A stretch of DNA of 64,000 nucleotides from Streptomyces sp. NBC_00708 (GTDB lineage Bacteria; Actinomycetota; Actinomycetes; Streptomycetales; Streptomycetaceae). The position numbers were made by a program, and so were the translations under genes. Location: positions 7,068,001-7,132,000 of the forward strand of contig CP108997.1 in assembly GCA_036226585.1 (NCBI GenBank), written 5' to 3'. Shown here one piece after another: positions 1 through 64,000 of this stretch; the first letter of the stretch is position 1, and every line of letters starts with the position of its first letter. The notes beneath the pieces were generated by a model. It ran no database searches and was not told where the DNA came from. It saw nothing but the letters and a program-made list of their open reading frames with translations.

Positions 1-357
1 TGGACGGTTCCCGTCGTCCTCGGCTGGGGCACCGTCTCCGACCAGCTCGTCCGCGGCTCCAACGTGGCGCCCATCGGCGCCTCGATCTGCCGCTCCGGCT
101 CCACCTCGCACTGGCACTGCGGCAACGTGCTCGCCACCAACGAGACGGTCAACTACAGCCAGGGCGCGGTCTACCAGATGACGAAGACCAGCGTCTGCGC
201 CGAACCGGGCGACTCCGGCGGCTCCTTCATCAGCGGCGACCAGGCCCAGGGCGTCACCTCCGGCGGCTGGGGCAACTGCAGCTCCGGCGGTGAGACCTGG
301 CACCAGCCGATCAACGAGATCCTGAACCGGTACGGGCTGACGCTCCACACCGCCTGA
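1..357 (+). CDS. Streptogrisin-type secreted serine protease (C-terminal part)
   Basis: Only the last 118 codons are inside the window; the start, signal peptide and propeptide lie upstream. The frame is open from base 1. It shows the S1 (chymotrypsin-fold) catalytic serine motif GDSGGS, with the serine at residue 72 of the fragment, a CRSGSTSHWHCG segment and a late SGGWGNCSSGG loop, all typical of streptogrisins, which are exported and self-processed. Four cysteines in the fragment fit the family's two disulfides. Role: extracellular protein degradation. Family assignment is secure; which streptogrisin it is cannot be told from the fragment. Confidence 0.9.
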   Translation, partial: WTVPVVLGWGTVSDQLVRGSNVAPIGASICRSGSTSHWHCGNVLATNETVNYSQGAVYQMTKTSVCAEPGDSGGSFISGDQAQGVTSGGWGNCSSGGETWHQPINEILNRYGLTLHTA

Positions 358-371
358 CCGCGTCCAGCGGA

Positions 372-408
372 CACCGGGGCCTGCCGAGCGGGACGGCTGG
401 CCCCGGTG
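372..408 (+). terminator. Hairpin after the protease gene
   Basis: Inverted repeat CACCGGGGCC (372-381) with GGCCCCGGTG (399-408), 10 perfect base pairs and a 17-base loop, 15 bases after the protease stop and before the convergent GNAT gene. No T-run follows, which is usual for Streptomyces terminators. Confidence 0.6.
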
Positions 409-425
409 CACGTCCGCGCCGGGGC

Positions 426-866
426 TCAGACGAGCCGGAGGTCGATGAACGGCACGGTGTCACCCGGCAGGACGTACCGCTCGGTCTCGACGAACCCCTG
501 CCGCAACGCGAACCGCAGCCCCTCGGGGTTCGACTCCAGGACGCAGGTCTCGATCACCTCGGCACCGAGGCCCCGGGCGAGCTCCAGACCGTGTGTGTAC
601 AGCTGCCCGCCCAGCCCCTGGTTGCGGTGCGCGGGCAGGACGCGGGCGATGACGGTCGCCACCGGGGCGTCCGCGCCGGGCGGGCGCACGGTGGAGCAAC
701 CCACCAGGGCCTCGCCCAGATATGCGACGGACAACTGGTTGCGGCCCGCACGCTCCGCCACTTCCGTGAATGACAGAGCGGCCGTGGGGATGATGGCGTT
801 GTGGACGAACTGCCAGTCCAGGAGCGAGGCCTCGCCGGCCGCCCGCTCGATACGAAGATCGGTCAT
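426..866 (-). CDS. GNAT family N-acetyltransferase
   Basis: 146 residues, about the length of a single GNAT domain. The acetyl-CoA pyrophosphate-binding motif A is clear: RVLPAHRNQGLGGQL at roughly residues 76-90, followed by the helix and a C-terminal NPEGLRFALRQGF segment (motif B). It should transfer an acetyl group to an amine; the substrate cannot be read from sequence. It is convergent with the protease gene and stands alone, with a tRNA-like sequence 90 bases upstream of its start. Confidence 0.85.
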   Translation of the reverse strand: MTDLRIERAAGEASLLDWQFVHNAIIPTAALSFTEVAERAGRNQLSVAYLGEALVGCSTVRPPGADAPVATVIARVLPAHRNQGLGGQLYTHGLELARGLGAEVIETCVLESNPEGLRFALRQGFVETERYVLPGDTVPFIDLRLV

Positions 867-955
867 CGCGTCAGGAAACCGGTCCGGCGGTCACTCGTCA
901 ACCGGCCCGCGACGTCGCTCCCGAGGGCATGTGCGCCGGTCGGGTGCGAGGGAGA

Positions 956-1029
956 GCGGGCCGACCGGATTCGAACCGGCGTGCTCCTACATGCCGTGAA
1001 GGCGCGACGACCACTGCGCTACGGCCCGC
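956..1029 (-). tRNA. tRNA-like sequence, possibly degenerate
   Basis: Read on the minus strand, the 7-bp acceptor stem (GCGGGCC with GGCCCGC) and the T arm (GCCGG TTCGAAT CCGGT) are perfect, and a D arm with GCGC/GCGC pairing is present. The anticodon arm does not fold well: in the best numbering it has two mismatches, the anticodon position reads CAT, and the invariant U33 is replaced. Shifting the acceptor by one base gives a His-like G-1:C73 pair but no GTG anticodon. Either a decayed tRNA or a tRNA-derived remnant; no CCA is encoded. A covariance-model scan would settle it. Confidence 0.5.
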
Positions 1030-1207
1030 TCCGCCGGAAAGCGTACCGGCAGTCGTGGACGGCCGGTCCAGGGGCAGCGGGCCGGTCCAGCGGCAGCGGC
1101 TCGCAGGCGCTCCGGCGTGCCTCGTGCGGAATCCGACTCTCCGGAGCTGTCACACACCGGCCGCCCGGCACACCTTCATGGGCCGGGAGATGCCCGAGGA
1201 GGCCATA

Positions 1208-1807
1208 GTGACCACAGTGACCGGACCCACATCCGCGCAGCCCGTCGCCGCAGCACCGGCGCCCATCCGACGCGTCCGCGAAGTGCCCGTCTTCCGCAAC
1301 CGCTTCGGCACGTTGTACAACGACGACGTCGTCGCACCGTCCGGGGCCGCCGGACAGTACCTGCGATGGCAGTGGCACAAGGAAGGTGCCGTCGTCATAC
1401 CGGTCGGCCCGGCCGGATACGCCTTCGTGACGTCCTACCGCTACCCGATCCAGGCCGCGTCCCTGGAGTTCCCCCGGGGCGCCGGAGAGGACAAGGAGAG
1501 CCTCGCGGCGGCTGCCGCCCGTGAACTGCGCGAGGAGACGGGGCTCGTCTGCGAGTCCCTGGAATCCCTCGGCGTCATCCACGCCGACACCGGCATCCTC
1601 GCCGCTCCGGTCCACGTGTACGTCGCGGAGGTGGACGTGGCGGCTGCGGAGGAGGCGCGGCCGGAAGCGATGGAATCCCTCACCGAACCGGTGTGGGTGA
1701 CCCCCGAGGAACTGCCGCAGTGGCTGGCCCAGGGGCGGATCACCTGCGGGATCACCCTCGCCGCACTCGCCCTCCTCCAGGCCCGCCGCCCCTACACGGT
1801 CGCTTAA
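1208..1807 (+). CDS. NUDIX hydrolase (ADP-ribose pyrophosphatase-like)
   Basis: 199 residues from a GTG start chosen because GAGGAGG lies about 6 bases upstream; an ATG 30 bases earlier has no ribosome site. The NUDIX box GX5EX7REUXEEXGU is complete: G-A-G-E-D-K-E then seven residues and RELREETG, near residues 89-111. NUDIX enzymes cleave nucleoside diphosphates linked to another group, using Mg bound by the box glutamates. The layout resembles ADP-ribose/sugar-nucleotide hydrolases (long N-terminal strand region before the box). Its stop codon overlaps the stop of the convergent regulator by 4 bases. Confidence 0.88.
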   Translation: MTTVTGPTSAQPVAAAPAPIRRVREVPVFRNRFGTLYNDDVVAPSGAAGQYLRWQWHKEGAVVIPVGPAGYAFVTSYRYPIQAASLEFPRGAGEDKESLAAAAARELREETGLVCESLESLGVIHADTGILAAPVHVYVAEVDVAAAEEARPEAMESLTEPVWVTPEELPQWLAQGRITCGITLAALALLQARRPYTVA

Positions 1808-2634
1808 GGAGCGCGCAGCACCGGCGCGAGCCCCTGGGCATGCCGCTCGCCGGGACGGAAGAGGAGGACGATCAGGCGCGCACCCGGCGCGGCCATGGGC
1901 TGCGCCGCGCACATCGTGACCCACCCCGGACCGTCGACGGCATGCCGAAGGGGCCGTGCGTCGCCGTCGGGGTGGATGCGCCCGCTGCCCGACTCCCAGA
2001 TCGGCGCGCACTGCGGGTCGGCCTGCACGTCCCTCTCGATCCTGCGGAGCACCTCGTCATCCGGCCGGGTGGCCAGCGCCGCCCGCAACTGGGGTACGAC
2101 CAGGGGGGCCCAGGAGTTCTCCCAGTCGATGAGCATCGCGCGGCCCTGCGGTTCGAGGAGCATCCACCGCAGTGTGTTGGTGGGAACCCGTCTGCCGGGG
2201 AACAGCCTGCTGAACTCGTCGTTGTACGTGACGAGTTCCCATGACGCATCGGTGATGTAGGCGGGATGGGTCATCCCGTCGACGGCCTCCTGCCACACAC
2301 CCGGCACTTCCTTGCCCGAGCGTGGAGTGAGCGGACCGGGCGGGTCTCCTATACCGGCGTACCGGCACAGTGACACCCACTCCTGCTCATCGAGGGCGAA
2401 GAGCATCGCCACATCACGGAGGAAACCGGTGTCCGGTCTCGGCCAGGCACCGGATTCGAGTCGGCGGTATGTACCGGGGGTGCGGTGCAGCAGTTGGTCG
2501 ACCTGGTGCTGGGAGAGTCCGGGCGCGCGACGGCCCCGGCGCGACGAACGGTGAAATCCGTGTCCGGCGGGGTCGATCAGCGCACGACGGACGGTGAGGA
2601 GCGTCCGCAGTGCCGACTTGTCGGTATGGGTCAT
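1804..2634 (-). CDS. XRE-family regulator with MmyB-like sensor domain
   Basis: 276 residues. An N-terminal helix-turn-helix lies around residues 35-75 (GLSQHQVDQLLHRTPGTYRRLESG), followed by a PAS-like MmyB ligand domain (residues about 110-265, with the family markers AYITDASWELVTYNDEF and NTLRWMLL). MmyB proteins are transcription regulators proposed to bind a small lipophilic ligand. The second half of the recognition region is rich in Arg near the N-terminus. It is about 2.1 kb before the peptide-synthetase operon, with three genes between, so a link is possible but not shown. No other regulator is next to that operon. Confidence 0.85.
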   Translation of the reverse strand: MTHTDKSALRTLLTVRRALIDPAGHGFHRSSRRGRRAPGLSQHQVDQLLHRTPGTYRRLESGAWPRPDTGFLRDVAMLFALDEQEWVSLCRYAGIGDPPGPLTPRSGKEVPGVWQEAVDGMTHPAYITDASWELVTYNDEFSRLFPGRRVPTNTLRWMLLEPQGRAMLIDWENSWAPLVVPQLRAALATRPDDEVLRRIERDVQADPQCAPIWESGSGRIHPDGDARPLRHAVDGPGWVTMCAAQPMAAPGARLIVLLFRPGERHAQGLAPVLRAP

Positions 2635-3361
2635 GCGATCAAATCCCCCGCGTGTGGGCCACGTTGCACCACTGCGAGCCTAATTGGCGCGACGTGGCTC
2701 AGCGCTAAAAAATGACGCTGGAAAACGGTCTGTTTACCTTCCATGCTGGAGGGCGTGAGGCGGTGGCCTGCGGCTCTTCGGGGCGGTGGGCCCCTCGCCT
2801 GACGTGCGGACTTCCCGCTGCCCTCTCCTGGCAGGGGAGCGCAGCCGGAATTCCGCACCCGTTCAGAACGGTGGCGGGAAGGGCTTGACCAGCTAACCGT
2901 ATTGCGCCCCCGGCGGGGCGGCCGGGCCCCACGGTCCGCTGATCTGGCTCTTTCCGTCACCCACCTCGGCCTCCGGGCCGGGGCGGGGCGGAACCAGGTG
3001 CGGCCGGCAGCCCCGCTGCCGGCCGCACCATTTTCATACATCCGGGCCGTGCTCCATCCGGAGGCGGCCGCACCCGGGTGGTTTGCCACGGCGGGGACAC
3101 CGTCCTGTGTACTCGGCTCGCCATCAGCCGCTGATTTCGCGGGGTGCATGGCCCCATCAGCGGGTATCCCCGCCATCCGTCGCGACGCGAACTCGTTGCT
3201 CTCTGGTGGAGAGGGGTTTCGCCATGTAGCGTCACTGCCGGAAGTCGTGGTTCGCCGAAACCGCCCGTGCTCCGGCGCGGGCGCCTTGCTGTGCAGGGGC
3301 GGACCGGGACACCACTGGGACCGCGAGGTGCGGCTCCCGATATCGACTGAGAGGCACCGGC
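2635..3361. other. Intergenic region before the cold-shock gene
   Basis: 727 bases without a convincing gene. The left end (about 2640-2745) is A/T-richer than its surroundings and should hold the promoter of the divergent MmyB-type regulator. The right part probably contains the promoter and long 5' leader of the cold-shock gene, a usual arrangement for csp mRNAs. A ribosome-site-like GAGAGG sits before an ATG followed at once by TAG (near 3223), which is not a gene. Confidence 0.5.
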
Positions 3362-3565
3362 ATGGCCAGCGGAACCGTCAAGTGGTTCAACGCCGAAAAG
3401 GGTTTCGGCTTCATCCAGCAGGACGGCGGCGGGCCGGACGTCTTCGCGCACTACTCGAACATCAACGCCACCGGCTTCCGTGAGCTCCAGGAGGGCCAGG
3501 CGGTGACCTTCGACATCACGCAGGGCCAGAAGGGCCCGCAGGCGGAGAACATCACGGCCGTCTGA
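3362..3565 (+). CDS. Cold-shock protein, CspA family
   Basis: 67 residues, the standard length of a single cold-shock domain. RNA-binding motifs RNP1 (KGFGFI, residues 16-21) and RNP2 (VFAHY, near 31-35) and the opening [12 protein letters not shown] are intact. These small beta-barrel proteins bind single-stranded RNA or DNA and act as RNA chaperones in the cytoplasm. GAGAGG lies 8 bases before the ATG. The gene is monocistronic, with a strong hairpin straight after it. Streptomyces carry several such genes, so a specific symbol is not justified. Confidence 0.97.
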
Positions 3566-3580
3566 CGCCGCGGTATCACC

Positions 3581-3618
3581 GTCCGGCCCCCGGGGAGCAC
3601 GCTCCCCGGGGGCCGGAC
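3581..3618 (+). terminator. Strong terminator of the cold-shock gene
   Basis: Perfect 18-bp inverted repeat (3581-3598 with 3601-3618) closing a 2-base loop, 15 bases after the cold-shock stop. It also faces the convergent regulator gene and can stop transcripts from both sides. Confidence 0.85.
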
Positions 3619-3640
3619 GCGTGAAGCGGGCCCGTCCGCC

Positions 3641-4267
3641 TCAGCCGGCCACCGGGGCCTCGCCACCGGCGGCCTCCGCCGGTTCGACCGCCTCGGTCGC
3701 GGTGTACATGGCGGTGCCCTTCTGGATGCCCTTGCCGATGACGCCCCGCTTCACCAGAGTCTCCAGGGTGTTGCGCACCACCTGCACCGAGGTCCCGCGC
3801 TCCGGGTGCGCCTCGGTCAGGTCCGCGTGCACCTCGCGCACCAGGCGCGGTTCACCCAGGGGCATCAGCGCGCGGATGAGCTGGTGCAGGGGAGTGGCCG
3901 CGGTGGTGGACGCCTTCCGGCCGGCCGCCCTGGACCGGGTGGGCTTCGCCTTCGCGCGCCCGGCGGCGCGGGGGTTCGGGACGGGTTTGCCGACGGGGGC
4001 GGATTCTTCGACGAGTGCCTCGCCGGCGGGTGTCCCGACGGCCCGCGGGGCACGACGCGGGCCAGGGGGCGCGGTCGCACCGGGCAGCGCGGCCTGCATA
4101 CCGTCGAGCCAGGTCTCGTCCGTCCTGAGCTGCTCCAGGCGGGCGCGCAGCCGCTCGATCTGCGCGGTGAGTTCCTTCTGTTCGCAACGGTTGTCGGCGA
4201 GATCGGTGGCGAACCGCTCGGCATACACCCTCTGCACGCTCTGCGACGCGCTGTCTGTGTTGTTCAT
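3641..4267 (-). CDS. Winged-helix regulator with N-terminal coiled coil
   Basis: 208 residues from the ATG at 4267; AAGGAG lies 13 bases upstream, somewhat far, and a GTG at 4279 is too close to that site, so the start is uncertain by four codons. Residues about 15-50 form a charged heptad-like coiled coil (ELTAQIERLRARLEQL). A Pro/Ala/Arg-rich linker with many positive charges follows, and residues about 125-195 resemble a winged helix (LHQLIRALMPLGEPRLVREV then VVRNTLETLVKRGVIGK). I infer a DNA-binding dimer. No enzyme motif is seen. Function unknown; it borders the peptide-synthetase operon. Confidence 0.65.
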   Translation of the reverse strand: MNNTDSASQSVQRVYAERFATDLADNRCEQKELTAQIERLRARLEQLRTDETWLDGMQAALPGATAPPGPRRAPRAVGTPAGEALVEESAPVGKPVPNPRAAGRAKAKPTRSRAAGRKASTTAATPLHQLIRALMPLGEPRLVREVHADLTEAHPERGTSVQVVRNTLETLVKRGVIGKGIQKGTAMYTATEAVEPAEAAGGEAPVAG

Positions 4268-4752
4268 GGTGGGGTTCACGCTCCTTGGCTGGGGGTTTGC
4301 TGCCGCATGCCTCCATTCACCACCCGGGACGGCACGGGAGCGGAGTTTGCGGTGAAGGTCCAGCCGAAGGGATGAACGCCCCGCCGGAATCCGGGAAGTC
4401 CACATGCTGATCACACGATCGTCGCGCACGGGTGGAACCGGGCGGTGCGGTCGCCCCCGCATCGGTCCTGGTGACAGGCCGGGCCGTCGTGACCCGTGGG
4501 CACCGAGCGGCGGTTGGAGCTACCAACTCCGTTTGTGTGTACAGATGTTGCATTGACGCATGCCTGCGCTGTTCATAACATCGCAACACCTGAAGCCGCG
4601 AATGACCGGATCTCGCCGGTGGCGGGACCGCTCGGCCGCCGCGGCACCCCCGTGCCGCCGCGTTGCTCCGCACCCCCACATGCTCCGCACGTCCCCATTG
4701 ACCTGAAGCAACCGCACACCACGCCGCTCGGCGTGCGCGCCGAGGGAGCCGG
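4268..4752. other. Intergenic leader of the peptide-synthetase operon
   Basis: 485 bases between a regulator and the first synthetase gene. It carries the promoter described at 4553-4581 and, just upstream (4512-4530), two overlapping short inverted repeats (GTTGG/CCAAC and GGAG/CTCC) that could be an operator. From the predicted start of transcription the untranslated leader is about 165 bases. No small gene with a good ribosome site was found here. Confidence 0.5.
4553..4581 (+). promoter_or_regulatory. Likely sigma-70-type promoter of the NRPS operon
   Basis: TTGACG (4553-4558) and TAACAT (4576-4581) are separated by 17 bases, a good match to the HrdB consensus TTGACN-N17-TANNNT. It is the only such match between the operon and the gene before it and has the right orientation. 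Transcription would begin near 4588. Confidence 0.55.
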
Positions 4753-7700
4753 ATGAGTACCCAGGCCGTCCAGTCGTACCTGACGCATGGCCAGAAACGT
4801 CTGTGGTTTCTGCACCAGATGGACCCGGACGACGCCTCCTACAACATTCCGCTCGTCCTGCGGCTGACCGGGGAACTGTCCCGGCCCGCGCTGCGGGCCG
4901 CCTTCGACGCGGTGGCGGCCCGGCACGAGGCACTGCGGAGCCGGTTCCCCTCCGAGGACGGCAACCCGGCCGCACTGGCCGACGAACCGGGCCCGGTCGA
5001 CGTGGAGTTCCGCGACCTGCGCGGCGACGGCGACCGCATGGAGACCTTGGTCGCCGAGCGCACCAACCATGCCTTCGACCTCGCGCGGGGGCCGCTGCTG
5101 CGCGTGTCCCTCTTCCGTACCGGCGACACCGAGCATGTCCTGTGTGTGGTCCTGCACCACATCGTCGCCGACGGCTGGTCGCTCAACGTCCTGCGCGACG
5201 AACTGGCGGCGCACTACGCCGCCCACCTCGACGGCGAGGAGGCCGCCCTGCCCGCCCCGCCCGCGCGCACGGCCGAGCGGGACGCCGACGAGGCGGGGGT
5301 GCGCGAAGCCCTCAACTACTGGCGGGAACGCCTGGACGGCGCACCCGCCCTGGAACTGCCGCTCGACCGCCCGCGCCCCGAACGCCCCTCGCCCGAAGGC
5401 GCCTTCCGCACCCGGATCGTCACCGGCGCCGGGCCCCTGGTCGACGCCCTGGCACGGGCCCGGCGCTGCACCCCGTTCATGGTGCTGCTCGCCGCCTACC
5501 AGGCGACCCTGTACCGCGTCACCGGACAGCGGGACTTCTGCGTCGGCGTCCCGACCGCCGGCCGCTCGGGTCCCGACGAGGAGCAGGCCATCGGCTACTT
5601 CTCGCGGACCCTGGTCCTGCGTTCCGACCTGTCCGGCGCCCCCACCTTCGCCGACCTGCTGCGCCGTGCCCGCACCACGGTGTTCGGGGCCTTCGCCCAC
5701 GACCGCATCCCCTTCGAGGAGCTGGCCGATTCCCTGCGGCTGGACCGGGACCCGGGCCGCACGCCCCTGTTCCAGACGATGCTGACCGTCCACACCCAGG
5801 ACGCCGGTCTGCTGCGGGACGCGTCGTTCGCCGGACTCGGCTGCACCGAACTGGACCCCGGCATGCGGGCCTGCAAGTTCGACCTCACGCTGGACGTGCG
5901 CCGGGACGGCGAGGACGTGGTCGCCGTTTTCGGCTGCCGCACGGATCTGCTCGACGGTGACCGGGTCGCCCGGCTGGGGCACTGGTTCGAGACGCTGCTG
6001 CGCGCCGCGACTGCTGCCCCGGACACGCCCGTCCATCTCCTGCCGCTGCTGGACGAACCCGGGCGCGCCGCCCTGGAAGCGGCAGGCCGGGGCCCCGGCC
6101 TGCCCGACGGCGCGGCCACCGTGCACGACGCCCTCGCCCGGACCGTACGCGAACGGCCCGACGCGGAAGCCCTGCGCGGGCGCGATGCCTCGCTCTCGTA
6201 CGCCGCCCTGTGGGACACGGCGGGCGGGCTCGCTGCCCGGCTGCGGGCCGACGGGGTCCGGCGCGGGGACACCGTCGGAGTGCTCCTGCCCCGGGGACCG
6301 CACGCCGTCGTGGCGATGCTCGCCGCCTGGCGGGCCGGCGCCGCGTATCTGCCGCTGGACCCCGAGTACCCGGCTGCCCGGATCGCGTACATGGTCGAGG
6401 ACAGCGGTGCGGGGATCGTCGTGACCTCCCGCCACGAGATAACCGCCCTGGGAACCGAGGGCGTTCGGACCGTGTACGTGGAGGACACCGAGGACCGGGG
6501 GACGGCGGGGGAGAGCCTGATCGTGCCCCACCCCGACGACCCCGCGTACCTCGTCCACACCTCCGGCTCGACCGGCGCGCCGAAGGGCGTCCTCGTCCCG
6601 CACCGCGCGCTCGCCGAGCGGGTGCGCTGGATGGGCGAGGGGTACGGCATCACGGCCGGGGACCGCGTCCTGCACTGCGCCTCGCTGAGCTTCGACACCT
6701 GCGCGGAGGAACTGTTCCCCGCACTCGCGGCCGGGGCCACCCTGGTCGTGGCCGACCCCGGCGCCGCGCTCCCCGACCAGCTGGCCGAGGACTTCACCGC
6801 CGATGTCACGGTCATGGACCTGCCCACCCCGTACTGGCAGCACCTCGTCGGTGACCTCGACGTCGTCGCGTGGCCGGACGGGCTGCGGTTGCTGATCCTC
6901 GGCGCCGACCAGGTGCAGGCCGCCGCCGTGGGCGCCTGGCGCGAGCGGTTCGGCGACCGGGTACGGCTCGTCAACTCGTACGGTCCCACCGAGACCACCG
7001 TCATCGCCACGACCGCCGACCTCGGCGACGCCGACACCCGCACCCGGCCGCCCATCGGCGCACCGATCGGCGGCGTCACCGCCACGGTGTGCGACGAGCA
7101 CGGCGGCCCGGTCCCGCCCGGCACCCCCGGCGAACTGCTCATCGGGGGTGCGGGGGTGACCTACGGCTACACCGGCCGGCCCGGCGCCACCGCGCGCGCC
7201 TTCGTCCCCGACCCGTACGGCCCTCCGGGCTCCCGCCGCTACCGGACCGGCGACCTCGTCCGTCGCCGGGCCGACGGCGCCCTGGAATTCCTCGGCCGGA
7301 TGGACGGCCAGGTCAAGGTGCGCGGCTACCGGGTGGAACCCGGCGAGGTCGAGAACGCGCTGCTCGCCCAGCCGGGGGTTGCCGAGGCGGTGGTCGTCGC
7401 CCGTCGCGACACGCTGGTGGGATACGTCGTGCCCGCTGCCGCGGCGCTCGATCCGGCCGGGCTGCGGAGCGCCGTGGGAGCGCTCCTACCCCCGTACCTC
7501 GTCCCTGCCGCGATCCTCGTCCTGGACCGGCTGCCGCTCACCCCGAACGGCAAGCTCGACCACACGGCCCTGCCCGCCCCCGACCGGCGCCCCGAACTCC
7601 GCGCGAGCTACCTGGCCCCACGCACCGAGGCGGAGGAACTGGTCGCCGAGATCTGGCGCGAGGTACTGGAACTCGACCGGGTCGGCGCCCTGGACGACTT

Positions 7701-7935
7701 CTTCGACCTGGGCGGACACTCCCTCCTCGCCACCCGGGTCATCGCCCGCGTCAGGGCCACCGCCGAACTCACCGTCCCCCTGCGCACCCTCTTCACCCAC
7801 CGCACGGTCGCCGCCTTCGCCGAAGCCGTGGAAGCCGCCCTGAGGGCCGAGATCGACGCCCTGTCGGAGGAGGAGGCCGCCGCCCTCCTCGCTGCGGGCG
7901 ACGACACCCTGGAAGGAACCCGTACGCCGTCATGA
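4753..7935 (+). CDS. Nonribosomal peptide synthetase module C-A-T (basic amino acid predicted)
   Basis: 1060 residues. Condensation domain (about 1-430) with intact HHIVADG near residue 135; adenylation domain (about 450-950) with A3 [10 protein letters not shown] (near 602), A4 [10 protein letters not shown] (near 647), A5 [10 protein letters not shown]7 YRTGDL, A10 Lys in NGKLD; carrier domain with [12 protein letters not shown], pantetheine serine near 988. Reading the ten pocket positions by alignment gives D-T-E-D-I-G-S-V-I-K; two acidic side chains (positions 239 and 278) suggest a basic substrate such as Lys, Orn or Arg. This prediction is mine and not exact. First gene of the operon; its stop overlaps the next start (ATGA). 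Confidence 0.93.
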
Positions 7936-10900
7936 GCGACACCAGCACGTCCTCCGCCGGGCTATCCGACGCCAAGCGCGCCCTGCTCAGCCGCCGGCTG
8001 AAGGGCGGCCGCGCCGCCGCGCCCCGGCCCGCGGTCCCCCGGCGCCCCGAAGGCGTCGTCCCGCCGCTCTCCTTCGCGCAGGAACGGCTCTGGTTCATGG
8101 AGCAGTTCGCGCCCGGCACCGCCGCGTACAACATCCCCGTCGCCCGCAGGCTCCGCGGCGCACTCGACCGGGAGGCACTGGCGCATGCCCTGGGTACCGT
8201 GGTCGCCCGGCACGAGACGCTGCGCTCCCGGTATCCGGCGACCGACGACGGCCGCCCGGTGCTGGAGATCGCCGGCCCCGCGCCCGTACCGCTGCCCGTC
8301 GTCGACGCCACGGACGAGGAGCACGCGGCCCGGCTGGTGGACGGGGCGGGGGCCGAGCCCTTCGACCTCGCCACCGGCCCCCTGCTGCGCACCCTGCTGG
8401 TGCACCTCGGCGACCGGGACCACATCCTGCTGCTCGTCGTCCACCACAGCGTCAGCGACGGCTGGTCGAGCGAGATCCTGATCTCCGAGATCCTGCGCTG
8501 CTACACGGCCCGGCTTGCGGGTGAGGGGAACCCCCTCCCCGAACTGCCCGTGCGGTACGGCGACTTCGCCCAGTGGCAGCGCGACCGGCTGCGCGGTGAC
8601 GCGCTGACCGCCGAAGTCGCCTACTGGGCCGAGGAACTGGCCGGAGTGGAACCGCTCGTCCTGCCCATCGCCCGGCCACGCCCGGCCCGGCAGACCTTCG
8701 ACGGGGCCGGCTACGGATTCCAGGTGGACCGCGCACTCCTCGACCGGCTCGCCGCGCTCGGCAAGATGCACGGGGCCACCGTCCACATGGTGCTGCTCGC
8801 CGTCTTCCAGGAACTCCTGGCCCGGTTCAGCGGACAGCGCGACTTCGCCGTCGGATCGCCCGTCGCAGGCCGCCCCGAACCGGAACTGGAGGGCCTGGTC
8901 GGCATGTTCGTCAACGTCCTGGCCCTGCGCACCCGGCTCGACGGCGACCCCACCTTCGCCACCCTGCTGGAACGTACCCGCGAAACCTGTCTGGAGGCGT
9001 ACGCCCACCAGGAGCTGCCCTTCGCGCAGCTGGTCACCGAGCTGAACGTGGAGCGCGACGTCTCCCGCTCCCCGGTGTTCCAGGCGGTGCTCGCCGTGCA
9101 GAACTACGCCACCGGGCGCCAGACCGCCACCGGCCCGGACCTGGATGTGGAGACCTACGGTCTGCGCGCCTCCGGCACCCGTTTCGACCTCGAACTCTTC
9201 CTGATGGAGTGGCCGGACGGGCTGCGCGGCGCCTTCAACTACAACACCGACCTCTTCGACGAGGCGGACATCGCCCGGCTCGCCGCCCACCTCGACCGGC
9301 TCCTGCATGCAGTGGCCGACCGACCCGATGTGCCCCTGTCCGCACTCGACCTGCTCTCGGCGGACGAACGCGCCCTGGAGACGGAGGACTTCAACCACAC
9401 CGAGGCGCCGACGCCGGCCGGAGCCACGCTGGTCTCCCTCATCGGCGAGCAGATCGCGCGCACCCCCGACGCCATCGCGGTGACCGCGGACGGCCACAGC
9501 CTCACGTACGCCGAACTGGACGCCGCGGCCGGCCGCACCGCTGCCCGGCTCCGCGCGGCGGGCGTCGGACCCGGCGACGTCGTCGCCGTCGGAGCGGACC
9601 GTTCCCCCGAACTGGTCGCCGCGCTCCTCGCGGTCCTGCGCACCGGTGCCTGCTACACCCCGCTCGACACCGAATACCCCGCCGACCGGCTCGCCTTCAT
9701 GCTCGACGACAGCGGCGCGCGGGTGCTCCTGACCCAGCGAGGCATCCCCGTTCCCGAAGGCTGCCGGGCCGCCGTGCTGTACGTCGATGACAACGAACCA
9801 CCCACCGGCGGGAGCGCTCCCATCCCCACGCCGTGCGAACCGGAGCCCGACGATCCCGCGTACCTCATCTACACCTCGGGCTCCACCGGCCGTCCCAAGG
9901 GAGTGCCCAACACCCACCGGGCCATCGTCAACCGGCTGCTGTGGATGCAGCGCAGTTACCCCATCGGGCCCGAGGACTCCGTCCTCCAGAAGACACCGGC
10001 GGGCTTCGATGTCTCCGTCTGGGAGTTCTTCTGGCCGCTGATGACCGGCGCGCGGCTCGTCCTGGCCCGCCCCGGCGGCCAGAAGGACGCCTCCTACCTG
10101 CATGAACTCATCCGATCCGCCCCCGTCACCGTCGCCCATTTCGTTCCCTCGATGCTGCCCCTCTTCCTCGCCGAGGAGGGCGCCGGGCGGTGCACGGCCC
10201 TGCGCCGCGTCGTGTGCAGCGGCGAGGCACTGCCGCCCGACACGGCACGTGCCTTCCACGAAGTGCTGCCCGGCTGCGCTCTGGCCAACCTGTACGGGCC
10301 CACCGAGGCGGCGGTCGACGTCTCGGCATGGGAGTGCGAAGGCATGCCCGAGGTGGTCCCGATCGGCTTCCCGGTCGACAACATCCGCCTCTACGTCCTG
10401 GACCGGGCGCTGCGGCCGGTGCCCCCGGGGGCACCCGGCGAGATCCACATCGCCGGCACCGGTGTGGCCCTCGGCTACCACCGGCGCCCGGGACTGAGCG
10501 CCCGCCAGTTCGTCCCCGACCCGTACGGCCCGCCGGGCTCACGGCTCTACCGCACCGGCGACCTGGGCAGGCGCCGCCCCGACGGTGCGCTGGAACACCT
10601 CGGCCGCATCGACCAGCAGGTCAAGCTGCGCGGGATACGGATCGAGCCCGGCGAGATCGAGTCCGCCCTGCGCGCCCTGCCCACGGTCACCGAGGCGGCC
10701 GTCGTCGTACGCGAGGACACCCCGGGGGACCAGCGGCTCGCCGCCTACCTCGTCACGGATGGCTCGCAGGCGGAGCCCGACCCCCAGGAACTGCGCGCCG
10801 CACTCAAGCGGGTGCTCCCCGCTTCCCTGGTGCCCGTCTCCTTCACCGCGCTGCCCGCCCTTCCGCTCACGCCCAACGGCAAGCTCGACCGGCGAGGTCT

Positions 10901-13484
10901 GCCCGCCCCGCAGATCCACCGGACGACCGGTGCGGCCAGTGCGCCCGCGTCTCCGGCGGAGCGGGTCCTCGCCGGCATCTGGGCGGACGTACTGGGGCTC
11001 GACGAGGTCGGCGCGGAGGAGGACTTCTTCGACCTCGGCGGCCACTCGCTCCTCGCCACCCAGGTCGTCGCCCGCGCCCGCAGGCTGCTTCCCGAGGCGG
11101 GCGCCCGGCCGGTCAGCGTGATGGACCTGTTCACCTGCCGCACGGTCAGGGACCTGGCGGCGCTGGCCGACCTTCCCGAGGATGCCCGGGGACCCCGCCG
11201 GCTGCTGCACCGCCTCACCCCGCAGGCACCGGCCGGGCGGCTGCGCGCCACCCTGGTCTGCGTTCCGTACGGCGGGGGCAGCGCGGTCGTCTACCAGCCC
11301 GTCGCCGACCTCCTGCCCGAGGGCTACGAGCTGTGGTCCGTGGCCATCCCGGGTCACGACGTCGGTGTGACCGAGGAGCACCTGCCCTTCGGGGAACTCG
11401 CGGAGAACCTGGCCGCCGAGATACGCGAACGGGTCCGGGGTCCGCTGATCGTGTACGGGCACTGCGGCGTCGGCACCGCGCTGGCCGTGGCGGCCGCACG
11501 CCTCCTCGAAGCGTCGGGCCGCGACCTCGAAGCCGTGTACGCCGGAGCGCAGTTCCCCTTCGCCAAGCCGCGCGGGCGGGTGCTCGGTGCCCTCTCCCAG
11601 ATGGCGTCCCTGGAAGCGCTGCTCGGCAACCGGGTATACGTCAACTGGCTCACCGGGATGGGCGTCGACACCTCGCAGCTGGACCGGGAGCAGACCGCGT
11701 TCATCGTGGGCAACATGCGCCGCGACAGCCAGGCCGCCGAGGAGTACTTCACCGGTGCCCTCGCCGACGTCGAGGCGGGAGCGCCCCGGCTGCGGGCGCC
11801 GCTGGTCTCCCTCGTCGGCGACCGCGACCCGGCCGCCGACTTCTACCAGGAGCGCTACCGGGAGTGGCTGCTGCTCGCGGAGCGCTCGGCGGTCGCGGTC
11901 ATCGACCGGGGCGGCCACTTCTTCGTGAAGTACCGGGCGGCCGAGGTCGCCGAAGCGGTGACGACCGTCCACGAGGCGATCCGTGCCGACGACACCGGGG
12001 CGCTGCCCGCGCGGTCCCCGGACGCGGCCTGGTGGTTCCACGCCGAGACCGGGCCGCCCGGTGGCGCGGACCGGCCGGACGACTCCCCGGGCGAGGGTGC
12101 TGCCGCACCTCCCGGACCGGGTGCCCGGCGCTTCCTGGCCGTCGTGCTCGGGCAGCTGGGCTCGATCCTGGGCTCCGCGCTCACCGAGTTCGCCCTGCCC
12201 ATCTGGATCCTGCTGGAGACCGGCTCGCTGGCCCGGTTCGCGCTGTACTCGGTCGTGGCGATGCTGCCCGGCATCCTCGTCGGCCCGCTGGCCGGCGCCG
12301 TCGTCGACCGGTTCGACCGGCGCAAGGTCATGCTCGCGGGCGACATCATGGCGGGACTCAGCCAGGTGGCCATGCTGTGCCTGCTGCTCGGCGGCGCACT
12401 GGACACCTGGTATCTCTACCTGCTCCTAGGCGGCCTCTCGGTGGCGCTCACCTTCCAACGGCTGGCGTACAGCTCGGCCATCCCGCAACTCGTCCCCAAG
12501 CGCTACCTCGGCCACGCCAACGGAGTCGTACAACTCGCTTTCGGCGCCGCACAGTTCGTCGTGCCGCTGGTCGCGGTGGCGCTCATGGCGGGTATCGGTC
12601 TGCGCGGCATCCTGATTCTCGACATCGCGAGTTACGTGGTCGCGGTGGCCGTGCTGACCTGTGTCAGGTTCCCCCGGACACTGCCCTGGAGCCGCCGCGA
12701 ACCGGTCGTCGAGGAGATCAAGCAGGGTTTCGCCTACACCTGGCGGCACCGGGGCTTCCGGTCGATGCTGCTGTGGTTCGCCGCGCTCAACCTCTTCCTT
12801 TCCCCGCTCTTCCTGCTCGTGACGCCCCTGGTGCTGTCCTTCGACACCCTGGACGGAGCGGCGGCGGTCGCCACCGCGGGCGGTGCGGGTGCCGTCGCGG
12901 GCGGCCTGATCATGGGCGTGTGGGGCGGGCCGCGCAGGCACCGGGTGCGCGGCATGCTCGCGCTGGCCGGGGTGTTCGCCCTGGCCGGTGCGGTGACCGG
13001 GCTGCGGGCCGACCTCTGGGTGATCGGCGCCGGCGCCTTCGGGATGTCCTGTGCCATCGCCCTGGTGAACGGGGTGTACTCGACGATCGTCCAGGTGAAG
13101 GTGCCCCAGCGCTTCCACGGCCGTGTCTTCGCCCTGAACACCATGGTGGCCTGGTCCACCCTGCCCATCGGCCACGGTCTCGTCGCGCCGCTGGGCGCCC
13201 GGCTGTTCGACCCGCTCCTGACGGCGGACGGGCCACTGGCGGGCAGCGTGGGACGGCTCATCGGGACGGGGCCCGGACGCGGGATCGGCCTGATGTACCT
13301 GCTGTGCTGCCTGGTCATGCTGGCGCTGGTGGCCCTGGCGCTGCGGCTGCCGGTGCTCGCCCGCTTCGACCTCGACGTGCCGGACGCCGAACCGGACGAC
13401 CTCATCGGCCTCCGGGAACGCGCCGCGGCGCTCGCCGCGTCCGCACCGCGCACCGGACCGCGCACCGCGGGAGCGAGCCGATGA
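7932..13484 (+). CDS. NRPS module C-A(Ser)-T-TE fused to an MFS transporter
   Basis: 1850 residues. Condensation domain with HHSVSDG (near 171-177); adenylation domain with [11 protein letters not shown] (near 646), [15 protein letters not shown]; pocket code D-V-W-H-V-S-L-V-D-K, the classic serine code; carrier domain [13 protein letters not shown] (serine near 1037); thioesterase whose nucleophile elbow reads GHCGVG, so Cys1178 replaces the usual Ser, with Asp1297 (GDRD) and His1329 (GGHFF) completing the triad. From about residue 1398 to 1815 follows a full MFS permease ([12 protein letters not shown] loop, many hydrophobic helices). The single open frame has no break, so assembly, release and export may be physically coupled at the membrane. 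Terminal module of the line because it carries the release domain. Confidence 0.93.
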
Positions 13485-14965
13485 GCCCCGCCGCGCCTCC
13501 GGGCTCCCTCATCGAACTCCTGGAGCACCGCGCCGCCCTCCACCCGGACCGCGTCGCCCTCCGCAATGGTCGACGTGCCCTGGACTTCGGCACCTGGCGC
13601 CACCGCGCCGCCGCCCTCGCGCACGGCCTGCTCGCCCGGGGCCTGCGCCCCGGCGACCCGGTCGGACTGCGCTACGGCAGCACGGAGTGGACCGACTACG
13701 CGGTCGCGTACTGCGGGGTGCAGTGGGCGGGCGGCATCGCCGTACCCCTGTCCGACCGGCTGGCCCCGGCCGCCGCCGCGCACATCGTTCAGGACAGCCG
13801 GTGCGCAGGCGTCCTGCACGCCCAGGGCGGTCCGCCGCCCCGGCTGCCCGCAGGGGTGTGGCAGGCGTCCGGCGAGGACACCGAATCCGGGGACGGCGCC
13901 GGCCTGCCCCTGCCCGACCCCGCCGCACCCGCGCAGTACCTCTACACTTCCGGCACCACGGGCCTGCCCAAGGGCGTCCGGGCCACGCATGCCAACCTCG
14001 CCCACGGCTGCACCCTCGACGAACGCCGCAGACCCCTGCGCCACTCGCGCACCTTCCTGCACAGCTTCCCGATCGGCACCAACGCCGGGCAGACCATGCT
14101 GGTGAACTGCCTGGACGCGGCGGCCACCGGGGTCGCCGCCCCCCAGTTCACACCGCTGAGGTTCGCCCGGCTGATCGAGGAGCACGCGGTCGGCAGCGTG
14201 TTCCTGGTGCCCGCCACCGCCATCGAACTGCTCGCCTCCGCCGCCCTCACCCGCTGCGACCTCGGCACGGTCAAGCTGGTCGGGTCGACCGCGGCGGCGC
14301 TCCCGCAGCCCGTCGCGCTGCGGCTCTCACAGGTGTTCGCCGGCGCCCAGATCGTCAACTACTACACCTCGACCGAGGCCGCGCCCGCCCAGATCACCCT
14401 GCTCTACGACCCCGCCCACCCCGACTCGCCCGGCCGCCCCGCCTCGCTCGACCAGCTGCGGGTCACCGGTCCCGGCGGGCGCCCGGCGGCCACCGGCGAA
14501 CCCGGCGAGATCTGGCTGCGCTCACCCACCGCACCCCGCTCCTACCTGGGCGCCCCCGACGCCGACGTCTTCCGGGGCCGTTGGGTGCGCATGGGAGACA
14601 TCGGGCGGCTCGACGAGGACGGCTACCTCCACCTGCTCGACCGGGAGCGCGACGTCATCAAGTCCGGTGCCCACAAGGTCTCCACGATCCAGGTCGAGAA
14701 CGCGCTGCACGCCCACCCGGACATCGCCGACGCCGCCGCCTTCGGCATTCCGCACCCCGTGCTGGGCAGCGTGGTGGCCGCCGTCGTCGTGCCCCGCCGG
14801 GACGAGCCGGACACCACCCGGCTGCGGGCGTTTCTGCTCGACCGGCTCGCCGCGCACGAGCTGCCGGCCCGCATCCTCTTCCGCGCCACCCTGCCTCGCA
14901 ACGAGGGCGGCAAGGTCCTCAAACGTGAACTGCACCGGCTCCTGGACGACGAGGCGACCCCATGA
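13481..14965 (+). CDS. Free-standing AMP-dependent ligase (starter-acid activating)
   Basis: 494 residues, adenylate-forming (ANL) superfamily. A3 loop [11 protein letters not shown] (about residues 154-164), an unusual A5 region YYTSTEA instead of [26 protein letters not shown] hinge region, and C-terminal catalytic Lys in GGKVLKREL. There is no carrier domain attached, and the sequence looks more like acyl-CoA/acyl-acid ligases than amino-acid adenylation domains. Because a separate carrier protein and a separate condensation domain are encoded in the same operon, I infer that it activates a carboxylic acid that starts the peptide. The acid is unknown. Coupled to both neighbours by ATGA overlaps. 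Confidence 0.85.
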
Positions 14966-17900
14966 CCCCTTCCGCGATCCCCGCCGCACCGGCCCCGCTC
15001 GACCCGGCCCAGCACGGGCTCTGGGTCACCGAGCAGACCCTCGACACCGGTTCGGCGTACCACCTCAGCCTCGCCCTGCACTTCCGCGGGCCGCTGGACC
15101 AGGCGGCTCTCGCGCAGGCCTGGGCCCACTGGGTGCGGGACGCCCCCGTGCTCACGGCCCGGACCGACCCGGCGGGGCCTGCCCTGGTCCCGGGCGAGGC
15201 GCCACCGCTGCGACTGGTCACCGTCGCCCCCGGCGACCTCGACAAGCTCCGCGACGAGGAGACCACCGCCCGGTTCGGGCCGGACGGCCCGCTGGTCCGC
15301 CCGACGCTGTTCACCACCGCCCCGGACCGGCACCTGCTGCTCGTCGTCGCCCACCATCTTGTCTTCGACGGCGAATCCAAGGACATCCTGGTCTCCGGAC
15401 TGGCCCGCGCGTACCGGGCGGCGACGGGGGAGGGCGAGCCGCACGCGCCGGCCGATGCACCGTCATTTCCCTTCGCCGAGGCGGACATCGACGCCGCCAC
15501 CCGCTTCTGGTCCGGCCGCTGGCGCGAGAGCCCCGCCCCAGCGCTGCCCGGCATCACCGCCCACCACATGGACCCGGTCGCCCCTGCACCGGGCAGCGCC
15601 TGCGGTTTCCGACGCGAGGGAGACCGGCACGCCCGCCTGGTGGCCGCCGCCGCGACGCTCGGCGTCACCCGCTTCGAGCTGCTGACGGCTGCCTGTCACG
15701 CGCTCATGCTGCGGTACGGGAACACCGGCCCCGCCACCGCGATCGAACTCTCCACCCGCGCACCGGGCTCGCCCCGGCAGGCCGGCCTGCACGTCAACGA
15801 ACTGCCTCTCTTCACCGATCCCCGACCGGAGCGCTCCTTCGCGGACTTCGCCCACGAGGTCCGGGCGCAACTGCGCGCCCTCTACGCCCACCGCACCGTC
15901 CCCCTCAGCCGCGCCGTTCGCGGACTCACCCCGCGTACCGCGCTCTGCCCGCTCTCCCTCAGCTACCGGCGCCGCGACGCCTCCCGGCCCGCCGACTTCG
16001 GCCCGGAACTCGACGTGCGCACCGAGTGGATCGGCTTCGCTGGCACCGCCCGCAATATCGCGCACCTCCAGCTCGTCGACACCCCCGATGCCCTCGAAGG
16101 CAGCCTCCAATACCGCACCGCCGCCTTCGAGCCCGACGCCCCCGCCCGCGTCCTGGACCACTTCCTCACCCTGCTCGACGGCGCGACGGCTGCCCCCGAC
16201 ACCCCCCTGGCCCGCCTGCCGGTCCTTCCCCCGCAGGAACGCGACATCCTGCTGGCCGACACCGCCCGCGCCCCCGGCAACGCCACCACCACCCTGCCCG
16301 CGCTGTTCGCCTCCCAGGCCGCCGCCACCCCCGACGCCATCGCCGTCGTCGAGGGCGACACGGCCCTCACGTACGCCGAACTCGACGCGGCCGTCCGCCG
16401 CCGCGCCCACCGGCTCCGCGCCCAGGGGGCCGGCCCCGGCACCCTCGTCGGTATCGCCCTGCCCCGCTCGACCGCCCAACTCGTCGCTGTACTGGGGGTT
16501 CTCACCTCCGGGGCCGCCTACCTGCCACTCGCCCCCGACCACCCGGCGGAGCGCCTGGCGTTCCTGCGCGCCGACGCCGGTCTCACCCTGGAGACCGCCA
16601 TCGACCCGGGGCCCGAGGACCTGGAGCGGCTCCCCGACGCCCCGGCTGCTCCCGCTCCGCCCGCGCTCACGGACCCCGCCTATGTGCTGTACACCTCCGG
16701 CTCCACCGGTGTGCCCAAGGGTGTCGAGGTCGCGCACGCGGCCCTCGCCAACCTGCTCGCGGCCCTGCGGGACACCACCGGCACCGGGCCCGGCAGCCGC
16801 TGGCTCGGGCTCACCTCCCTCTCCTTCGACATCTCCACCGTCGAACTCTTCCTGCCCCTGGTCACGGGCGGCACCGTCGTCCTCGTCCCCGAGGGCCGCC
16901 ACCGCGACGGCACGGCCCTCGCCGCACTCGTCGAACGCCACCACCTCACCCACGTACAGGCCACACCGAGCGGCTGGCGCACCATGCTGGCCGCCGGGCT
17001 CCACGCGCCGGACCTCGTCGCCCTGACCGGGGGAGAGGCGCTGCCCGAAGCCCTCGCCGGCGAACTGCGCACCGCCGTCGGCCGGCTGGTCAACGTGTAC
17101 GGGCCCACCGAGACGACCGTCTGGTCCACCGCCGCCGAGCTGGGCCCCGAGGACACCGTCACCATCGGCCGACCGCTCGCCAACACCCGCACCCATGTCC
17201 TGGACGCCCACCTCCAGCCGCTGCCGCGCGGACTGACCGGCGAGCTGTACATCGGGGGTGACGGGGTCGCCCACGGCTACCGCGGCCGGCCCGGACTCAC
17301 CGCCTCCCGCTTCCTCCCCGACCCGTTCGGCCCGCCCGGCGCCCGCCTCTACCGCACGGGTGACCTCGTCCGGCTCACCGCCGACGGCCGGATCGCCTTC
17401 GCCGGCCGGTCCGACACCCAGGTGAAGGTGCGCGGCCACCGCATCGAACTCGGCGAGATCGACGCGGCCCTCGGCGGTCACCCACTGGTCGGGCAGGCGG
17501 TGACCATGCTCAGGGAGGCTCCGGACAGGCTGGTGGCCTACGTGGTTCCCGCCCCCGGCCACGTACCGCCCACGACCGACGCACTCCGCGAGCACCTGGC
17601 CCGCACCCTGCCCGCGGCGGCGCTGCCCGACGCGTATGTGACGCTCGACGCGATGCCGCTGACTCCCCACGGCAAACTCGACCGGGCCGCCCTGCCCGAG
17701 CCCCCGCGCGCCCGGTCCGCGCCCGCCGGACCGGCCCCGGCGGACGGCGAGGACGTCGCGGGCATCACCGCCACCGTCCTGGCCATCTGGCGCGATGTGC
17801 TGGACCTCGACGACCTCGGCCCCGACGAGGACCTGTTCGACCTCGGCGGCCACTCCCTGACGATCACCGCCATCGCGGGCCGCATCCGCACGGAGTACGG

Positions 17901-17991
17901 GGTCTCCGTCCCCTTCGACGTCTTCTTCGACAGCCCCACCGTCCACGGCATCGCCGCCCGCGTCGCCGCACTCATCGAGGAGAACCAGTGA
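14962..17991 (+). CDS. Nonribosomal peptide synthetase module C-A-T (Gly-like code)
   Basis: 1009 residues. The condensation domain (about 1-420, HHLVFDG near 131-137) opens with DPAQHGLWVTEQ, resembling the starter-accepting domains of EntF/DhbF-type synthetases. Adenylation domain: YTSGSTGVPKG (near 578), LSFDISTVELF (near 623), VYGPTETT, YRTGDL; pocket code read as D-I-V-Q-L-G-V-V-W-K, one residue from common glycine codes, so Gly is likely. Carrier domain [13 protein letters not shown], serine near 967. I suggest this module takes the starter acyl group first, although it is encoded after the other modules. Its stop overlaps the MbtH start (GTGA). Confidence 0.92.
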   Translation: MTPSAIPAAPAPLDPAQHGLWVTEQTLDTGSAYHLSLALHFRGPLDQAALAQAWAHWVRDAPVLTARTDPAGPALVPGEAPPLRLVTVAPGDLDKLRDEETTARFGPDGPLVRPTLFTTAPDRHLLLVVAHHLVFDGESKDILVSGLARAYRAATGEGEPHAPADAPSFPFAEADIDAATRFWSGRWRESPAPALPGITAHHMDPVAPAPGSACGFRREGDRHARLVAAAATLGVTRFELLTAACHALMLRYGNTGPATAIELSTRAPGSPRQAGLHVNELPLFTDPRPERSFADFAHEVRAQLRALYAHRTVPLSRAVRGLTPRTALCPLSLSYRRRDASRPADFGPELDVRTEWIGFAGTARNIAHLQLVDTPDALEGSLQYRTAAFEPDAPARVLDHFLTLLDGATAAPDTPLARLPVLPPQERDILLADTARAPGNATTTLPALFASQAAATPDAIAVVEGDTALTYAELDAAVRRRAHRLRAQGAGPGTLVGIALPRSTAQLVAVLGVLTSGAAYLPLAPDHPAERLAFLRADAGLTLETAIDPGPEDLERLPDAPAAPAPPALTDPAYVLYTSGSTGVPKGVEVAHAALANLLAALRDTTGTGPGSRWLGLTSLSFDISTVELFLPLVTGGTVVLVPEGRHRDGTALAALVERHHLTHVQATPSGWRTMLAAGLHAPDLVALTGGEALPEALAGELRTAVGRLVNVYGPTETTVWSTAAELGPEDTVTIGRPLANTRTHVLDAHLQPLPRGLTGELYIGGDGVAHGYRGRPGLTASRFLPDPFGPPGARLYRTGDLVRLTADGRIAFAGRSDTQVKVRGHRIELGEIDAALGGHPLVGQAVTMLREAPDRLVAYVVPAPGHVPPTTDALREHLARTLPAAALPDAYVTLDAMPLTPHGKLDRAALPEPPRARSAPAGPAPADGEDVAGITATVLAIWRDVLDLDDLGPDEDLFDLGGHSLTITAIAGRIRTEYGVSVPFDVFFDSPTVHGIAARVAALIEENQ

Positions 17992-18197
17992 ACGCACCCG
18001 CCCTCCGCTACCTGGTGGCGGTCAACGACGAGGAACAGCACGCCCTGTGGCCGGCGGACACGCCCCTGCCCGCCGGCTGGTGGCCCGAGGGCTTCAGCGG
18101 TACGGAGGAGGAGTGCATGGCCCATGTCGACCAGGTGTGGCCCGACATCAGGCCCCTCAGCCTGCGCCGCCGGCTGGCCGGGAAGGAAGAGAGTTGA
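17988..18197 (+). CDS. MbtH-like protein
   Basis: 69 residues, the family's usual size. The conserved pattern is present: NDEEQHALWP, PAGWWPEGF, then EECMAHVDQVWPDIRPLSLR, including the three tryptophans that grip the adenylation domain. MbtH proteins are small partners that fold or activate NRPS adenylation domains; one copy here presumably serves all three modules. GTG start overlaps the upstream stop; its own stop overlaps the TTG start of the carrier protein. Confidence 0.96.
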   Translation: MNAPALRYLVAVNDEEQHALWPADTPLPAGWWPEGFSGTEEECMAHVDQVWPDIRPLSLRRRLAGKEES

Positions 18198-18469
18198 GCA
18201 CCGCGCAGGACCCGGCCATCGAGGCGCGCGCACGGCTGGCCGTACTGATCAGCGACGCCATGGACGGACAGATCGCCGCAGCCGAGATCCTCACCGCCCG
18301 GGGCACCCTCACCGAACTGGGGGTCACCTCCCTGGCCCTGCTCCGGCTCGCCGACACCCTGGAGGAGGAGTACGCCATCGAACTCGACCTCGCCGACCCG
18401 TCGTTCTACCAGGAGAGCGTCGACAGCCTGGCGTCGCGGCTGAGCGGCGACCGGCAGTCCGATGAGTGA
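18194..18469 (+). CDS. Free-standing acyl/peptidyl carrier protein
   Basis: 91 residues from a TTG start that overlaps the MbtH stop and follows GGAAGGAAGAG. The phosphopantetheine site is LTELGVTSLALLRL, the serine about residue 43, followed by an acidic helix (DTLEEEYAIELDL), the pattern of a carrier protein. It should be loaded by the free adenylating enzyme of this operon and hand its cargo to a condensation domain. The TTG start is unusual but is the only one in frame after the MbtH stop. Confidence 0.88.
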   Translation: MSTAQDPAIEARARLAVLISDAMDGQIAAAEILTARGTLTELGVTSLALLRLADTLEEEYAIELDLADPSFYQESVDSLASRLSGDRQSDE

Positions 18470-19880
18470 CCTGGCCACCGTTCGCACCGTGCGCGTCCCC
18501 TTCACCGGGGACCGGGCGGGCACGGCACCCCTCACCTGGGGCCAGCGAGCGATCTGGAACGCCATCCTGCGCACCGCGCCGAACGACATCTACTTCAACA
18601 TCGGGCGCCTGCTCCCGCTGGGGGAGCGCGGCCGTGTGACGGACCTGTCGCAGCTGGCCATCGCGCTTGCCGCACTGATGGAACGTCACGAAGCGCTGCG
18701 TACAAGGCTGTACGGGATCGAGGACGGCGACCCCGGTCAGTCGCTCGCGGACTCCGGTGCGCTCCCGGTCACCGTGGTGGAGGAGGCCGACCCCCAACAG
18801 GCCGAGGCCACCGCCCGCGCCCTGCTCGACGAGCTGTCCGCCACCCGCTTCGACTACGCGGGGGAGTGGCCGCTGCGCGTCGGCGTCGTCCGCCACGAGG
18901 GGCGGGTGACCCACGCGGCGCTGGTGCTCTGCCATCTCGCGGCCGACGGCCACGCCGCGGAGCAGGTGGTGCGCGATCTGCGGCTGCTGGTGCGACGGGG
19001 CTCGGCCGGCCGGGCCCCGCGGACCACCCCGCTGGACCTCGCCCGGGACCAGCACGGACCGGCCGGTGTACGCCGCAGCGAGCGGGCCCTCGCCCATTGG
19101 GAGGGCTTCTACCGGACCATGCCGCCCACGATGTTCCCCCGGGAGACCGCCGCACCCCGCACACCCCGCTTCTGGAGCGGCCGACTGGTGTCCGAGGCGC
19201 TGATGAAGGCGGCCGACGCCCTGGCGGTCGCGCACCGGATCAGTGGGTCGACGGTCCTGATGACCGGTCTGGCCGCCCTGGTCGCGGCCGAGGGCGGGCA
19301 CACGACGGCGGCGATGATGCCCATCGTGGCCAACCGTGCGTCCGAGGACCGGCGGGACCTGGTGGCGATGCTCTCGCAGGACGCGCCGTTCCTCCTCGAT
19401 ACGACCGGCGCCGAACGCTTCACGGACCTGCTTCCCGTGGCGTGGCGCGCGGCCATGGCGGGCTACCGGGCGGCGTCCTACGACCCGGTCGCCTGGGAGG
19501 CCCTGCGTGAACGGATCGGCGGGGAGCGCGGTACACCGGTGCACCCGTACTGCTGCTACAACGACCAGCGGTTCTTCGTACGCCCACCGGACGAGGGACC
19601 TCCGCCGGACGCGGCGGAACTGCGCGCGGCGCAGGCGCGTACGCACTTCGGCTTCCCCGCCACCGAGGAGAAGCTGGGCTGCCGGTACTGCGTCCATGTC
19701 ACCGAGGAGCGGGGCGTCCTCGCCGTCATGCTCACCGCCGACACCGCCTACCTGCCGCCGCCCAGGATCAGGGCGCATCTGTGGGCGCTGGAGGAGATGG
19801 TCGTCGCCTCGGCGTGCGGGCAGGCCCCGGGACCGGCCGACCTGCCCGCGCTGCTGGAGCGCGGAGAGGCAGCCGTGTGA
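18462..19880 (+). CDS. Free-standing condensation-like domain
   Basis: 472 residues, the length of one condensation domain, with TWGQRAIWNAIL at the start and a MERHEALRTRL segment as in condensation enzymes. The active-site motif HHxxxDG reads CHLAADG (near residues 154-160): the first His is Cys, while the catalytic second His and the Asp-Gly are kept. It could join the starter to the first amino acid, or act on a free substrate to release or transfer the chain. Last gene of the synthetase operon; ATG overlaps the carrier stop. Confidence 0.82.
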   Translation: MSDLATVRTVRVPFTGDRAGTAPLTWGQRAIWNAILRTAPNDIYFNIGRLLPLGERGRVTDLSQLAIALAALMERHEALRTRLYGIEDGDPGQSLADSGALPVTVVEEADPQQAEATARALLDELSATRFDYAGEWPLRVGVVRHEGRVTHAALVLCHLAADGHAAEQVVRDLRLLVRRGSAGRAPRTTPLDLARDQHGPAGVRRSERALAHWEGFYRTMPPTMFPRETAAPRTPRFWSGRLVSEALMKAADALAVAHRISGSTVLMTGLAALVAAEGGHTTAAMMPIVANRASEDRRDLVAMLSQDAPFLLDTTGAERFTDLLPVAWRAAMAGYRAASYDPVAWEALRERIGGERGTPVHPYCCYNDQRFFVRPPDEGPPPDAAELRAAQARTHFGFPATEEKLGCRYCVHVTEERGVLAVMLTADTAYLPPPRIRAHLWALEEMVVASACGQAPGPADLPALLERGEAAV

Positions 19881-19931
19881 CGGGCCGGACCCGGTCGACC
19901 TCGCCGGGTGCCGGCAGGCAGACTGTTCCCC

Positions 19932-21311
19932 GTGACGACACTGAGCAAGGGCGCCAACATGCCGGTGACGGCATCCGCCGTCAGAGCCGTACTGGGCTGG
20001 TCGGCCGGGCCGGGCGTGCCCGATGTGGATGCGTCCGCGCTGGTGCTGGGCGCCGACGGGCGGGTCCGTTCGGACGGTGACTTCGTCTTCTACAACCAGC
20101 CCCGGCACGCCTCCGGGGCCGTACGCCACCTCGGCAGGCGGACGGGCTCCGACACGGTGGAGGCCGATCTCGCCGCGCTGGGACCGGATGTGGAACGCGT
20201 CGCCCTGTGCGCCTCGGCGGACGGGGGCACCTTCGGGCAGGTGCCCGGCCTCCACCTGCGCCTGCTCGACGCCGTGTCGGGTGCGGAGCTGGCCCGTTTC
20301 GACATGGCGGCGGGAGCGGAGACCGCGTTCGTGTGCGGGGAGGTCTACCGACGGGCCGGCGGATGGAAGTTCCGGGCCGTGGGCCAGGGGTACGCGAGCG
20401 GGCTCGCCGGTCTGGCGACGGACTTCGGTATCAGCGTCGACGAACCCCGTACGACACCGGCCGCGGCGCGCGCCCCGGTACCGCCGGCTCCGTCGCAGCC
20501 GCCGCTGGTCCCGCCCACCGCGCCACCGGGCGGGCCGTCGCCACGGCTCACCAAGGGCGAGGAGGACCTGCCGGTCGACATGCGCAAGCGCCTGTCCCTG
20601 CGCAAGCAGCAGGTGGCCGTCAGCCTCGGCAAGCACGGCCTGGCACGGCTGACCGCCCGGGTGATCCTCGTCCTGGACGCCTCCGGATCGATGAGCGCCC
20701 TCTACTCACGCGGCACGGTGGCGGGTGTCACCGAGCGCATGGCGGCCGTCGCCGCGCAGGTCGACGACGACGGCGAGATGCAGGCGTGGACCTTCGCGTC
20801 GAACCCCGCCCGCCTGCCGGACCTCGTCATCGGTGACCTGCCCGAGTGGCTGCGGCTCCACGTGAGGGTGGGGCAGGTCGGCCTCTTCGGGCGGAAGAAG
20901 CCCCCGAAGGGACTGGTCCCCGGGCAGGTCGACATGCGCGCGGTCGGCATCCAGAACGAGGAACAGAAGGTCATCGCCGAGGTGCGGGAGTACGTACGCG
21001 CCAACCCGGTGCCCGCCCCGACGCTCGTCCTGTTCTTCTCCGACGGCGGTGTGTACCGCAACGACGAGATCGAGCGCGAGCTGCGCGCGGCGGTGGAGGA
21101 GCCCGTCTTCTGGCAGTTCATCGGGCTCGGCCGGTCGCAGTACGGCGTGCTGGAGCGGTTCGACACCATGCCCGGCCGCCGTGTCGACAATGTCGGCTTC
21201 TTCGCCGTGGACGACATCGAGAAGGTCTCCGACCAGGAGCTGTACGACCGCCTGCTGTCGGAGTTCCCGTCCTGGCTGCAGGCCGCCCGGCAGGCCGGCA
21301 TCCTGCGCTGA
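19932..21311 (+). CDS. TerD-like domain fused to a von Willebrand A domain
   Basis: 459 residues from the GTG at 19932, which gives the standard TerD opening [11 protein letters not shown]. Residues about 1-180 are a TerD Ca-binding domain ([28 protein letters not shown]). A Pro-rich linker (about 180-215) leads to a vWA domain with the metal-site motif [13 protein letters not shown] and later LFFSDGGVY. TerD and TerF-type proteins belong to the tellurite/stress response systems and are thought to form membrane-linked surveillance complexes. 51 bases after the synthetase operon but with its own start signals; probably not part of the pathway. Confidence 0.88.
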
Positions 21312-21335
21312 ACCGTCGGGGCCGGCCGAGACGGA

Positions 21336-21369
21336 AGGGCGGCCGCCCGGGTCACCGGGTGGCCGCCCT
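21336..21369. terminator. Bidirectional terminator
   Basis: AGGGCGGCC...GGCCGCCCT inverted repeat extended by GCCCGG/CCGGGT inside, 15 base pairs with a short loop, between the convergent TerD-vWA and lysozyme genes. Confidence 0.75.
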
Positions 21370-21397
21370 CTGTTCCGGCAGGCGGTTCAGCCGTCCG

Positions 21398-22285
21398 TCA
21401 CGGTGTGTTGTTGGCCAGGGCCAGCAGCCGGCTGGCGTCACCGCTGAACCGGTCGCGGTCCACGGCTCCCGAAATGCCGCCCACCGAACCGGAGTCGGTG
21501 TACTGCCAGAACGTCCAGTACGGGAAGCCCTTCGGGATGGTGGGGCTGGCCGCGCTCGTCCAGTGCGCGGTGAACAGCGGGCTGCGCGCCGACATGCCGC
21601 TCCAGCCACCCGTGCACGAGTTCCACCAGCTCGCGCTGGTGTAGATGACGACGTCACGGCCCGTCTTGGCCTTGTACGTGTTGTAGAAGTCCAGGATCCA
21701 CGACTGCATGGAGGCGGCCGACTTGCCGTAGCAGCCGCCCTCCAGGTCGAGCATTCCGGGAAGCGTCAGGTTGTCCCGCGACCAGGCGCCACCGTGGCTC
21801 GCGAAATAGGTGGCCTGCGCCGCTCCGGTGGACAGGTTGGGACGTGCGAAGTGGTACGCGCCCCTGATCACCTTCGCGTTGTAGGCGTTGAGGTAGTTGG
21901 CGTTGAAGTTGGGGTCCTTGTAGGTGGTGGACTCGGTGGCCTTGATGTAGGCGAACTTGATGCCCGCCGACTTCACCGACGACCAGTTGATCGAGCCCTG
22001 GTAGTGCGAGACGTCGATCCCGGGGAGCGTCGTGGCCTGGATGGAGGACGGGCTCTCCGGGGTGAGGTCGAGATGCCGGTTGTCCGGCGCGAACGTGTCG
22101 CCGTCGGTGAGGTAGCCGGCACCCATGTATCCGTCACCGAGGGGGATGGTGACGCCGGAGGACGGGGACGGATCGGCCGAGGCGGGCGTCGCCGCGACGG
22201 CGGGCACGAGCACCATGCCGAGGCCGGCGGCTCCGAGGGCCACCAGCTTGCGGAGTGCGGGTCTGCGGCTGCGAATGAATAACAA
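21398..22285 (-). CDS. Secreted GH25 lysozyme (muramidase)
   Basis: 295 residues. Signal peptide: Arg-rich start (FIRSRRPALRK), hydrophobic core, cleavage after TPASA near residue 37. The catalytic domain starts at GIDVSHYQGSINW and contains IKATEST and the acidic pair LDLEGG, the signature of glycoside hydrolase family 25, with the terminal WQYTDSG element. These enzymes cut the N-acetylmuramic acid-N-acetylglucosamine bond of peptidoglycan outside the cell. The start is TTG with GGAGG 6 bases upstream. Codon 2 is TTA, the rare leucine codon read by the bldA tRNA, so translation is likely tied to development. Confidence 0.93.
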   Translation of the reverse strand: MLFIRSRRPALRKLVALGAAGLGMVLVPAVAATPASADPSPSSGVTIPLGDGYMGAGYLTDGDTFAPDNRHLDLTPESPSSIQATTLPGIDVSHYQGSINWSSVKSAGIKFAYIKATESTTYKDPNFNANYLNAYNAKVIRGAYHFARPNLSTGAAQATYFASHGGAWSRDNLTLPGMLDLEGGCYGKSAASMQSWILDFYNTYKAKTGRDVVIYTSASWWNSCTGGWSGMSARSPLFTAHWTSAASPTIPKGFPYWTFWQYTDSGSVGGISGAVDRDRFSGDASRLLALANNTP

Positions 22286-22530
22286 CGGAGCCTCCAGGGG
22301 GTGAGCGGGAGTGGTCTACTCGCGTAGCATGTGGGGCGGTTCCGAGCGTAGCGATGTGTTCCGGGGGTGGCCCGTCACGGAGTGCGGCGAGACCATCGCC
22401 TTGACGGGTGCACGTCATGAGTGACGCATGAACACCACTGTGCCGTAAAGGGCTTTGGGATGGCCTCTGTGGTCCAGTCCAGTGAAGAAGTGGCCGAGCT
22501 GCGGTGATTCCGCCACCCGGGTGAGAACTT

Positions 22531-23046
22531 TCATCCCCGTGAAACCCCGGCCCGCGCCCGGGAGCCGGGACGACGCGCGCCGTCCCGCTCGGCCGCGAGC
22601 ACCGCGACGGCGATGTAGACCGCCTGCTCGGGAATCCGGAACCACAACGGGGTCGCCGGATCGCTGCCCAGCGGGATGTCCTCGACGGCGGCGTACACAT
22701 TGGCGGGCAGCATCAGCATCAGGAGCACCGCGAGACAGATCCCGGCGGCGGGCCGGGTCGCCGTCCGTACGAGCCCGGCGGCGCCGAGCAGTTCCAGCAC
22801 CCCGGTCCCGTACACCACGAGGTGGGGGAGCGGGACGAACGGCGGGACCATCGCCGTCAGGTCGTCGTGGCTCGGCATCACACCGCCGCCGTCCGGGACG
22901 AAGTGCGCCGCCCCGCTCGCCGTGAACAGCACCGCCAGACCATGCACGGCGGCGGCCCGCCAGGTCGCGAACCGGCGCACACCCAGCGCGCCCAGGAGGC
23001 GGAACACCAGCGTCGGGACGGCGAGCAGCATGAGAGATTCGAACAT
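22531..23046 (-). CDS. DoxX-like integral membrane protein
   Basis: 171 residues with four hydrophobic segments. The HGLAVLFTASGAAHFVP and GVLELLGAAGLV stretches are typical of DoxX/DoxD-like membrane proteins, whose biochemical role is mostly unknown but which often accompany redox genes. It is transcribed divergently from the Lrp-type regulator at 23221, with 174 bases between the two starts, so that regulator is the likely controller. Confidence 0.75.
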   Translation of the reverse strand: MFESLMLLAVPTLVFRLLGALGVRRFATWRAAAVHGLAVLFTASGAAHFVPDGGGVMPSHDDLTAMVPPFVPLPHLVVYGTGVLELLGAAGLVRTATRPAAGICLAVLLMLMLPANVYAAVEDIPLGSDPATPLWFRIPEQAVYIAVAVLAAERDGARRPGSRARAGVSRG

Positions 23047-23220
23047 CAGGTCCTCCGATAGCGGCGATCAGTGCGGGCACCGGCCACCACCGGCAGACCC
23101 GCCGCACCGGCGGTCGCCCGGCAGGGCCCGAACACGACCGCCATGCTTCCCGGACCGGGCCGCCCAGGCCCCCAACCGGCCACGTACGGACGGCATTCGA
23201 CACCGGCCTACACTGCCCGG

Positions 23221-24171
23221 ATGGAATCGGTCACGCTGGACGCACTCGACCTGCGGCTCCTGCACGCCCTCCAACTCGACGGCCGGGCCCCCTTCAGCAA
23301 GATCGCCGGAGTGCTCGACGTCTCCGACCGCACCGTCGCCCGCCGCTTCGGCAAGCTCCGGTCCGCCGGCATCGCCCGTGTCGCCGGCGTGACCAACAGC
23401 CACCGCCTCGGCCATGCCGAATGGCTCGTCCGGCTGCGCGTACCGCCCGCCCGGAGCACCGCGCTCGCCCGCGCGCTCGCCCACCGCCCCGACACGGCGT
23501 GGGTGGCCGTCCTGTCGAGCGGCACGGAAATCGGCTGTGTCTTCCGCGTCGCCGGGGAGGGGCCGGCCCCGCTGGCCGCGCTGGGCCGGCTGCCGTACGT
23601 CACCCATGTCGACGCGCACCGAGTGCTGCGGCCGGTCATGGAACGGCGCTGGGCCGGCCGGAACCTGGCGCTGAGCGACGAGCAGATCGCCGCGCTCACG
23701 CCCGAGGCCACCACGGACCCCCGGCAGGTGGAGCTGACCGACCTCGACCGCCGGCTGCTGCCCGCCCTCGCCGCCGACGGCCGCGCCGCCTACCCGGACC
23801 TGGCCCGGCGGATCGGCTGGTCGGAGTCCGCCGTACGCCGCCGGCTGCACGAACTGCGCCGCTCGGGCGTCCTCCAGCTCGACGTCGAAGTCGACTCGGG
23901 TCTCTTCGGCTTCCCGGTGCAGTGCATGCTGCGGCTCTCCGTCGCGCCCGGCAGCCTCGCCCGCGTGGCCCGCGTCCTGGCGCAGGACGCCGAAGCGGCC
24001 TTCGTCGGCACCATGACGGGCTCCCACAACCTCATCACCGTCGCCGTCTGCCGGGACGCCGCGGCTCTCGACACCTACCTCACCGAGCGCGTCGGCACCC
24101 TCGACGGCGTCGACCACGTGGAATCCGCCCTGGTCACCGCCTACGTCAAACGCGCCGCCCCGGAGAGCTGA
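23221..24171 (+). CDS. Lrp/AsnC-family regulator with duplicated architecture
   Basis: 316 residues, about twice a normal Lrp/AsnC protein. Two helix-turn-helix units are visible: residues about 3-60 (LDLRLLHALQLDGRAPFSKI, VSDRTVARRFGKL) and about 175-230 (LDRRLLPALAADGRAAYPDLA, ESAVRRRLHEL). The C-terminal RAM-like ligand domain (residues about 235-310) has the GTMTGSHNLITVAVC strand. Lrp proteins bind amino acids or related ligands and regulate neighbouring genes; this long form is common in actinomycetes. Divergent from the DoxX gene. Confidence 0.9.
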   Translation: MESVTLDALDLRLLHALQLDGRAPFSKIAGVLDVSDRTVARRFGKLRSAGIARVAGVTNSHRLGHAEWLVRLRVPPARSTALARALAHRPDTAWVAVLSSGTEIGCVFRVAGEGPAPLAALGRLPYVTHVDAHRVLRPVMERRWAGRNLALSDEQIAALTPEATTDPRQVELTDLDRRLLPALAADGRAAYPDLARRIGWSESAVRRRLHELRRSGVLQLDVEVDSGLFGFPVQCMLRLSVAPGSLARVARVLAQDAEAAFVGTMTGSHNLITVAVCRDAAALDTYLTERVGTLDGVDHVESALVTAYVKRAAPES

Positions 24172-24184
24172 GACAACACCACCG

Positions 24185-24955
24185 TCAGCGTTCCGGGGCC
24201 GCGCTCGTCAGCTCCGGCTCCAGACCCTCCGTCATCTCGCTGCGCCCGCGACCCGAGTCCGCCCGCCAGGCCTCGAAGGCCCAGGCGGTCGACGCCACCA
24301 CGGCGAGCCCGAGCAGCCAGCCACCGACCACATCGCTGAACCAGTGGACACCCAGCGCGACCCGGGTGAAACCCACCCCCAGCACCGACAGCGCGGCCAC
24401 GGCCCAGCACAGCCCCCGCGCACGGCGCGGCACCAGTGGCAGCAGGACCAGCAGCAGCACCGCGAAGGTCGTCGTGGCCGTCATCGCGTGCCCCGACGGG
24501 AACGAGAAACCGGGCGCCCGCGCCACCGGGTCCTCCAGCGACGGCCGGGCCCGCTCGACCACCAGCTTGACCAGCAGCCCCGTCAAGCCCCCGGCCACCG
24601 CCGTGACCGCGCTCCAGGCGGCCAGCCGCCAGGCGCGCCGGTACAGCAGCCAGCCGGTCAGGACAGCGACCACGCAGCGCAGCGTCAGCGGGTCCCAGAC
24701 CCAGTCGGACAGGAAACGCAGCGTGCTCGTCCAGGCCGGGTGGCCGAGCGCGGTGCGGTGCAGGTGACCGGCCGCACCCGAGTCCACCGCGCGCAGCGGC
24801 CGCCAGTGCCCCTCGACGAGGACCAGCACCAGCGCGAACGGCACCGCGGACAGCGCCGCGACGGCGGCGGCGCCCAGCAGACGCACGCCGAACGCGCGGT
24901 CCGCCGCCCGGCGCCGCCGCTCACGCAGCAGGCGTGTGGTGGCTCGTACAACCAT
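24185..24955 (-). CDS. PAP2-family membrane phosphatase
   Basis: 256 residues with about six membrane segments. All three phosphatase signature motifs are present: KLVVERARP, PSGH (in FSFPSGHAMTA) and TRVALGVHWFSDVVGG. The enzyme removes phosphate from a lipid such as phosphatidate or undecaprenyl pyrophosphate. Third gene of a coupled unit: its ATG directly follows the TGA of the YihY-like gene, which itself overlaps the stop of the lipid-kinase fusion. The three likely act together on membrane lipids. Confidence 0.9.
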   Translation of the reverse strand: MVVRATTRLLRERRRRAADRAFGVRLLGAAAVAALSAVPFALVLVLVEGHWRPLRAVDSGAAGHLHRTALGHPAWTSTLRFLSDWVWDPLTLRCVVAVLTGWLLYRRAWRLAAWSAVTAVAGGLTGLLVKLVVERARPSLEDPVARAPGFSFPSGHAMTATTTFAVLLLVLLPLVPRRARGLCWAVAALSVLGVGFTRVALGVHWFSDVVGGWLLGLAVVASTAWAFEAWRADSGRGRSEMTEGLEPELTSAAPER

Positions 24956-25909
24956 TCATGCTCCCGGATCGTCTTGAATCGGACCGGGCCGGCGGGCGCG
25001 GGCAGCCTCCAGCTGCGCCGCGAAGGACAGCCCGAGGAACAGGGCTATGGAGGTCAGATAGGCCCACAGCAGCAGCGACATGAAGGCGCTCAGCGGGCCG
25101 TAGACCGTGTCGAAGGAGCCGCTGAGGGAGAGGTACTGGCTCAGCAGATAGGTCAGCGCCGTCCACAGCACCAGGTAGAGGGCGGCACCGAACGCCAGCC
25201 AGGTGTAGCCCGGCTGGTTGCGGCGCGGGGAGCGGCGGAAGATCGCGCTCGCCGACATCAGGGCCAGCAGCAGACCGCACGGCCAGCGCAGCAGGTCCCA
25301 GGTGGTCCTCGCCGTGTCGCTGAGGTGGTACACCGTGGCGGCGGCCGTGACGAGGTCGCCGCCGACGACCATCAGGATGAACCCGAGCCCCAGCGGGATG
25401 CCGGCCGTCAGCGACATCACCAGGCCCCGGAAGTACTTCTGATGGAAGGGGCGGTCGCGCTCGACCCCGTATATCCGGTTGGCCCCGCGCTCTATCTGGC
25501 ACATCGCCGTCGTCACGTTGACCAGCGAGAAGAGCAGCCCGAACCACAGCGTGAGCTGGGAGCCCTCGCCGGCACGGCGGCGGCTGCGGTCGAGCGCGTC
25601 GTCCACCACATCGGCGCTCGGCCCCGCCGCGATCCGATGGATCGTCAACTCCGCGAGTCTGCCCACGTTCTCGGTGTGCAACGAGGCCGAGAGGCCGACG
25701 AAGGCGATCACCAGCGGGATGACCGCGAGGACCGTCTGGAGCGCCAGCGCGCGCGAGTGGCTGAAGCCGTCCGCGTAACGGAAGCGCACGAACGAGTCGC
25801 GCACCAGCGGCCAGCGCCCGTAGCGGCGCAGCGATGCCAGCGCCTCGTCCGCGGTCAGCTCGTCGCCCGTCATGTGCCGGGTCTGCGGCACCCGGGTGGC
25901 GGTACCCAC
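24956..25909 (-). CDS. YihY/BrkB-family membrane protein
   Basis: 317 residues from the GTG at 25909, whose G is shared with the TAG stop of the upstream gene. Six hydrophobic helices and the family features DSFVRFRYADGFSHSRALALQTVLAVIP, ERGANRIYGVERDRPF and YGPLSAFMSLLLWAYL identify the YihY (BrkB) family, once confused with RNase BN. The function is not established; members may act in envelope or lipid transport. The operon context with a lipid kinase and two PAP2 domains supports a membrane-lipid role. Confidence 0.88.
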   Translation of the reverse strand: MGTATRVPQTRHMTGDELTADEALASLRRYGRWPLVRDSFVRFRYADGFSHSRALALQTVLAVIPLVIAFVGLSASLHTENVGRLAELTIHRIAAGPSADVVDDALDRSRRRAGEGSQLTLWFGLLFSLVNVTTAMCQIERGANRIYGVERDRPFHQKYFRGLVMSLTAGIPLGLGFILMVVGGDLVTAAATVYHLSDTARTTWDLLRWPCGLLLALMSASAIFRRSPRRNQPGYTWLAFGAALYLVLWTALTYLLSQYLSLSGSFDTVYGPLSAFMSLLLWAYLTSIALFLGLSFAAQLEAARARRPGPIQDDPGA

Positions 25910-27627
25910 TACTTGCCCCTCGACGGCAGGAGCACGGTGAGCGCCCCGGGCCGCACCTCGGCGACGAACCGGCGGCCCGGCTCCACCGGGTCGCCGTCGA
26001 GCTCCCTCGACTGCGGTGTGGCGAAACGGAGTTCGGCGTGACGGAAGGAGAAGTACTCCACGGGAGTGTCGCCGGAGCGATCCGGCTTCCGGCCTCCGCG
26101 CAGCACCGCCCCCACGGCCCGCAGCCAGCCACCCGGGCCGTGCGGATCGAACAGGGCCAGATCGAGCAGCCCGTCGTCGGGCCGGGCGGCCGGGACGAGC
26201 GTCGCCCCGCCCTGGACGTCCCCGATGTTGGCGAGCAGCACCATCCGCGCCGTACGACGCAGCACCGGCCCGCCGTCCAGCCGGACGGACACCGACATGC
26301 GCGGCGCCCGCAGACCGCGCAGCCCGGCGACCACATACGCGGGCCAGCCGATCGCGGCCTTCGCCGCACTGCCGGTGTTCTCCAGCATCGCGGCGTCCAG
26401 GCCCGCCCCGGACATCGCGGTGAAGTGGGTGGCCGGCAGGCCGTCGCCCTCGATACGGCCGAGGTCGATCCGCTGCTCGGTCCCGCCCAGCGCGGCGGCC
26501 AGCGCCTCGGCCGGTGCGACCGGCAGACCCAGGTTCCGGGCCAGCAGGTTGCCCGTGCCGCAGGGGACCACGGCCAGCGGAACCCCGGTGCCGGCCAGCC
26601 GGTCGGCCGCCGCGCGGATCGTTCCGTCGCCCCCGCACACCACGACCAGCGACGCACCCTCGCGCACGGCTGCCGCGGCCTGGCCACCGCCCGGGTCGTC
26701 GGCCGTCGTGTCGACGAACTCCGCGCCGTGACGCCCGTACTGCTCCAGGACGAGCCGCAACGTCTCGCGCTGCTCCTCGTCGGCGACCGTCGGATTGACC
26801 ACGACCACGGTGCGGCCCGCCACCTGCTCGGCGTGCTCGGCCGCCACCTCCCGCGCGATCTCCATGGCGTTTATGGGGACCGGGGCGGGGCTCGTGCCCT
26901 CGGCCAGCAGCGCCCGGCCCGCGATCAGGAGCGACAGGGCGCCGTTCAGCATGCCGCCGAGGACGTCGGTCGGGTGGTGCATCCCCCGGTAGAGCCTCGC
27001 CAGACCCACGAGCAGCGGAATGAGCAGCAGCAGCCCGGCGAGCACCTTGTGGCGCCGGCCGCGCCCGCCGGGAAGGAGGGCCAGCACGGCGAGACCGGCA
27101 TACAGCGCCGTCGCCGCCCCGGTGTGCCCGGAGGTGTAACTCGCCGTCGGCGGCGACGCGTCGAGCCGGTCCACATCGGGCCGGTCGCGGTCCACGCAGA
27201 TGGTGATCACCAGGAACACCAGGGACTGGAGCGAGACGCCGACGGCGAGGAAGACGGCCTGCCGCCACTTCGGCAGCCGGGGGATCACGACCAGGCCCAG
27301 ACACACCAGGACGGTGATGGCGATGATGGTGAGGGTGTTGCCGGCCTCCGACGCGACGAACGACACATCGGTCAGGGGGCCGGTCCGCAGGTGCTCGAAC
27401 CCCTCGTCGACCCTGTCCTCGACACTCAGCGGCCAGATCGCCTGCGCGGGCCCGGTGATCAGGAGTCCGAGGCCCACCATCAGCGCCGCCTGTCCGACGG
27501 TCAGCGCCCCGAGGCGCAGCGCGGCGGTGCCGAGCCCGGTCGTCAGGGCAGGGGAGCGGCCCGGCCTCGACGGGGCGCGGGACTCGGCCGTCCGCTGGAC
27601 GGGTCTGTCCGGCTGGGTGGCAGACAT
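25909..27627 (-). CDS. PAP2 phosphatase fused to diacylglycerol-kinase-like domain
   Basis: 572 residues from the ATG at 27627, preceded by a GAGGGGG ribosome site; the open frame continues upstream but without support. N-terminal half (about 40-275): membrane PAP2 domain with DRDRP, a variant TSGH and RLYRGMHHPTDVLGG. C-terminal half (about 295-570): lipid-kinase domain with VVVNPT, CGGDGT and PCGTGNLLARN, which binds ATP and phosphorylates diacylglycerol-type lipids. Phosphatase and kinase in one chain could cycle a lipid between phosphorylated and free forms. Heads the three-gene lipid operon. Confidence 0.9.
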   Translation of the reverse strand: MSATQPDRPVQRTAESRAPSRPGRSPALTTGLGTAALRLGALTVGQAALMVGLGLLITGPAQAIWPLSVEDRVDEGFEHLRTGPLTDVSFVASEAGNTLTIIAITVLVCLGLVVIPRLPKWRQAVFLAVGVSLQSLVFLVITICVDRDRPDVDRLDASPPTASYTSGHTGAATALYAGLAVLALLPGGRGRRHKVLAGLLLLIPLLVGLARLYRGMHHPTDVLGGMLNGALSLLIAGRALLAEGTSPAPVPINAMEIAREVAAEHAEQVAGRTVVVVNPTVADEEQRETLRLVLEQYGRHGAEFVDTTADDPGGGQAAAAVREGASLVVVCGGDGTIRAAADRLAGTGVPLAVVPCGTGNLLARNLGLPVAPAEALAAALGGTEQRIDLGRIEGDGLPATHFTAMSGAGLDAAMLENTGSAAKAAIGWPAYVVAGLRGLRAPRMSVSVRLDGGPVLRRTARMVLLANIGDVQGGATLVPAARPDDGLLDLALFDPHGPGGWLRAVGAVLRGGRKPDRSGDTPVEYFSFRHAELRFATPQSRELDGDPVEPGRRFVAEVRPGALTVLLPSRGK

Positions 27628-27808
27628 GGGGTTCCCCCTCTTCGGTGGCGGGGACGCTTCGGTCCTTCCGGTGACCCGCCGTCTGCCCCGTAATCCGTTT
27701 GTCAGGCATGCCGTCGCCGGACCTGCCTGATGAGGGGGTGTGCCCGGCGGCGGCGCGGGTACGCGGACGGCGTCCGGACGAACGAGCCCCGCGAACAGGA
27801 GGACGGTC

Positions 27809-28192
27809 ATGGCGGTACCGAAAACGGGTCTGCTGGTGCTGGACTGCGCCGAGCCGCAGGAACTGGCCGACTTCTACGCCGCGTTGCTCGGCGCCGAGGT
27901 CCGCCCGGGGCACGATCTCGACACCATCGAGGTCATGGGAGCGGCCGGTATCCACCTCGCGATATGCAGGGACCACGGGTACGCCCCGCCGAGCTGGCCC
28001 AGGCCCGACGACTCGCAACAGGCCCATCTGCGCATCCTGGTCGCCCGCGAGGACATCGACGAGGCGGAACGTGAGGCGGTCGGCCTCGGCGCGCGTCCCC
28101 TGGACACGAAGAACAACGGCGGCGCCCGTGACGCCCGCCTCTACTCCGACCCCGCCGGACACCCCTTCACGCTGGCCACACCGGCGGCGTAA
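27809..28192 (+). CDS. VOC (glyoxalase/bleomycin-resistance fold) protein
   Basis: 127 residues from the ATG at 27809 with a strong ACAGGAGG site 7 bases upstream. Opening LLVLDCAEPQELADFYAALLGAEV and closing SDPAGHPFTLAT match actinobacterial VOC proteins with the paired beta-alpha-beta-beta-beta units. Members include metal-dependent dioxygenases, isomerases and drug-binding proteins; the reaction cannot be inferred. Divergent from the lipid operon. Confidence 0.85.
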   Translation: MAVPKTGLLVLDCAEPQELADFYAALLGAEVRPGHDLDTIEVMGAAGIHLAICRDHGYAPPSWPRPDDSQQAHLRILVAREDIDEAEREAVGLGARPLDTKNNGGARDARLYSDPAGHPFTLATPAA

Positions 28193-28275
28193 CAGGCGTA
28201 GCAACCCTGCCGCCTCGCGCGGCAGCCCCATGCACACACATCCGCGAGCACGCATACCTACGACTAGGAGTCCCC

Positions 28276-28707
28276 ATGTCTTCCTCGCTCGTCGAGACCG
28301 TCGATATCAAGGCCCCGGTCGCCGTCAGCTGGGCCCTGTGGAGCGATGTCGCCCGCTGGCCCGCCTTTCTGAGCCACGTCCGGCACGTCGAGCCGCTGGA
28401 CGCCCGCCGCTTCGCCTGGCAGCTCTCCCTGCCCGGCGCCGACAAGAGCTTCGTGGCCGAACTCACCGAGGTCGTCCCGGAGAACCGCATCGCCTGGAAG
28501 ACCACGGAGGGCGTCCATCACGCCGGGGTCGTCACCTTCCACCGGCTGGACGACGAGTCGAGCCGGGTGGCCCTGCAGATCGAGTACGACCCCCAGGGCT
28601 TCGTGGAGTATCTGGGCGCCCTCACGCACCTGGACTCGGTCCTGGCCAACTACGACCTCGGTGAGTTCCAGAAGCTGGCCGAACGGACCGCGCGGGGCGA
28701 CTTCTGA
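28276..28707 (+). CDS. SRPBCC-fold protein (polyketide cyclase/dehydrase-like)
   Basis: 143 residues, a single START-like domain. SLVETVDIKAPVAVSWALWSDVARWPAFL at the N-terminus and a long C-terminal helix (DSVLANYDLGEFQKLAERT) are typical of the ligand-binding SRPBCC family. These proteins hold a hydrophobic ligand in a deep cavity, and some cyclise polyketides. No polyketide genes are nearby, so no specific substrate is proposed. TAGGAG lies 7 bases before the ATG. Confidence 0.85.
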   Translation: MSSSLVETVDIKAPVAVSWALWSDVARWPAFLSHVRHVEPLDARRFAWQLSLPGADKSFVAELTEVVPENRIAWKTTEGVHHAGVVTFHRLDDESSRVALQIEYDPQGFVEYLGALTHLDSVLANYDLGEFQKLAERTARGDF

Positions 28708-28713
28708 CCCTCC

Positions 28714-29202
28714 TCAGTCCACCGGGTGGCCCGGCGGAATGTCGATCGCACCGGTGACCGACAGGAACGGGAAACCCTTGTCCGCCGGGTGCTGTATCTC
28801 CTCCGGCGCGAGCAGGAACCCGACGTGGTCCCCGCCGTCGACGCGCTGCTCGACGCGGCCGACGAACCACGCGGGCGCCTCGTCGAGCACCGGCACCCCG
28901 CCCGGTCCGTGGTGCCAGGCGACGTGCGCGAACTTGTCCGTACGGTCGCCGGTCTCACCCCCGAAGAGACGAGCCAGTGCCCTCTGGTCCCGGCGGAGCA
29001 GATGGACGGCGAGCCGGTCGGCCCGCGCGGCGACCCGGCAGGTGCGGTTCAGCTCCGACACCCACACCATGAACCGGGCCGGACGCATCGAGCACTGCGA
29101 ACCGAAGCCGACGAGACAGCCGGCCCGCTCACCGTCCGCCTCGGCGGTCACCACATACATCGGATAGTCGAGCGCGTCGGTGAAGCGGTCGAATGCGATC
29201 AC
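28714..29202 (-). CDS. Flavin reductase-like protein (FMN split barrel)
   Basis: 162 residues from a GTG preceded by AAGGAG at 7 bases. The pattern YPMYVVTAEADGERAGCLVGFGSQCSMRPARFMVWVS resembles flavin reductase-like proteins that bind FMN (residues about 15-55), and ARLFGGETGDRTDKF follows where the family carries it. Likely a flavin- or F420-using reductase, partner unknown. Convergent with the SRPBCC gene with a 6-base gap. Confidence 0.8.
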   Translation of the reverse strand: MIAFDRFTDALDYPMYVVTAEADGERAGCLVGFGSQCSMRPARFMVWVSELNRTCRVAARADRLAVHLLRRDQRALARLFGGETGDRTDKFAHVAWHHGPGGVPVLDEAPAWFVGRVEQRVDGGDHVGFLLAPEEIQHPADKGFPFLSVTGAIDIPPGHPVD

Positions 29203-29242
29203 GGTGTGGCTCCTTGTCCGGGGTCTCCCTACGGGCCTGCTA

Positions 29243-29284
29243 CCGCACCACCCCGCCGGTGAAGGAACCGGCGGGGTGGTGCGG
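29243..29284 (-). terminator. Strong terminator after the PAP2 transferase gene
   Basis: Perfect 18-bp inverted repeat (29243-29260 with 29267-29284) closing a 6-base loop. It lies 30 bases past the stop of the membrane transferase at 29315 and before the flavin reductase start on the same strand, so it isolates the two genes. Confidence 0.85.
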
Positions 29285-29314
29285 GCCAACGTGACCCAGG
29301 TGGGCGGGCGGGGT

Positions 29315-30676
29315 TCAGGCCATCTCGGGCTGCGGCTCCAGCTTCGGCGCGGGCGCCGCCTTCGGCTCCCACCGCCGGTCGAGCCGTACGTAACCGTAGA
29401 TCACCGATCCCATGGCCAGCAGGAGCAGCGGTCCGAACAGCCACGGGTAGTGGGCCATCTCCAGCGACAGATAGCGGTACGCCACCAGGAGCGCGGTGAA
29501 CACCACCGTGCCGTAGGCGACCAGCTGAACGGCCGACCGGTCCCAGCCGCGTTCGAGCGCGCGCATGCCCGTCTCGATCGTGAGCGTGAACACCACACCG
29601 GCCACGAGGTCAGCGCCGTAGTGGTAGCCGAAGCCCAGGGTCGCGGCGAGCGTCGCGACCAGCCAGAAGGCGCCGGCGTACTGGAGGAACTTCGGGCCCC
29701 TGCGGGAGTGGATGAAGATCGCGGTGGCCCACGCGGTGTGCAGGCTGGGCATGCAGTTGCGCGGGGTGATCTCGTCGAACGGCATGTGGTGGGGGGTGCC
29801 GACCGGGACGGCGGTCCCGGGCCACAGGTCGGCCACCGCCCAGTGCCCGCCGTCGGCGCCGTACGCGAAGATCGGGCCGACCACCGGGAAGATCATGTAG
29901 ATGGCCGGGCCGAGGAGACCGATCACCAGAAAGGTGCGCACCAGGTGGTGGCCGGGGAAGACGCGGTCGGTCGCCACGTTGCGCAGCTGGTACAGCGCGA
30001 CACAGACCGCGGCGACCGCCAGTTGCGCGTAGACGGCGTTGAGGAAGTGGGCGCCGGCCGAGCCGGTCGCCTCGACGAGCCGCCCCACCAGCCAGGACGG
30101 GTTGCCGAGCGCGTGGTCGGCGTTGGCCATGTACTGGTCGAGCACATCGGGGCGCGTCTTCGAGGTGATGAGCAGCCAGGTGTCACCGGTCTTCCGCCCG
30201 GTCACCAGGAGCAGACCCAGACCGACGCCCTTCAGGAGCAGCATGCGCTCCTGGCCCGTGCGACGGGTGAGGGCGATGACCGTGACCCCGATGATCACCC
30301 ACAGCGCGCCGTTCCCGAAGGGGTGTCCCTCGGTGACGGGGGCGTCGGCCACCCACCGGATCAGTGCGATGACGAGGTCGATGCCGGCCGCGACACCGAG
30401 CGCGATGAAACGCTGCCGCCAGGTGAGGACCACCATCATCAGACCCATGCTGGCGTACAGCAGGAAGCCCGACTTGGGTGCGACCACCACTTCCTGGACC
30501 TGCGTGGTCATCGGCCCCGGCAGGCCGTAGTGGCGTGCGGCGAACTCCAGCGCGACAAGGAACGCGAGCGTCACCACCGCCGCCGCCGTCCAGAGGATCG
30601 CCCGCGGCCGGCGCCACGCGGCGAAGGGTATTCGTCGGCTTATTCGCGAAAACGCCCGCGATGCTATAGGTATCAA
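29315..30676 (-). CDS. PAP2-superfamily membrane phosphotransferase (inositol-phosphoceramide-synthase-like)
   Basis: 453 residues, about ten membrane segments. The PAP2 active-site motifs are NCMPSLHTAWA (near residue 310) and GFGYHYGADLVAG (near 355), as in IPC-synthase-type enzymes that move a phospho-headgroup between lipids. The longest frame starts at a TTG (30676) with only a weak ribosome site; no better start occurs before the first helix. A C-terminal Pro/Ala/Glu-rich tail follows the last helix. Probably an envelope-lipid enzyme; the true substrate is unknown. Confidence 0.85.
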   Translation of the reverse strand: MIPIASRAFSRISRRIPFAAWRRPRAILWTAAAVVTLAFLVALEFAARHYGLPGPMTTQVQEVVVAPKSGFLLYASMGLMMVVLTWRQRFIALGVAAGIDLVIALIRWVADAPVTEGHPFGNGALWVIIGVTVIALTRRTGQERMLLLKGVGLGLLLVTGRKTGDTWLLITSKTRPDVLDQYMANADHALGNPSWLVGRLVEATGSAGAHFLNAVYAQLAVAAVCVALYQLRNVATDRVFPGHHLVRTFLVIGLLGPAIYMIFPVVGPIFAYGADGGHWAVADLWPGTAVPVGTPHHMPFDEITPRNCMPSLHTAWATAIFIHSRRGPKFLQYAGAFWLVATLAATLGFGYHYGADLVAGVVFTLTIETGMRALERGWDRSAVQLVAYGTVVFTALLVAYRYLSLEMAHYPWLFGPLLLLAMGSVIYGYVRLDRRWEPKAAPAPKLEPQPEMA

Positions 30677-30720
30677 TTCTCTGGCCGATGTCCTGGGTTT
30701 TGGTCAAATAGGTCGCTTTT

Positions 30721-30736
30721 CATGCCTTATGGCATG
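30721..30736. promoter_or_regulatory. Perfect palindrome upstream of the PAP2 transferase
   Basis: CATGCC-TTAT-GGCATG, a 6-bp-arm palindrome 45 bases before the start of the membrane transferase in an A/T-rich stretch. A dimeric repressor could bind here; the protein is unknown. Confidence 0.4.
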
Positions 30737-30844
30737 GTGTGCGGGCGATGAGGGTGGTCGCCGGGGTGGGATCATGCTAACCGAGCGGTTTCGACGGGTA
30801 TTCGCCGGTCATGGACGCGCGAAAAGTCCTGTCCCGAAAGAGGT

Positions 30845-30869
30845 GTAGCCCGCCACGGGGGCGGGCTAC
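30845..30869 (-). terminator. Terminator of the cellulase gene
   Basis: GTAGCCCGCC (30845-30854) pairs with GGCGGGCTAC (30860-30869) around a 5-base loop, 37 bases past the cellulase stop. Confidence 0.75.
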
Positions 30870-30905
30870 GGTGCTCCTCCTCGCGGAGCGGTGGGTGCGG
30901 GACGG

Positions 30906-32936
<2,031 letters not shown>

Positions 32937-33049
32937 TCATGTAGTGAAGGCGGCGGGGCTGGTGTGGCCGGCGCCCGCGACGTGCGCCGTGCGGGATGGG
33001 TTCCGGAATGAGGTGGACGCCCCCGTCTCGCGATGTAAGAATATGTCGC

Positions 33050-34246
33050 ATGACGCATGATCATGCATCGCCACACGCAGGCGACACCCTGACCTGGCCG
33101 ACGGGCTTTCTCGCGTACACCGGGCACGGTGGGCTGCGCGAGGAGGGCGACGACATCTCGATCGTCGCCTCGGACCGGCCGGCGGTGAGCGCCGCCGTGT
33201 TCACGCAGAGCCTCTTCGCGGGACCGGCCGTGGTGCTCAGCCGCAGACACGCCGCCGGGCGCAGCCTGAGCGCCGTGACCACTCTGGCGCAGAACGCCAA
33301 TGTCGCCACCGGGCGCCAGGGCGAGGAGAACGCCGCCGAGGTCGTCCGCCGCGTCGCCGGGATTCTCGGCGTCCCCGAAGGTGATGTGCTCATCGGTTCC
33401 ACGGGTGTCATCGGCCGCCCGCTGCCGATGACCACCATCCTCCCGCACTTCGACAGGACCGCCGAGCGGGGCATCGCGGCGTTCACGGCCGGCCCCCTGG
33501 ACGTGGCCCGCGCGATGATGACCACCGACACCCGCCCCAAGACCGCCGTCCGTACCGTCGGTCGGGCTCGCATCGTGGGCGTCGCCAAGGGCGTCGGCAT
33601 GCTGGAGCCCAACATGGCCACGATGCTGGCCTACGTATTCACCGATGCCGAACTGACTCCGGCCGACCTGGACGCCGCGCTGCGCGGGGCGGTGGACCGT
33701 ACGTTCAACTGTCTGAGCGTCGACACCGACACCTCCACCTCCGACACCGTGGCCGTCATCGCCAACGGGGCGGCCGGAGCGGTCGATCCGGTGCTGTTCG
33801 CCGAGGCGCTCGCGGACCTGTGCCTGGAGCTCACCCTTCAGTTGGCGAGCGACGGCGAAGGGGCCACCAAGCTGCTGCGTGTCACGGTGGACGGCGCCCG
33901 CGACCACGCGCAGGCCAAACGCGTCGCCAAGAGCGTGGTGAACTCACCGCTGGTGAAGACCGCCGTCCATGGCGCCGACCCCAACTGGGGGCGGGTCCTC
34001 ATGGCGATCGGCAAGAACACCGACGACACCGACATCCACCCGGACTCCGTCACCGTGAAGTTCGGGGACATCGAGGTGTATCCGGAGGAGCCCGAGGCGG
34101 ACACTCTCGGAAAGCTCGTGGACCTGATGCGGCGCGACGAGGTGGACATCGTGATCACGCTCGGCCTCGGTGAGGGCGAAGCGACCGTGTACGGCTGCGA
34201 CTTGTCGGCCGGCTACATCCGCGTCAACGCCGACTACACGACCTGA
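33050..34246 (+). CDS. ArgJ-family ornithine acetyltransferase/N-acetylglutamate synthase
   Basis: 398 residues from the ATG at 33050. The autocleavage site KGVGMLEPNMATML is present, cleaved before the Thr that becomes the catalytic nucleophile; NVATGRQGEENAAE and HGADPNWGRVLMAIG are further signatures. The enzyme moves acetyl from N-acetylornithine to glutamate. It is not beside other arginine genes here (neighbours: cellulase and a TetR unit), so it may be a second copy like the clavulanate-cluster oat2. The ribosome site is weak, so a leaderless or earlier start (32996) is possible. Confidence 0.9.
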   Translation: MTHDHASPHAGDTLTWPTGFLAYTGHGGLREEGDDISIVASDRPAVSAAVFTQSLFAGPAVVLSRRHAAGRSLSAVTTLAQNANVATGRQGEENAAEVVRRVAGILGVPEGDVLIGSTGVIGRPLPMTTILPHFDRTAERGIAAFTAGPLDVARAMMTTDTRPKTAVRTVGRARIVGVAKGVGMLEPNMATMLAYVFTDAELTPADLDAALRGAVDRTFNCLSVDTDTSTSDTVAVIANGAAGAVDPVLFAEALADLCLELTLQLASDGEGATKLLRVTVDGARDHAQAKRVAKSVVNSPLVKTAVHGADPNWGRVLMAIGKNTDDTDIHPDSVTVKFGDIEVYPEEPEADTLGKLVDLMRRDEVDIVITLGLGEGEATVYGCDLSAGYIRVNADYTT

Positions 34247-34251
34247 CGAGC

Positions 34252-34277
34252 CGGTCCGTCGCCCCGGCGACGGACCG
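34252..34277. terminator. Bidirectional terminator
   Basis: CGGTCCGTCGCC (34252-34263) pairs with GGCGACGGACCG (34266-34277), 12 bp with a 2-base loop, between convergent argJ-type and DoxX-like genes. Confidence 0.8.
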
Positions 34278-34279
34278 CG

Positions 34280-34648
34280 CTACACCCGTACGAAGGACCC
34301 CACCAGCACCGCCAGGGAAACCACGAGCATGCCGAGGCAGTTCACCCAGAACGTGGTGTTCAGCGCCCGTGCGCGGATGTGTGCCACGGCGGCGGCGATG
34401 AAGTAGACCACGATCGCCGCCGTCGTTGTCATCGCGACACCGGAGACCCAGAAGCCGACGACCAGGCCCACCACCGACGCGGTCTTGGCGGTGGTCAGCA
34501 CCCACCACCAGTCGCGCGGCAGCCGCACGCCCTCCAGGCAGTCGACGATGAACCGGGGCGGGCGCAGCATCATCGCCGCGTCGCCGGCCTGGATGACGAG
34601 CAGAACCACCACCGGCCATACGGGGGAGGGGAGTTCGGAGAGTGTCAT
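34280..34648 (-). CDS. DoxX-like small membrane protein
   Basis: 122 residues with four hydrophobic helices; the pattern RPPRFIVDCLEGVRLPRDWWWVLTTAKTAS and the late NTTFWVNCLG segment fit the DoxX-like family. It follows the TetR gene after 3 bases and is clearly co-transcribed with it, so the regulator probably controls its own operon. Physiological role unknown. Confidence 0.7.
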   Translation of the reverse strand: MTLSELPSPVWPVVVLLVIQAGDAAMMLRPPRFIVDCLEGVRLPRDWWWVLTTAKTASVVGLVVGFWVSGVAMTTTAAIVVYFIAAAVAHIRARALNTTFWVNCLGMLVVSLAVLVGSFVRV

Positions 34649-34651
34649 CGG

Positions 34652-35257
34652 TCAGTTCCCTTCCTGGGCGGCGACGAACGCGGCGATGGTCCGGAGCCTC
34701 ACCGCCGTCTGCTGGTGGTCGGTCGTTCCGGCGGCGAGCAGCATCAGTTCCCCCAGGTAGCCGGCGAACATCACCTGCGCGCCGAGCCGGGCCCGCTCCT
34801 CGGGCATGCCCGCGTTGACCATCGCGGCCGTGAGGTTGTTCTCCGTGAGCGTGCGCAGCGCGCCCAGGGCGGCGTTCTCGGGCCGGCCACGGGCCAGCGT
34901 CCGGAAGTACGCGCGGGCGAGGTCGTCGTTCTCGGCGAACAGCCCCAGGAACGGGTCGAAGTAGTGGGCCAGATACTCCACGGCGGGCTGTGCGGTCCCC
35001 GCCTCCGCCGGTTCGGGCGGGGCGGGGATGCGGTCGGCGATGGCCTGGTCGTACACCAGGCTCAGCAGCGATTCCTTGTCCCCGACGGTCATGACCGCGC
35101 CCACCGAAACCCCCGCCTCGGCAGCGATCTGACGCACCGTCGTGTTCTGGAAGCCGTGCTCCGTGAAGAGCTGGGAGGCCGCCTCGACGATGCGGGCGGC
35201 GGTCCGCCGCTTCTGCGCCGCGCGCGTTGACTGAACCTGTTCACCGAACACGTTCAC
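34652..35257 (-). CDS. TetR-family regulator
   Basis: 201 residues. The N-terminal helix-turn-helix is at about residues 20-65 (RIVEAASQLFTEHGFQNTTVRQIAAEAGVSVGAVMTV), the rest is a helical ligand domain. The GTG start has no Shine-Dalgarno sequence but sits inside a pair of GAAC/GTTC dyads, suggesting a leaderless, self-repressed transcript. Co-transcribed with the DoxX-like membrane protein. Confidence 0.9.
   Translation of the reverse strand: MNVFGEQVQSTRAAQKRRTAARIVEAASQLFTEHGFQNTTVRQIAAEAGVSVGAVMTVGDKESLLSLVYDQAIADRIPAPPEPAEAGTAQPAVEYLAHYFDPFLGLFAENDDLARAYFRTLARGRPENAALGALRTLTENNLTAAMVNAGMPEERARLGAQVMFAGYLGELMLLAAGTTDHQQTAVRLRTIAAFVAAQEGN
35232..35256. promoter_or_regulatory. Double dyad overlapping the TetR start codon
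   Basis: GAACCTGTTC (35233-35242) and GAACACGTTC (35246-35255) are two 10-bp dyads set 13 bases apart on the forward strand, covering the first codons of the TetR gene. This is a plausible autoregulatory operator. Confidence 0.45.
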
Positions 35258-35286
35258 AATGTACGGGGGTGAGCGCGCCCATGCAA

Positions 35287-35320
35287 GAGCCCCGGCCCGC
35301 GCAGTGGCGGACCGGGGCTC
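35287..35320 (-). terminator. Terminator of the LLM oxidoreductase gene
   Basis: GAGCCCCGGCCCGC (35287-35300) pairs with GCGGACCGGGGCTC (35307-35320), 13 of 14 positions, 11 bases beyond the LLM-class oxidoreductase stop. Confidence 0.75.
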
Positions 35321-35330
35321 CGGAAGGGCT

Positions 35331-36221
35331 CTACAGCTCGTCGCCGAACGCGTCGGCCAGCTCGCGGTACTCGGCCAGCGGCAGCCCCGTCTTCCCCTGG
35401 CCGGCGGTGACCACCTGGAGCGCCACGTGATTCGCCCCGGCGTCGAAGTACTCGTTCGCCCGCCCCTTCACGCGCTCGGCGTCCCCGAGGGCGAAGAGGG
35501 CGTCCAGCAGACGCGCACTGCCCCCGTCCTCGAAGTCGCTCTCCGTGAAGCCGAGGCGCAGCAGGTTGCCCGTGTAGTTGGGCAGCTGGAGGTACATCGC
35601 CAGCATGGCGCGGGCCGTGTCGCGGGCCCGGTCGAGGTCGGTGTCGAGCACGACGGACAGCTCGGGGGCGAGCAGCGCGTCCGGTCCGAGGGCCTCGCGC
35701 GCCTCCGCCGTGTGCGCGGCCGTGACGAGGTAGGGGTGTGCGCCCAGCGCCCGGTCCGACGCGAGCTTCAGCATCTTCGGGCCGAGCGCCGCCAGCACCC
35801 GGTGCCCGGAGCCCACGGACGGGTCGGCGGCGTCCAGGGCGTCGAGGTAGGCCACCATCGCGCTGTACGGCTTCGTGTACTGGGGGGCCAGCGCGTCGTG
35901 GCTGACGCCCAGGCCGAGGACGAAACGGCCCCGGGCGTTCGCGTCGATCGCGGAGATCCGGGCCGCCACCTCCTCGGCGGTGTGGTTCCAGATGCTGAGG
36001 ATGCCGGTGGCGACGGTGATGGCCGAGGTGGCGTCGACGATCGCGGCGGCGTCGTCGGGCGAGGGGCTGCTGCCGAGCCACAGCGTCCCGTATCCGAGCG
36101 CCTCGATCTCCGCGACCGCCTCCTCGATCGCCTTCTTTCCGTCGGCGTCCACCCGCGACGGGTGCAGCGCGCCGTTCCAGATACCGACCCGGCCGAACGT
36201 CTCATGTGTCTCAGAAGTCAT
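35331..36221 (-). CDS. LLM-class F420-dependent oxidoreductase
   Basis: 296 residues. Luciferase-like TIM-barrel features: GRVGIWNGALHPS at the start, GTLWLGSS, AITVATGILSIWNHTAEEVA, and GRFVLGLGVSHDA, the cofactor-binding region of F420-using members (near residues 95-110). It should oxidise or reduce a small molecule with deazaflavin F420 or FMN. Divergent from an MFS transporter across 204 bases; both may serve one compound. Confidence 0.88.
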   Translation of the reverse strand: MTSETHETFGRVGIWNGALHPSRVDADGKKAIEEAVAEIEALGYGTLWLGSSPSPDDAAAIVDATSAITVATGILSIWNHTAEEVAARISAIDANARGRFVLGLGVSHDALAPQYTKPYSAMVAYLDALDAADPSVGSGHRVLAALGPKMLKLASDRALGAHPYLVTAAHTAEAREALGPDALLAPELSVVLDTDLDRARDTARAMLAMYLQLPNYTGNLLRLGFTESDFEDGGSARLLDALFALGDAERVKGRANEYFDAGANHVALQVVTAGQGKTGLPLAEYRELADAFGDEL

Positions 36222-36425
36222 GCCGGGGACAACAGCGCCGGGCTCCCGCTATTCCCGGGCTATTGCGATCGGGCCGGTTCCCACCCGACACGCCGTCACC
36301 GCGCCGCGTGGGCAACCCGTGTGGACGAGTCGCCGCGTGTGCGGCGGCGGCGCCGGGGCAACTGGCGGATATTGGATGCTCTGCGCCCCGCAGGACATAC
36401 CCGCCCGGACGAGGAGGCAGCTGCC

Positions 36426-37970
36426 GTGACGACCCCCGCCGCATCGGAGGGACCTGGAGACAGGGAACAACGCCCGGGTGGGGGAGGGGGCCCGGACCGC
36501 GATCCGCGCGACGAGGCGGCGGCGCCCGGTGACTCCGGGCTCGGCACCGTCACCACCGCCGTACCCGCCCGGCTGGACCGGCTGCCGTGGTCGCGATGGC
36601 ACTGGATGATCGTCATCGGCCTCGGCACGGTGTGGATTCTGGACGGTCTCGAAGTCACGACGGTCGGCAACATCGCGAGCCGGCTCTCCGAGGACGGGTC
36701 GGGCCTGGACATCACGTCCGCCCAGGTCACCGGGCTCGCCGCCGCCCTCTATGTGGCGGGTGCCTGTGCGGGGGCGCTGTTCTTCGGCTGGCTCACCGAC
36801 CGCTACGGCCGCAAGAAGCTCTTCATGGTGACGCTCGCGGTCTACCTCGCGGCGACCGCCATGACCGCGCTGTCCTTCAGCGCGTGGTGGTTCTTCCTCT
36901 TCCGCTTCCTGACCGGCTTCGGCATCGGCGGCGAGTACGCGGCGATCAACTCCGCGATCGACGAACTGATCCCCTCGAAGTACCGGGGCCGGGTCGACCT
37001 CATCATCAACGGCAGCTACTGGCTGGGCGCGGTCGGCGGTGCGCTGCTGTCGATTGTCATGCTGAACACGGACTACTTCCCCAAGGACCTGGGCTGGCGG
37101 CTCACCTTCGCCCTGGGCGTCGTCCTGGGCCTCGTGATCCTGCTCGTACGCCGGCACGTGCCGGAAAGCCCGCGCTGGCAGTTCATCCACGGCCACGGAG
37201 CGGAGGCCGACAAGCTGGTGGACTCCGTCGAGCGGGAGATCGAGGAGGAGAAGCACGAGAAGCTGCCGCCGCCGGCCGGCGAGATCACGATCCACGAGCG
37301 CAAGAGCATCGGCTTCGGGCTCATCGCCAAGACCGTCTTCCACAGTTACCCCAAGCGTGCGGTGCTCGGCCTCTCCCTCTTCATCGGGCAGGCGTTCCTC
37401 TACAACGCGATCACCTTCGGTTTCGGTGCGATCCTCACGACGTTCTACGACGTGGAGAGCGGTCACACCGGCTACTACTTCGCGGTGATCGCGGCAGGCA
37501 ACTTCATCGGCCCGCTGGTGCTGGGCAAGCTGTTCGACACGATCGGACGGCGCGTCATGATCGCCGGCACCTACATCCTGCCGGGCATCCTGCTGTTCAT
37601 CACGGCCTGGCTGTTCGACCGGGGCTCGCTGACCGCCAACACCCTCACCGCCTGCTGGTGCGTGGTGCTGTTCTTCGCCTCGGCCGGCGCGAGCAGCGCG
37701 TATCTCACGGTCTCCGAGGTGTTTCCCATGGAGACCAGGGCCATGGCCATCGCCTTCTTCTACGCGATCGGTACCGCGGCCGGCGGGATCAGCGGCCCCC
37801 TGATCTTCGCCGACCTCACCGAGTCCGGCGTCCCGGGCGACACCGCCCTCGCCTTCTCCATCGGCGCCGGCCTGATGTGCGCGGCGGGCCTCGTCGCCGC
37901 CTTCCTCGCGGTCGACGCCGAGCAGCGCTCCCTGGAGGACATCGCGAAGCCGCTGTCCCAGACGACGTAA
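36426..37970 (+). CDS. MFS transporter, sugar/metabolite:H+ symporter type
   Basis: 514 residues from a GTG with GAGGAGG 8 bases upstream; the frame is open much further upstream but without start signals. After a charged N-terminal tail of about 60 residues, twelve helices follow, with the MFS loop motif FGWLTDRYGRKKLF (about residues 120-133) and ESPRW after helix 6, as in sugar-porter/metabolite-H+ symporters. A charged cytoplasmic loop (EREIEEEKHEKLPPP) separates the halves. Substrate unknown. Confidence 0.9.
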   Translation: MTTPAASEGPGDREQRPGGGGGPDRDPRDEAAAPGDSGLGTVTTAVPARLDRLPWSRWHWMIVIGLGTVWILDGLEVTTVGNIASRLSEDGSGLDITSAQVTGLAAALYVAGACAGALFFGWLTDRYGRKKLFMVTLAVYLAATAMTALSFSAWWFFLFRFLTGFGIGGEYAAINSAIDELIPSKYRGRVDLIINGSYWLGAVGGALLSIVMLNTDYFPKDLGWRLTFALGVVLGLVILLVRRHVPESPRWQFIHGHGAEADKLVDSVEREIEEEKHEKLPPPAGEITIHERKSIGFGLIAKTVFHSYPKRAVLGLSLFIGQAFLYNAITFGFGAILTTFYDVESGHTGYYFAVIAAGNFIGPLVLGKLFDTIGRRVMIAGTYILPGILLFITAWLFDRGSLTANTLTACWCVVLFFASAGASSAYLTVSEVFPMETRAMAIAFFYAIGTAAGGISGPLIFADLTESGVPGDTALAFSIGAGLMCAAGLVAAFLAVDAEQRSLEDIAKPLSQTT

Positions 37971-37988
37971 CGCGGCCGGGCGCGGCCC

Positions 37989-38621
37989 TCAGGCCGGATC
38001 CGTCGTCGCGGACGCGGGTCCGGCCAGTCCGTGCAGCAGCAGCCGGGTGAGCGTGTCCACGATCTCGTCGTCGGAGATCCCGGGCCGGCCGGGCCCCGCC
38101 GTCGTCACCGCGAACGCGAGCTGCGAGACCATCGCCCCCATCGCCGCCGCCACCACGGCGGGGTCGCCCGGCAGCCGGTGGCCCCGGTCGCGCAGCCAGG
38201 CCAGGTGCTCGCGGAAGATGCCCGTGTCCCCGGCCAGGCTCGCCCAGGCGCGGCCCTCGCTCGGCGGCCCCGCGAACGTGGTCTGCATCAGCGCCACGAT
38301 CACCGGAAGATGGTCACGGACGACCCCCCAGGTGGCCGCCAGATGCGCGCGCAGCTGCGCGGGGTCGGTCAGGTCGTGGTCGGCCGGGTGCTCCTGCGCG
38401 CCCATCTCCGCGGCCAGTTGCGCGTGAAGATCGCCCACCAGGGCCTTGAGTAGCGCTTCCTTGTCCGCGAAGTGCGCGTAGAAGGAGCCGGTGGCGCGCC
38501 CGGCCTCGCGGGTGATGTCGGTGATCTTCGTATCGAGGTAGCCGCGCTCGGCGAACAGCCTGCGTGCCGCGTCCTTCAGTGCCGCCTCGGTCTCGGCGGC
38601 CTTTTCCTTGCGAACGCCCAT
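37989..38621 (-). CDS. TetR-family regulator (divergent to FAD monooxygenase)
   Basis: 210 residues. Helix-turn-helix at about residues 10-55 ([40 protein letters not shown] is the family core). Helical ligand domain behind it. Its start is 104 bases from the divergent FAD monooxygenase, and that space holds three tandem 15-base-spaced dyads, the expected operator of a repressor of this type that senses the monooxygenase substrate. Confidence 0.92.
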
Positions 38622-38670
38622 CGGGCGGGGCTCCTTGTCGCTTGACGCGTGGTCGTGCGCTCCATCATAG

Positions 38671-38714
38671 TGAACACGAGTTCGGTGAATATTGATTCAA
38701 TGAATACTGATTCA
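38671..38714. promoter_or_regulatory. Three tandem dyads, 15-bp period
   Basis: TGAACACGAGTTCG (38671), TGAATATTGATTCA (38686) and TGAATACTGATTCA (38701) are each 14-base near-palindromes separated by one base, so they repeat at exactly 15 bp. They lie between the divergent TetR and FAD monooxygenase starts, the last one ending 10 bases before the monooxygenase GTG. Confidence 0.7.
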
Positions 38715-38724
38715 GGGGGCTGGT

Positions 38725-39891
38725 GTGAACGTCATCGTCGTCGGCGGGGGAGTGGCCGGAGTGGCGAGCGCCATCGCGCTGCGGCGGCTCGGCGTGGAGG
38801 TCGCGGTCTACGAGGCGTACGCCGAACCGGCAGGCCGGGTGGGCTCGTTCCTGAGCATCGCGTCCAACGGGCAGCGGGTGCTGCGGGCCCTCGGCGTCCT
38901 GGACCGGGTGCGCGGCGCGGGCATCGACGTGCCGCGCCAGCGCATGTGGTCCGGCTCCGGAAAGCTCCTCGGGGACGTACCGCGCGGACGGCTCGGCGGC
39001 GACGACCTGCACAGCGTGACCCTGATGCGGGGCGCGCTGGTCGAGACGCTGCGTGCCGAGGCGGTGGCCGCCGGCGCCCATGTCGTCACCGGTGAAAGGC
39101 TGGTGGACGCGGTCGCCACGGACACGGGTGTACGCGCGGTCTTCGCAAGCGGCCGCACGGCGGAGGCCTCCCTGCTCGTTGGCGCGGACGGTATCCACTC
39201 GGTGACCCGGACCCTGCTCGACCCGCGCGCACCCGTCCCCGCCTACGCCGGCCTGTACAGCGTCTCCGGCGTCTCCGAGGGCGTGCCGGCCGAAGCCGGC
39301 GTCTTCCACATGACGTTCGCCCGCAACGGCGCCTTCCTCCACCTCGCGGCCCCCGACGGCAGGGTCTGGTGGTCGGCCCAGGTCGCGAGCCCCGGACGAC
39401 CGGACCTCGACCGCGCGGACGACGCGTGGCTCGCCCACCTCGCCGGCCTGTACCGGCATGAACGCGTGCCGTCCGAGGTCCTCGCCGCCACCGTCGAACT
39501 GCACCGGCCCACGCTGACGCACACTCTGGACGCGGTGACGGTCCGGCACAACGACCGCGTCGTACTGCTCGGCGACGCCGACCACCCCGTGGGCGCCGGG
39601 CAGGGTGCTTCGATGGCCCTGGAGGACGCCCTCGTCCTTGCCCGGTCACTGGGCACGCAGACCTCCGTCGCGGCCGCACTCTCCGCCTACGACGCCGCCC
39701 GCTCGGACCGGCTCGCAAGGATGGCCAAGGCGGCGGCGGGCAACCGCGACTCCAAGACGGCGGGCCCGCTCGGCCGGTGGGCGCGTGGCCTGATGATGCC
39801 GCTGGGCATCCGGTTCTTCTACGAGAAGGCCACGGCCTGGCTCTACACGTACGACTGCGGCGAACTCCCGGGTGCCGCCCAGCGAGGCTGA
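38725..39891 (+). CDS. FAD-dependent aromatic-type monooxygenase
   Basis: 388 residues. FAD-binding GxGxxG in VIVVGGGVAGVASAIAL at the N-terminus, the DG motif VGADGIHSVTR near residue 153, and GDADHPVGAGQGASMALEDA near 292, the second FAD motif of class A monooxygenases. Such enzymes hydroxylate aromatic or related substrates with NAD(P)H and oxygen; many inactivate antibiotics. Controlled very likely by the divergent TetR. GTG start with a GGGGG site. Confidence 0.9.
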   Translation: MNVIVVGGGVAGVASAIALRRLGVEVAVYEAYAEPAGRVGSFLSIASNGQRVLRALGVLDRVRGAGIDVPRQRMWSGSGKLLGDVPRGRLGGDDLHSVTLMRGALVETLRAEAVAAGAHVVTGERLVDAVATDTGVRAVFASGRTAEASLLVGADGIHSVTRTLLDPRAPVPAYAGLYSVSGVSEGVPAEAGVFHMTFARNGAFLHLAAPDGRVWWSAQVASPGRPDLDRADDAWLAHLAGLYRHERVPSEVLAATVELHRPTLTHTLDAVTVRHNDRVVLLGDADHPVGAGQGASMALEDALVLARSLGTQTSVAAALSAYDAARSDRLARMAKAAAGNRDSKTAGPLGRWARGLMMPLGIRFFYEKATAWLYTYDCGELPGAAQRG

Positions 39892-39969
39892 CGTCGCATC
39901 CCGGGGCTTCGCACCGGTGCCCCGGAAACCAGGTGCGGGCCGTCCTCCCGGTGGTGTGGGATCGGCGGC

Positions 39970-40836
39970 ATGACGATCGCACTCGACACGCCGGACATCG
40001 ACCGACTGGTCACCGCGGGGGACGCGCTGCGGGACTGGCAGGAGGAAGGCGCCCCGATGCAGCTGCATCCGGGGGACCTGGGCTGGTACTGGCGGGCCGG
40101 CCCGCGGGCCACCGCCGAGGCCGTCAGGACCTGGAGCCGGGGCGGGCGGATCCTCGCCGTCGGGCTGCTCGACGGCCCCGGCCTGGTGCGGCTCACCACC
40201 GCGCCGGACGCCCGCCGGGACGAGGAACTGGCGCGCCACCTGGTCGCCGACCTGACCGCCCCCGCGCGTGGCGTGCTGCCCAGGGGCAGGGCGGCCGTCG
40301 AGGCGCCGGAGGACGCCCTGGTGCGGGAGTTGCTGGCCGAGGCGGGCTGGGGCACCGACGAGGCGTGGTCGCCGCTGCGCCGGGACCTGAGCGGGCCTGT
40401 GGCCGAGCCGGGGCTGCGGATCGAGGTCGCCGGTCCCGACCGGGCACACCTGGTGGCGGAGGTCGTCCGGGGAGCCTTCGAGGGCTCACGGTTCACGGAC
40501 GAGCGGTGGCACGCCATGGCGTCCGGCCCGCTGTTCGGCGATGCCCGCTGCCTGCTCGCGTACGACGACCGGGGCGACGCGGTCGCGACGGTGACGGTGT
40601 GGTCGGCCGGGCCGGGGCGGCCGGGGGTCCTCGAACCCATGGGTGTGCACCGGGACCACCGCGGCCGGGGGCACGGCCGGGCGATCACCCTCGCCGCCGC
40701 GGGCGCCCTCCGGGAGCTGGGCTCGTCCAGCGCCCTCGTCTGCACCCCGAGCTCCAACACCGGCGGCGTGATCACGTACGTGGCGGGCGGCTTCGAGCGC
40801 CGCCCCGAGATCCACGACTGTTACCGGAGCGCCTGA
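39970..40836 (+). CDS. GNAT-family acetyltransferase (two-domain)
   Basis: 288 residues. The C-terminal half (about 150-285) has GNAT motif A, EPMGVHRDHRGRGHGRAITLAA, and a SSSALVCTPSSNTGGVITYVAGGFE segment. The N-terminal half (about 1-140) is a weaker second GNAT-like unit. Likely an N-acetyltransferase of unknown substrate. It follows the monooxygenase after 78 bases on the same strand and could share its transcript. Confidence 0.8.
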   Translation: MTIALDTPDIDRLVTAGDALRDWQEEGAPMQLHPGDLGWYWRAGPRATAEAVRTWSRGGRILAVGLLDGPGLVRLTTAPDARRDEELARHLVADLTAPARGVLPRGRAAVEAPEDALVRELLAEAGWGTDEAWSPLRRDLSGPVAEPGLRIEVAGPDRAHLVAEVVRGAFEGSRFTDERWHAMASGPLFGDARCLLAYDDRGDAVATVTVWSAGPGRPGVLEPMGVHRDHRGRGHGRAITLAAAGALRELGSSSALVCTPSSNTGGVITYVAGGFERRPEIHDCYRSA

Positions 40837-40959
40837 AGGCGGACGTCGCGGGCCGGGCGGCGCCTCACGCGAACCGCCCGGCACCGTCGCTGATCATGGA
40901 CGGGGCGGATCGGGGCACATGGCGGTCGATGACATTCGCGACCTGATGAGGGAGACGCC

Positions 40960-41730
40960 GTGCCGATACGCAGAACCAGAAGCGTCACGCCCCGCACCCC
41001 CACCACTCACTCACTGCGCAGCCCACTGCTCACCCTCGCCCTGGCCGGCGCCGTGATCTGCGGAGGAGTCCTGCTCTTCGTGCGCTTCGCCCACTGGGCC
41101 GACGGCCACCCGGTCACCGCCGTGCTGTTGGCGCTGCTCGCCCTGCCGGTGCTCCACACCCTGTTCCGGGCGATGCCTCGCGCCCGCGAGCTGCGCCGGG
41201 CGGCCCGCGCGGGCATGACGCCTCCGGCGGCGGAGACCATCACCGAACCGGACCCCGCCCCGCTGCTTCTTCTGCAGGCCCCCACCGACGCGCGGGACGG
41301 GCTGACCGCCGTACTCCCGCCCCGGGTGCCCGACTTCACCGCTCTCGACCCGGACGGCTTCGAGGCGGCCGTGGCCGAGCTGTGCGAACGGGACGGCTGC
41401 CAGGAGGTCGAGGTGGTCGGCGGCGCCGGCGACCTGGGCGCCGATGTCCTCGCGACCGCGCCGGACGGCCGGCGCGTCGTCGTGCAGTGCAAGCAGTACG
41501 GACCCGCGCACAAGGTGGGCTCCCAGGACCTCCAGCGCTTCGGCGGCACCTGCTGGACGGTCCACGGCGCGCAGCTGGCCGCCGTCGTGACGACCAGTGA
41601 GTTCACCGCGCCGGCCCTGGAGTACGCGGAGGCGTGCGGCATCCAGTGCGTCGACGGCGCCACGCTCAACGCCTGGGCCGAGGGCGCCGGACCGGCCCCC
41701 TGGGGCCCGGCGAGGGTGGATTCGGCCTGA
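40960..41730 (+). CDS. Membrane-anchored Mrr-type restriction endonuclease-like protein
   Basis: 256 residues from a GTG with GAGGGAG 6 bases upstream. Two hydrophobic helices (about residues 22-45 and 52-70) are followed by a Mrr-catalytic domain (about 125-245) with the PD-(D/E)XK core: DLGADVLA and VVVQCKQY, plus QDLQRFGGT and VVTTSEFT. Mrr domains cut modified DNA or act in DNA-damage and phage defence. No methyltransferase partner of restriction type is beside it. The membrane anchor is a recurring form in actinobacteria, of unclear purpose. Confidence 0.85.
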   Translation: MPIRRTRSVTPRTPTTHSLRSPLLTLALAGAVICGGVLLFVRFAHWADGHPVTAVLLALLALPVLHTLFRAMPRARELRRAARAGMTPPAAETITEPDPAPLLLLQAPTDARDGLTAVLPPRVPDFTALDPDGFEAAVAELCERDGCQEVEVVGGAGDLGADVLATAPDGRRVVVQCKQYGPAHKVGSQDLQRFGGTCWTVHGAQLAAVVTTSEFTAPALEYAEACGIQCVDGATLNAWAEGAGPAPWGPARVDSA

Positions 41731-41877
41731 GAGACCGGACGACGGGAGCGCGCGGGATGGTCCAGAGGGTGGTGTGCATCCATCAACTGCCTTTTACCAG
41801 CGCTTAGTTGTGTGTGATGGCGGTGTGAACTTTGATCACGGGGACAAGGCCCCTCCGTGACCCGGGAGTACACAGCC

Positions 41878-42696
41878 ATGCACAGTGGAGTCGAGGCGAC
41901 CGCCTACCTCGTCAATGAGTCCCGGGCCCGGCGGCCCGACCTCTCCCAGGACCCGTTCGCAGGCGCCTGGATCCCCGATCAGGAGCGGCCCGCCGTACGC
42001 GGGCTGTGGGACAAGTACGCCGAAGTGACCTACGAGCACGACGACCTGGTCGTCTCCTTGCGTGGCAGATACATAGCCGACACCCTCGCCGCCCAGCTGG
42101 CCAAGGACCCCGACACGGTCCTCGTGAGCTGTGGCGCCGGGTTCTCCTCGTACCCCTGGCTCCTGCCCTTCGCCGGGGCGCTGGAAGTCGATCTGCCCGG
42201 CATGGCCGAGGCCAAGCGGGAGCGTGCGGCGGAGCTGATGGCGGCGGGCGTGCTGCCGCGGCGCGACGTACGGCACCTGCCGATGGACCTCAGGGACGAG
42301 GCGGCGCGCGCGGAACTCACCTCGCTGGTACGTGAATGGGCCGACGGGCGGCCCGTGGCCTATGTGGCCGAGGGGGTGGTCTTCTATCTGCCCGCGCGCA
42401 CCGCGCGTGCGGTGACCGGCCTCGGGGCGAGCTTCGGTACGTGTGCCGTCAGCGCGGTCAGCTACTGGCCCGCCGCGTCCGCCGGCAGTCAGGTGCTGGC
42501 CGACCAGCGCGACTGGTTCCGCAGCCGGTCGGTCCCCGAGGAGGCGTCCTTCCTGACCCACGACGAGCTGGTCACGCTGTTCGGCACGGAGATCGAGGAC
42601 CGCGGGCCCGAGGACCTGCAACGCCGCTACCTCGACCGCGTGATCGTGTCCGAGGCCGGGCTGATCCCCGAGTACGTCGCCGTCGCCTGGACGTGA
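41878..42696 (+). CDS. SAM-dependent methyltransferase, leucine-carboxyl-methyltransferase (PPM1/LCM) family
   Basis: 272 residues from the ATG at 41878 (GGGAG 9 bases upstream); a GTG at 41857 in frame is an alternative. GVEATAYLVNESRARRPDLSQDPFA is the standard opening of actinobacterial LCM-like enzymes; VLVSCGAGFSSYPW is the SAM-binding loop, DLPGMAEAKRERA and VAYVAEGVVFYL follow in order. These methylate carboxylates or hydroxyls, often in natural products. It ends convergent with the presenilin-like gene, 31 bases away, and could act on the peptide system there, but this is only proximity. Confidence 0.85.
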   Translation: MHSGVEATAYLVNESRARRPDLSQDPFAGAWIPDQERPAVRGLWDKYAEVTYEHDDLVVSLRGRYIADTLAAQLAKDPDTVLVSCGAGFSSYPWLLPFAGALEVDLPGMAEAKRERAAELMAAGVLPRRDVRHLPMDLRDEAARAELTSLVREWADGRPVAYVAEGVVFYLPARTARAVTGLGASFGTCAVSAVSYWPAASAGSQVLADQRDWFRSRSVPEEASFLTHDELVTLFGTEIEDRGPEDLQRRYLDRVIVSEAGLIPEYVAVAWT

Positions 42697-42727
42697 CGGC
42701 GGCTGTCGCCGGGCCGTACGGGCCCGC

Positions 42728-43771
42728 TCAGCCCTGACGTACGACCGGAACCGCCGCACAGCCCCGGCGCTCCGCGTCACGACGGGCGAGGCCCGGCGAC
42801 GGGCCGGCGCCCACGACCCGGCCGTCCAGGACCGCGAGCCAGCCGCCCTCGGGCAGCCCGGCACGCAGCCCCTGCGCATCGGCCGGGTCGATGGCCGGCA
42901 GCAGCATGGGGTCCGGGTCCGCCGGCGCGAGGGCCGCCGCCGCGTTCGGGGTGCCCGCACGCCACTCGGCGACCGTACGCTCGGCGCCCCGCACCCGTAT
43001 CCACAGCACGTGCTGGAGAACGATCAGCGGACCGAGCGCGGTCAGCAGCGGGAACGCACCGGTCAGCACCCCGAGGCCGAACAGCAGGCTGACGGCGCCC
43101 GACACCGCCACCCCGGCCCCCGCCGCCAGCAGACCCGCGGCACGTCCGAACGCCTTGACCGCCACCAGCGGGAAGAGGACGAGCAGCAGCAGGTCGCCCA
43201 GGCCCAGGGCCACCGGCGGATCGCCACGGGTGACGGCGAGCAGCGGGGCGAACGGCAGCCCCATCACCTGGACCGCGAACCGGTCCATCACCGATGTGAG
43301 CCCCGTCGCCACCAGGTCGTAGCAGGCCAGCGCCCCCGCGAACCAGGCCACGTGCGCCGACCGCATCCCGCTCTGCGCCCACATGTTCGCCACGCCCACG
43401 ACGGCCGTCGCGAGCAGCACATCGGTGAGGACGAGCACGGCGAGCGACCGGTCCGCGAACGCGCACCCGGCGGTCGCGGCGACCGCCATGAGCGCGAGTG
43501 ACCAGGCCCTGCCCCCGCCGATGACCGGGGCCAGAGTGAACTGGAGCGCCGCGCAGAGCACCAGACCGAAGACGACGGCGACCATGGCCCGGGGCAGCTC
43601 CAGATAGAGCAGGGGAGCGGCCACGACCACGACGAACACCACCGCGACATCGGCGAGTTCGTACCGTCCCACCGGCGGGCGCGGCATCCGCACCCGCGCG
43701 AAGTAGCCGAGGCCCGCCAGGGTGATCGCGGCAGCGCAGCAGTTCAGGCCCACCAGGGCCGCGGCGCTCAT
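42728..43771 (-). CDS. Presenilin/signal-peptide-peptidase-like membrane aspartyl protease candidate
   Basis: 347 residues. Hydrophobicity gives nine membrane helices followed by a soluble tail of about 90 residues. Helix 6 contains CYDLVATG with Asp152 and helix 7 contains LGLGDLLLL with Asp193: these are the YD and GxGD motifs that carry the two catalytic aspartates of presenilins and signal-peptide peptidases (family A22), in the right helices and 41 residues apart. The last helix has ALGPLIVL where the family has its PAL motif. The gene starts inside the stop of the adenylating enzyme (ATGA). I infer an intramembrane protease cutting the 22-residue peptide of this operon; a non-protease membrane protein remains possible. 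Confidence 0.6.
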   Translation of the reverse strand: MSAAALVGLNCCAAAITLAGLGYFARVRMPRPPVGRYELADVAVVFVVVVAAPLLYLELPRAMVAVVFGLVLCAALQFTLAPVIGGGRAWSLALMAVAATAGCAFADRSLAVLVLTDVLLATAVVGVANMWAQSGMRSAHVAWFAGALACYDLVATGLTSVMDRFAVQVMGLPFAPLLAVTRGDPPVALGLGDLLLLVLFPLVAVKAFGRAAGLLAAGAGVAVSGAVSLLFGLGVLTGAFPLLTALGPLIVLQHVLWIRVRGAERTVAEWRAGTPNAAAALAPADPDPMLLPAIDPADAQGLRAGLPEGGWLAVLDGRVVGAGPSPGLARRDAERRGCAAVPVVRQG

Positions 43772-45234
43772 GCCGGGCTCGCGACGGGGGAGGAGGCCGG
43801 GAGGGCCGGTTCGAAGGTGTGCTCGCGCAGATCGGCCCGGACCGGGCCGGTCGGCGGCATCGTGGCCGGGTCGTCGTGCAGCACGATGGCGTTCAGCCCG
43901 AGCCCCAGGGCGGTGGCCCGCTCCTCCAGTCTGCCCAGGAGACCGGCGGCGGGCAGCCGTCGGACGAGTACGTGCAGGCGGGGACCCGGCGGCCCCTCGG
44001 CCAGGGCATAGCGCGCCGGCAGCGGGACGCCCGGCTCCGCCTCCAGCAGCTCCAGCACCGACCGGGTCGGTACCGCGATGCTCAGCGGCCCCGACCAGCG
44101 GCCGAGTATCTGGGAGGTCGCGGGCAGATGGGCCAGCTCGCAGGCGGGCGGCGCCTCGGGCAGGCGGACCAGGTCGCCGGTCGCGTACCGCAGCAGCAGG
44201 GTGCAGTCCCGGTAGGGCACGTAGGGCGTCTGGACGAGCATGCCCGCACCGCCCGGTTCCGTCGGAGCGTGGGTCACCGGATCCAGGATTTCGAGGTGCC
44301 CGAACTCGGTGGTGTGGTGGAGATGCCCCTCGCTGCACGGTGTGCCGCCCGACGGCACGGCCTCGGTCATCATGTACGAGGTGGAGACAGCGGCCCCCAG
44401 CGCGGCCTCGGCCCGCTCCCGCAACGACTCCGAGAGCGGCTCGCCGCCCACGCCGATGTGGGCCAGCCCGAAGTCCGGGGCCCGCCAGCCGCCCTGCTCG
44501 GCCTCCTCGACCAGGGCCGCCAGGTAGGAGGCCGACAGCGTCAGATGGGTGATCTGCGGGGCCTTCCCGCGCAGCCCGAGCGGGGTGGCCAGCCGGTCGA
44601 GCGCCACCGCAGGCGCCACGGTGCCGAGCTGGACGAACGACGCCCCGATCCGGGTCACCGACTCCTCGACGTTGAGCAACGGCAGCGTCGCGCGCGAGCA
44701 GCCCGCGTACGCCAGCGTGTGCTGGGGGCGCAGGCCCTGCGCGAGAACGGCGGAAATGGTGCTCATGGCGACCGAGATCTCGACCTCCGCCCTGGAGAAC
44801 CAGACGGTGGTGGGGGTGCCGCTGGTCCCGGTGGTCAGTGCCATCAGCGCCGGTGCGGAGACGGCCGACACAAAGGCCGCCGGCAGCCCGCGCAGCTCCG
44901 CCTTCGGCGTGACCGGCACCTGATCCCAGGTCTCCGGGGTCAGCGCCTCCGGATCGATCCCCAGCCGGTCGAACGTCCGCCGGTAGTACGCGGTGTGCCG
45001 GGCGGCCGCCCGAGCCGTCGCCCGCAGGCTGCGCTCGGTGACGGTCCGCCGCACGGCGGGATCGACCGCACCGGCCGTCCCGGGCAGCAGCGCCGAGTCC
45101 GCGCCCGGCTCGCCGAACTCCGCGAGGGTCGCGACCAGATCCCGGGCGATGCGCTCCAGGTCGTACGGACGGATACGGCGGTTGCGCAGGATCGCGGCGC
45201 CGTAGCGGAGCTGGCTGAGCGCGGTACCGAACAA
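43768..45234 (-). CDS. PaaK/CapK-like adenylate-forming enzyme
   Basis: 488 residues from a TTG start with AGGGAGG 6 bases upstream. The ATP-binding loop LTTGTSGTPTTVWFS (near residues 133-147) and the TSYMMTEAVPSGG and RYATGDLVRL segments identify a phenylacetate-CoA-ligase/LuxE-type member of the ANL superfamily, with a shortened C-terminal region. It should activate a carboxylate as an acyl-adenylate. Placed between a tiny peptide gene and a presenilin-like membrane protein, and translationally coupled to the latter, it might activate the peptide's C-terminus or an acyl group added to it. Substrate unknown. Confidence 0.8.
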   Translation of the reverse strand: MFGTALSQLRYGAAILRNRRIRPYDLERIARDLVATLAEFGEPGADSALLPGTAGAVDPAVRRTVTERSLRATARAAARHTAYYRRTFDRLGIDPEALTPETWDQVPVTPKAELRGLPAAFVSAVSAPALMALTTGTSGTPTTVWFSRAEVEISVAMSTISAVLAQGLRPQHTLAYAGCSRATLPLLNVEESVTRIGASFVQLGTVAPAVALDRLATPLGLRGKAPQITHLTLSASYLAALVEEAEQGGWRAPDFGLAHIGVGGEPLSESLRERAEAALGAAVSTSYMMTEAVPSGGTPCSEGHLHHTTEFGHLEILDPVTHAPTEPGGAGMLVQTPYVPYRDCTLLLRYATGDLVRLPEAPPACELAHLPATSQILGRWSGPLSIAVPTRSVLELLEAEPGVPLPARYALAEGPPGPRLHVLVRRLPAAGLLGRLEERATALGLGLNAIVLHDDPATMPPTGPVRADLREHTFEPALPASSPVASPA

Positions 45235-45249
45235 AAGGGCCTCCCTACG

Positions 45250-45279
45250 CCTGGACCGGGGCTGAACTCCCGGTCCAGG
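45250..45279 (-). terminator. Hairpin between small peptide gene and adenylating enzyme
   Basis: CCTGGACCGGG (45250-45260) pairs perfectly with CCCGGTCCAGG (45269-45279) around an 8-base loop, 16 bases past the peptide stop. Such a hairpin can end most transcripts, or protect their 3' end, so the short peptide is made in excess over the enzymes. Confidence 0.7.
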
Positions 45280-45294
45280 CCGGGGCGGGCCCGG

Positions 45295-45363
45295 TCAGAC
45301 CATGCTGGCGAACATGGCCGCGGTGAGGGTGCTGAACGCGTACTTGATGTAGTGCTTGACCAT
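45295..45363 (-). CDS. 22-residue hydrophobic peptide gene
   Basis: A short open frame of 22 codons with an excellent ribosome site (GAAGGGAG, 7 bases before ATG). The peptide starts MVKHYIKYAF, then runs through a Ser/Thr/Ala-rich middle (STLTAAMF) to ASMV. It has two lysines near the N-terminus and a hydrophobic remainder, about one membrane span. Upstream, a hairpin (45384-45402, GCCGCCC/GGGCGGC) lies in the leader; downstream, another hairpin separates it from the adenylating enzyme and presenilin-like protein on the same strand. I suggest a ribosomal peptide precursor or pheromone; too short for homology evidence from sequence alone. Confidence 0.65.
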   Translation of the reverse strand: MVKHYIKYAFSTLTAAMFASMV

Positions 45364-45542
45364 GGCGGATCTCCCTTCTCGGGGCCGCCCCGCAAGGGCG
45401 GCTGGGCTCCAGGCGGTGCACTCGCAGCCGGGAACGGCAGTGCGATGAACGAGAGAGTAGAGCAGGTGAGTTGACGACTCAACGGTACGAACCGGGACAT
45501 CGGGCGTTCCGCGACGGGCCCGCGTCCCCGCCGCGCCCCGGT

Positions 45543-46406
45543 TCAGAATCCGGTGGCCGCCAGGACGCGCATCCAGGCGTCGACCCGTTCGCCGTCGTGG
45601 TCGAGACGGTGGCGGAGCCGCCGCCAGAGCGCACGGCCGTCGGCGAGGTTGTGGCGATGGCCGTGCCGTTCACTGCCCCACTTCAGACAGACCTCCGCCG
45701 CGTCGTACGCGGGGTCGGCGGCGAACGGACGCGGATCGACCACCAGCACCCGGCCGTCCGTCCCCGGGACGAGGTTGCCCGGATGCAGCGAGCCGTGCAC
45801 CCAGGTCCCGGGGGTGGGCGACATCAGTGCGTGGAACGTCTCCCGCGCCGCTGCCAGTTCGCTGTCCGCCGGGGCCGGTGCACTGTGCAGTTCACCGCCG
45901 CGCGCCCCCTCCAGGCGCCGGCCGAGGTGGTCGTGGAGGGTGTCCGCACCACCGCGCAACACCTGCGCCCCGCACTCCTCGACCGCGCGCAGCATCGCCG
46001 CGAGCGCTTCGACGGAAGGGGCTTTCGCGCTCTCGTGCCGCAACGAGGAGCCGTCGCCCAGGAGTTGCGTCACCAGAACGGAGACGGTGCCCAGCTCGCC
46101 CGGCTCCTCCCAGTGGTCCAGGAGCCGGGGCCCGACGCCGGAGCACCCCAGCACCTCCAGCGCCGCCGCCTCGCGAGGGCTCCGGGTCACACAGGGCGTC
46201 ACCTTCACCACGCAACGCCCGCCCGGACCGTCGACCACCAGCACGCACGCCGTGGATCCCCCGGTCAGGCGCCGCACCGGCGTCCAGCGGTGCTCCCGGA
46301 GCAGACGCCCCATCAGCTCGGGCAGCCCGGCCACCCAGGAGGCCCCGTACCGCTCGCCCAGCCATCCCCGAGCCATGCCGTCGACGAACTCATCGGCCCT
46401 GTGCAC
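45543..46406 (-). CDS. Aminoglycoside-phosphotransferase-fold protein, catalytic Asp replaced
   Basis: 287 residues of the APH/kinase fold: an N-terminal lobe with STACVLVVDG and CVVKVTP (ATP-binding Lys), and a C-terminal lobe with WVHGSLHPGNLVP and VVDPRPFAADPAYDAAEV. The closest known relatives by pattern are streptomycin 6-phosphotransferases. In the catalytic loop HGDxxxxN the Asp is Ser (HGSLHPGN), while the metal-binding VVDP is intact. The loss of the base suggests weak or no transfer activity. Upstream of the small peptide gene on the same strand but 180 bases away. Confidence 0.8.
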   Translation of the reverse strand: MHRADEFVDGMARGWLGERYGASWVAGLPELMGRLLREHRWTPVRRLTGGSTACVLVVDGPGGRCVVKVTPCVTRSPREAAALEVLGCSGVGPRLLDHWEEPGELGTVSVLVTQLLGDGSSLRHESAKAPSVEALAAMLRAVEECGAQVLRGGADTLHDHLGRRLEGARGGELHSAPAPADSELAAARETFHALMSPTPGTWVHGSLHPGNLVPGTDGRVLVVDPRPFAADPAYDAAEVCLKWGSERHGHRHNLADGRALWRRLRHRLDHDGERVDAWMRVLAATGF

Positions 46407-46476
46407 AGCACGCCCCCCGCCTCCCGGCCCACACGGACACGCCGATCATCCACGAGGGCACGGCCGGGGTCGAGCG

Positions 46477-47175
46477 TCAGGGGCCGGCCTCTTCCTCCCC
46501 GTCCGTCCCCTGTTCGCCGACGCTGATCAGCCCCGTCTCGTAGGCGACGATGACGGCCTGGACCCGGTCCCGCAGCCCGAGTTTGGCGAGGATGCGGGCG
46601 ACGTGGGTCTTCACGGTCGTCTCGGCCAGGTGGAGGCAGGCGGCGAGTTCGGCGTTGCTCAGGCCCCTGGCGAGCAGGCCGAGGACCTCCAGCTCGCGCG
46701 GGGTGAGCGCGGCGAGGTCGCGGTGCGGGGCGGCGCTGTCGCCGCCGCGCCGGGTGAACCGCTGGACGAGGCGGCGCGTGATGGCGGGCGCGAGGAGGGC
46801 GTCGCCGGTGCGGACCGTGCGCACCGCCGCCGTCAGCTGCTCCGGTGTGACGTCCTTCAGGAGGAAGCCGCTGGCCCCGGCCGACAGGGCCGCGTACACA
46901 TAGCGGTCGAGGTCGAACGTGGTCAGGATGACGACGCGCGGCCGGTCGGAGCCGTCCGCGAGGATGCGGCGGGTGGCCTCCAGCCCGTCCATCTCGGGCA
47001 TCCGGACGTCCATCAGGACGACATCGGGCCGGGTGCGGCGCACCGCGTCGACCGCCTCCGCCCCATTCGCGGCCTCGGCGACGACGTCGATGCCGTCGGC
47101 GCCGAGGATCAGCCGGAACCCGGTGCGGACCAGGGTCTGGTCGTCGGCGATGAGCACACGCGGCGGCTCGGTCAC
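46477..47175 (-). CDS. NarL/LuxR-family response regulator
   Basis: 232 residues from the GTG at 47175, which overlaps the stop of the kinase remnant (GTGA). Receiver domain (about 1-120) with phospho-acceptor Asp in VVLMDVRMPEMDGLEA, conserved Thr in ILTTFD and Lys in GFLLKDV. C-terminal LuxR-type helix-turn-helix (about 150-215): LTPRELEVLGLLARGLSNAELA. It would bind DNA after phosphorylation by its partner kinase, but the adjacent kinase is truncated, so its signal input may be lost or supplied by another kinase. Confidence 0.93.
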   Translation of the reverse strand: MTEPPRVLIADDQTLVRTGFRLILGADGIDVVAEAANGAEAVDAVRRTRPDVVLMDVRMPEMDGLEATRRILADGSDRPRVVILTTFDLDRYVYAALSAGASGFLLKDVTPEQLTAAVRTVRTGDALLAPAITRRLVQRFTRRGGDSAAPHRDLAALTPRELEVLGLLARGLSNAELAACLHLAETTVKTHVARILAKLGLRDRVQAVIVAYETGLISVGEQGTDGEEEAGP

Positions 47176-47660
47176 AGCGTCTCCAAGGGGATCAGGGCCT
47201 CCACACGGTAACCACCCTCCGGACGCGCGCCGGTGCTCAGGGTGCCGTCGTACACGGCCAGGCGCTCGCGCAGCCCGATCAGGCCCCGGCCGCTCCCGGA
47301 CCCCGTGCCCGGACGCCCGCCGGCGTCGGTGACCTCCACCCGCAGCCTGCGCGGCCCGTACTCGACGGTCACCGCCGCCGACGCGCCCGACGCGTGCTTC
47401 ACCGTGTTCGTCAGGGCCTCCTGGACGACGCGGTAGGCGGCGAGTTCCAGACCGGGCGGCAGCGGCCGGGACCGGCCCGTCACCGCCAGTTCGACCGGCA
47501 GCCCCGCGTCCCGGACCCGTCCCACCAGCGTCTCCAGCTGGTCGAGACCCGGCTGCGGGGCCGGCACCACCGCATCCGGGTCCGCCGCCTCGTCCTCGGC
47601 GGTCGCGGTCAGCAGGCCCATCACATGGCGCAGCTCGGTCATCGCCGCCCGGCCGCCCTC
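47172..47660 (-). pseudogene. Histidine kinase remnant (C-terminal ATPase part only)
   Basis: Residues of the ATPase half are intact: the end of the dimerisation helix (GGRAAMTELRHVMGLL), the N box AAYRVVQEALTNTVKHA and the G box GRGLIGLRERL. Everything upstream, including the phospho-accepting His, sensor and membrane helices, is missing: at about 47655-47665 the frame runs into an ABC permease read from the other strand. An ATG at 47642 might still yield a 156-residue protein that binds ATP but cannot autophosphorylate. Stop overlaps the response regulator start. Confidence 0.8.
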
Positions 47661-48800
47661 GGCCTGGTCCGGCCCTTCGCACGGCCCGCCCGCGCACTGG
47701 CCATGGGTACGGCGGTCCTGTTCGGCACGGTCGCCGTCACGTTCACCGTGGGAATGGGCGCCTCACTCGGCGAGGTGATGAAGGCCAAGGCGCACGACGC
47801 CGCCGACGTCGTCGTTCCCGCGCCCCTCCCGGACTTCGGGCCGCCGGGCGCCGGACGCCCCGCGCGGCACGACAGGGCCGACCCCGCCGCCGTCGCCGCG
47901 GCCATCAAGGCGGACCCGGGCACCGGCGCGTACTACAGCGCCTCGACGGTCCGCGCCACGATCGGCGGGCTCACCGGCACCACCGACGTCGTCGCCTTCA
48001 CCGGCGACGCCTCCTGGGGCGGCTACACCATGGTCGCCGGCCGCTGGATCGCCCGGCCCGGCGAGGCCGCCGTCCCGTCCCCGTTCCTCACCGCCACCGG
48101 CACCCGCATCGGTGACACCCTCACCCTGAACGGCCTGGGCGCGCCCGTCACCGTACGGATCGTCGGCGAGGTGCTCGACCCGCGCAACGACGGCATGCAG
48201 GTCTTCACCGACGCCGCGACGCTCGAACCGGCCCACCCGGACCTGACGGAGACCAGCCACCACATCGCGGTCGCCGCCGGTACGGATGCCGCCACCTACG
48301 TCGACGCTCTGAACAGGGCCCTGAAGCCCCTGGGCGTCACGGCGAGGGCGGGCGGGGTCGGTGCGGGCGGCGACATGGCCGCCACGCTCAACGCCCTGTC
48401 CGCGATCCTCACCCTGATGCTCGTCGCCGTGGCCGCGCTGGGCGTGCTCGACGGGGTGCTGCTCGACACCCGTGAGCGCGTCCGTGAGATCGGCATCCAC
48501 AAGGCCCTCGGCATGACACCTCGCCAGACCGTCGCCATGGTCCTCACCTCGGTGGCCGTCACCGGCCTGGCCGCGGGCGTCCTCGGAGTACCGCTCGGCG
48601 TCGCCCTGCACCGCGAGGTCCTGCCCGCGATGGGCGGGAGCGTGGGCCTTCGCCTCCCCGAATCCGTGCTCGCGGTGTACCCCTCGGCTGAACTGTTCCC
48701 GCTCGCACTCGGCGGCCTCGTCATCGCCACCCTGGGCGCGCTCCTGCCCGCGGGCTGGGCGGCCGGGGCCCGCACGGCGACGTCCTTGCGAACCGAGTAG
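47661..48800 (+). pseudogene. FtsX-like ABC permease remnant (N-terminus missing)
   Basis: The frame begins without a start inside LVRPFARPARALAMG, which is the cytoplasmic run before a helix of MacB/FtsX-type permeases, and continues for about 380 codons: an extracellular domain and a final three-helix FtsX domain (LTLMLVAVAALGVLDGVLLDTRERVREIGIHKALGMTPRQ). Such permeases are normally about 750-850 residues, so the first half is lost. The only possible local start is ATG 47703. No ATPase gene is adjacent. The left edge abuts a truncated histidine kinase on the other strand, indicating one deletion. Confidence 0.8.
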
Positions 48801-48858
48801 CCGCGGGGCCCGTACGAGACGCCGGGCGACGCGGGGAGCGCGTTTCCCCGGACGTGTC

Positions 48859-50112
48859 CTAGGGAACGCGCTCCCGCCGCCGGTCCAGATGCCGGATCAC
48901 CGGGGTCGCCGTCGCACCGTGCAGGAGTACGGAGACCAGGACCGTGAACGCCGCGACCGCCCACAGCTCGTCGGCGTACCGCGTGAAGGGGCCCTCGCCG
49001 AGCGCGTACGCGAGGTAGAAGAGCGAGCCGATGCCCCGGATGCCGAACAGGGCGGTGACCGCCCGCTCGCGCCGTCCGGCCGGGAAGCCCAGCTGGGCGG
49101 CGGCGCCGGCGGCCGGGCGGATCACCAGGATCAGGGCGAGGCCGAGGAGTGCCCCCTGCCACGGGAGGTCGGCCAGTCCTTCGGCCACCAGGTAGCCGCC
49201 CAGCAGGAACAGCAGCACGGCGGTCAGCAGACGCTCGATCTGTTCGCCGAATCCGTGCAGCACCTGGTGGTAGCCATGACTGCGTTCGGCGGCGCGTATG
49301 GTGCACGCCGCGACGAACACCGCGAGGAATCCGTACCCGTGGAGCAGTTCGGTGAGTCCGTACACGGTGAACGTGGCACCGAGCACGGTGAAGCCCTCCA
49401 TCTGCTGCGAGAGGCGCACATGCCGGGAGCGGAAGAACAGCCGGCCGAGCAGCCGGCCCACGGCGACACCCGCCACCAGGCCGACGACCGCCCGCAGCAG
49501 CACATCGGCCAGCAGCCAGTGGCCGATCCACTCCGCCGACCAGCCGTCGCCCGCCGTCGCCGCCAGTGCCACGGCGGCCAGCACGAACGGCATCGCGAGA
49601 CCGTCGTTCAGCCCGGCCTCGGAGGTCAGCGTGAACCGCACCTCCTCCTCGTCCTCCTCGTCCTCACCGCTCGTCGGCTCCCCGACCCGTACCTCCGCGG
49701 CCAGCACCGGATCGGTCGGCGCCAGCGCGGCGGCCAGCAGCAGGGCCACCGCCGGGGGCCAGCCCACGAGCCACACCCCGAGCAGCGCCACCCCCGCGAT
49801 GGTGAGCGGCAGGGCCAGCCCCAGGAAGCGCCAGGCCCCGGCCCAGCCGCGCCATCCGAAGGGCCGGTCGATCGCCAGACCGGCGCCCATCAGCGACACG
49901 ATCACGCAGACCTCCGTCACATGCTCGACCCAGACCCGGTCCCGGACCGGGTCCACGACGGGCACGTCCAGCGGCAGCAGGGCGATCGCGGCACCCGCGA
50001 CGAGGAACACCATGGGCATGGAGAAGGGGCGCCGCCGCACCAACGGAGGGAGGACAGCGGCCATCAGAATCCCGATCCCCGCCGCCGTGTATATGCCGTG
50101 CACCAACGTCAT
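48859..50112 (-). CDS. Cation:proton antiporter (CPA1 Na+/H+ exchanger type)
   Basis: 417 residues with about twelve membrane helices. The ion-binding motifs are present: ALAPTDPVLA (near residue 133) and SEAGLNDGLA (near 162) as in the Na+/H+ exchanger family. Between them an unusual acidic loop (GEDEEDEEEV) may sense pH or bind cations. It moves protons against Na+ or K+ across the cell membrane. The last gene of its strand block, separated from the upstream DUF5133 gene by a 27-bp hairpin. Confidence 0.9.
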   Translation of the reverse strand: MTLVHGIYTAAGIGILMAAVLPPLVRRRPFSMPMVFLVAGAAIALLPLDVPVVDPVRDRVWVEHVTEVCVIVSLMGAGLAIDRPFGWRGWAGAWRFLGLALPLTIAGVALLGVWLVGWPPAVALLLAAALAPTDPVLAAEVRVGEPTSGEDEEDEEEVRFTLTSEAGLNDGLAMPFVLAAVALAATAGDGWSAEWIGHWLLADVLLRAVVGLVAGVAVGRLLGRLFFRSRHVRLSQQMEGFTVLGATFTVYGLTELLHGYGFLAVFVAACTIRAAERSHGYHQVLHGFGEQIERLLTAVLLFLLGGYLVAEGLADLPWQGALLGLALILVIRPAAGAAAQLGFPAGRRERAVTALFGIRGIGSLFYLAYALGEGPFTRYADELWAVAAFTVLVSVLLHGATATPVIRHLDRRRERVP

Positions 50113-50152
50113 CCGGTACCGCGTCCTCCATCGTCTCGGGGGTTCTGCCGCA

Positions 50153-50208
50153 CCTGGAACCGGCCGTCGGCACCCCGGATCTCCGGGGTGCCGACGGCCG
50201 GTTCCAGG
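50153..50208 (-). terminator. Very strong perfect hairpin
   Basis: A 56-base inverted repeat, 27 perfect base pairs around a 2-base loop (arms 50153-50179 and 50182-50208). It is 14 bases past the DUF5133-type stop and 41 bases before the antiporter start on the same strand; most likely a terminator. Confidence 0.85.
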
Positions 50209-50221
50209 CGTTCGTGGGGTA

Positions 50222-50470
50222 TCAGGCGGCGACCACGCCCGCAGGGTCGGTCAGGCCGGCCTCCTCGGCGGGGACACCGCGCCGCAGCAGCGTGTCGGCG
50301 GTGCTCATGGCCTCCCGCACATTGCCGGCCCCCGTCATGACACACAGGGTGTACGCGGTGTCCTCGCGTCGCCGGACGGTGTCCGGGGTGGAACGGCGCT
50401 CGTCCTCGATCACGGCGTCCGCGTAGCGGGACAGCGCGGCACGCAGATCTGCGGGCGTGGGAAGCAGCAC
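50222..50470 (-). CDS. DUF5133-type small protein
   Basis: 82 residues from the GTG at 50470 (AAGGAG 6 bases upstream); the longer TTG start at 50476 lies inside that ribosome site. The pattern MLLPTPADLRAALSRY, then a variable stretch, EDTAYTLCVMTGAGNVREAMSTADTLL resembles the DUF5133 family restricted to streptomycetes. No catalytic motif. The family has no established biochemical role; it is often found near regulators and secondary-metabolite genes. Confidence 0.75.
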   Translation of the reverse strand: MLLPTPADLRAALSRYADAVIEDERRSTPDTVRRREDTAYTLCVMTGAGNVREAMSTADTLLRRGVPAEEAGLTDPAGVVAA

Positions 50471-50708
50471 AGCCAACTCCTTCTCAACTGAACTGGCCCT
50501 CCCGAGCCGGTTGGGCGGCTGGGGCAGGGGAGTCGCTCACGACGATCTTCGGATTCCCCGCCACGCGCCGAGCATTCCCCCCGTTTCCGGCCGAAGCCGA
50601 ATTCCCGCATCCGGCCATATCGGCGTCCTTACGGGGCACACGTCCCCCATGGCCGGGGAGGCCGCCCTGCGGATGAAGACAATCAGCCCCGCACGGCAGG
50701 CCTCCCGG

Positions 50709-51611
50709 TCATCCGTCCCCTCCTGCGGGAACCGCCTCACCCGGCGCCTGCGGCGCGGACGCGCGGGCGTCCCACGGGTGGCCGAAGCGGGCCAGGCAGT
50801 GCCACACCTTCTTGACCGCCTGCGGGTCGAACCGCCCCCCGCGTGCGGCGTCCCCCACGATGCGCGGATCGAGCACGCCGTCCACGGCGATCGCCGCGCC
50901 CAGGTCCACGTACTCCTGCCCGCGATAGCCGGGGTGCCGGCGCAGTTCGCCGACCGTGAGGCGGAAGCCGGGATGCCACTCCACGGGGCAGCCGAGGCGC
51001 CGGGCGGCGGATTCGACGGCCGTGTTCCGGTAGCAGGGGTCCAGGACCAGGGCCTCCACGTCGCGGTCCGGGCGGACCGGCCCGTGGACCTGCGCCTCGA
51101 TGTAGTCGTCGAGCACGTCCTGCCGGTCCGCCAGCGCGAGAGCGATCAGGCCCATGCGGGACGCGACGCCGAAGTCCGTGGGCTCGCAGAAGCTGTCCGG
51201 GTAGCAGAAGGTGGTACGCCCCACCGCCTCGGAGCCCAGCCGGAAGTGCGCGGAGCCGAACCGGGGCGCCCCGCCGACCGCGTACCGGCGGAAGTTCAAC
51301 GCCCCGTAGACCGGACGCTCCTCGGCCGGCGCGCTGTCGAAGGAGCCGTCGAACATCCGGCTCTCCCAGCGCCACCGGTCACCGCCCGGCCGCGCGGTCA
51401 GCCCGCCGTTGCTCGTGCCGGTGACGAACTGCGAGAAGTAGACGCCGGTCCCGGCCATCGCCTCCAGCACAGGTGTGGTGCGCAGCAGCCGGTCCGGGTG
51501 GAAGTTCAGCGTCACCCGCAGCGCCGGGTCCGCCGGGGGGCCTGTCGACAGCGACGCGACATGGTCGAGGGCCCGTCGCTGGGACGGACGGAAGAGGGAA
51601 CTCATCGGCAC
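50709..51611 (-). CDS. DUF3626-like conserved protein
   Basis: 300 residues from a GTG at 51611 (GGGGGA about 6 bases upstream; ATG at 51605 is the alternative). Features seen: FHPDRLLR, a Thr-rich GTGVYFSQFVTGTSNGG stretch, YGALNFRRYAVGGAPRFGSAHFRL, CYPDSFCEPTDFG, and WHPGFRLTV, the pattern of DUF3626 proteins, whose activity is unknown. It has a mono-ADP-ribosyltransferase-like look in its Arg, Tyr and Glu placement, but this is only an impression. Monocistronic. Confidence 0.7.
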   Translation of the reverse strand: MPMSSLFRPSQRRALDHVASLSTGPPADPALRVTLNFHPDRLLRTTPVLEAMAGTGVYFSQFVTGTSNGGLTARPGGDRWRWESRMFDGSFDSAPAEERPVYGALNFRRYAVGGAPRFGSAHFRLGSEAVGRTTFCYPDSFCEPTDFGVASRMGLIALALADRQDVLDDYIEAQVHGPVRPDRDVEALVLDPCYRNTAVESAARRLGCPVEWHPGFRLTVGELRRHPGYRGQEYVDLGAAIAVDGVLDPRIVGDAARGGRFDPQAVKKVWHCLARFGHPWDARASAPQAPGEAVPAGGDG

Positions 51612-51747
51612 AGTGTTCCCCCAGGTGTCCGGCCGGCGCAGGGAATTGTCCGGCGGCAGGCACCGCCGTACCGTGCGCGGTGTTGCACCGGCCGAGGCGG
51701 TGGAACGTAGGGTCTCCTCGCCGTGCTATTCGACCGGGGGACCTTTT

Positions 51748-52296
51748 GTGAGTCTGACCGAACAGATACTGCCGCTCGCGGGCGTCGCCCTGGGAGCCCT
51801 CACCTCGTTCCTGGTGACCAGCGCCAACGAGCGTACGAGATGGCGCAGACAGCAATCCGTCCGGTGGGACGAGCACCGGTTGACGGCCTACGCCGAATAC
51901 GCCCACGCGGTGAAGGAGCTGGCGGCGCGCTACCAGATGCTCGCTGCGGGCCGCGGCCTCACGACCGGCCCCGTACCCGCCGAGGCGACCCCCGAAGCGC
52001 TCGCCGACATAAGCCAGTTGGAGGCCCGCCGCTCCGCGCTGTCCGAAACCCTCGGTCTGCTCGGCGACACGGAGGCGAACACCGCGTCCAAGTCGGTGGA
52101 CCGGTGCCTGTGGCGGCTGGAAGAGCTGGCCAGGGGCGTCGGCCCGGCCGCCGAACAGGACTGGACCGAGGCCTATCTGCGGTTCCGGCAGGCGCGGGAC
52201 CGCTACATCGAGCACGCACGGGCCAGTCTCGGTGTGCCGGGGACCGCCTCCGGGATCGTCCGGCACTCCGACTCCGGGCCGCCGGCGGCGCCGTGA
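51748..52296 (+). CDS. Small membrane-anchored protein of unknown function
   Basis: 182 residues from a GTG with GGGGGA 8 bases upstream. One N-terminal hydrophobic helix (LTEQILPLAGVALGALTSFLV, about residues 2-22), then a long helical cytoplasmic part starting NERTRWRRQQSVRWDEHRLTAYAEYAHAV and ending with regularly spaced charged residues (YLRFRQARDRYIEHA). This look is common among actinobacterial hypothetical proteins. No enzyme motif; function unknown. Confidence 0.7.
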   Translation: MSLTEQILPLAGVALGALTSFLVTSANERTRWRRQQSVRWDEHRLTAYAEYAHAVKELAARYQMLAAGRGLTTGPVPAEATPEALADISQLEARRSALSETLGLLGDTEANTASKSVDRCLWRLEELARGVGPAAEQDWTEAYLRFRQARDRYIEHARASLGVPGTASGIVRHSDSGPPAAP

Positions 52297-52414
52297 CGGC
52301 GGACCGGACCGGCCCTCCAGCCCGGTTCGAGGCAGGGCCGGTCAACTGGGGCAGGGCCATGGGTCCACCGTGCCCGCGCGCGTGGGTGACGGGCATCCTG
52401 GATGGGAGATCCGC

Positions 52415-52948
52415 ATGTCGAGCAACTTTCCGGCCTTCGCCGAACTGATCGCGCAGACCGAGCATTCCGCCCTCCACCTGGAGATGCGCGACGTCTACAC
52501 CCCCAAGGGCCCCGTCTTCGTGGACTGGCAGAAGGGCGTCCCGATCGAGTACGACCGGCACGGCGACTGGATCGACCTGGTGCAGGGTGCGATCACGCGC
52601 GGCATCGACTGGCGCCGCGCCCGGATCGTCTCCGAACCGGTCACCGACTTCATCCAGTACGAGTGGGAGACCACCACCATCGTCAACGTGCCCGCGGGGG
52701 AGAAGGTCCGCTGGCTGCCCCGGCAGAACGCGTCGGACCTGCTGCTTCCCGGCAACGACTTCTGGGTCTTCGACGACAGCCTGCTGCGATGGACCACCTT
52801 CCACGGCGACGGCTCCTGGGGCCCGCACGCGTTCTCCGAGGACCCCAAGCTGATCCGCCAGTGCAAGGAGGCGTTCGAATCGGTGTGGGCGCGCGCCGTC
52901 GACCACGCCGACTACACGCCGCCGCGCAAGGAACAGGCCGCGGCCTGA
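52415..52948 (+). CDS. DUF6879-family protein
   Basis: 177 residues, ATG with GGGAG 6 bases upstream. The characteristic elements appear in order: FPAFAELIAQTEHSALHLEMRD, RGIDWRRARIVSEPVTDFI, GEKVRWLPRQNASDLLLPGNDFWVFDD. DUF6879 proteins are abundant in Streptomyces, usually beside an XRE regulator and a DUF397 protein, which are absent here. Function unknown; sequence conservation of the RARIVSEP and LPGNDFW parts suggests a folded effector domain. Confidence 0.85.
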   Translation: MSSNFPAFAELIAQTEHSALHLEMRDVYTPKGPVFVDWQKGVPIEYDRHGDWIDLVQGAITRGIDWRRARIVSEPVTDFIQYEWETTTIVNVPAGEKVRWLPRQNASDLLLPGNDFWVFDDSLLRWTTFHGDGSWGPHAFSEDPKLIRQCKEAFESVWARAVDHADYTPPRKEQAAA

Positions 52949-52961
52949 TACACCCCGACGC

Positions 52962-52999
52962 CCGGCGGCCCTGCTCCCCTCACGGGGACCAGGGCCGCC
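52962..52999. terminator. Bidirectional terminator
   Basis: CGGCGGCCCTG (52962-52972) pairs with CAGGGCCGCCG (52989-52999), extended inwards by TCCCC/GGGGA, between the convergent DUF6879 and PIG-L genes. Confidence 0.8.
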
Positions 53000-53024
53000 G
53001 TCGTGTGCCGTGGGCGCGCCGGAC

Positions 53025-53756
53025 TCAGATGCCGATGATCTCGAACGGCAGCGCCGGCACCCCGCCGAAGCGCGCACCGAACCGCGTCAGCTTGGTCGTC
53101 AGATACCCGGCCGGGTCCGCCATCGGGTTGTCCGGCGGCAGCGACGCCAGATAGCCCGCGTGCGCGGCCAGGGCCTCGATCCCCGCCTCCAGCCCGTCGG
53201 TGACGTCCACGGCGTACGTGGACGCCGGGGAACCGCCGACCGCCAGCCACCGCACACCCGACCAGGGCTCGTGCCCCTCCTCCAGGAGTTCCGGGAAGAC
53301 CCACGGATTTCCGGCGTCGTTCGCCGCGTCGAGCAGCGCGACACCGACGTTGCGGTGGTCGGCGGAGTTCCAGTCACCGCTGCGCCACCGCTCGTAGAAG
53401 TTGATGGTGACCAGCACATCGGGCCGGTACTTCCGGATGGCGCGCGCCAGGTCGCGCCGGAGCGGCAGACCGTTCTCGATGGTGCCGTCCGGATGGCCCA
53501 GGAACTCGACGTCCCGCACCCCCACCGCCTTCGCCGCCCGCACCTGCTCGTCCGCGCGCAGCGCGCCGGTCGCGTCCGGAGCCAGGTCGGGGATTCCGGC
53601 CTCACCCCGGCTCGCGAGCGCGTACGCGACGAACTTCCCCTGCGCCGTCCACCGGGCGACGGCACATGCGGGGCCGTACTCCAGATCGTCGGGATGCGCG
53701 GCGACACACAGCGCGCGCCCCCAGTCCTCCGGCAACGGCTCGTACGGCTCGGTCAT
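53025..53756 (-). CDS. PIG-L family zinc deacetylase
   Basis: 243 residues. The zinc-binding AHPDDLE motif (near residues 20-26) and the later NSADHRNVG His pair (near 129-137) identify the LmbE/PIG-L family, which removes acetyl groups from N-acetylglucosamine-type sugars, including mycothiol intermediates and antibiotics. A stretch ERWRSGDWNSADHRN positions the substrate in relatives. Monocistronic or with the hydrolase upstream (58 bases), same strand. Confidence 0.92.
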   Translation of the reverse strand: MTEPYEPLPEDWGRALCVAAHPDDLEYGPACAVARWTAQGKFVAYALASRGEAGIPDLAPDATGALRADEQVRAAKAVGVRDVEFLGHPDGTIENGLPLRRDLARAIRKYRPDVLVTINFYERWRSGDWNSADHRNVGVALLDAANDAGNPWVFPELLEEGHEPWSGVRWLAVGGSPASTYAVDVTDGLEAGIEALAAHAGYLASLPPDNPMADPAGYLTTKLTRFGARFGGVPALPFEIIGI

Positions 53757-53814
53757 GGTGCTGCCTTTCCAGGAGTACGTGGGCGGGACGTCGCAGAGCG
53801 GTGTACGTGGGCGG

Positions 53815-54717
53815 CTACGGCACGGTCGCCATCAGGCCCGCCAGGCGCTCCTCGAAGAAGGCGAGCGCGCGCAGATGGTAGGAACGGGCGGCGCGGCCGA
53901 GGCTGATGTTGTGCCCGGCTCCCGGCTGCCGCTCCACCCGGACGAGCGGCGCCCGCTCCAGGCGGGCGGTCAGGTCGGCGATGTGCGGCTCCTCGTGCAG
54001 CCACCACGCCTCGTACTCGGCGAACGTCAGCCGAAGCGGTACGTCGACGCGCGGCGCGAGTTCGTCGAACATCCCCGGCCACAGCGCCACTTCGGACGCC
54101 TCGCGCGAGGGCATCGGGGCCACCAGCGCCTGCGCCGCCCGGAAGGTGCCCGGGGGATACAGGTCCAGTGGCCCCCAGGTGCGCTCCGAGCGCACATGGG
54201 GGCGGATGCGCGACAGGCCCGCCGACTCCACGGCGTAACGGTGCCCGAGCCCCGAGACGTCCAGGGCGAGCAGCAGACCCGGGGAGTGCGCGGCGGTCGT
54301 GAGAGCGAGCTTGCCGCCGTAGGAGTGGGCGAGCATGAGGAAGCCCGCGCCCACGTCGTGCCGCCCGGCGAAGGCGTCGAGCGCCGCCGGCAGGACGACG
54401 GCCTGCTCGCCGAGCGTCAGACCGGCGGGCACCTGCGCGGCGGACCGGCCGTAGCCGGGCCGGTCCAGCGCCAGCACGGTGAAGCCGAGCCGGGCGCCGA
54501 GCGCGAGCAGGGACAGACCGGGGTGCGCCTGCCCGTCGAAGTAGCCGGCCCGCATCCCGCCCCCGTGCACCGCGACGACCGTCGCCCGGGGACCGCCCTC
54601 CGGCGGTTCGGCCACCAGGCCCGACAGCGTCAGGCCCGCCGCCTCCAGCAGGAGCGGGCGTACGCCTGCCGAGTGGCTCGGCACCGTCTTCTTCCGGTCC
54701 GTCCTGGACACACTCAC
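53815..54717 (-). CDS. Alpha/beta hydrolase
   Basis: 300 residues. Oxyanion region HGGGMRAG (near residues 50-57), nucleophile elbow AHSYGG (near 128-133; Ala replaces the first Gly of GxSxG), and the catalytic His in GAGHNIS near the C-terminus. Likely an esterase or related hydrolase of small substrates. Same strand as, and 58 bases upstream of, the PIG-L deacetylase, so the two may form an operon. Confidence 0.88.
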   Translation of the reverse strand: MSVSRTDRKKTVPSHSAGVRPLLLEAAGLTLSGLVAEPPEGGPRATVVAVHGGGMRAGYFDGQAHPGLSLLALGARLGFTVLALDRPGYGRSAAQVPAGLTLGEQAVVLPAALDAFAGRHDVGAGFLMLAHSYGGKLALTTAAHSPGLLLALDVSGLGHRYAVESAGLSRIRPHVRSERTWGPLDLYPPGTFRAAQALVAPMPSREASEVALWPGMFDELAPRVDVPLRLTFAEYEAWWLHEEPHIADLTARLERAPLVRVERQPGAGHNISLGRAARSYHLRALAFFEERLAGLMATVP

Positions 54718-54856
54718 GGGGTCGTCCTTGTCGGTCGGTCGGCGGGGACCGGGCCGGGAAACCGGGACACCGGTCGGCCCGGCCCGTGGGGCGACGCTAG
54801 GCCGGGCGCCTCGCCGGGGCCTCGCACAATGCTGGAGCGGCCCCGGCCCGCGTCCC

Positions 54857-56122
54857 TCATGCCCGTGCGGTCACCGCCTCGGCGGCCGGCTCCGGCTCGG
54901 GCACCCGCGTCCGCTCCGCCCACCGCACCACCGGCCCGCCGGCCAGCAGCACACCGACGAACAGGGCGCCGATGACCAGCCACCCGGGCCCGCCGAGCCG
55001 GTCGGGCACCAGGGTGACCAGCGTCGGACCCGCGATCAGGGCGAAGGCGTCACCGGTCGCGAAGGCGCCCAGGTACTGCCCCTGCGCGTTCGCGGGCGCC
55101 AGTTCGTAGCGCAGCCCCCACCGGGCCGCCTCGCCCCAGATCTCACCGAAGGTGAACAGCATCGCCACCGCCAGCAGCACGGTGGCCGCCGCCCACGTCG
55201 GCATCGCGCCGGTGAACGCGGTGACCGCACACGCGGCCGCGAGCACGATCGCCGTCAGCCGCTGGAGCCGCGCGGCCCCGCGTACGGTGTCCGCGTCGCG
55301 CGCCAGACGCACCTGGAGCGCCACCACCATCAGGGTGTTGACCAGCATGATCCACGCCGCGAGCGCCCGGGGCGCGTCGGTGTGCACGACCAGCCAGAGC
55401 GGCAGCCCCACCGCGAGGGCGGTCGGTCCGATCCTGACGATCCCCGAGACCTGCGCGACCGCCAGATACGGCACATCGCGCAAGGCTCCGCGCGGACGCT
55501 TGCCGCGCGGTTCACGCGGGACGCCCGGGACTTCGGGCAGCCGCATGTAGAGCCCCGCCACCAGCACCATGGCCAGCGCGTTGCCCCAGAACAGCGACAG
55601 GAACGCGGTCTCGGAGTCGAGCGCGATGACCAGCCCCGCCGCGAGCGAGGCCAACGAGAAACCGCCGTTGAACACGGAGCGCATGTACGCCGAGAGCCGG
55701 ACCCGGCCCTCCCGGCCCATCACACCCGTCACCAGCGCGCCCCGCGCGACGTGGCCGCTCTGCTCGGCCAGCCCGAGGACGACGGCCATCACCAGATAGG
55801 CCGCGAAGGAGTGCACGAAGGCCGCCGCGGCCAGCGCCGCCGCCTTCCCGAGCGCGAACACGGCCGTGGTGCCGCGCGGCCCGAACCGGTCGGCGAGCTG
55901 CCCCGCCGGCACGCCCGTGAACAGGGCCAGGACACCGGCGAGCGACATGCCGATGCCCACCTGACCCGGCGACAGGCCCACCACATGGACGAAGTAGACG
56001 GCACCACCGGTGACATAGAGTCCGTTGCCGAGGCTGGCCACGGCGGTGCACAGCACCAGCAGCCGGCCGGGTCCGGGATCGGGCAGCATACGAGAGGTCA
56101 GGCGGGAGATCGGACCGGACAC
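54857..56122 (-). CDS. MFS efflux-type transporter
   Basis: 421 residues from a GTG at 56122 (GAGG about 8 bases upstream); an upstream ATG at 56176 lacks a site and would overlap the promoter of the divergent gene. Twelve helices, with the A-motif loop GQLADRFGPRGTT after helix 2 and an EQSGHVARG segment in helix 4, typical of DHA1-like exporters. Divergent from the TsaA-like gene. Substrate unknown; it might export the product of the adjacent peptide operon, but nothing in sequence shows this. Confidence 0.85.
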   Translation of the reverse strand: MSGPISRLTSRMLPDPGPGRLLVLCTAVASLGNGLYVTGGAVYFVHVVGLSPGQVGIGMSLAGVLALFTGVPAGQLADRFGPRGTTAVFALGKAAALAAAAFVHSFAAYLVMAVVLGLAEQSGHVARGALVTGVMGREGRVRLSAYMRSVFNGGFSLASLAAGLVIALDSETAFLSLFWGNALAMVLVAGLYMRLPEVPGVPREPRGKRPRGALRDVPYLAVAQVSGIVRIGPTALAVGLPLWLVVHTDAPRALAAWIMLVNTLMVVALQVRLARDADTVRGAARLQRLTAIVLAAACAVTAFTGAMPTWAAATVLLAVAMLFTFGEIWGEAARWGLRYELAPANAQGQYLGAFATGDAFALIAGPTLVTLVPDRLGGPGWLVIGALFVGVLLAGGPVVRWAERTRVPEPEPAAEAVTARA

Positions 56123-56232
56123 GGCAGGCACCTCGCTCGGTGGGACGGGCCGGCACCGCGCACGGCGGACCGGCATACATGGTTCGTGGATTCCGGACGA
56201 CCGGGATCCACCCGACAGGAAGAGACGGCGCG

Positions 56233-56685
56233 ATGGACGGGATCAGCCCGATCGGCGTGGTGCGCGGCGGACGCCGGCAGGCCTACGAGGACGGGTGGGG
56301 AGTGGAGGTCTCGCGGATCGAACTCGACCCGGACGTCCTCGACGCGTCGGCGACCCTCGGCCTCGACGCGTACTCGCACATCGAGGTCATCTTCTCGTTC
56401 CACCTGGCGCGGAAGACCTGCACCGGCAGCCAGTATCCCCGGGGCAACACCGACTGGCCGCTGACCGGGATCCTCGCGCAGCGCGCCCCCAACCGGCCCA
56501 ACCACCTGGGCGTGACGGTGTGCGCGCTCGACGCCGTCGACGGGCTGACGCTCACGGTGAACGGCCTGGACGCCCTCGACGGTACGCCGGTGCTCGATGT
56601 GAAGCCGTACCAGCCGGAGTTCGCCCCGCGCGGCGAGGTGCGCAGCCCCGCCTGGTACAGCGAGCTGATGCGCGACTACTTCTGA
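56233..56685 (+). CDS. TsaA-like (TrmO/YaeB) methyltransferase
   Basis: 150 residues from the ATG at 56233 (AGGAAGAG 8 bases upstream). PIGVVRGGRRQA opens the domain; QRAPNRPNHLGVTVC and LDVKPYQPEF are the family signatures of the TsaA fold, whose E. coli member TrmO methylates the t6A base of tRNA-Thr using SAM. Actinobacterial versions may act on other substrates. Convergent with the FAD monooxygenase of the repeat-peptide operon (20-base gap). Confidence 0.85.
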   Translation: MDGISPIGVVRGGRRQAYEDGWGVEVSRIELDPDVLDASATLGLDAYSHIEVIFSFHLARKTCTGSQYPRGNTDWPLTGILAQRAPNRPNHLGVTVCALDAVDGLTLTVNGLDALDGTPVLDVKPYQPEFAPRGEVRSPAWYSELMRDYF

Positions 56686-56705
56686 GCCGGCCGGGCCGCC
56701 GCGCC

Positions 56706-58190
56706 TCACGACCGGGCCACCAGGTCCGTACGCGCCGCCGCTATCAGCGTGTTGGCCTCGTCCCGGGGCAACTCCTCGTCGACCAGCAGCGCCACCGGGA
56801 GCCCCGCCGCGCCACGGACCCGGGCGGCGGCCGCACTGCGGGTCACCCGACCGCCGTCCGGCCGCGCCCGCACGGCGAGGAAGTCGATACCGGGCAGCGG
56901 CCGTCCTGGCGCCTCGTCCACGACCAGGCCCACCGCCCGCGCACCGTCCCCGCCCCGCAGTACGCAGGTGCCGTCCCGGTGCTCCACCTCGACGAGCCGG
57001 TGGCGCAGCCGCACCCGCCCCACCGTGAGCGGCACATCGACGGGCTCCGCGGTGGTGGGCCGGCCGGCCAGCCGCGCCACCGTGCGCGCGACGAACTCCG
57101 GGTCCCGCTCCCGTAACCGGCCGTATGTGTTCGCGCTCCGGCGGCTGCGCAGGGCGAACACCGTCTGATGCCCCTCCAGCCGGTCGCCGCGGCACAACTG
57201 CTCGAACCACGCGGTGCTCTCGGCCGCCTCCTCCTGCGCCTGCGCGACGACCGGCTGCCGGGCACCCTCGTACGCGGCCAGCGCCTCGTCCGGGTCGTCG
57301 TGTTCCGCGAGGGACCGGGCGAGACACAGTGCGTCGTCGATGGCCAGGACCGTGCCCGAACCGGTGGAGAAGTGGACCGTGTGCGCGGCGTCCCCCACGA
57401 GCACCGTCCGGCCGTCGGTCCAGCGCCGGTTGACGACCGTACGGAACTCCTGCCAGCCCGCCGTCCGCGAGACGAGCGGCGCACCGCCCAGCTCCTCCCG
57501 GAACAGCCCGGCGAGCCGCGTCTGCGTCTCCTCCGGAGGCAGCCCGAGCAGTCCGAGCGCGGCCAGGGTGTCCGGATCGGCCTCCACGATGAAGGTGCTG
57601 GCGTCCGCCGCGTGCGGATAGGCGTGCACCACGAGAGGGCCGGCGCCCAGGTCCTTGAGCAGGAAGCACGGCTCCAGGACCGCGGGGGTGCTCATCCAGA
57701 CGAACAGGGTGCGGCCCGATGTCATGGTGGTGCCGAACCGGTCGGCGCGCTCCCGGCGCCGCGCGCCGCCCGCCCCGTCCGCCAGCACGACCAGATCGGC
57801 CTGCCGGGGCAGCCTGATGACGTCGCGGCTGACCAGCCGCACATTCGGGCTGCGCGTGGCGAGTTCGCGTACATGGGCGTGGAAGACCTGCCGGGAGATC
57901 CCCGACATGCCGAAGGCGCCGGACCGGATGCGTTCGTCGCCGACCGCCGTGACCGTCTCGTCCCACGTCGCGTACGCGGATTCCGGCAGCCGCAGCGCGT
58001 CGGGGTGGACGGCGCGCAGGCGCTGCGCGAAGTCGTCCGTCACCACGATGCCCGCCCCCGGCCCGCGTTCCTCGCGGTAGTAGAGGTCGATGGACGTGTC
58101 CGGCATCAGCCGGGCCAGTTCCAGGGCGCAGAAGGCCCCGGCGGGCCCCGCGCCCACCACGGCCACCGCACGGACGCCGGAGCCGCTCAT
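56706..58190 (-). CDS. FAD monooxygenase, salicylyl/anthraniloyl-CoA hydroxylase type
   Basis: 494 residues. FAD-binding GAGPAGAFCALEL at the N-terminus and the second flavin motif GDAAHTVHFSTGSG (near residue 267), which is the specific wording of salicylyl-CoA 5-hydroxylase/anthraniloyl-CoA monooxygenase proteins rather than ordinary aromatic hydroxylases. In those proteins an Old-Yellow-Enzyme barrel follows; here the last 110 residues keep only fragments (GIDFLAV, AARVRGAAGLPVAL, EANTLIAAARTDLVA), so the barrel is shrunken. Expected to oxidise an aromatic ring, here possibly the indole of Trp in the repeat peptide. Last gene of the operon; overlaps the globin stop. Confidence 0.85.
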   Translation of the reverse strand: MSGSGVRAVAVVGAGPAGAFCALELARLMPDTSIDLYYREERGPGAGIVVTDDFAQRLRAVHPDALRLPESAYATWDETVTAVGDERIRSGAFGMSGISRQVFHAHVRELATRSPNVRLVSRDVIRLPRQADLVVLADGAGGARRRERADRFGTTMTSGRTLFVWMSTPAVLEPCFLLKDLGAGPLVVHAYPHAADASTFIVEADPDTLAALGLLGLPPEETQTRLAGLFREELGGAPLVSRTAGWQEFRTVVNRRWTDGRTVLVGDAAHTVHFSTGSGTVLAIDDALCLARSLAEHDDPDEALAAYEGARQPVVAQAQEEAAESTAWFEQLCRGDRLEGHQTVFALRSRRSANTYGRLRERDPEFVARTVARLAGRPTTAEPVDVPLTVGRVRLRHRLVEVEHRDGTCVLRGGDGARAVGLVVDEAPGRPLPGIDFLAVRARPDGGRVTRSAAAARVRGAAGLPVALLVDEELPRDEANTLIAAARTDLVARS

Positions 58191-58720
58191 GCCGGTGTCC
58201 CGTCCCAGTGGAAGCGCTCGCCGCGGGCCAGGGCGGCGCCGCGGGACACCGCCGTCATCTCCCCGCTGGCGATCTTCATGATCGTCAGGAACTCGGTGAA
58301 GTGCGGCTCCGGAGCGTTCAGTCGTGTCCCGGCCTCCTTCATCAGGGCCAGCCAGCGCAGCCGTTGCTCCCGGGAGATCAGGAAGTGCGCGTGCGCCTGG
58401 TGCATCTTGGGGTCCCAGGCGGCGGTGAGGTCGTTCTCGCCGTAGATCCGGCGGAAGTGGTCGTACAGCCGTGCGGCGTGCCGGTCCCAGTCGTGGACGG
58501 CGAACAGCGGCAGCAGCAGTTCGTCCTTCGAGACCAGTTCGTAGAAGCGCGTGCTCAGTGCCTGGAAGAACTCCGCGCCGCCGATGCCCGTCCAGAAGTC
58601 GGAGACCTTCCGGTCGACCTGCGTCGCGCTCATCTGCTCGGCCGACCGCAGCCCCTGGTCGGCGACGAGGAGCACCTTGCCGTCGTGCCGGGGGACCGAA
58701 GTGGCGGGTTCGGGGGACAT
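58187..58720 (-). CDS. Truncated-hemoglobin-like globin
   Basis: 177 residues. After a 35-residue N-terminal extension, the 2-over-2 globin pattern appears: WTGIGGAEFFQALSTRFYELV, DELLLPLF, RLYDHFRRIYGEN, then MHQAHAHFLISREQRLRWLALM, where a His in the HAHF run is the candidate proximal heme ligand. Truncated globins bind oxygen or NO, and some act as oxidases. It sits between the FemX-like enzyme and the FAD monooxygenase with which it overlaps (ATGA), so it may supply or activate oxygen for modification of the peptide. Confidence 0.8.
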   Translation of the reverse strand: MSPEPATSVPRHDGKVLLVADQGLRSAEQMSATQVDRKVSDFWTGIGGAEFFQALSTRFYELVSKDELLLPLFAVHDWDRHAARLYDHFRRIYGENDLTAAWDPKMHQAHAHFLISREQRLRWLALMKEAGTRLNAPEPHFTEFLTIMKIASGEMTAVSRGAALARGERFHWDGTPA

Positions 58721-58732
58721 GGGCGTACTCCT

Positions 58733-59833
58733 TCAGTGGGATCCGTCGAGAACCAGGCCGGCCGCCAGGAGGGTGCTGACGGTGCAGCCGCGCACCCGCT
58801 TCGCCTGTACGGTTCCGAGCCCGTAGGCGATCGTGGTGATGCCCTGCCCGGGGGCCAGCTCGGCCGGGCGGTAGAACATGGTGGCGAAGTACGTGAACGA
58901 GGCGTCGGGGTGCTCGTAGTCGGTGCCGCTCATCAGCGCGGTCCACTGGTCGCCGTCGCGCACCAGCATCGTGAACGACAGCAGCGCGCCGTCCTTGCGG
59001 GCCTCGACGACCCAGACGTTCTCCGGGCCGAAGTGGTCGCGCAGATGCCGGAAGGACCCGGCCTCCCGTTCCGCGTCGGGCACCCCGCCGTACTTCGTCA
59101 CGATCTGGGCCCGCAGCGCGACGAGTTCGGGCTCGTCGTCACCGATCGGGCGTTCGCTGATCTCGACGCCGTGCTCCGCGATCTCCCGCAGCTCGCGCCG
59201 CACGGCGAAGCGCCGGTTGCGGCGCAGCCCGGCGATGTAGCCGTCGAGGTCGTCCCAGGTGACGTCCATGTCGCAGCGGTCCACCATCGGCACCACGTCG
59301 AACCCCTCGGCGCGCAGGGCGTCCAGGAACTCGGGGTGGTCGGGCCGCAGGAAGAGCGCGGAGACACTGCGGATTCCCTGCGCGCGGCACCAGTCGAGCA
59401 GGGCGCGCACATACTCCTTCAGCACCTGCGGGTCGCGGGCGCCGGGGCCGGTCGGGGCCGACTCGTAGTTGGGGCCCATCAGCAGGCAGGAGGGGAACAG
59501 GGCGTCGGCGGAAAGCCCGTGCCACGGGTGCGGCCCCTCGGCGACGACTCCCTCGCCGACCGATCCGCCGGACAGCACGCGCTGCGGATCGAAGCGCACA
59601 TGGCCGGTCGGTGCCTCCATCACACCGCCGATCAGGGCCACCCGGTCACCGTCGGGGCCGGGCAGTCCGAAGGTACGGAGACCGCCGGGAATCCGGCCCT
59701 CGGCGAGCGAGATCCAGCGATGGCGCAACGTGACCGGTGCCCTGCCGACCCAGCGGTCCCAGTTCTCGTCGATCCCGCCCCGTACGTGCAACCCGGTGGT
59801 GGTCTCAGCGCGTTGTGTACGTGGTGTCGTCAT
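58733..59833 (-). CDS. FemX/peptidogalycan-type GNAT-fold transferase
   Basis: 366 residues, about twice a GNAT domain, as in COG3146/FemAB-like proteins. Features: HRWISLAEGRIPGG near the N-terminus, PNYESAPT, the LLDWCRAQGIRSVSALFLRPDHPEF segment, IAGLRRNRRFAVRRELREI, and YFATMFYRPAELAPGQGI. Relatives transfer aminoacyl groups from tRNA or acyl groups from CoA to amines. In this operon it could attach an amino acid or acyl group to the repeat peptide or its released pieces. ATG with AAGGA 8 bases upstream; it follows the precursor after a hairpin. Confidence 0.78.
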   Translation of the reverse strand: MTTPRTQRAETTTGLHVRGGIDENWDRWVGRAPVTLRHRWISLAEGRIPGGLRTFGLPGPDGDRVALIGGVMEAPTGHVRFDPQRVLSGGSVGEGVVAEGPHPWHGLSADALFPSCLLMGPNYESAPTGPGARDPQVLKEYVRALLDWCRAQGIRSVSALFLRPDHPEFLDALRAEGFDVVPMVDRCDMDVTWDDLDGYIAGLRRNRRFAVRRELREIAEHGVEISERPIGDDEPELVALRAQIVTKYGGVPDAEREAGSFRHLRDHFGPENVWVVEARKDGALLSFTMLVRDGDQWTALMSGTDYEHPDASFTYFATMFYRPAELAPGQGITTIAYGLGTVQAKRVRGCTVSTLLAAGLVLDGSH

Positions 59834-59864
59834 GGCGATGTCCTTCCGGTCCCGCCCGCCCGTC

Positions 59865-59895
59865 CGGCCCGGCGATCCGCAGGGCCGCCGGGCCG
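59865..59895 (-). terminator. Hairpin after the repeat-peptide gene
   Basis: CGGCCCGGCG (59865-59874) pairs with CGCCGGGCCG (59886-59895), 10 bp with an 11-base loop, between the repeat-peptide stop and the FemX-like start. It would reduce read-through so the precursor is made in excess over the enzymes. Confidence 0.65.
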
Positions 59896-59915
59896 AAGGG
59901 GCTGTGAGTGAACGG

Positions 59916-60287
59916 TCAGGCCGCCAGGGGCTGCGGCGCGCGGTCCCAGACGGACAGGTCGTCGGAGGCCGAGTCCCAGACGGACAGGTCTCGGGGCGCC
60001 GAGTCCCAGACGGACAGGTCGTCGGAGACCGCGTCCCAGACCGACAGGTCGCCGGGTGCCGCGTCCCACACCGCCAGGTCCTCGGACGCCGAGTCCCAGA
60101 CGGCGAGGTCCCCGGGGGTCGAGTCCCAGACGGAGAGGTCCCCGGCGCTGGAGTCCCACACGGCGAGTTCGCCGGCGGTCCGGTCCCAGACGGAGAGGCC
60201 CTCGGTGGCCCGGTCCCAGACCGGTGCCGCGTCCCATACGCCGAATTCCTCGGCCGACGTCGCTCGGAAAACAGAGAGTGCGCGCAT
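59916..60287 (-). CDS. Multi-core ribosomal peptide precursor with eleven VWD repeats
   Basis: 123 residues with GAAGAGG 7 bases before the ATG. A short leader (about residues 1-16, MRALSVFRATSAEEFG) is followed by Val-Trp-Asp at residues 17, 23 and then every ten residues from 33 to 113: nine units of the form L-(S/A)-V-W-D-(S/A/R)-x-x-x-(D/E). The spacer residues vary while L, V, W, D stay fixed, as if each unit were cut out and only the core mattered. The tail is RAPQPLAA. It lies in an operon with a FemX-like transferase, a globin and a flavin monooxygenase. I infer a precursor whose Trp cores are oxidised. No homologue is recalled. Confidence 0.85.
   Translation of the reverse strand: MRALSVFRATSAEEFGVWDAAPVWDRATEGLSVWDRTAGELAVWDSSAGDLSVWDSTPGDLAVWDSASEDLAVWDAAPGDLSVWDAVSDDLSVWDSAPRDLSVWDSASDDLSVWDRAPQPLAA
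59943..60197 (-). repeat. Tandem 30-bp coding repeat
   Basis: Eight and a half copies of a 30-base unit, in frame with the precursor gene, encoding the ten-residue VWD modules. The forward strand shows GTCCCAGACGGACAG or GTCCCACACCGCCAG in each copy; third codon positions and spacers vary, so copies are not freshly duplicated. Confidence 0.9.
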
Positions 60288-60335
60288 TGATTACCTCTTC
60301 ATTTGATTCACGGAAGGCGATCCAGCGGACCGCCG

Positions 60336-60357
60336 GAACGCGACCTTTGCCGCGTTC
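60336..60357. promoter_or_regulatory. Dyad between AraC gene and repeat-peptide gene
   Basis: GAACGCG (60336-60342) and CGCGTTC (60351-60357) form a perfect 7-bp-arm inverted repeat with an 8-base spacer, 49 bases before the precursor ATG and overlapping the regulator stop. It may be the AraC protein's binding site for a precursor promoter, or a hairpin in the transcript. Confidence 0.5.
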
Positions 60358-61174
60358 ATAAATGAGTGTTGCAGGCGGGTTCACGACCTGTCTTCTCCTC
60401 AATTGCTGAGCTGTCCATCGCCGGAGAGAGGGCCGGGGATTCCGTTTGCGCAGGTACCTCGATACCGGGAAGGGCGAACAGAATGGGCGGCTGTGACCAT
60501 GTGCGCGGACGCAGTACGAGCTCGACCTCGCAGTCGGCGAACGGGTCGAGACGAAGGGGCCCGAGCAGGGCGGTGAACAGGGCGGTCCCGGGCGGTCGGC
60601 CCGGCATCCCCGTGGCCGCCCGCATGGTCGCGTGCAGGTAGCAGACGCCAGGCGGGAGGCGGGGCAGAGAGAAAGGCCCAAGACGGTCCGTGGTGGTCCA
60701 GCCGAAGGGCTGACCTTGGAGGATGGGGCCGTCGAAGGCCCCGATACAGACCGGCGAGCCGGGCTCCGCGTCGGCCCGCACGATCCCGCGCACCCGGCAG
60801 CGGCCCACCCGGCCCCGCCGGCCGGCCGACGGGGCCACGGCGAGTGCGCCCCGGCCCCGGCTCAGCTCGCGATACCGGGTGGGAGTGACACCCACGGATT
60901 CGGAGAAACGTCTGGTGAACGTGCCGGTGCTGCTGTAACCCACTTCGGCGGAAATGGTGGCAACCCCGAGATCGGAAAATTGCAGAAGCCTTTTTGCCTC
61001 GCCCATGCGTACGGCGCCGAGAAAGCGCCCGGGGGTCACCCCCGTGAACTGGTCGAAGACGCGGAGCAAATGGAATTTGCTCACCAGTACGGCACGGGCG
61101 ACATCATCCAGGCTGAGCGGTTCCGCATAACGTTCCCGGATGATCCGCACGGCCCGTTCCACAACCTGCTCCAT
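60356..61174 (-). CDS. AraC-family regulator with C-terminal beta-sandwich domain
   Basis: 272 residues from the ATG at 61174 (CAGGAG 6 bases upstream). Unlike most AraC proteins, the double helix-turn-helix is at the N-terminus (about residues 5-105: SLDDVARAVLVSKFHLLRVF and ATISAEVGYSSTGTFTRRFSESVGVTPTRYR). The C-terminal 150 residues resemble a carboxypeptidase-regulatory/transthyretin-like beta sandwich (VRGIVRA, GPFSLPRLPPGVCYLHAT). The last sense codon is TTA, so full-length protein needs the bldA tRNA. It precedes the repeat-peptide gene by 68 bases on the same strand and is its likely activator. Confidence 0.88.
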   Translation of the reverse strand: MEQVVERAVRIIRERYAEPLSLDDVARAVLVSKFHLLRVFDQFTGVTPGRFLGAVRMGEAKRLLQFSDLGVATISAEVGYSSTGTFTRRFSESVGVTPTRYRELSRGRGALAVAPSAGRRGRVGRCRVRGIVRADAEPGSPVCIGAFDGPILQGQPFGWTTTDRLGPFSLPRLPPGVCYLHATMRAATGMPGRPPGTALFTALLGPLRLDPFADCEVELVLRPRTWSQPPILFALPGIEVPAQTESPALSPAMDSSAIEEKTGREPACNTHL

Positions 61175-61357
61175 ACGCGACTCCTGAACGGACGTGGAAC
61201 GAAGGCGTACGCATAGGACGGTAGGGAGGTGCTGTGGAGGACCGCTCGACACCGGATCGAGGAACCGTCCACAGGGGGTACAGGCGGTCGCCCGGTGCCG
61301 GCCTGCCCATGCTTGCGGGGAGGCCCGGCCGCCCCCGTGCGCTACCTTCCTGGGGAC

Positions 61358-61705
61358 ATGGACGACGTGGCCGAGGCACCCTTCATCGACCCGGAGTCGG
61401 ATTACCCGTGCTGCTGGTTCTGCCCCGCACTGCGGCTTCCGCGCACCGGCTTCCTCGTCGCGGACCGGCCCAGCAGGGACTGGCCGTTCGACGCGACGGA
61501 CGGGTTCCGGTACACCACCGACACCCGGACCCCGGTCTGCGTCCACCCGGGCCGCGTCGGCCTCGACCCCGAGCGCACCGCCCGGACCTACGTGGACCCG
61601 CCGCTGCCGGACCTCGACCGGGACGACGCCGACGCGCCGGGAGGTCCGCGCCGGTGGTGGCGGCCGCGGCGGCCCGGCCCCCGGGCCGTGCCGGAGCGTC
61701 GGTAG
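61358..61705 (+). CDS. Small hypothetical protein
   Basis: 115 residues from an ATG with a weak GGGGA site; a GTG at 61337 is an alternative start. It has a CCWFC cluster near residue 18 that could bind a metal, TGFLVADRPSRDWPFDATDGFRYTT, and a Pro/Arg-rich end. No family is recognised. It is 11 bases before the glutaredoxin-like gene on the same strand, so the two are probably co-transcribed. Divergent from the AraC regulator. Confidence 0.55.
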   Translation: MDDVAEAPFIDPESDYPCCWFCPALRLPRTGFLVADRPSRDWPFDATDGFRYTTDTRTPVCVHPGRVGLDPERTARTYVDPPLPDLDRDDADAPGGPRRWWRPRRPGPRAVPERR

Positions 61706-61716
61706 CCTGGGGCGTC

Positions 61717-62163
61717 ATGACGCGTGTCTGGCTGGTGCCGATCCTGTTGCTCGTCTCCGGAGCCGCCGCCGGGGGCGGGCTCATCGCACGGGGCAGCACC
61801 CGTGAGGGAACCGTTCTCCTGCTGGCCTTCGCGCTCTTCGCGGGCCTGCACTCGCCCCTGGTCTTCCCGAGGTCCATCGGTGTGGCGGAGGCCCGGCGCC
61901 GCAGTGAGGCCGACGGCCGGCCCATCGTGTTCTGGCGGCCCGGGTGCGCGTACTGTCTCCGGCTGCGCTTCCGGTTGCGGCGCCGCGCCCGCCGGCTGCA
62001 CTGGGTCAACATCTGGCGCGACCCGGATGCCGCCGCCGAAGTCAGGGCGGCCAACGACGGCAACGAGACCGTGCCGACCGTGGTCGTGGCCGGGAAACCT
62101 CACACCAACCCGGACCCGGCGTGGGTACGTGAACAGCTCATCGCCGCCGGACGACGGGGCTGA
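61717..62163 (+). CDS. Membrane-anchored glutaredoxin-like protein
   Basis: 148 residues. Two N-terminal hydrophobic helices (about 4-22 and 30-46), then a thioredoxin-fold domain with the redox motif PGCAYCLRLRF (CxYC near residues 78-81), NIWRDPDAAAEVRA, and the cis-proline strand ETVPTVVVAG. It should carry out thiol-disulfide exchange at the membrane's inner face, perhaps with mycothiol or mycoredoxin partners. ATG start inferred from position; ribosome site is weak. Confidence 0.85.
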   Translation: MTRVWLVPILLLVSGAAAGGGLIARGSTREGTVLLLAFALFAGLHSPLVFPRSIGVAEARRRSEADGRPIVFWRPGCAYCLRLRFRLRRRARRLHWVNIWRDPDAAAEVRAANDGNETVPTVVVAGKPHTNPDPAWVREQLIAAGRRG

Positions 62164-62224
62164 CGGGGCCACCGGGGCTCACGCACGGGCCGGCCGCCAC
62201 CCCGCACCCCCGGGGGACGCCTGC

Positions 62225-63169
62225 TTACGCGCCCAGCGCGTCCCGGCCGGTCGCGGCCTCGTCCTCCACACCCTCGATGCGAGGACCCTCGACGCGAACG
62301 CCCAGCCGGTCCGCCACCGTCCCCAGAGCCGCCCCCAGCGGCAGCCCGATCCGGGTGACGGCCTGGCCGTCGCCCCGGGTGGGCTCCCGGTTGACGATGA
62401 GTACCGGCTTCCCGGCCTGAGCCGCCTGGCGGACGAACCGGAGGCCGGACATCACCGTCAGCGAGGACCCCAGCACCAGCAGCGAAGTCGCCGCCCGCAC
62501 CAGCTCGCGGCAGTGCTCGACCCGTGCCGTGGGCACCGTCTCGCCGAAGAACACCACGTCCGGCTTGAGGATGCCGCCGCAGACCTCGCACGGCACCACC
62601 CGGAAATCCCCGACCTGCTCGTCGGTGAGATCGGCGTCCCCGTCCGGATTGACCCCGGCCGCCACCGGCCGGAACCCGGGGTTCGCCTCCTCCAGCCGCC
62701 GCGCGACCTCCCGGCGCGCGACGAACGTGCCGCAGTTCAGGCAGACGACCCGGTCCAGGCCCCCGTGGAGCTCGACGACGCCCTCGCTGCCGGCGGCCTG
62801 GTGCAGTCCGTCGACGTTCTGGGTGATCACCCCGGACAGCGCACCGGTGCGCCCGAACGCGGCCACCGCCCGGTGCCCGGCGTTCGGGAGGGCGCGCCGG
62901 AAGGTCTTCCAGCCGAGGTGGCTGCGCGCCCAGTACCGGCGGCGCGCCGGGGCGCCGCCGGTGAAGTCCTGGTAGGTCATCGGGGTGTGCCGGCTGAGGC
63001 TGCCGCCCTCGCCCCGGTAGTCCGGGATGCCGGACTCCGTCGAGATACCGGCCCCGCTCAGCACCAGCACACCGCCGGTGCCGAGCGCTTCGACGACGGG
63101 TTCCGGATCAGTGGTGGCCGGGGGCAGTCCTTCGGTGGGAGTCCAGCTCAGAGTGGGGCGCATGCGCAT
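62225..63169 (-). CDS. Sirtuin (NAD-dependent protein deacetylase)
   Basis: 314 residues. NAD-binding GAGISTESGIPDYRG (near 39-53), TQNVDGLH (near 117-124) with the catalytic His in ELHGG (near 134), four zinc cysteines in CLNCG and CEVCGG, and VLGSSLTV. It removes acyl groups from lysines using NAD. A segment between the two cysteine pairs (DGDADLTDEQ) is typical of the actinobacterial type. Monocistronic. Confidence 0.95.
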   Translation of the reverse strand: MRMRPTLSWTPTEGLPPATTDPEPVVEALGTGGVLVLSGAGISTESGIPDYRGEGGSLSRHTPMTYQDFTGGAPARRRYWARSHLGWKTFRRALPNAGHRAVAAFGRTGALSGVITQNVDGLHQAAGSEGVVELHGGLDRVVCLNCGTFVARREVARRLEEANPGFRPVAAGVNPDGDADLTDEQVGDFRVVPCEVCGGILKPDVVFFGETVPTARVEHCRELVRAATSLLVLGSSLTVMSGLRFVRQAAQAGKPVLIVNREPTRGDGQAVTRIGLPLGAALGTVADRLGVRVEGPRIEGVEDEAATGRDALGA

Positions 63170-63208
63170 GCCTCCAGAGTACGGAACGGGTCTCCCACCG
63201 CTCCGCCG

Positions 63209-64000
<792 letters not shown>

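Follow-up and report, generated by a model that had tools for sequence, protein, structure and literature searches.

The window analysed here, a stretch of 64,000 nucleotides from Streptomyces sp. NBC_00708, contains a group of genes around a small open reading frame whose product repeats the tripeptide Val-Trp-Asp (VWD). The following features were recognised, with positions counted from the first nucleotide of the window:

52415..52948, plus strand: DUF6879 protein with a predicted phospholipase-D-like fold
53025..53756, minus strand: amidase of the PIG-L family; BshB1 is the closest NCBIfam model, its cut-off not being reached
53815..54717, minus strand: alpha/beta-hydrolase, possibly a peptidase or esterase
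54857..56122, minus strand: MFS transporter, predicted as a likely exporter
56302..56685, plus strand: TrmO-like SAM-dependent methyltransferase domain; the start is uncertain and the reading frame may begin at 56140
56706..58190, minus strand: FAD monooxygenase homologue, assigned by Pfam, nearest solved structures VioD
58187..58720, minus strand: group II (HbO-type) truncated globin, extended at its N-terminus, assigned by Pfam and structure matches
58733..59833, minus strand: FemX-fold (tandem GNAT) transferase, predicted to depend on aminoacyl-tRNA, assigned by Pfam and a predicted model
59858..59902, minus strand: G+C-rich stem-loop between the precursor and the FemX-like gene
59916..60287, minus strand: candidate multi-core precursor of 123 residues with 11 VWD and without Cys, Lys or His
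60356..61174, minus strand: AraC-family regulator, assigned by Pfam

The reading frame at 59916..60287 starts with ATG, with a GAGG site 5' of the start, and just 16 amino acids precede its first VWD. An earlier note on this DNA had counted eleven VWD copies, nine of them at 10-residue spacing, and this count is confirmed by the translation, in which a first interval of 6 residues is followed by nine of exactly 10; when the residues of the protein were shuffled 5000 times, VWD occurred 0.19 times on average and three times at most. The tandem array is also apparent at the DNA level (period 30, 79% matches). An antisense reading frame on the plus strand (59908-60306) was considered as a gene and is unlikely to be coding, its G+C fractions at the three codon positions being 0.56/0.68/0.89 versus 0.71/0.57/0.91 for the minus-strand frame. 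The precursor matched no Pfam or NCBIfam model and, when it was used as query in a homologue search, none of 26 candidates reached E ≤ 0.01, so that relatives were sought via the FemX-like protein instead.

When genome contigs were scanned with the FemX-like query by means of six short patterns, a method that detects close relatives only, eight loci emerged, in each of which a VWD-rich reading frame adjoins the FemX gene. FemX relatives (E ≤ 1e-40) were present in two genomes of a class sample of 394, with VWD in one, and in five genomes of a sample of 295 Streptomyces, two of these five carrying VWD loci, while in 297 genomes of another family a FemX relative (E ≤ 1e-60) occurred in five and a VWD precursor in four. 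One more locus, on plasmid NZ_CP108708.1 of Streptomyces sp. NBC_01003, came from a search of plasmids. A protein search scored 7995 candidates and listed 48 FemX clusters with E ≤ 1e-8, gene context being read for the loci that were retrieved. VWD precursors were found at 14 loci, i.e., the window, eight other Streptomyces, one Paractinoplanes and four members of a third family. The window and locus L009 are near-identical (99% in FemX), as are loci L066 and L067 (356 of 372 FemX residues), and the number of independent events is therefore lower than 14.

The precursor architecture of the window recurs at all 13 other loci. Precursor sizes range from 46 to 133 residues with 5-16 VWD each, amounting to 151 VWD in total. 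Every one of the 153 Trp residues is followed by Asp and 151 are preceded by Val, the two deviating contexts being one TWD and one SWD. Two VFD units also occur among the precursors. The motifs are spaced by 5, 6, 7, 10, 12 or 15 residues, so that no helical or solenoid period accounts for them. Six to 17 residues precede the first VWD, with no leader sequence common to all groups of the 14 precursors, and in L068 a VWD forms the exact C-terminal end. In eight arrays of constant period the linkers are near neutral (pN 0.32-0.53, pS 0.23-0.45, pN about equal to pS), and pS inside VWD is 0.15-0.45; pN inside VWD is zero by construction, as units were chosen by VWD, and the independent measure is the count of Trp contexts given above. 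VWD is fixed while the linkers drift, and the observation made in the window is real, conserved and wider than the earlier note had it.

Short repeats of this kind might also belong to a structural or adhesive protein lying beside unrelated enzymes, or might be a DNA microsatellite read as protein, and a DNA pattern for three VWD indeed matched nine of the 394 class genomes, one of them the window, compared with four for a backward control pattern. The eight matches outside the window resemble short, nearly exact DNA repeats, and neither FemX nor globin nor monooxygenase was found around them, the contigs of two (L050 and L051) being shorter than 5 kb with little flanking sequence. The earlier note had proposed a check for homologues of the repeat protein that occur without the enzymes; run in the 394 genomes by means of the DNA pattern, it gave these eight repeat-like matches. 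A fresh microsatellite is further contradicted by synonymous variation of the Val codons of VWD at the 14 loci (GTC 104, GTG 44, GTT 2, GTA 1) together with the diverged linkers, and with the enzymes constant at 14 loci of three families, an explanation of this type is very improbable.

Five partners accompany the precursor at every VWD locus (14/14): the FemX-fold transferase, the truncated globin, the VioD-like FAD monooxygenase, the MFS transporter and the PIG-L amidase. A general criterion for a RiPP is that enzymes of the tailoring type and the short gene of a ribosomal precursor stay together across genomes, and the 14 loci show this arrangement. The AraC, FemX-like, globin and FAD monooxygenase neighbours listed in the earlier note all pass their Pfam cut-offs (narrowly in the case of the FemX-like protein), and its notion of a multi-core precursor with fixed VWD, free linkers and the same tailoring-type enzymes holds at 14 of 14 loci. 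The cassette is larger than described there, since the MFS, alpha/beta-hydrolase, PIG-L, TrmO-like and DUF6879 genes recur at other loci. Among the variable partners, DUF6879 is present at 12 of the 14 loci, the exceptions being L009, where the contig ends, and L079, with none within 12 kb; the AraC regulator and an alpha/beta-hydrolase of the window type each occur at four. The HKD signature, i.e., the HxK(x)4D catalytic motif of phospholipase D enzymes, is not present in the DUF6879 protein. A TrmO-like gene was found at ten loci, invariably on the strand opposite FemX, and was rejected as a core part, given its absence from L066-L069 and a second TrmO-type gene elsewhere in the genome. Between the globin and the monooxygenase gene there is an overlap of 4 bases. 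Neither a protease gene common to all 14 loci nor a leader or recognition domain was recognised.

The hairpin claimed by the earlier note is likewise present (z -2.75 in the window), and a strong hairpin lies 3' of the precursor at all ten loci where the latter directly precedes FemX (z -2.75 to -5.29); in L069, where the globin gene follows the precursor, the folded stretch is not significant (z -1.30). The hairpin possibly raises the ratio of precursor to enzymes. A Trp-rich reading frame and then a hairpin 5' of the FemX gene at ten loci would also be expected of a tryptophan-sensing leader peptide, the Trp codons and hairpin of which attenuate the downstream operon. However, Val and Asp are nearly as fixed as Trp, and no candidate terminator with a run of T was detected in the window region scanned. 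Moreover, precursor and enzyme genes are on opposite strands in L066, L067 and L068, which excludes a cis-acting leader peptide at these loci, so that a trp-type attenuator is largely refuted and scarcely credible for the family.

Five more distant FemX loci (L070, L076, L077, L060 and L078, with 52, 42, 37, 32 and 29% identity, respectively) have no VWD precursor, none of their frame segments containing more than one VWD, and no match to the globin or the monooxygenase. In the loci read, precursor, globin and monooxygenase are either all present or all absent. L070 retains FemX, PIG-L and DUF6879 without these three and contains no repeat reading frame of another motif (at least four copies of one tripeptide, at most 15 residues apart). 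It follows that FemX, PIG-L and DUF6879 can act on something else, which counts against an obligatory association of FemX with the peptide. The L070 gene set also suits the view that VWD is a docking motif and the peptide a disordered, multivalent scaffold or carrier gathering enzymes whose substrate is a small molecule of other origin, for which neighbouring modules could be the suppliers. The absent leader, the drifting linkers and the variable copy number agree equally well with a scaffold. We nevertheless judge this alternative unlikely, because all five precursor-less loci are also devoid of globin and monooxygenase and because, among solved structures, VioD proteins come closest to the monooxygenase, which fits Trp as the substrate.

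VioD hydroxylates a Trp-derived indole. As an enzyme of violacein biosynthesis it provides the closest solved structures for the cassette monooxygenase, and this sequence relationship lends support to a reading in which the multi-core peptide is tailored. On the other hand, the cassette protein scores far under the cut-off of the VioD model (NF053547, 126.6 bits, cut-off 620) and is about 120 residues longer (494 residues versus a 372-position model). The salicylyl-CoA 5-hydroxylase model scores higher (249.6 bits, cut-off 1078), so that a substrate other than an indole is conceivable. The globin matches HbO-type structures (2bmm, 6.8e-14; 1ngk, 4.1e-12), and its H110, present at 14 of 14 loci, aligns with the His of RMRH in 2bmm, which we take to be the haem-binding proximal histidine; sequence match and histidine together place it among the group II (HbO) truncated haemoglobins.

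PIG-L proteins are zinc amidases, and the presence of PIG-L and globin at all 14 loci would also be in line with kynurenine-type peptide chemistry, in which the globin opens the indole, PIG-L deformylates, the monooxygenase hydroxylates the aniline and FemX aminoacylates. Kynurenine 3-monooxygenase does appear among the weaker PDB matches of the monooxygenase (about 1e-9), but VioD is far closer, PIG-L occurs without the globin in L070, and we know of no truncated globin that acts as a tryptophan dioxygenase. This route therefore appears distinctly improbable.

The FemX-like protein exceeds the Pfam cut-offs narrowly (PF13480, 29.4 bits, cut-off 22; PF04339, 27.2 bits, cut-off 27). Comparison of its profile with PDB sequences gave nothing convincing (E 0.59 and E 0.4), and a fold search with a predicted model was used for this reason. 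The tandem GNAT fold of FemX is present in this model; tandem GNAT acetyltransferases are also listed, lower down. The model resembles aminoacyl-tRNA-dependent transferases, and it is less probable that the GNAT-type fold acylates from acyl-CoA or ACP. According to the earlier note, released pieces would be capped; with the resemblance just mentioned, a cap may still be envisaged, an amino acid being likelier than another acyl group. K345 is invariant in 53 of 53 aligned FemX-like sequences, and in the weak alignment (E 0.4), which pairs profile position 310 with FemXWv 268, Lys305 of FemXWv would fall near 347. The FemX-type transferases Orf11/Sbb17/Sba18, VlmA, DhpH-C, DhpK and PacB share the tandem GNAT fold with the cassette enzyme, and the invariant lysine lies in a perhaps corresponding place near the C-terminus. 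For the FemX-type natural-product enzymes named in excerpts of a 2026 review (PMC12945691), the substrates are small molecules, a point against the multi-core reading, whereas the cassette enzyme has a repeat precursor as its constant neighbour.

The reading that we favour, and hold to be narrowly probable, is that of a leaderless multi-core precursor, the Trp of each VWD being oxidised, aminoacylated from tRNA, released and exported. VWD would be both substrate and recognition site. The VioD-like flavoenzyme and the globin would oxidise the Trp of each VWD, with hydroxylation of the indole and a further oxidation step performed by the globin, and FemX would transfer an aminoacyl group from charged tRNA to the amino end of the fragment or to the oxidised ring. 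PIG-L might strip an acyl or aminoacyl group, the linkers would presumably be cut by host proteases or the alpha/beta-hydrolase, and the small product could leave the cell through the MFS transporter.

Several cores with spacers in one precursor are familiar from multi-core RiPPs such as the cyanobactins and the fungal dikaritins. The microviridins (PMC5934393) are a further example. The cassette is alike in this respect and differs by having no leader and a three-residue core. With regard to chemistry, the pearlin pathway may serve as a working analogy. In the ammosamide (amm) and Bacillus (bha) systems, as outlined in extracts of the respective reports, a flavoenzyme oxidises peptide-bound Trp to a hydroxyquinone, and the amino groups derive from amino acids added via tRNA (PMC11117183, PMC12424672, PMC9850906). 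There, a LanB-like PEARL attaches Trp C-terminally to a scaffold peptide, whereas the cassette precursor itself encodes Trp, at 5-16 internal positions; further differences are the FemX fold of the transferase and the additional globin. No Lant_dehydr domain, i.e., no PEARL ligase, occurs among the ten window proteins scanned, so that the cassette is not a pearlin member; by its putative way of working it may be regarded as RiPP-like and grouped with the RiPP/pearlin kind. With Trp encoded in the precursor, a first ligase of the pearlin type would not be needed, and the repeated Trp units would yield many product copies per translation. A PqqD-type recognition element gave no Pfam match among the same ten proteins, and ATP-grasp, YcaO, P450 and radical SAM domains were not found among the cassette proteins scanned.

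To our knowledge, neither a tailoring globin nor a FemX-type transferase of a RiPP has been known before. If the multi-core reading is true, the cassette would contain the first of each known to us, globins would acquire a biosynthetic role and FemX-type enzymes peptide substrates, and a bare VWD-repeat peptide, copy number and spacing of which are free in nature, would constitute a very simple, tunable multi-copy substrate. Among the matches listed in searches of open-access PMC papers, none is about a VWD precursor, as judged by title and start of the abstract.

The surroundings of the cassette vary. Six Streptomyces loci (L011-L016) encode, upstream and on the same strand, a PigE-type aminotransferase and a FabF-like ketosynthase, and the five whose contigs reach far enough also have a PigD-like ThDP enzyme there. 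In L015 the PigE-type protein scores 1264.7 bits (cut-off 850) and the PigD-like protein 784 bits (cut-off 950, not reached), the latter without a PDB sequence match at E ≤ 0.01. Further upstream, the one strain read that far has type I PKS-like and thioesterase-like genes, both recognised by eye, and a flavin-reductase homologue. In L010 and L079, genes for a D-beta-phenylalanine aminomutase together with adenylation, ACP and dehydratase-like genes adjoin the cassette. Neither PigD nor PigE, ketosynthase or aminomutase found a match in the window, L009 and L066-L069; in the window only an adenylation protein matched (25-37%), within a distant NRPS-like run. The same VWD cassette beside differing chemistry suggests a portable unit that strains join to different chemistry. 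As a more tentative extension, it is possible that leaderless three-residue cores, a globin, a flavoenzyme and a tRNA-using FemX together supply a portable Trp-derived pharmacophore to unrelated pathways, i.e., PigD/PigE-type amination plus polyketide, and beta-phenylalanine. The VWD motif offers an immediate handle for genome mining that annotation can miss. The plasmid-borne copy of the precursor is labelled just 'hypothetical protein' in the public record.

Upstream of the VWD cassette in six Streptomyces loci (L011-L016; see also L052) lies a PigD/PigE-type pair together with a ketosynthase, accompanied in one strain, for which a further upstream stretch was examined, by a type I PKS-like region. 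In two of these loci, L013 and L014, an ORF for an AlkZ-like DNA glycosylase adjoins the cassette. Glycosylases of this type are known to confer self-resistance to DNA-alkylating products. In two further precursor-containing loci, L010 and L079, the cassette adjoins a D-beta-phenylalanine aminomutase module. This module includes ACP, adenylation and dehydratase-like genes, joined in L079 by shikimate-pathway genes, and shares 63-89% identity between the two loci.

Features adjoining the cassette
L013:13534-14532, AlkZ-like DNA glycosylase (PF06224, 167.5 bits)
L014:10214-10831, AlkZ-like DNA glycosylase, ORF similar to that of L013
L010:163-4914, D-beta-phenylalanine aminomutase module
L079:299-7204, D-beta-phenylalanine aminomutase module

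The window itself carries a run of large ORFs resembling NRPS modules by eye, which an adenylation-domain protein matches at 25-37%, and a TrmO-type domain in the cassette region; a second such domain is encoded elsewhere in the same genome.

Features of the window and its genome (G000)
window 4753-19880, NRPS-like run
window 56302-56685, TrmO-type domain
G000:C1:6709508-6709825, second TrmO-type domain

The triple-VWD DNA pattern was also matched by short repeats in eight other genomes (contigs L043-L051), around which related enzymes were not found.

Three loci, L060, L070 and L076, contain FemX relatives and lack the VWD precursor.

Features of loci without VWD precursor
L060:8037-10177, two adjacent ORFs, FemX relative (32%) and look-alike
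L060:14587-15036, Cys-rich protein
L070:256-1887, Lant_dehydr_C and nitroreductase domain fusion near a FemX/PIG-L/DUF6879 trio

The neighbor directly beside the L060 FemX relative was judged similar by eye, and the nearby Cys-rich protein (149 aa) is reminiscent, again by eye, of methylamine dehydrogenase light chain, a likeness unsupported by Pfam. L076 encodes, besides its FemX relative (42%), another ORF judged FemX-like by eye. Next to them lie an NRPS-like gene and genes that by eye resemble those for PEP mutase and phosphonopyruvate decarboxylase; this region is possibly a phosphonate peptide cluster.
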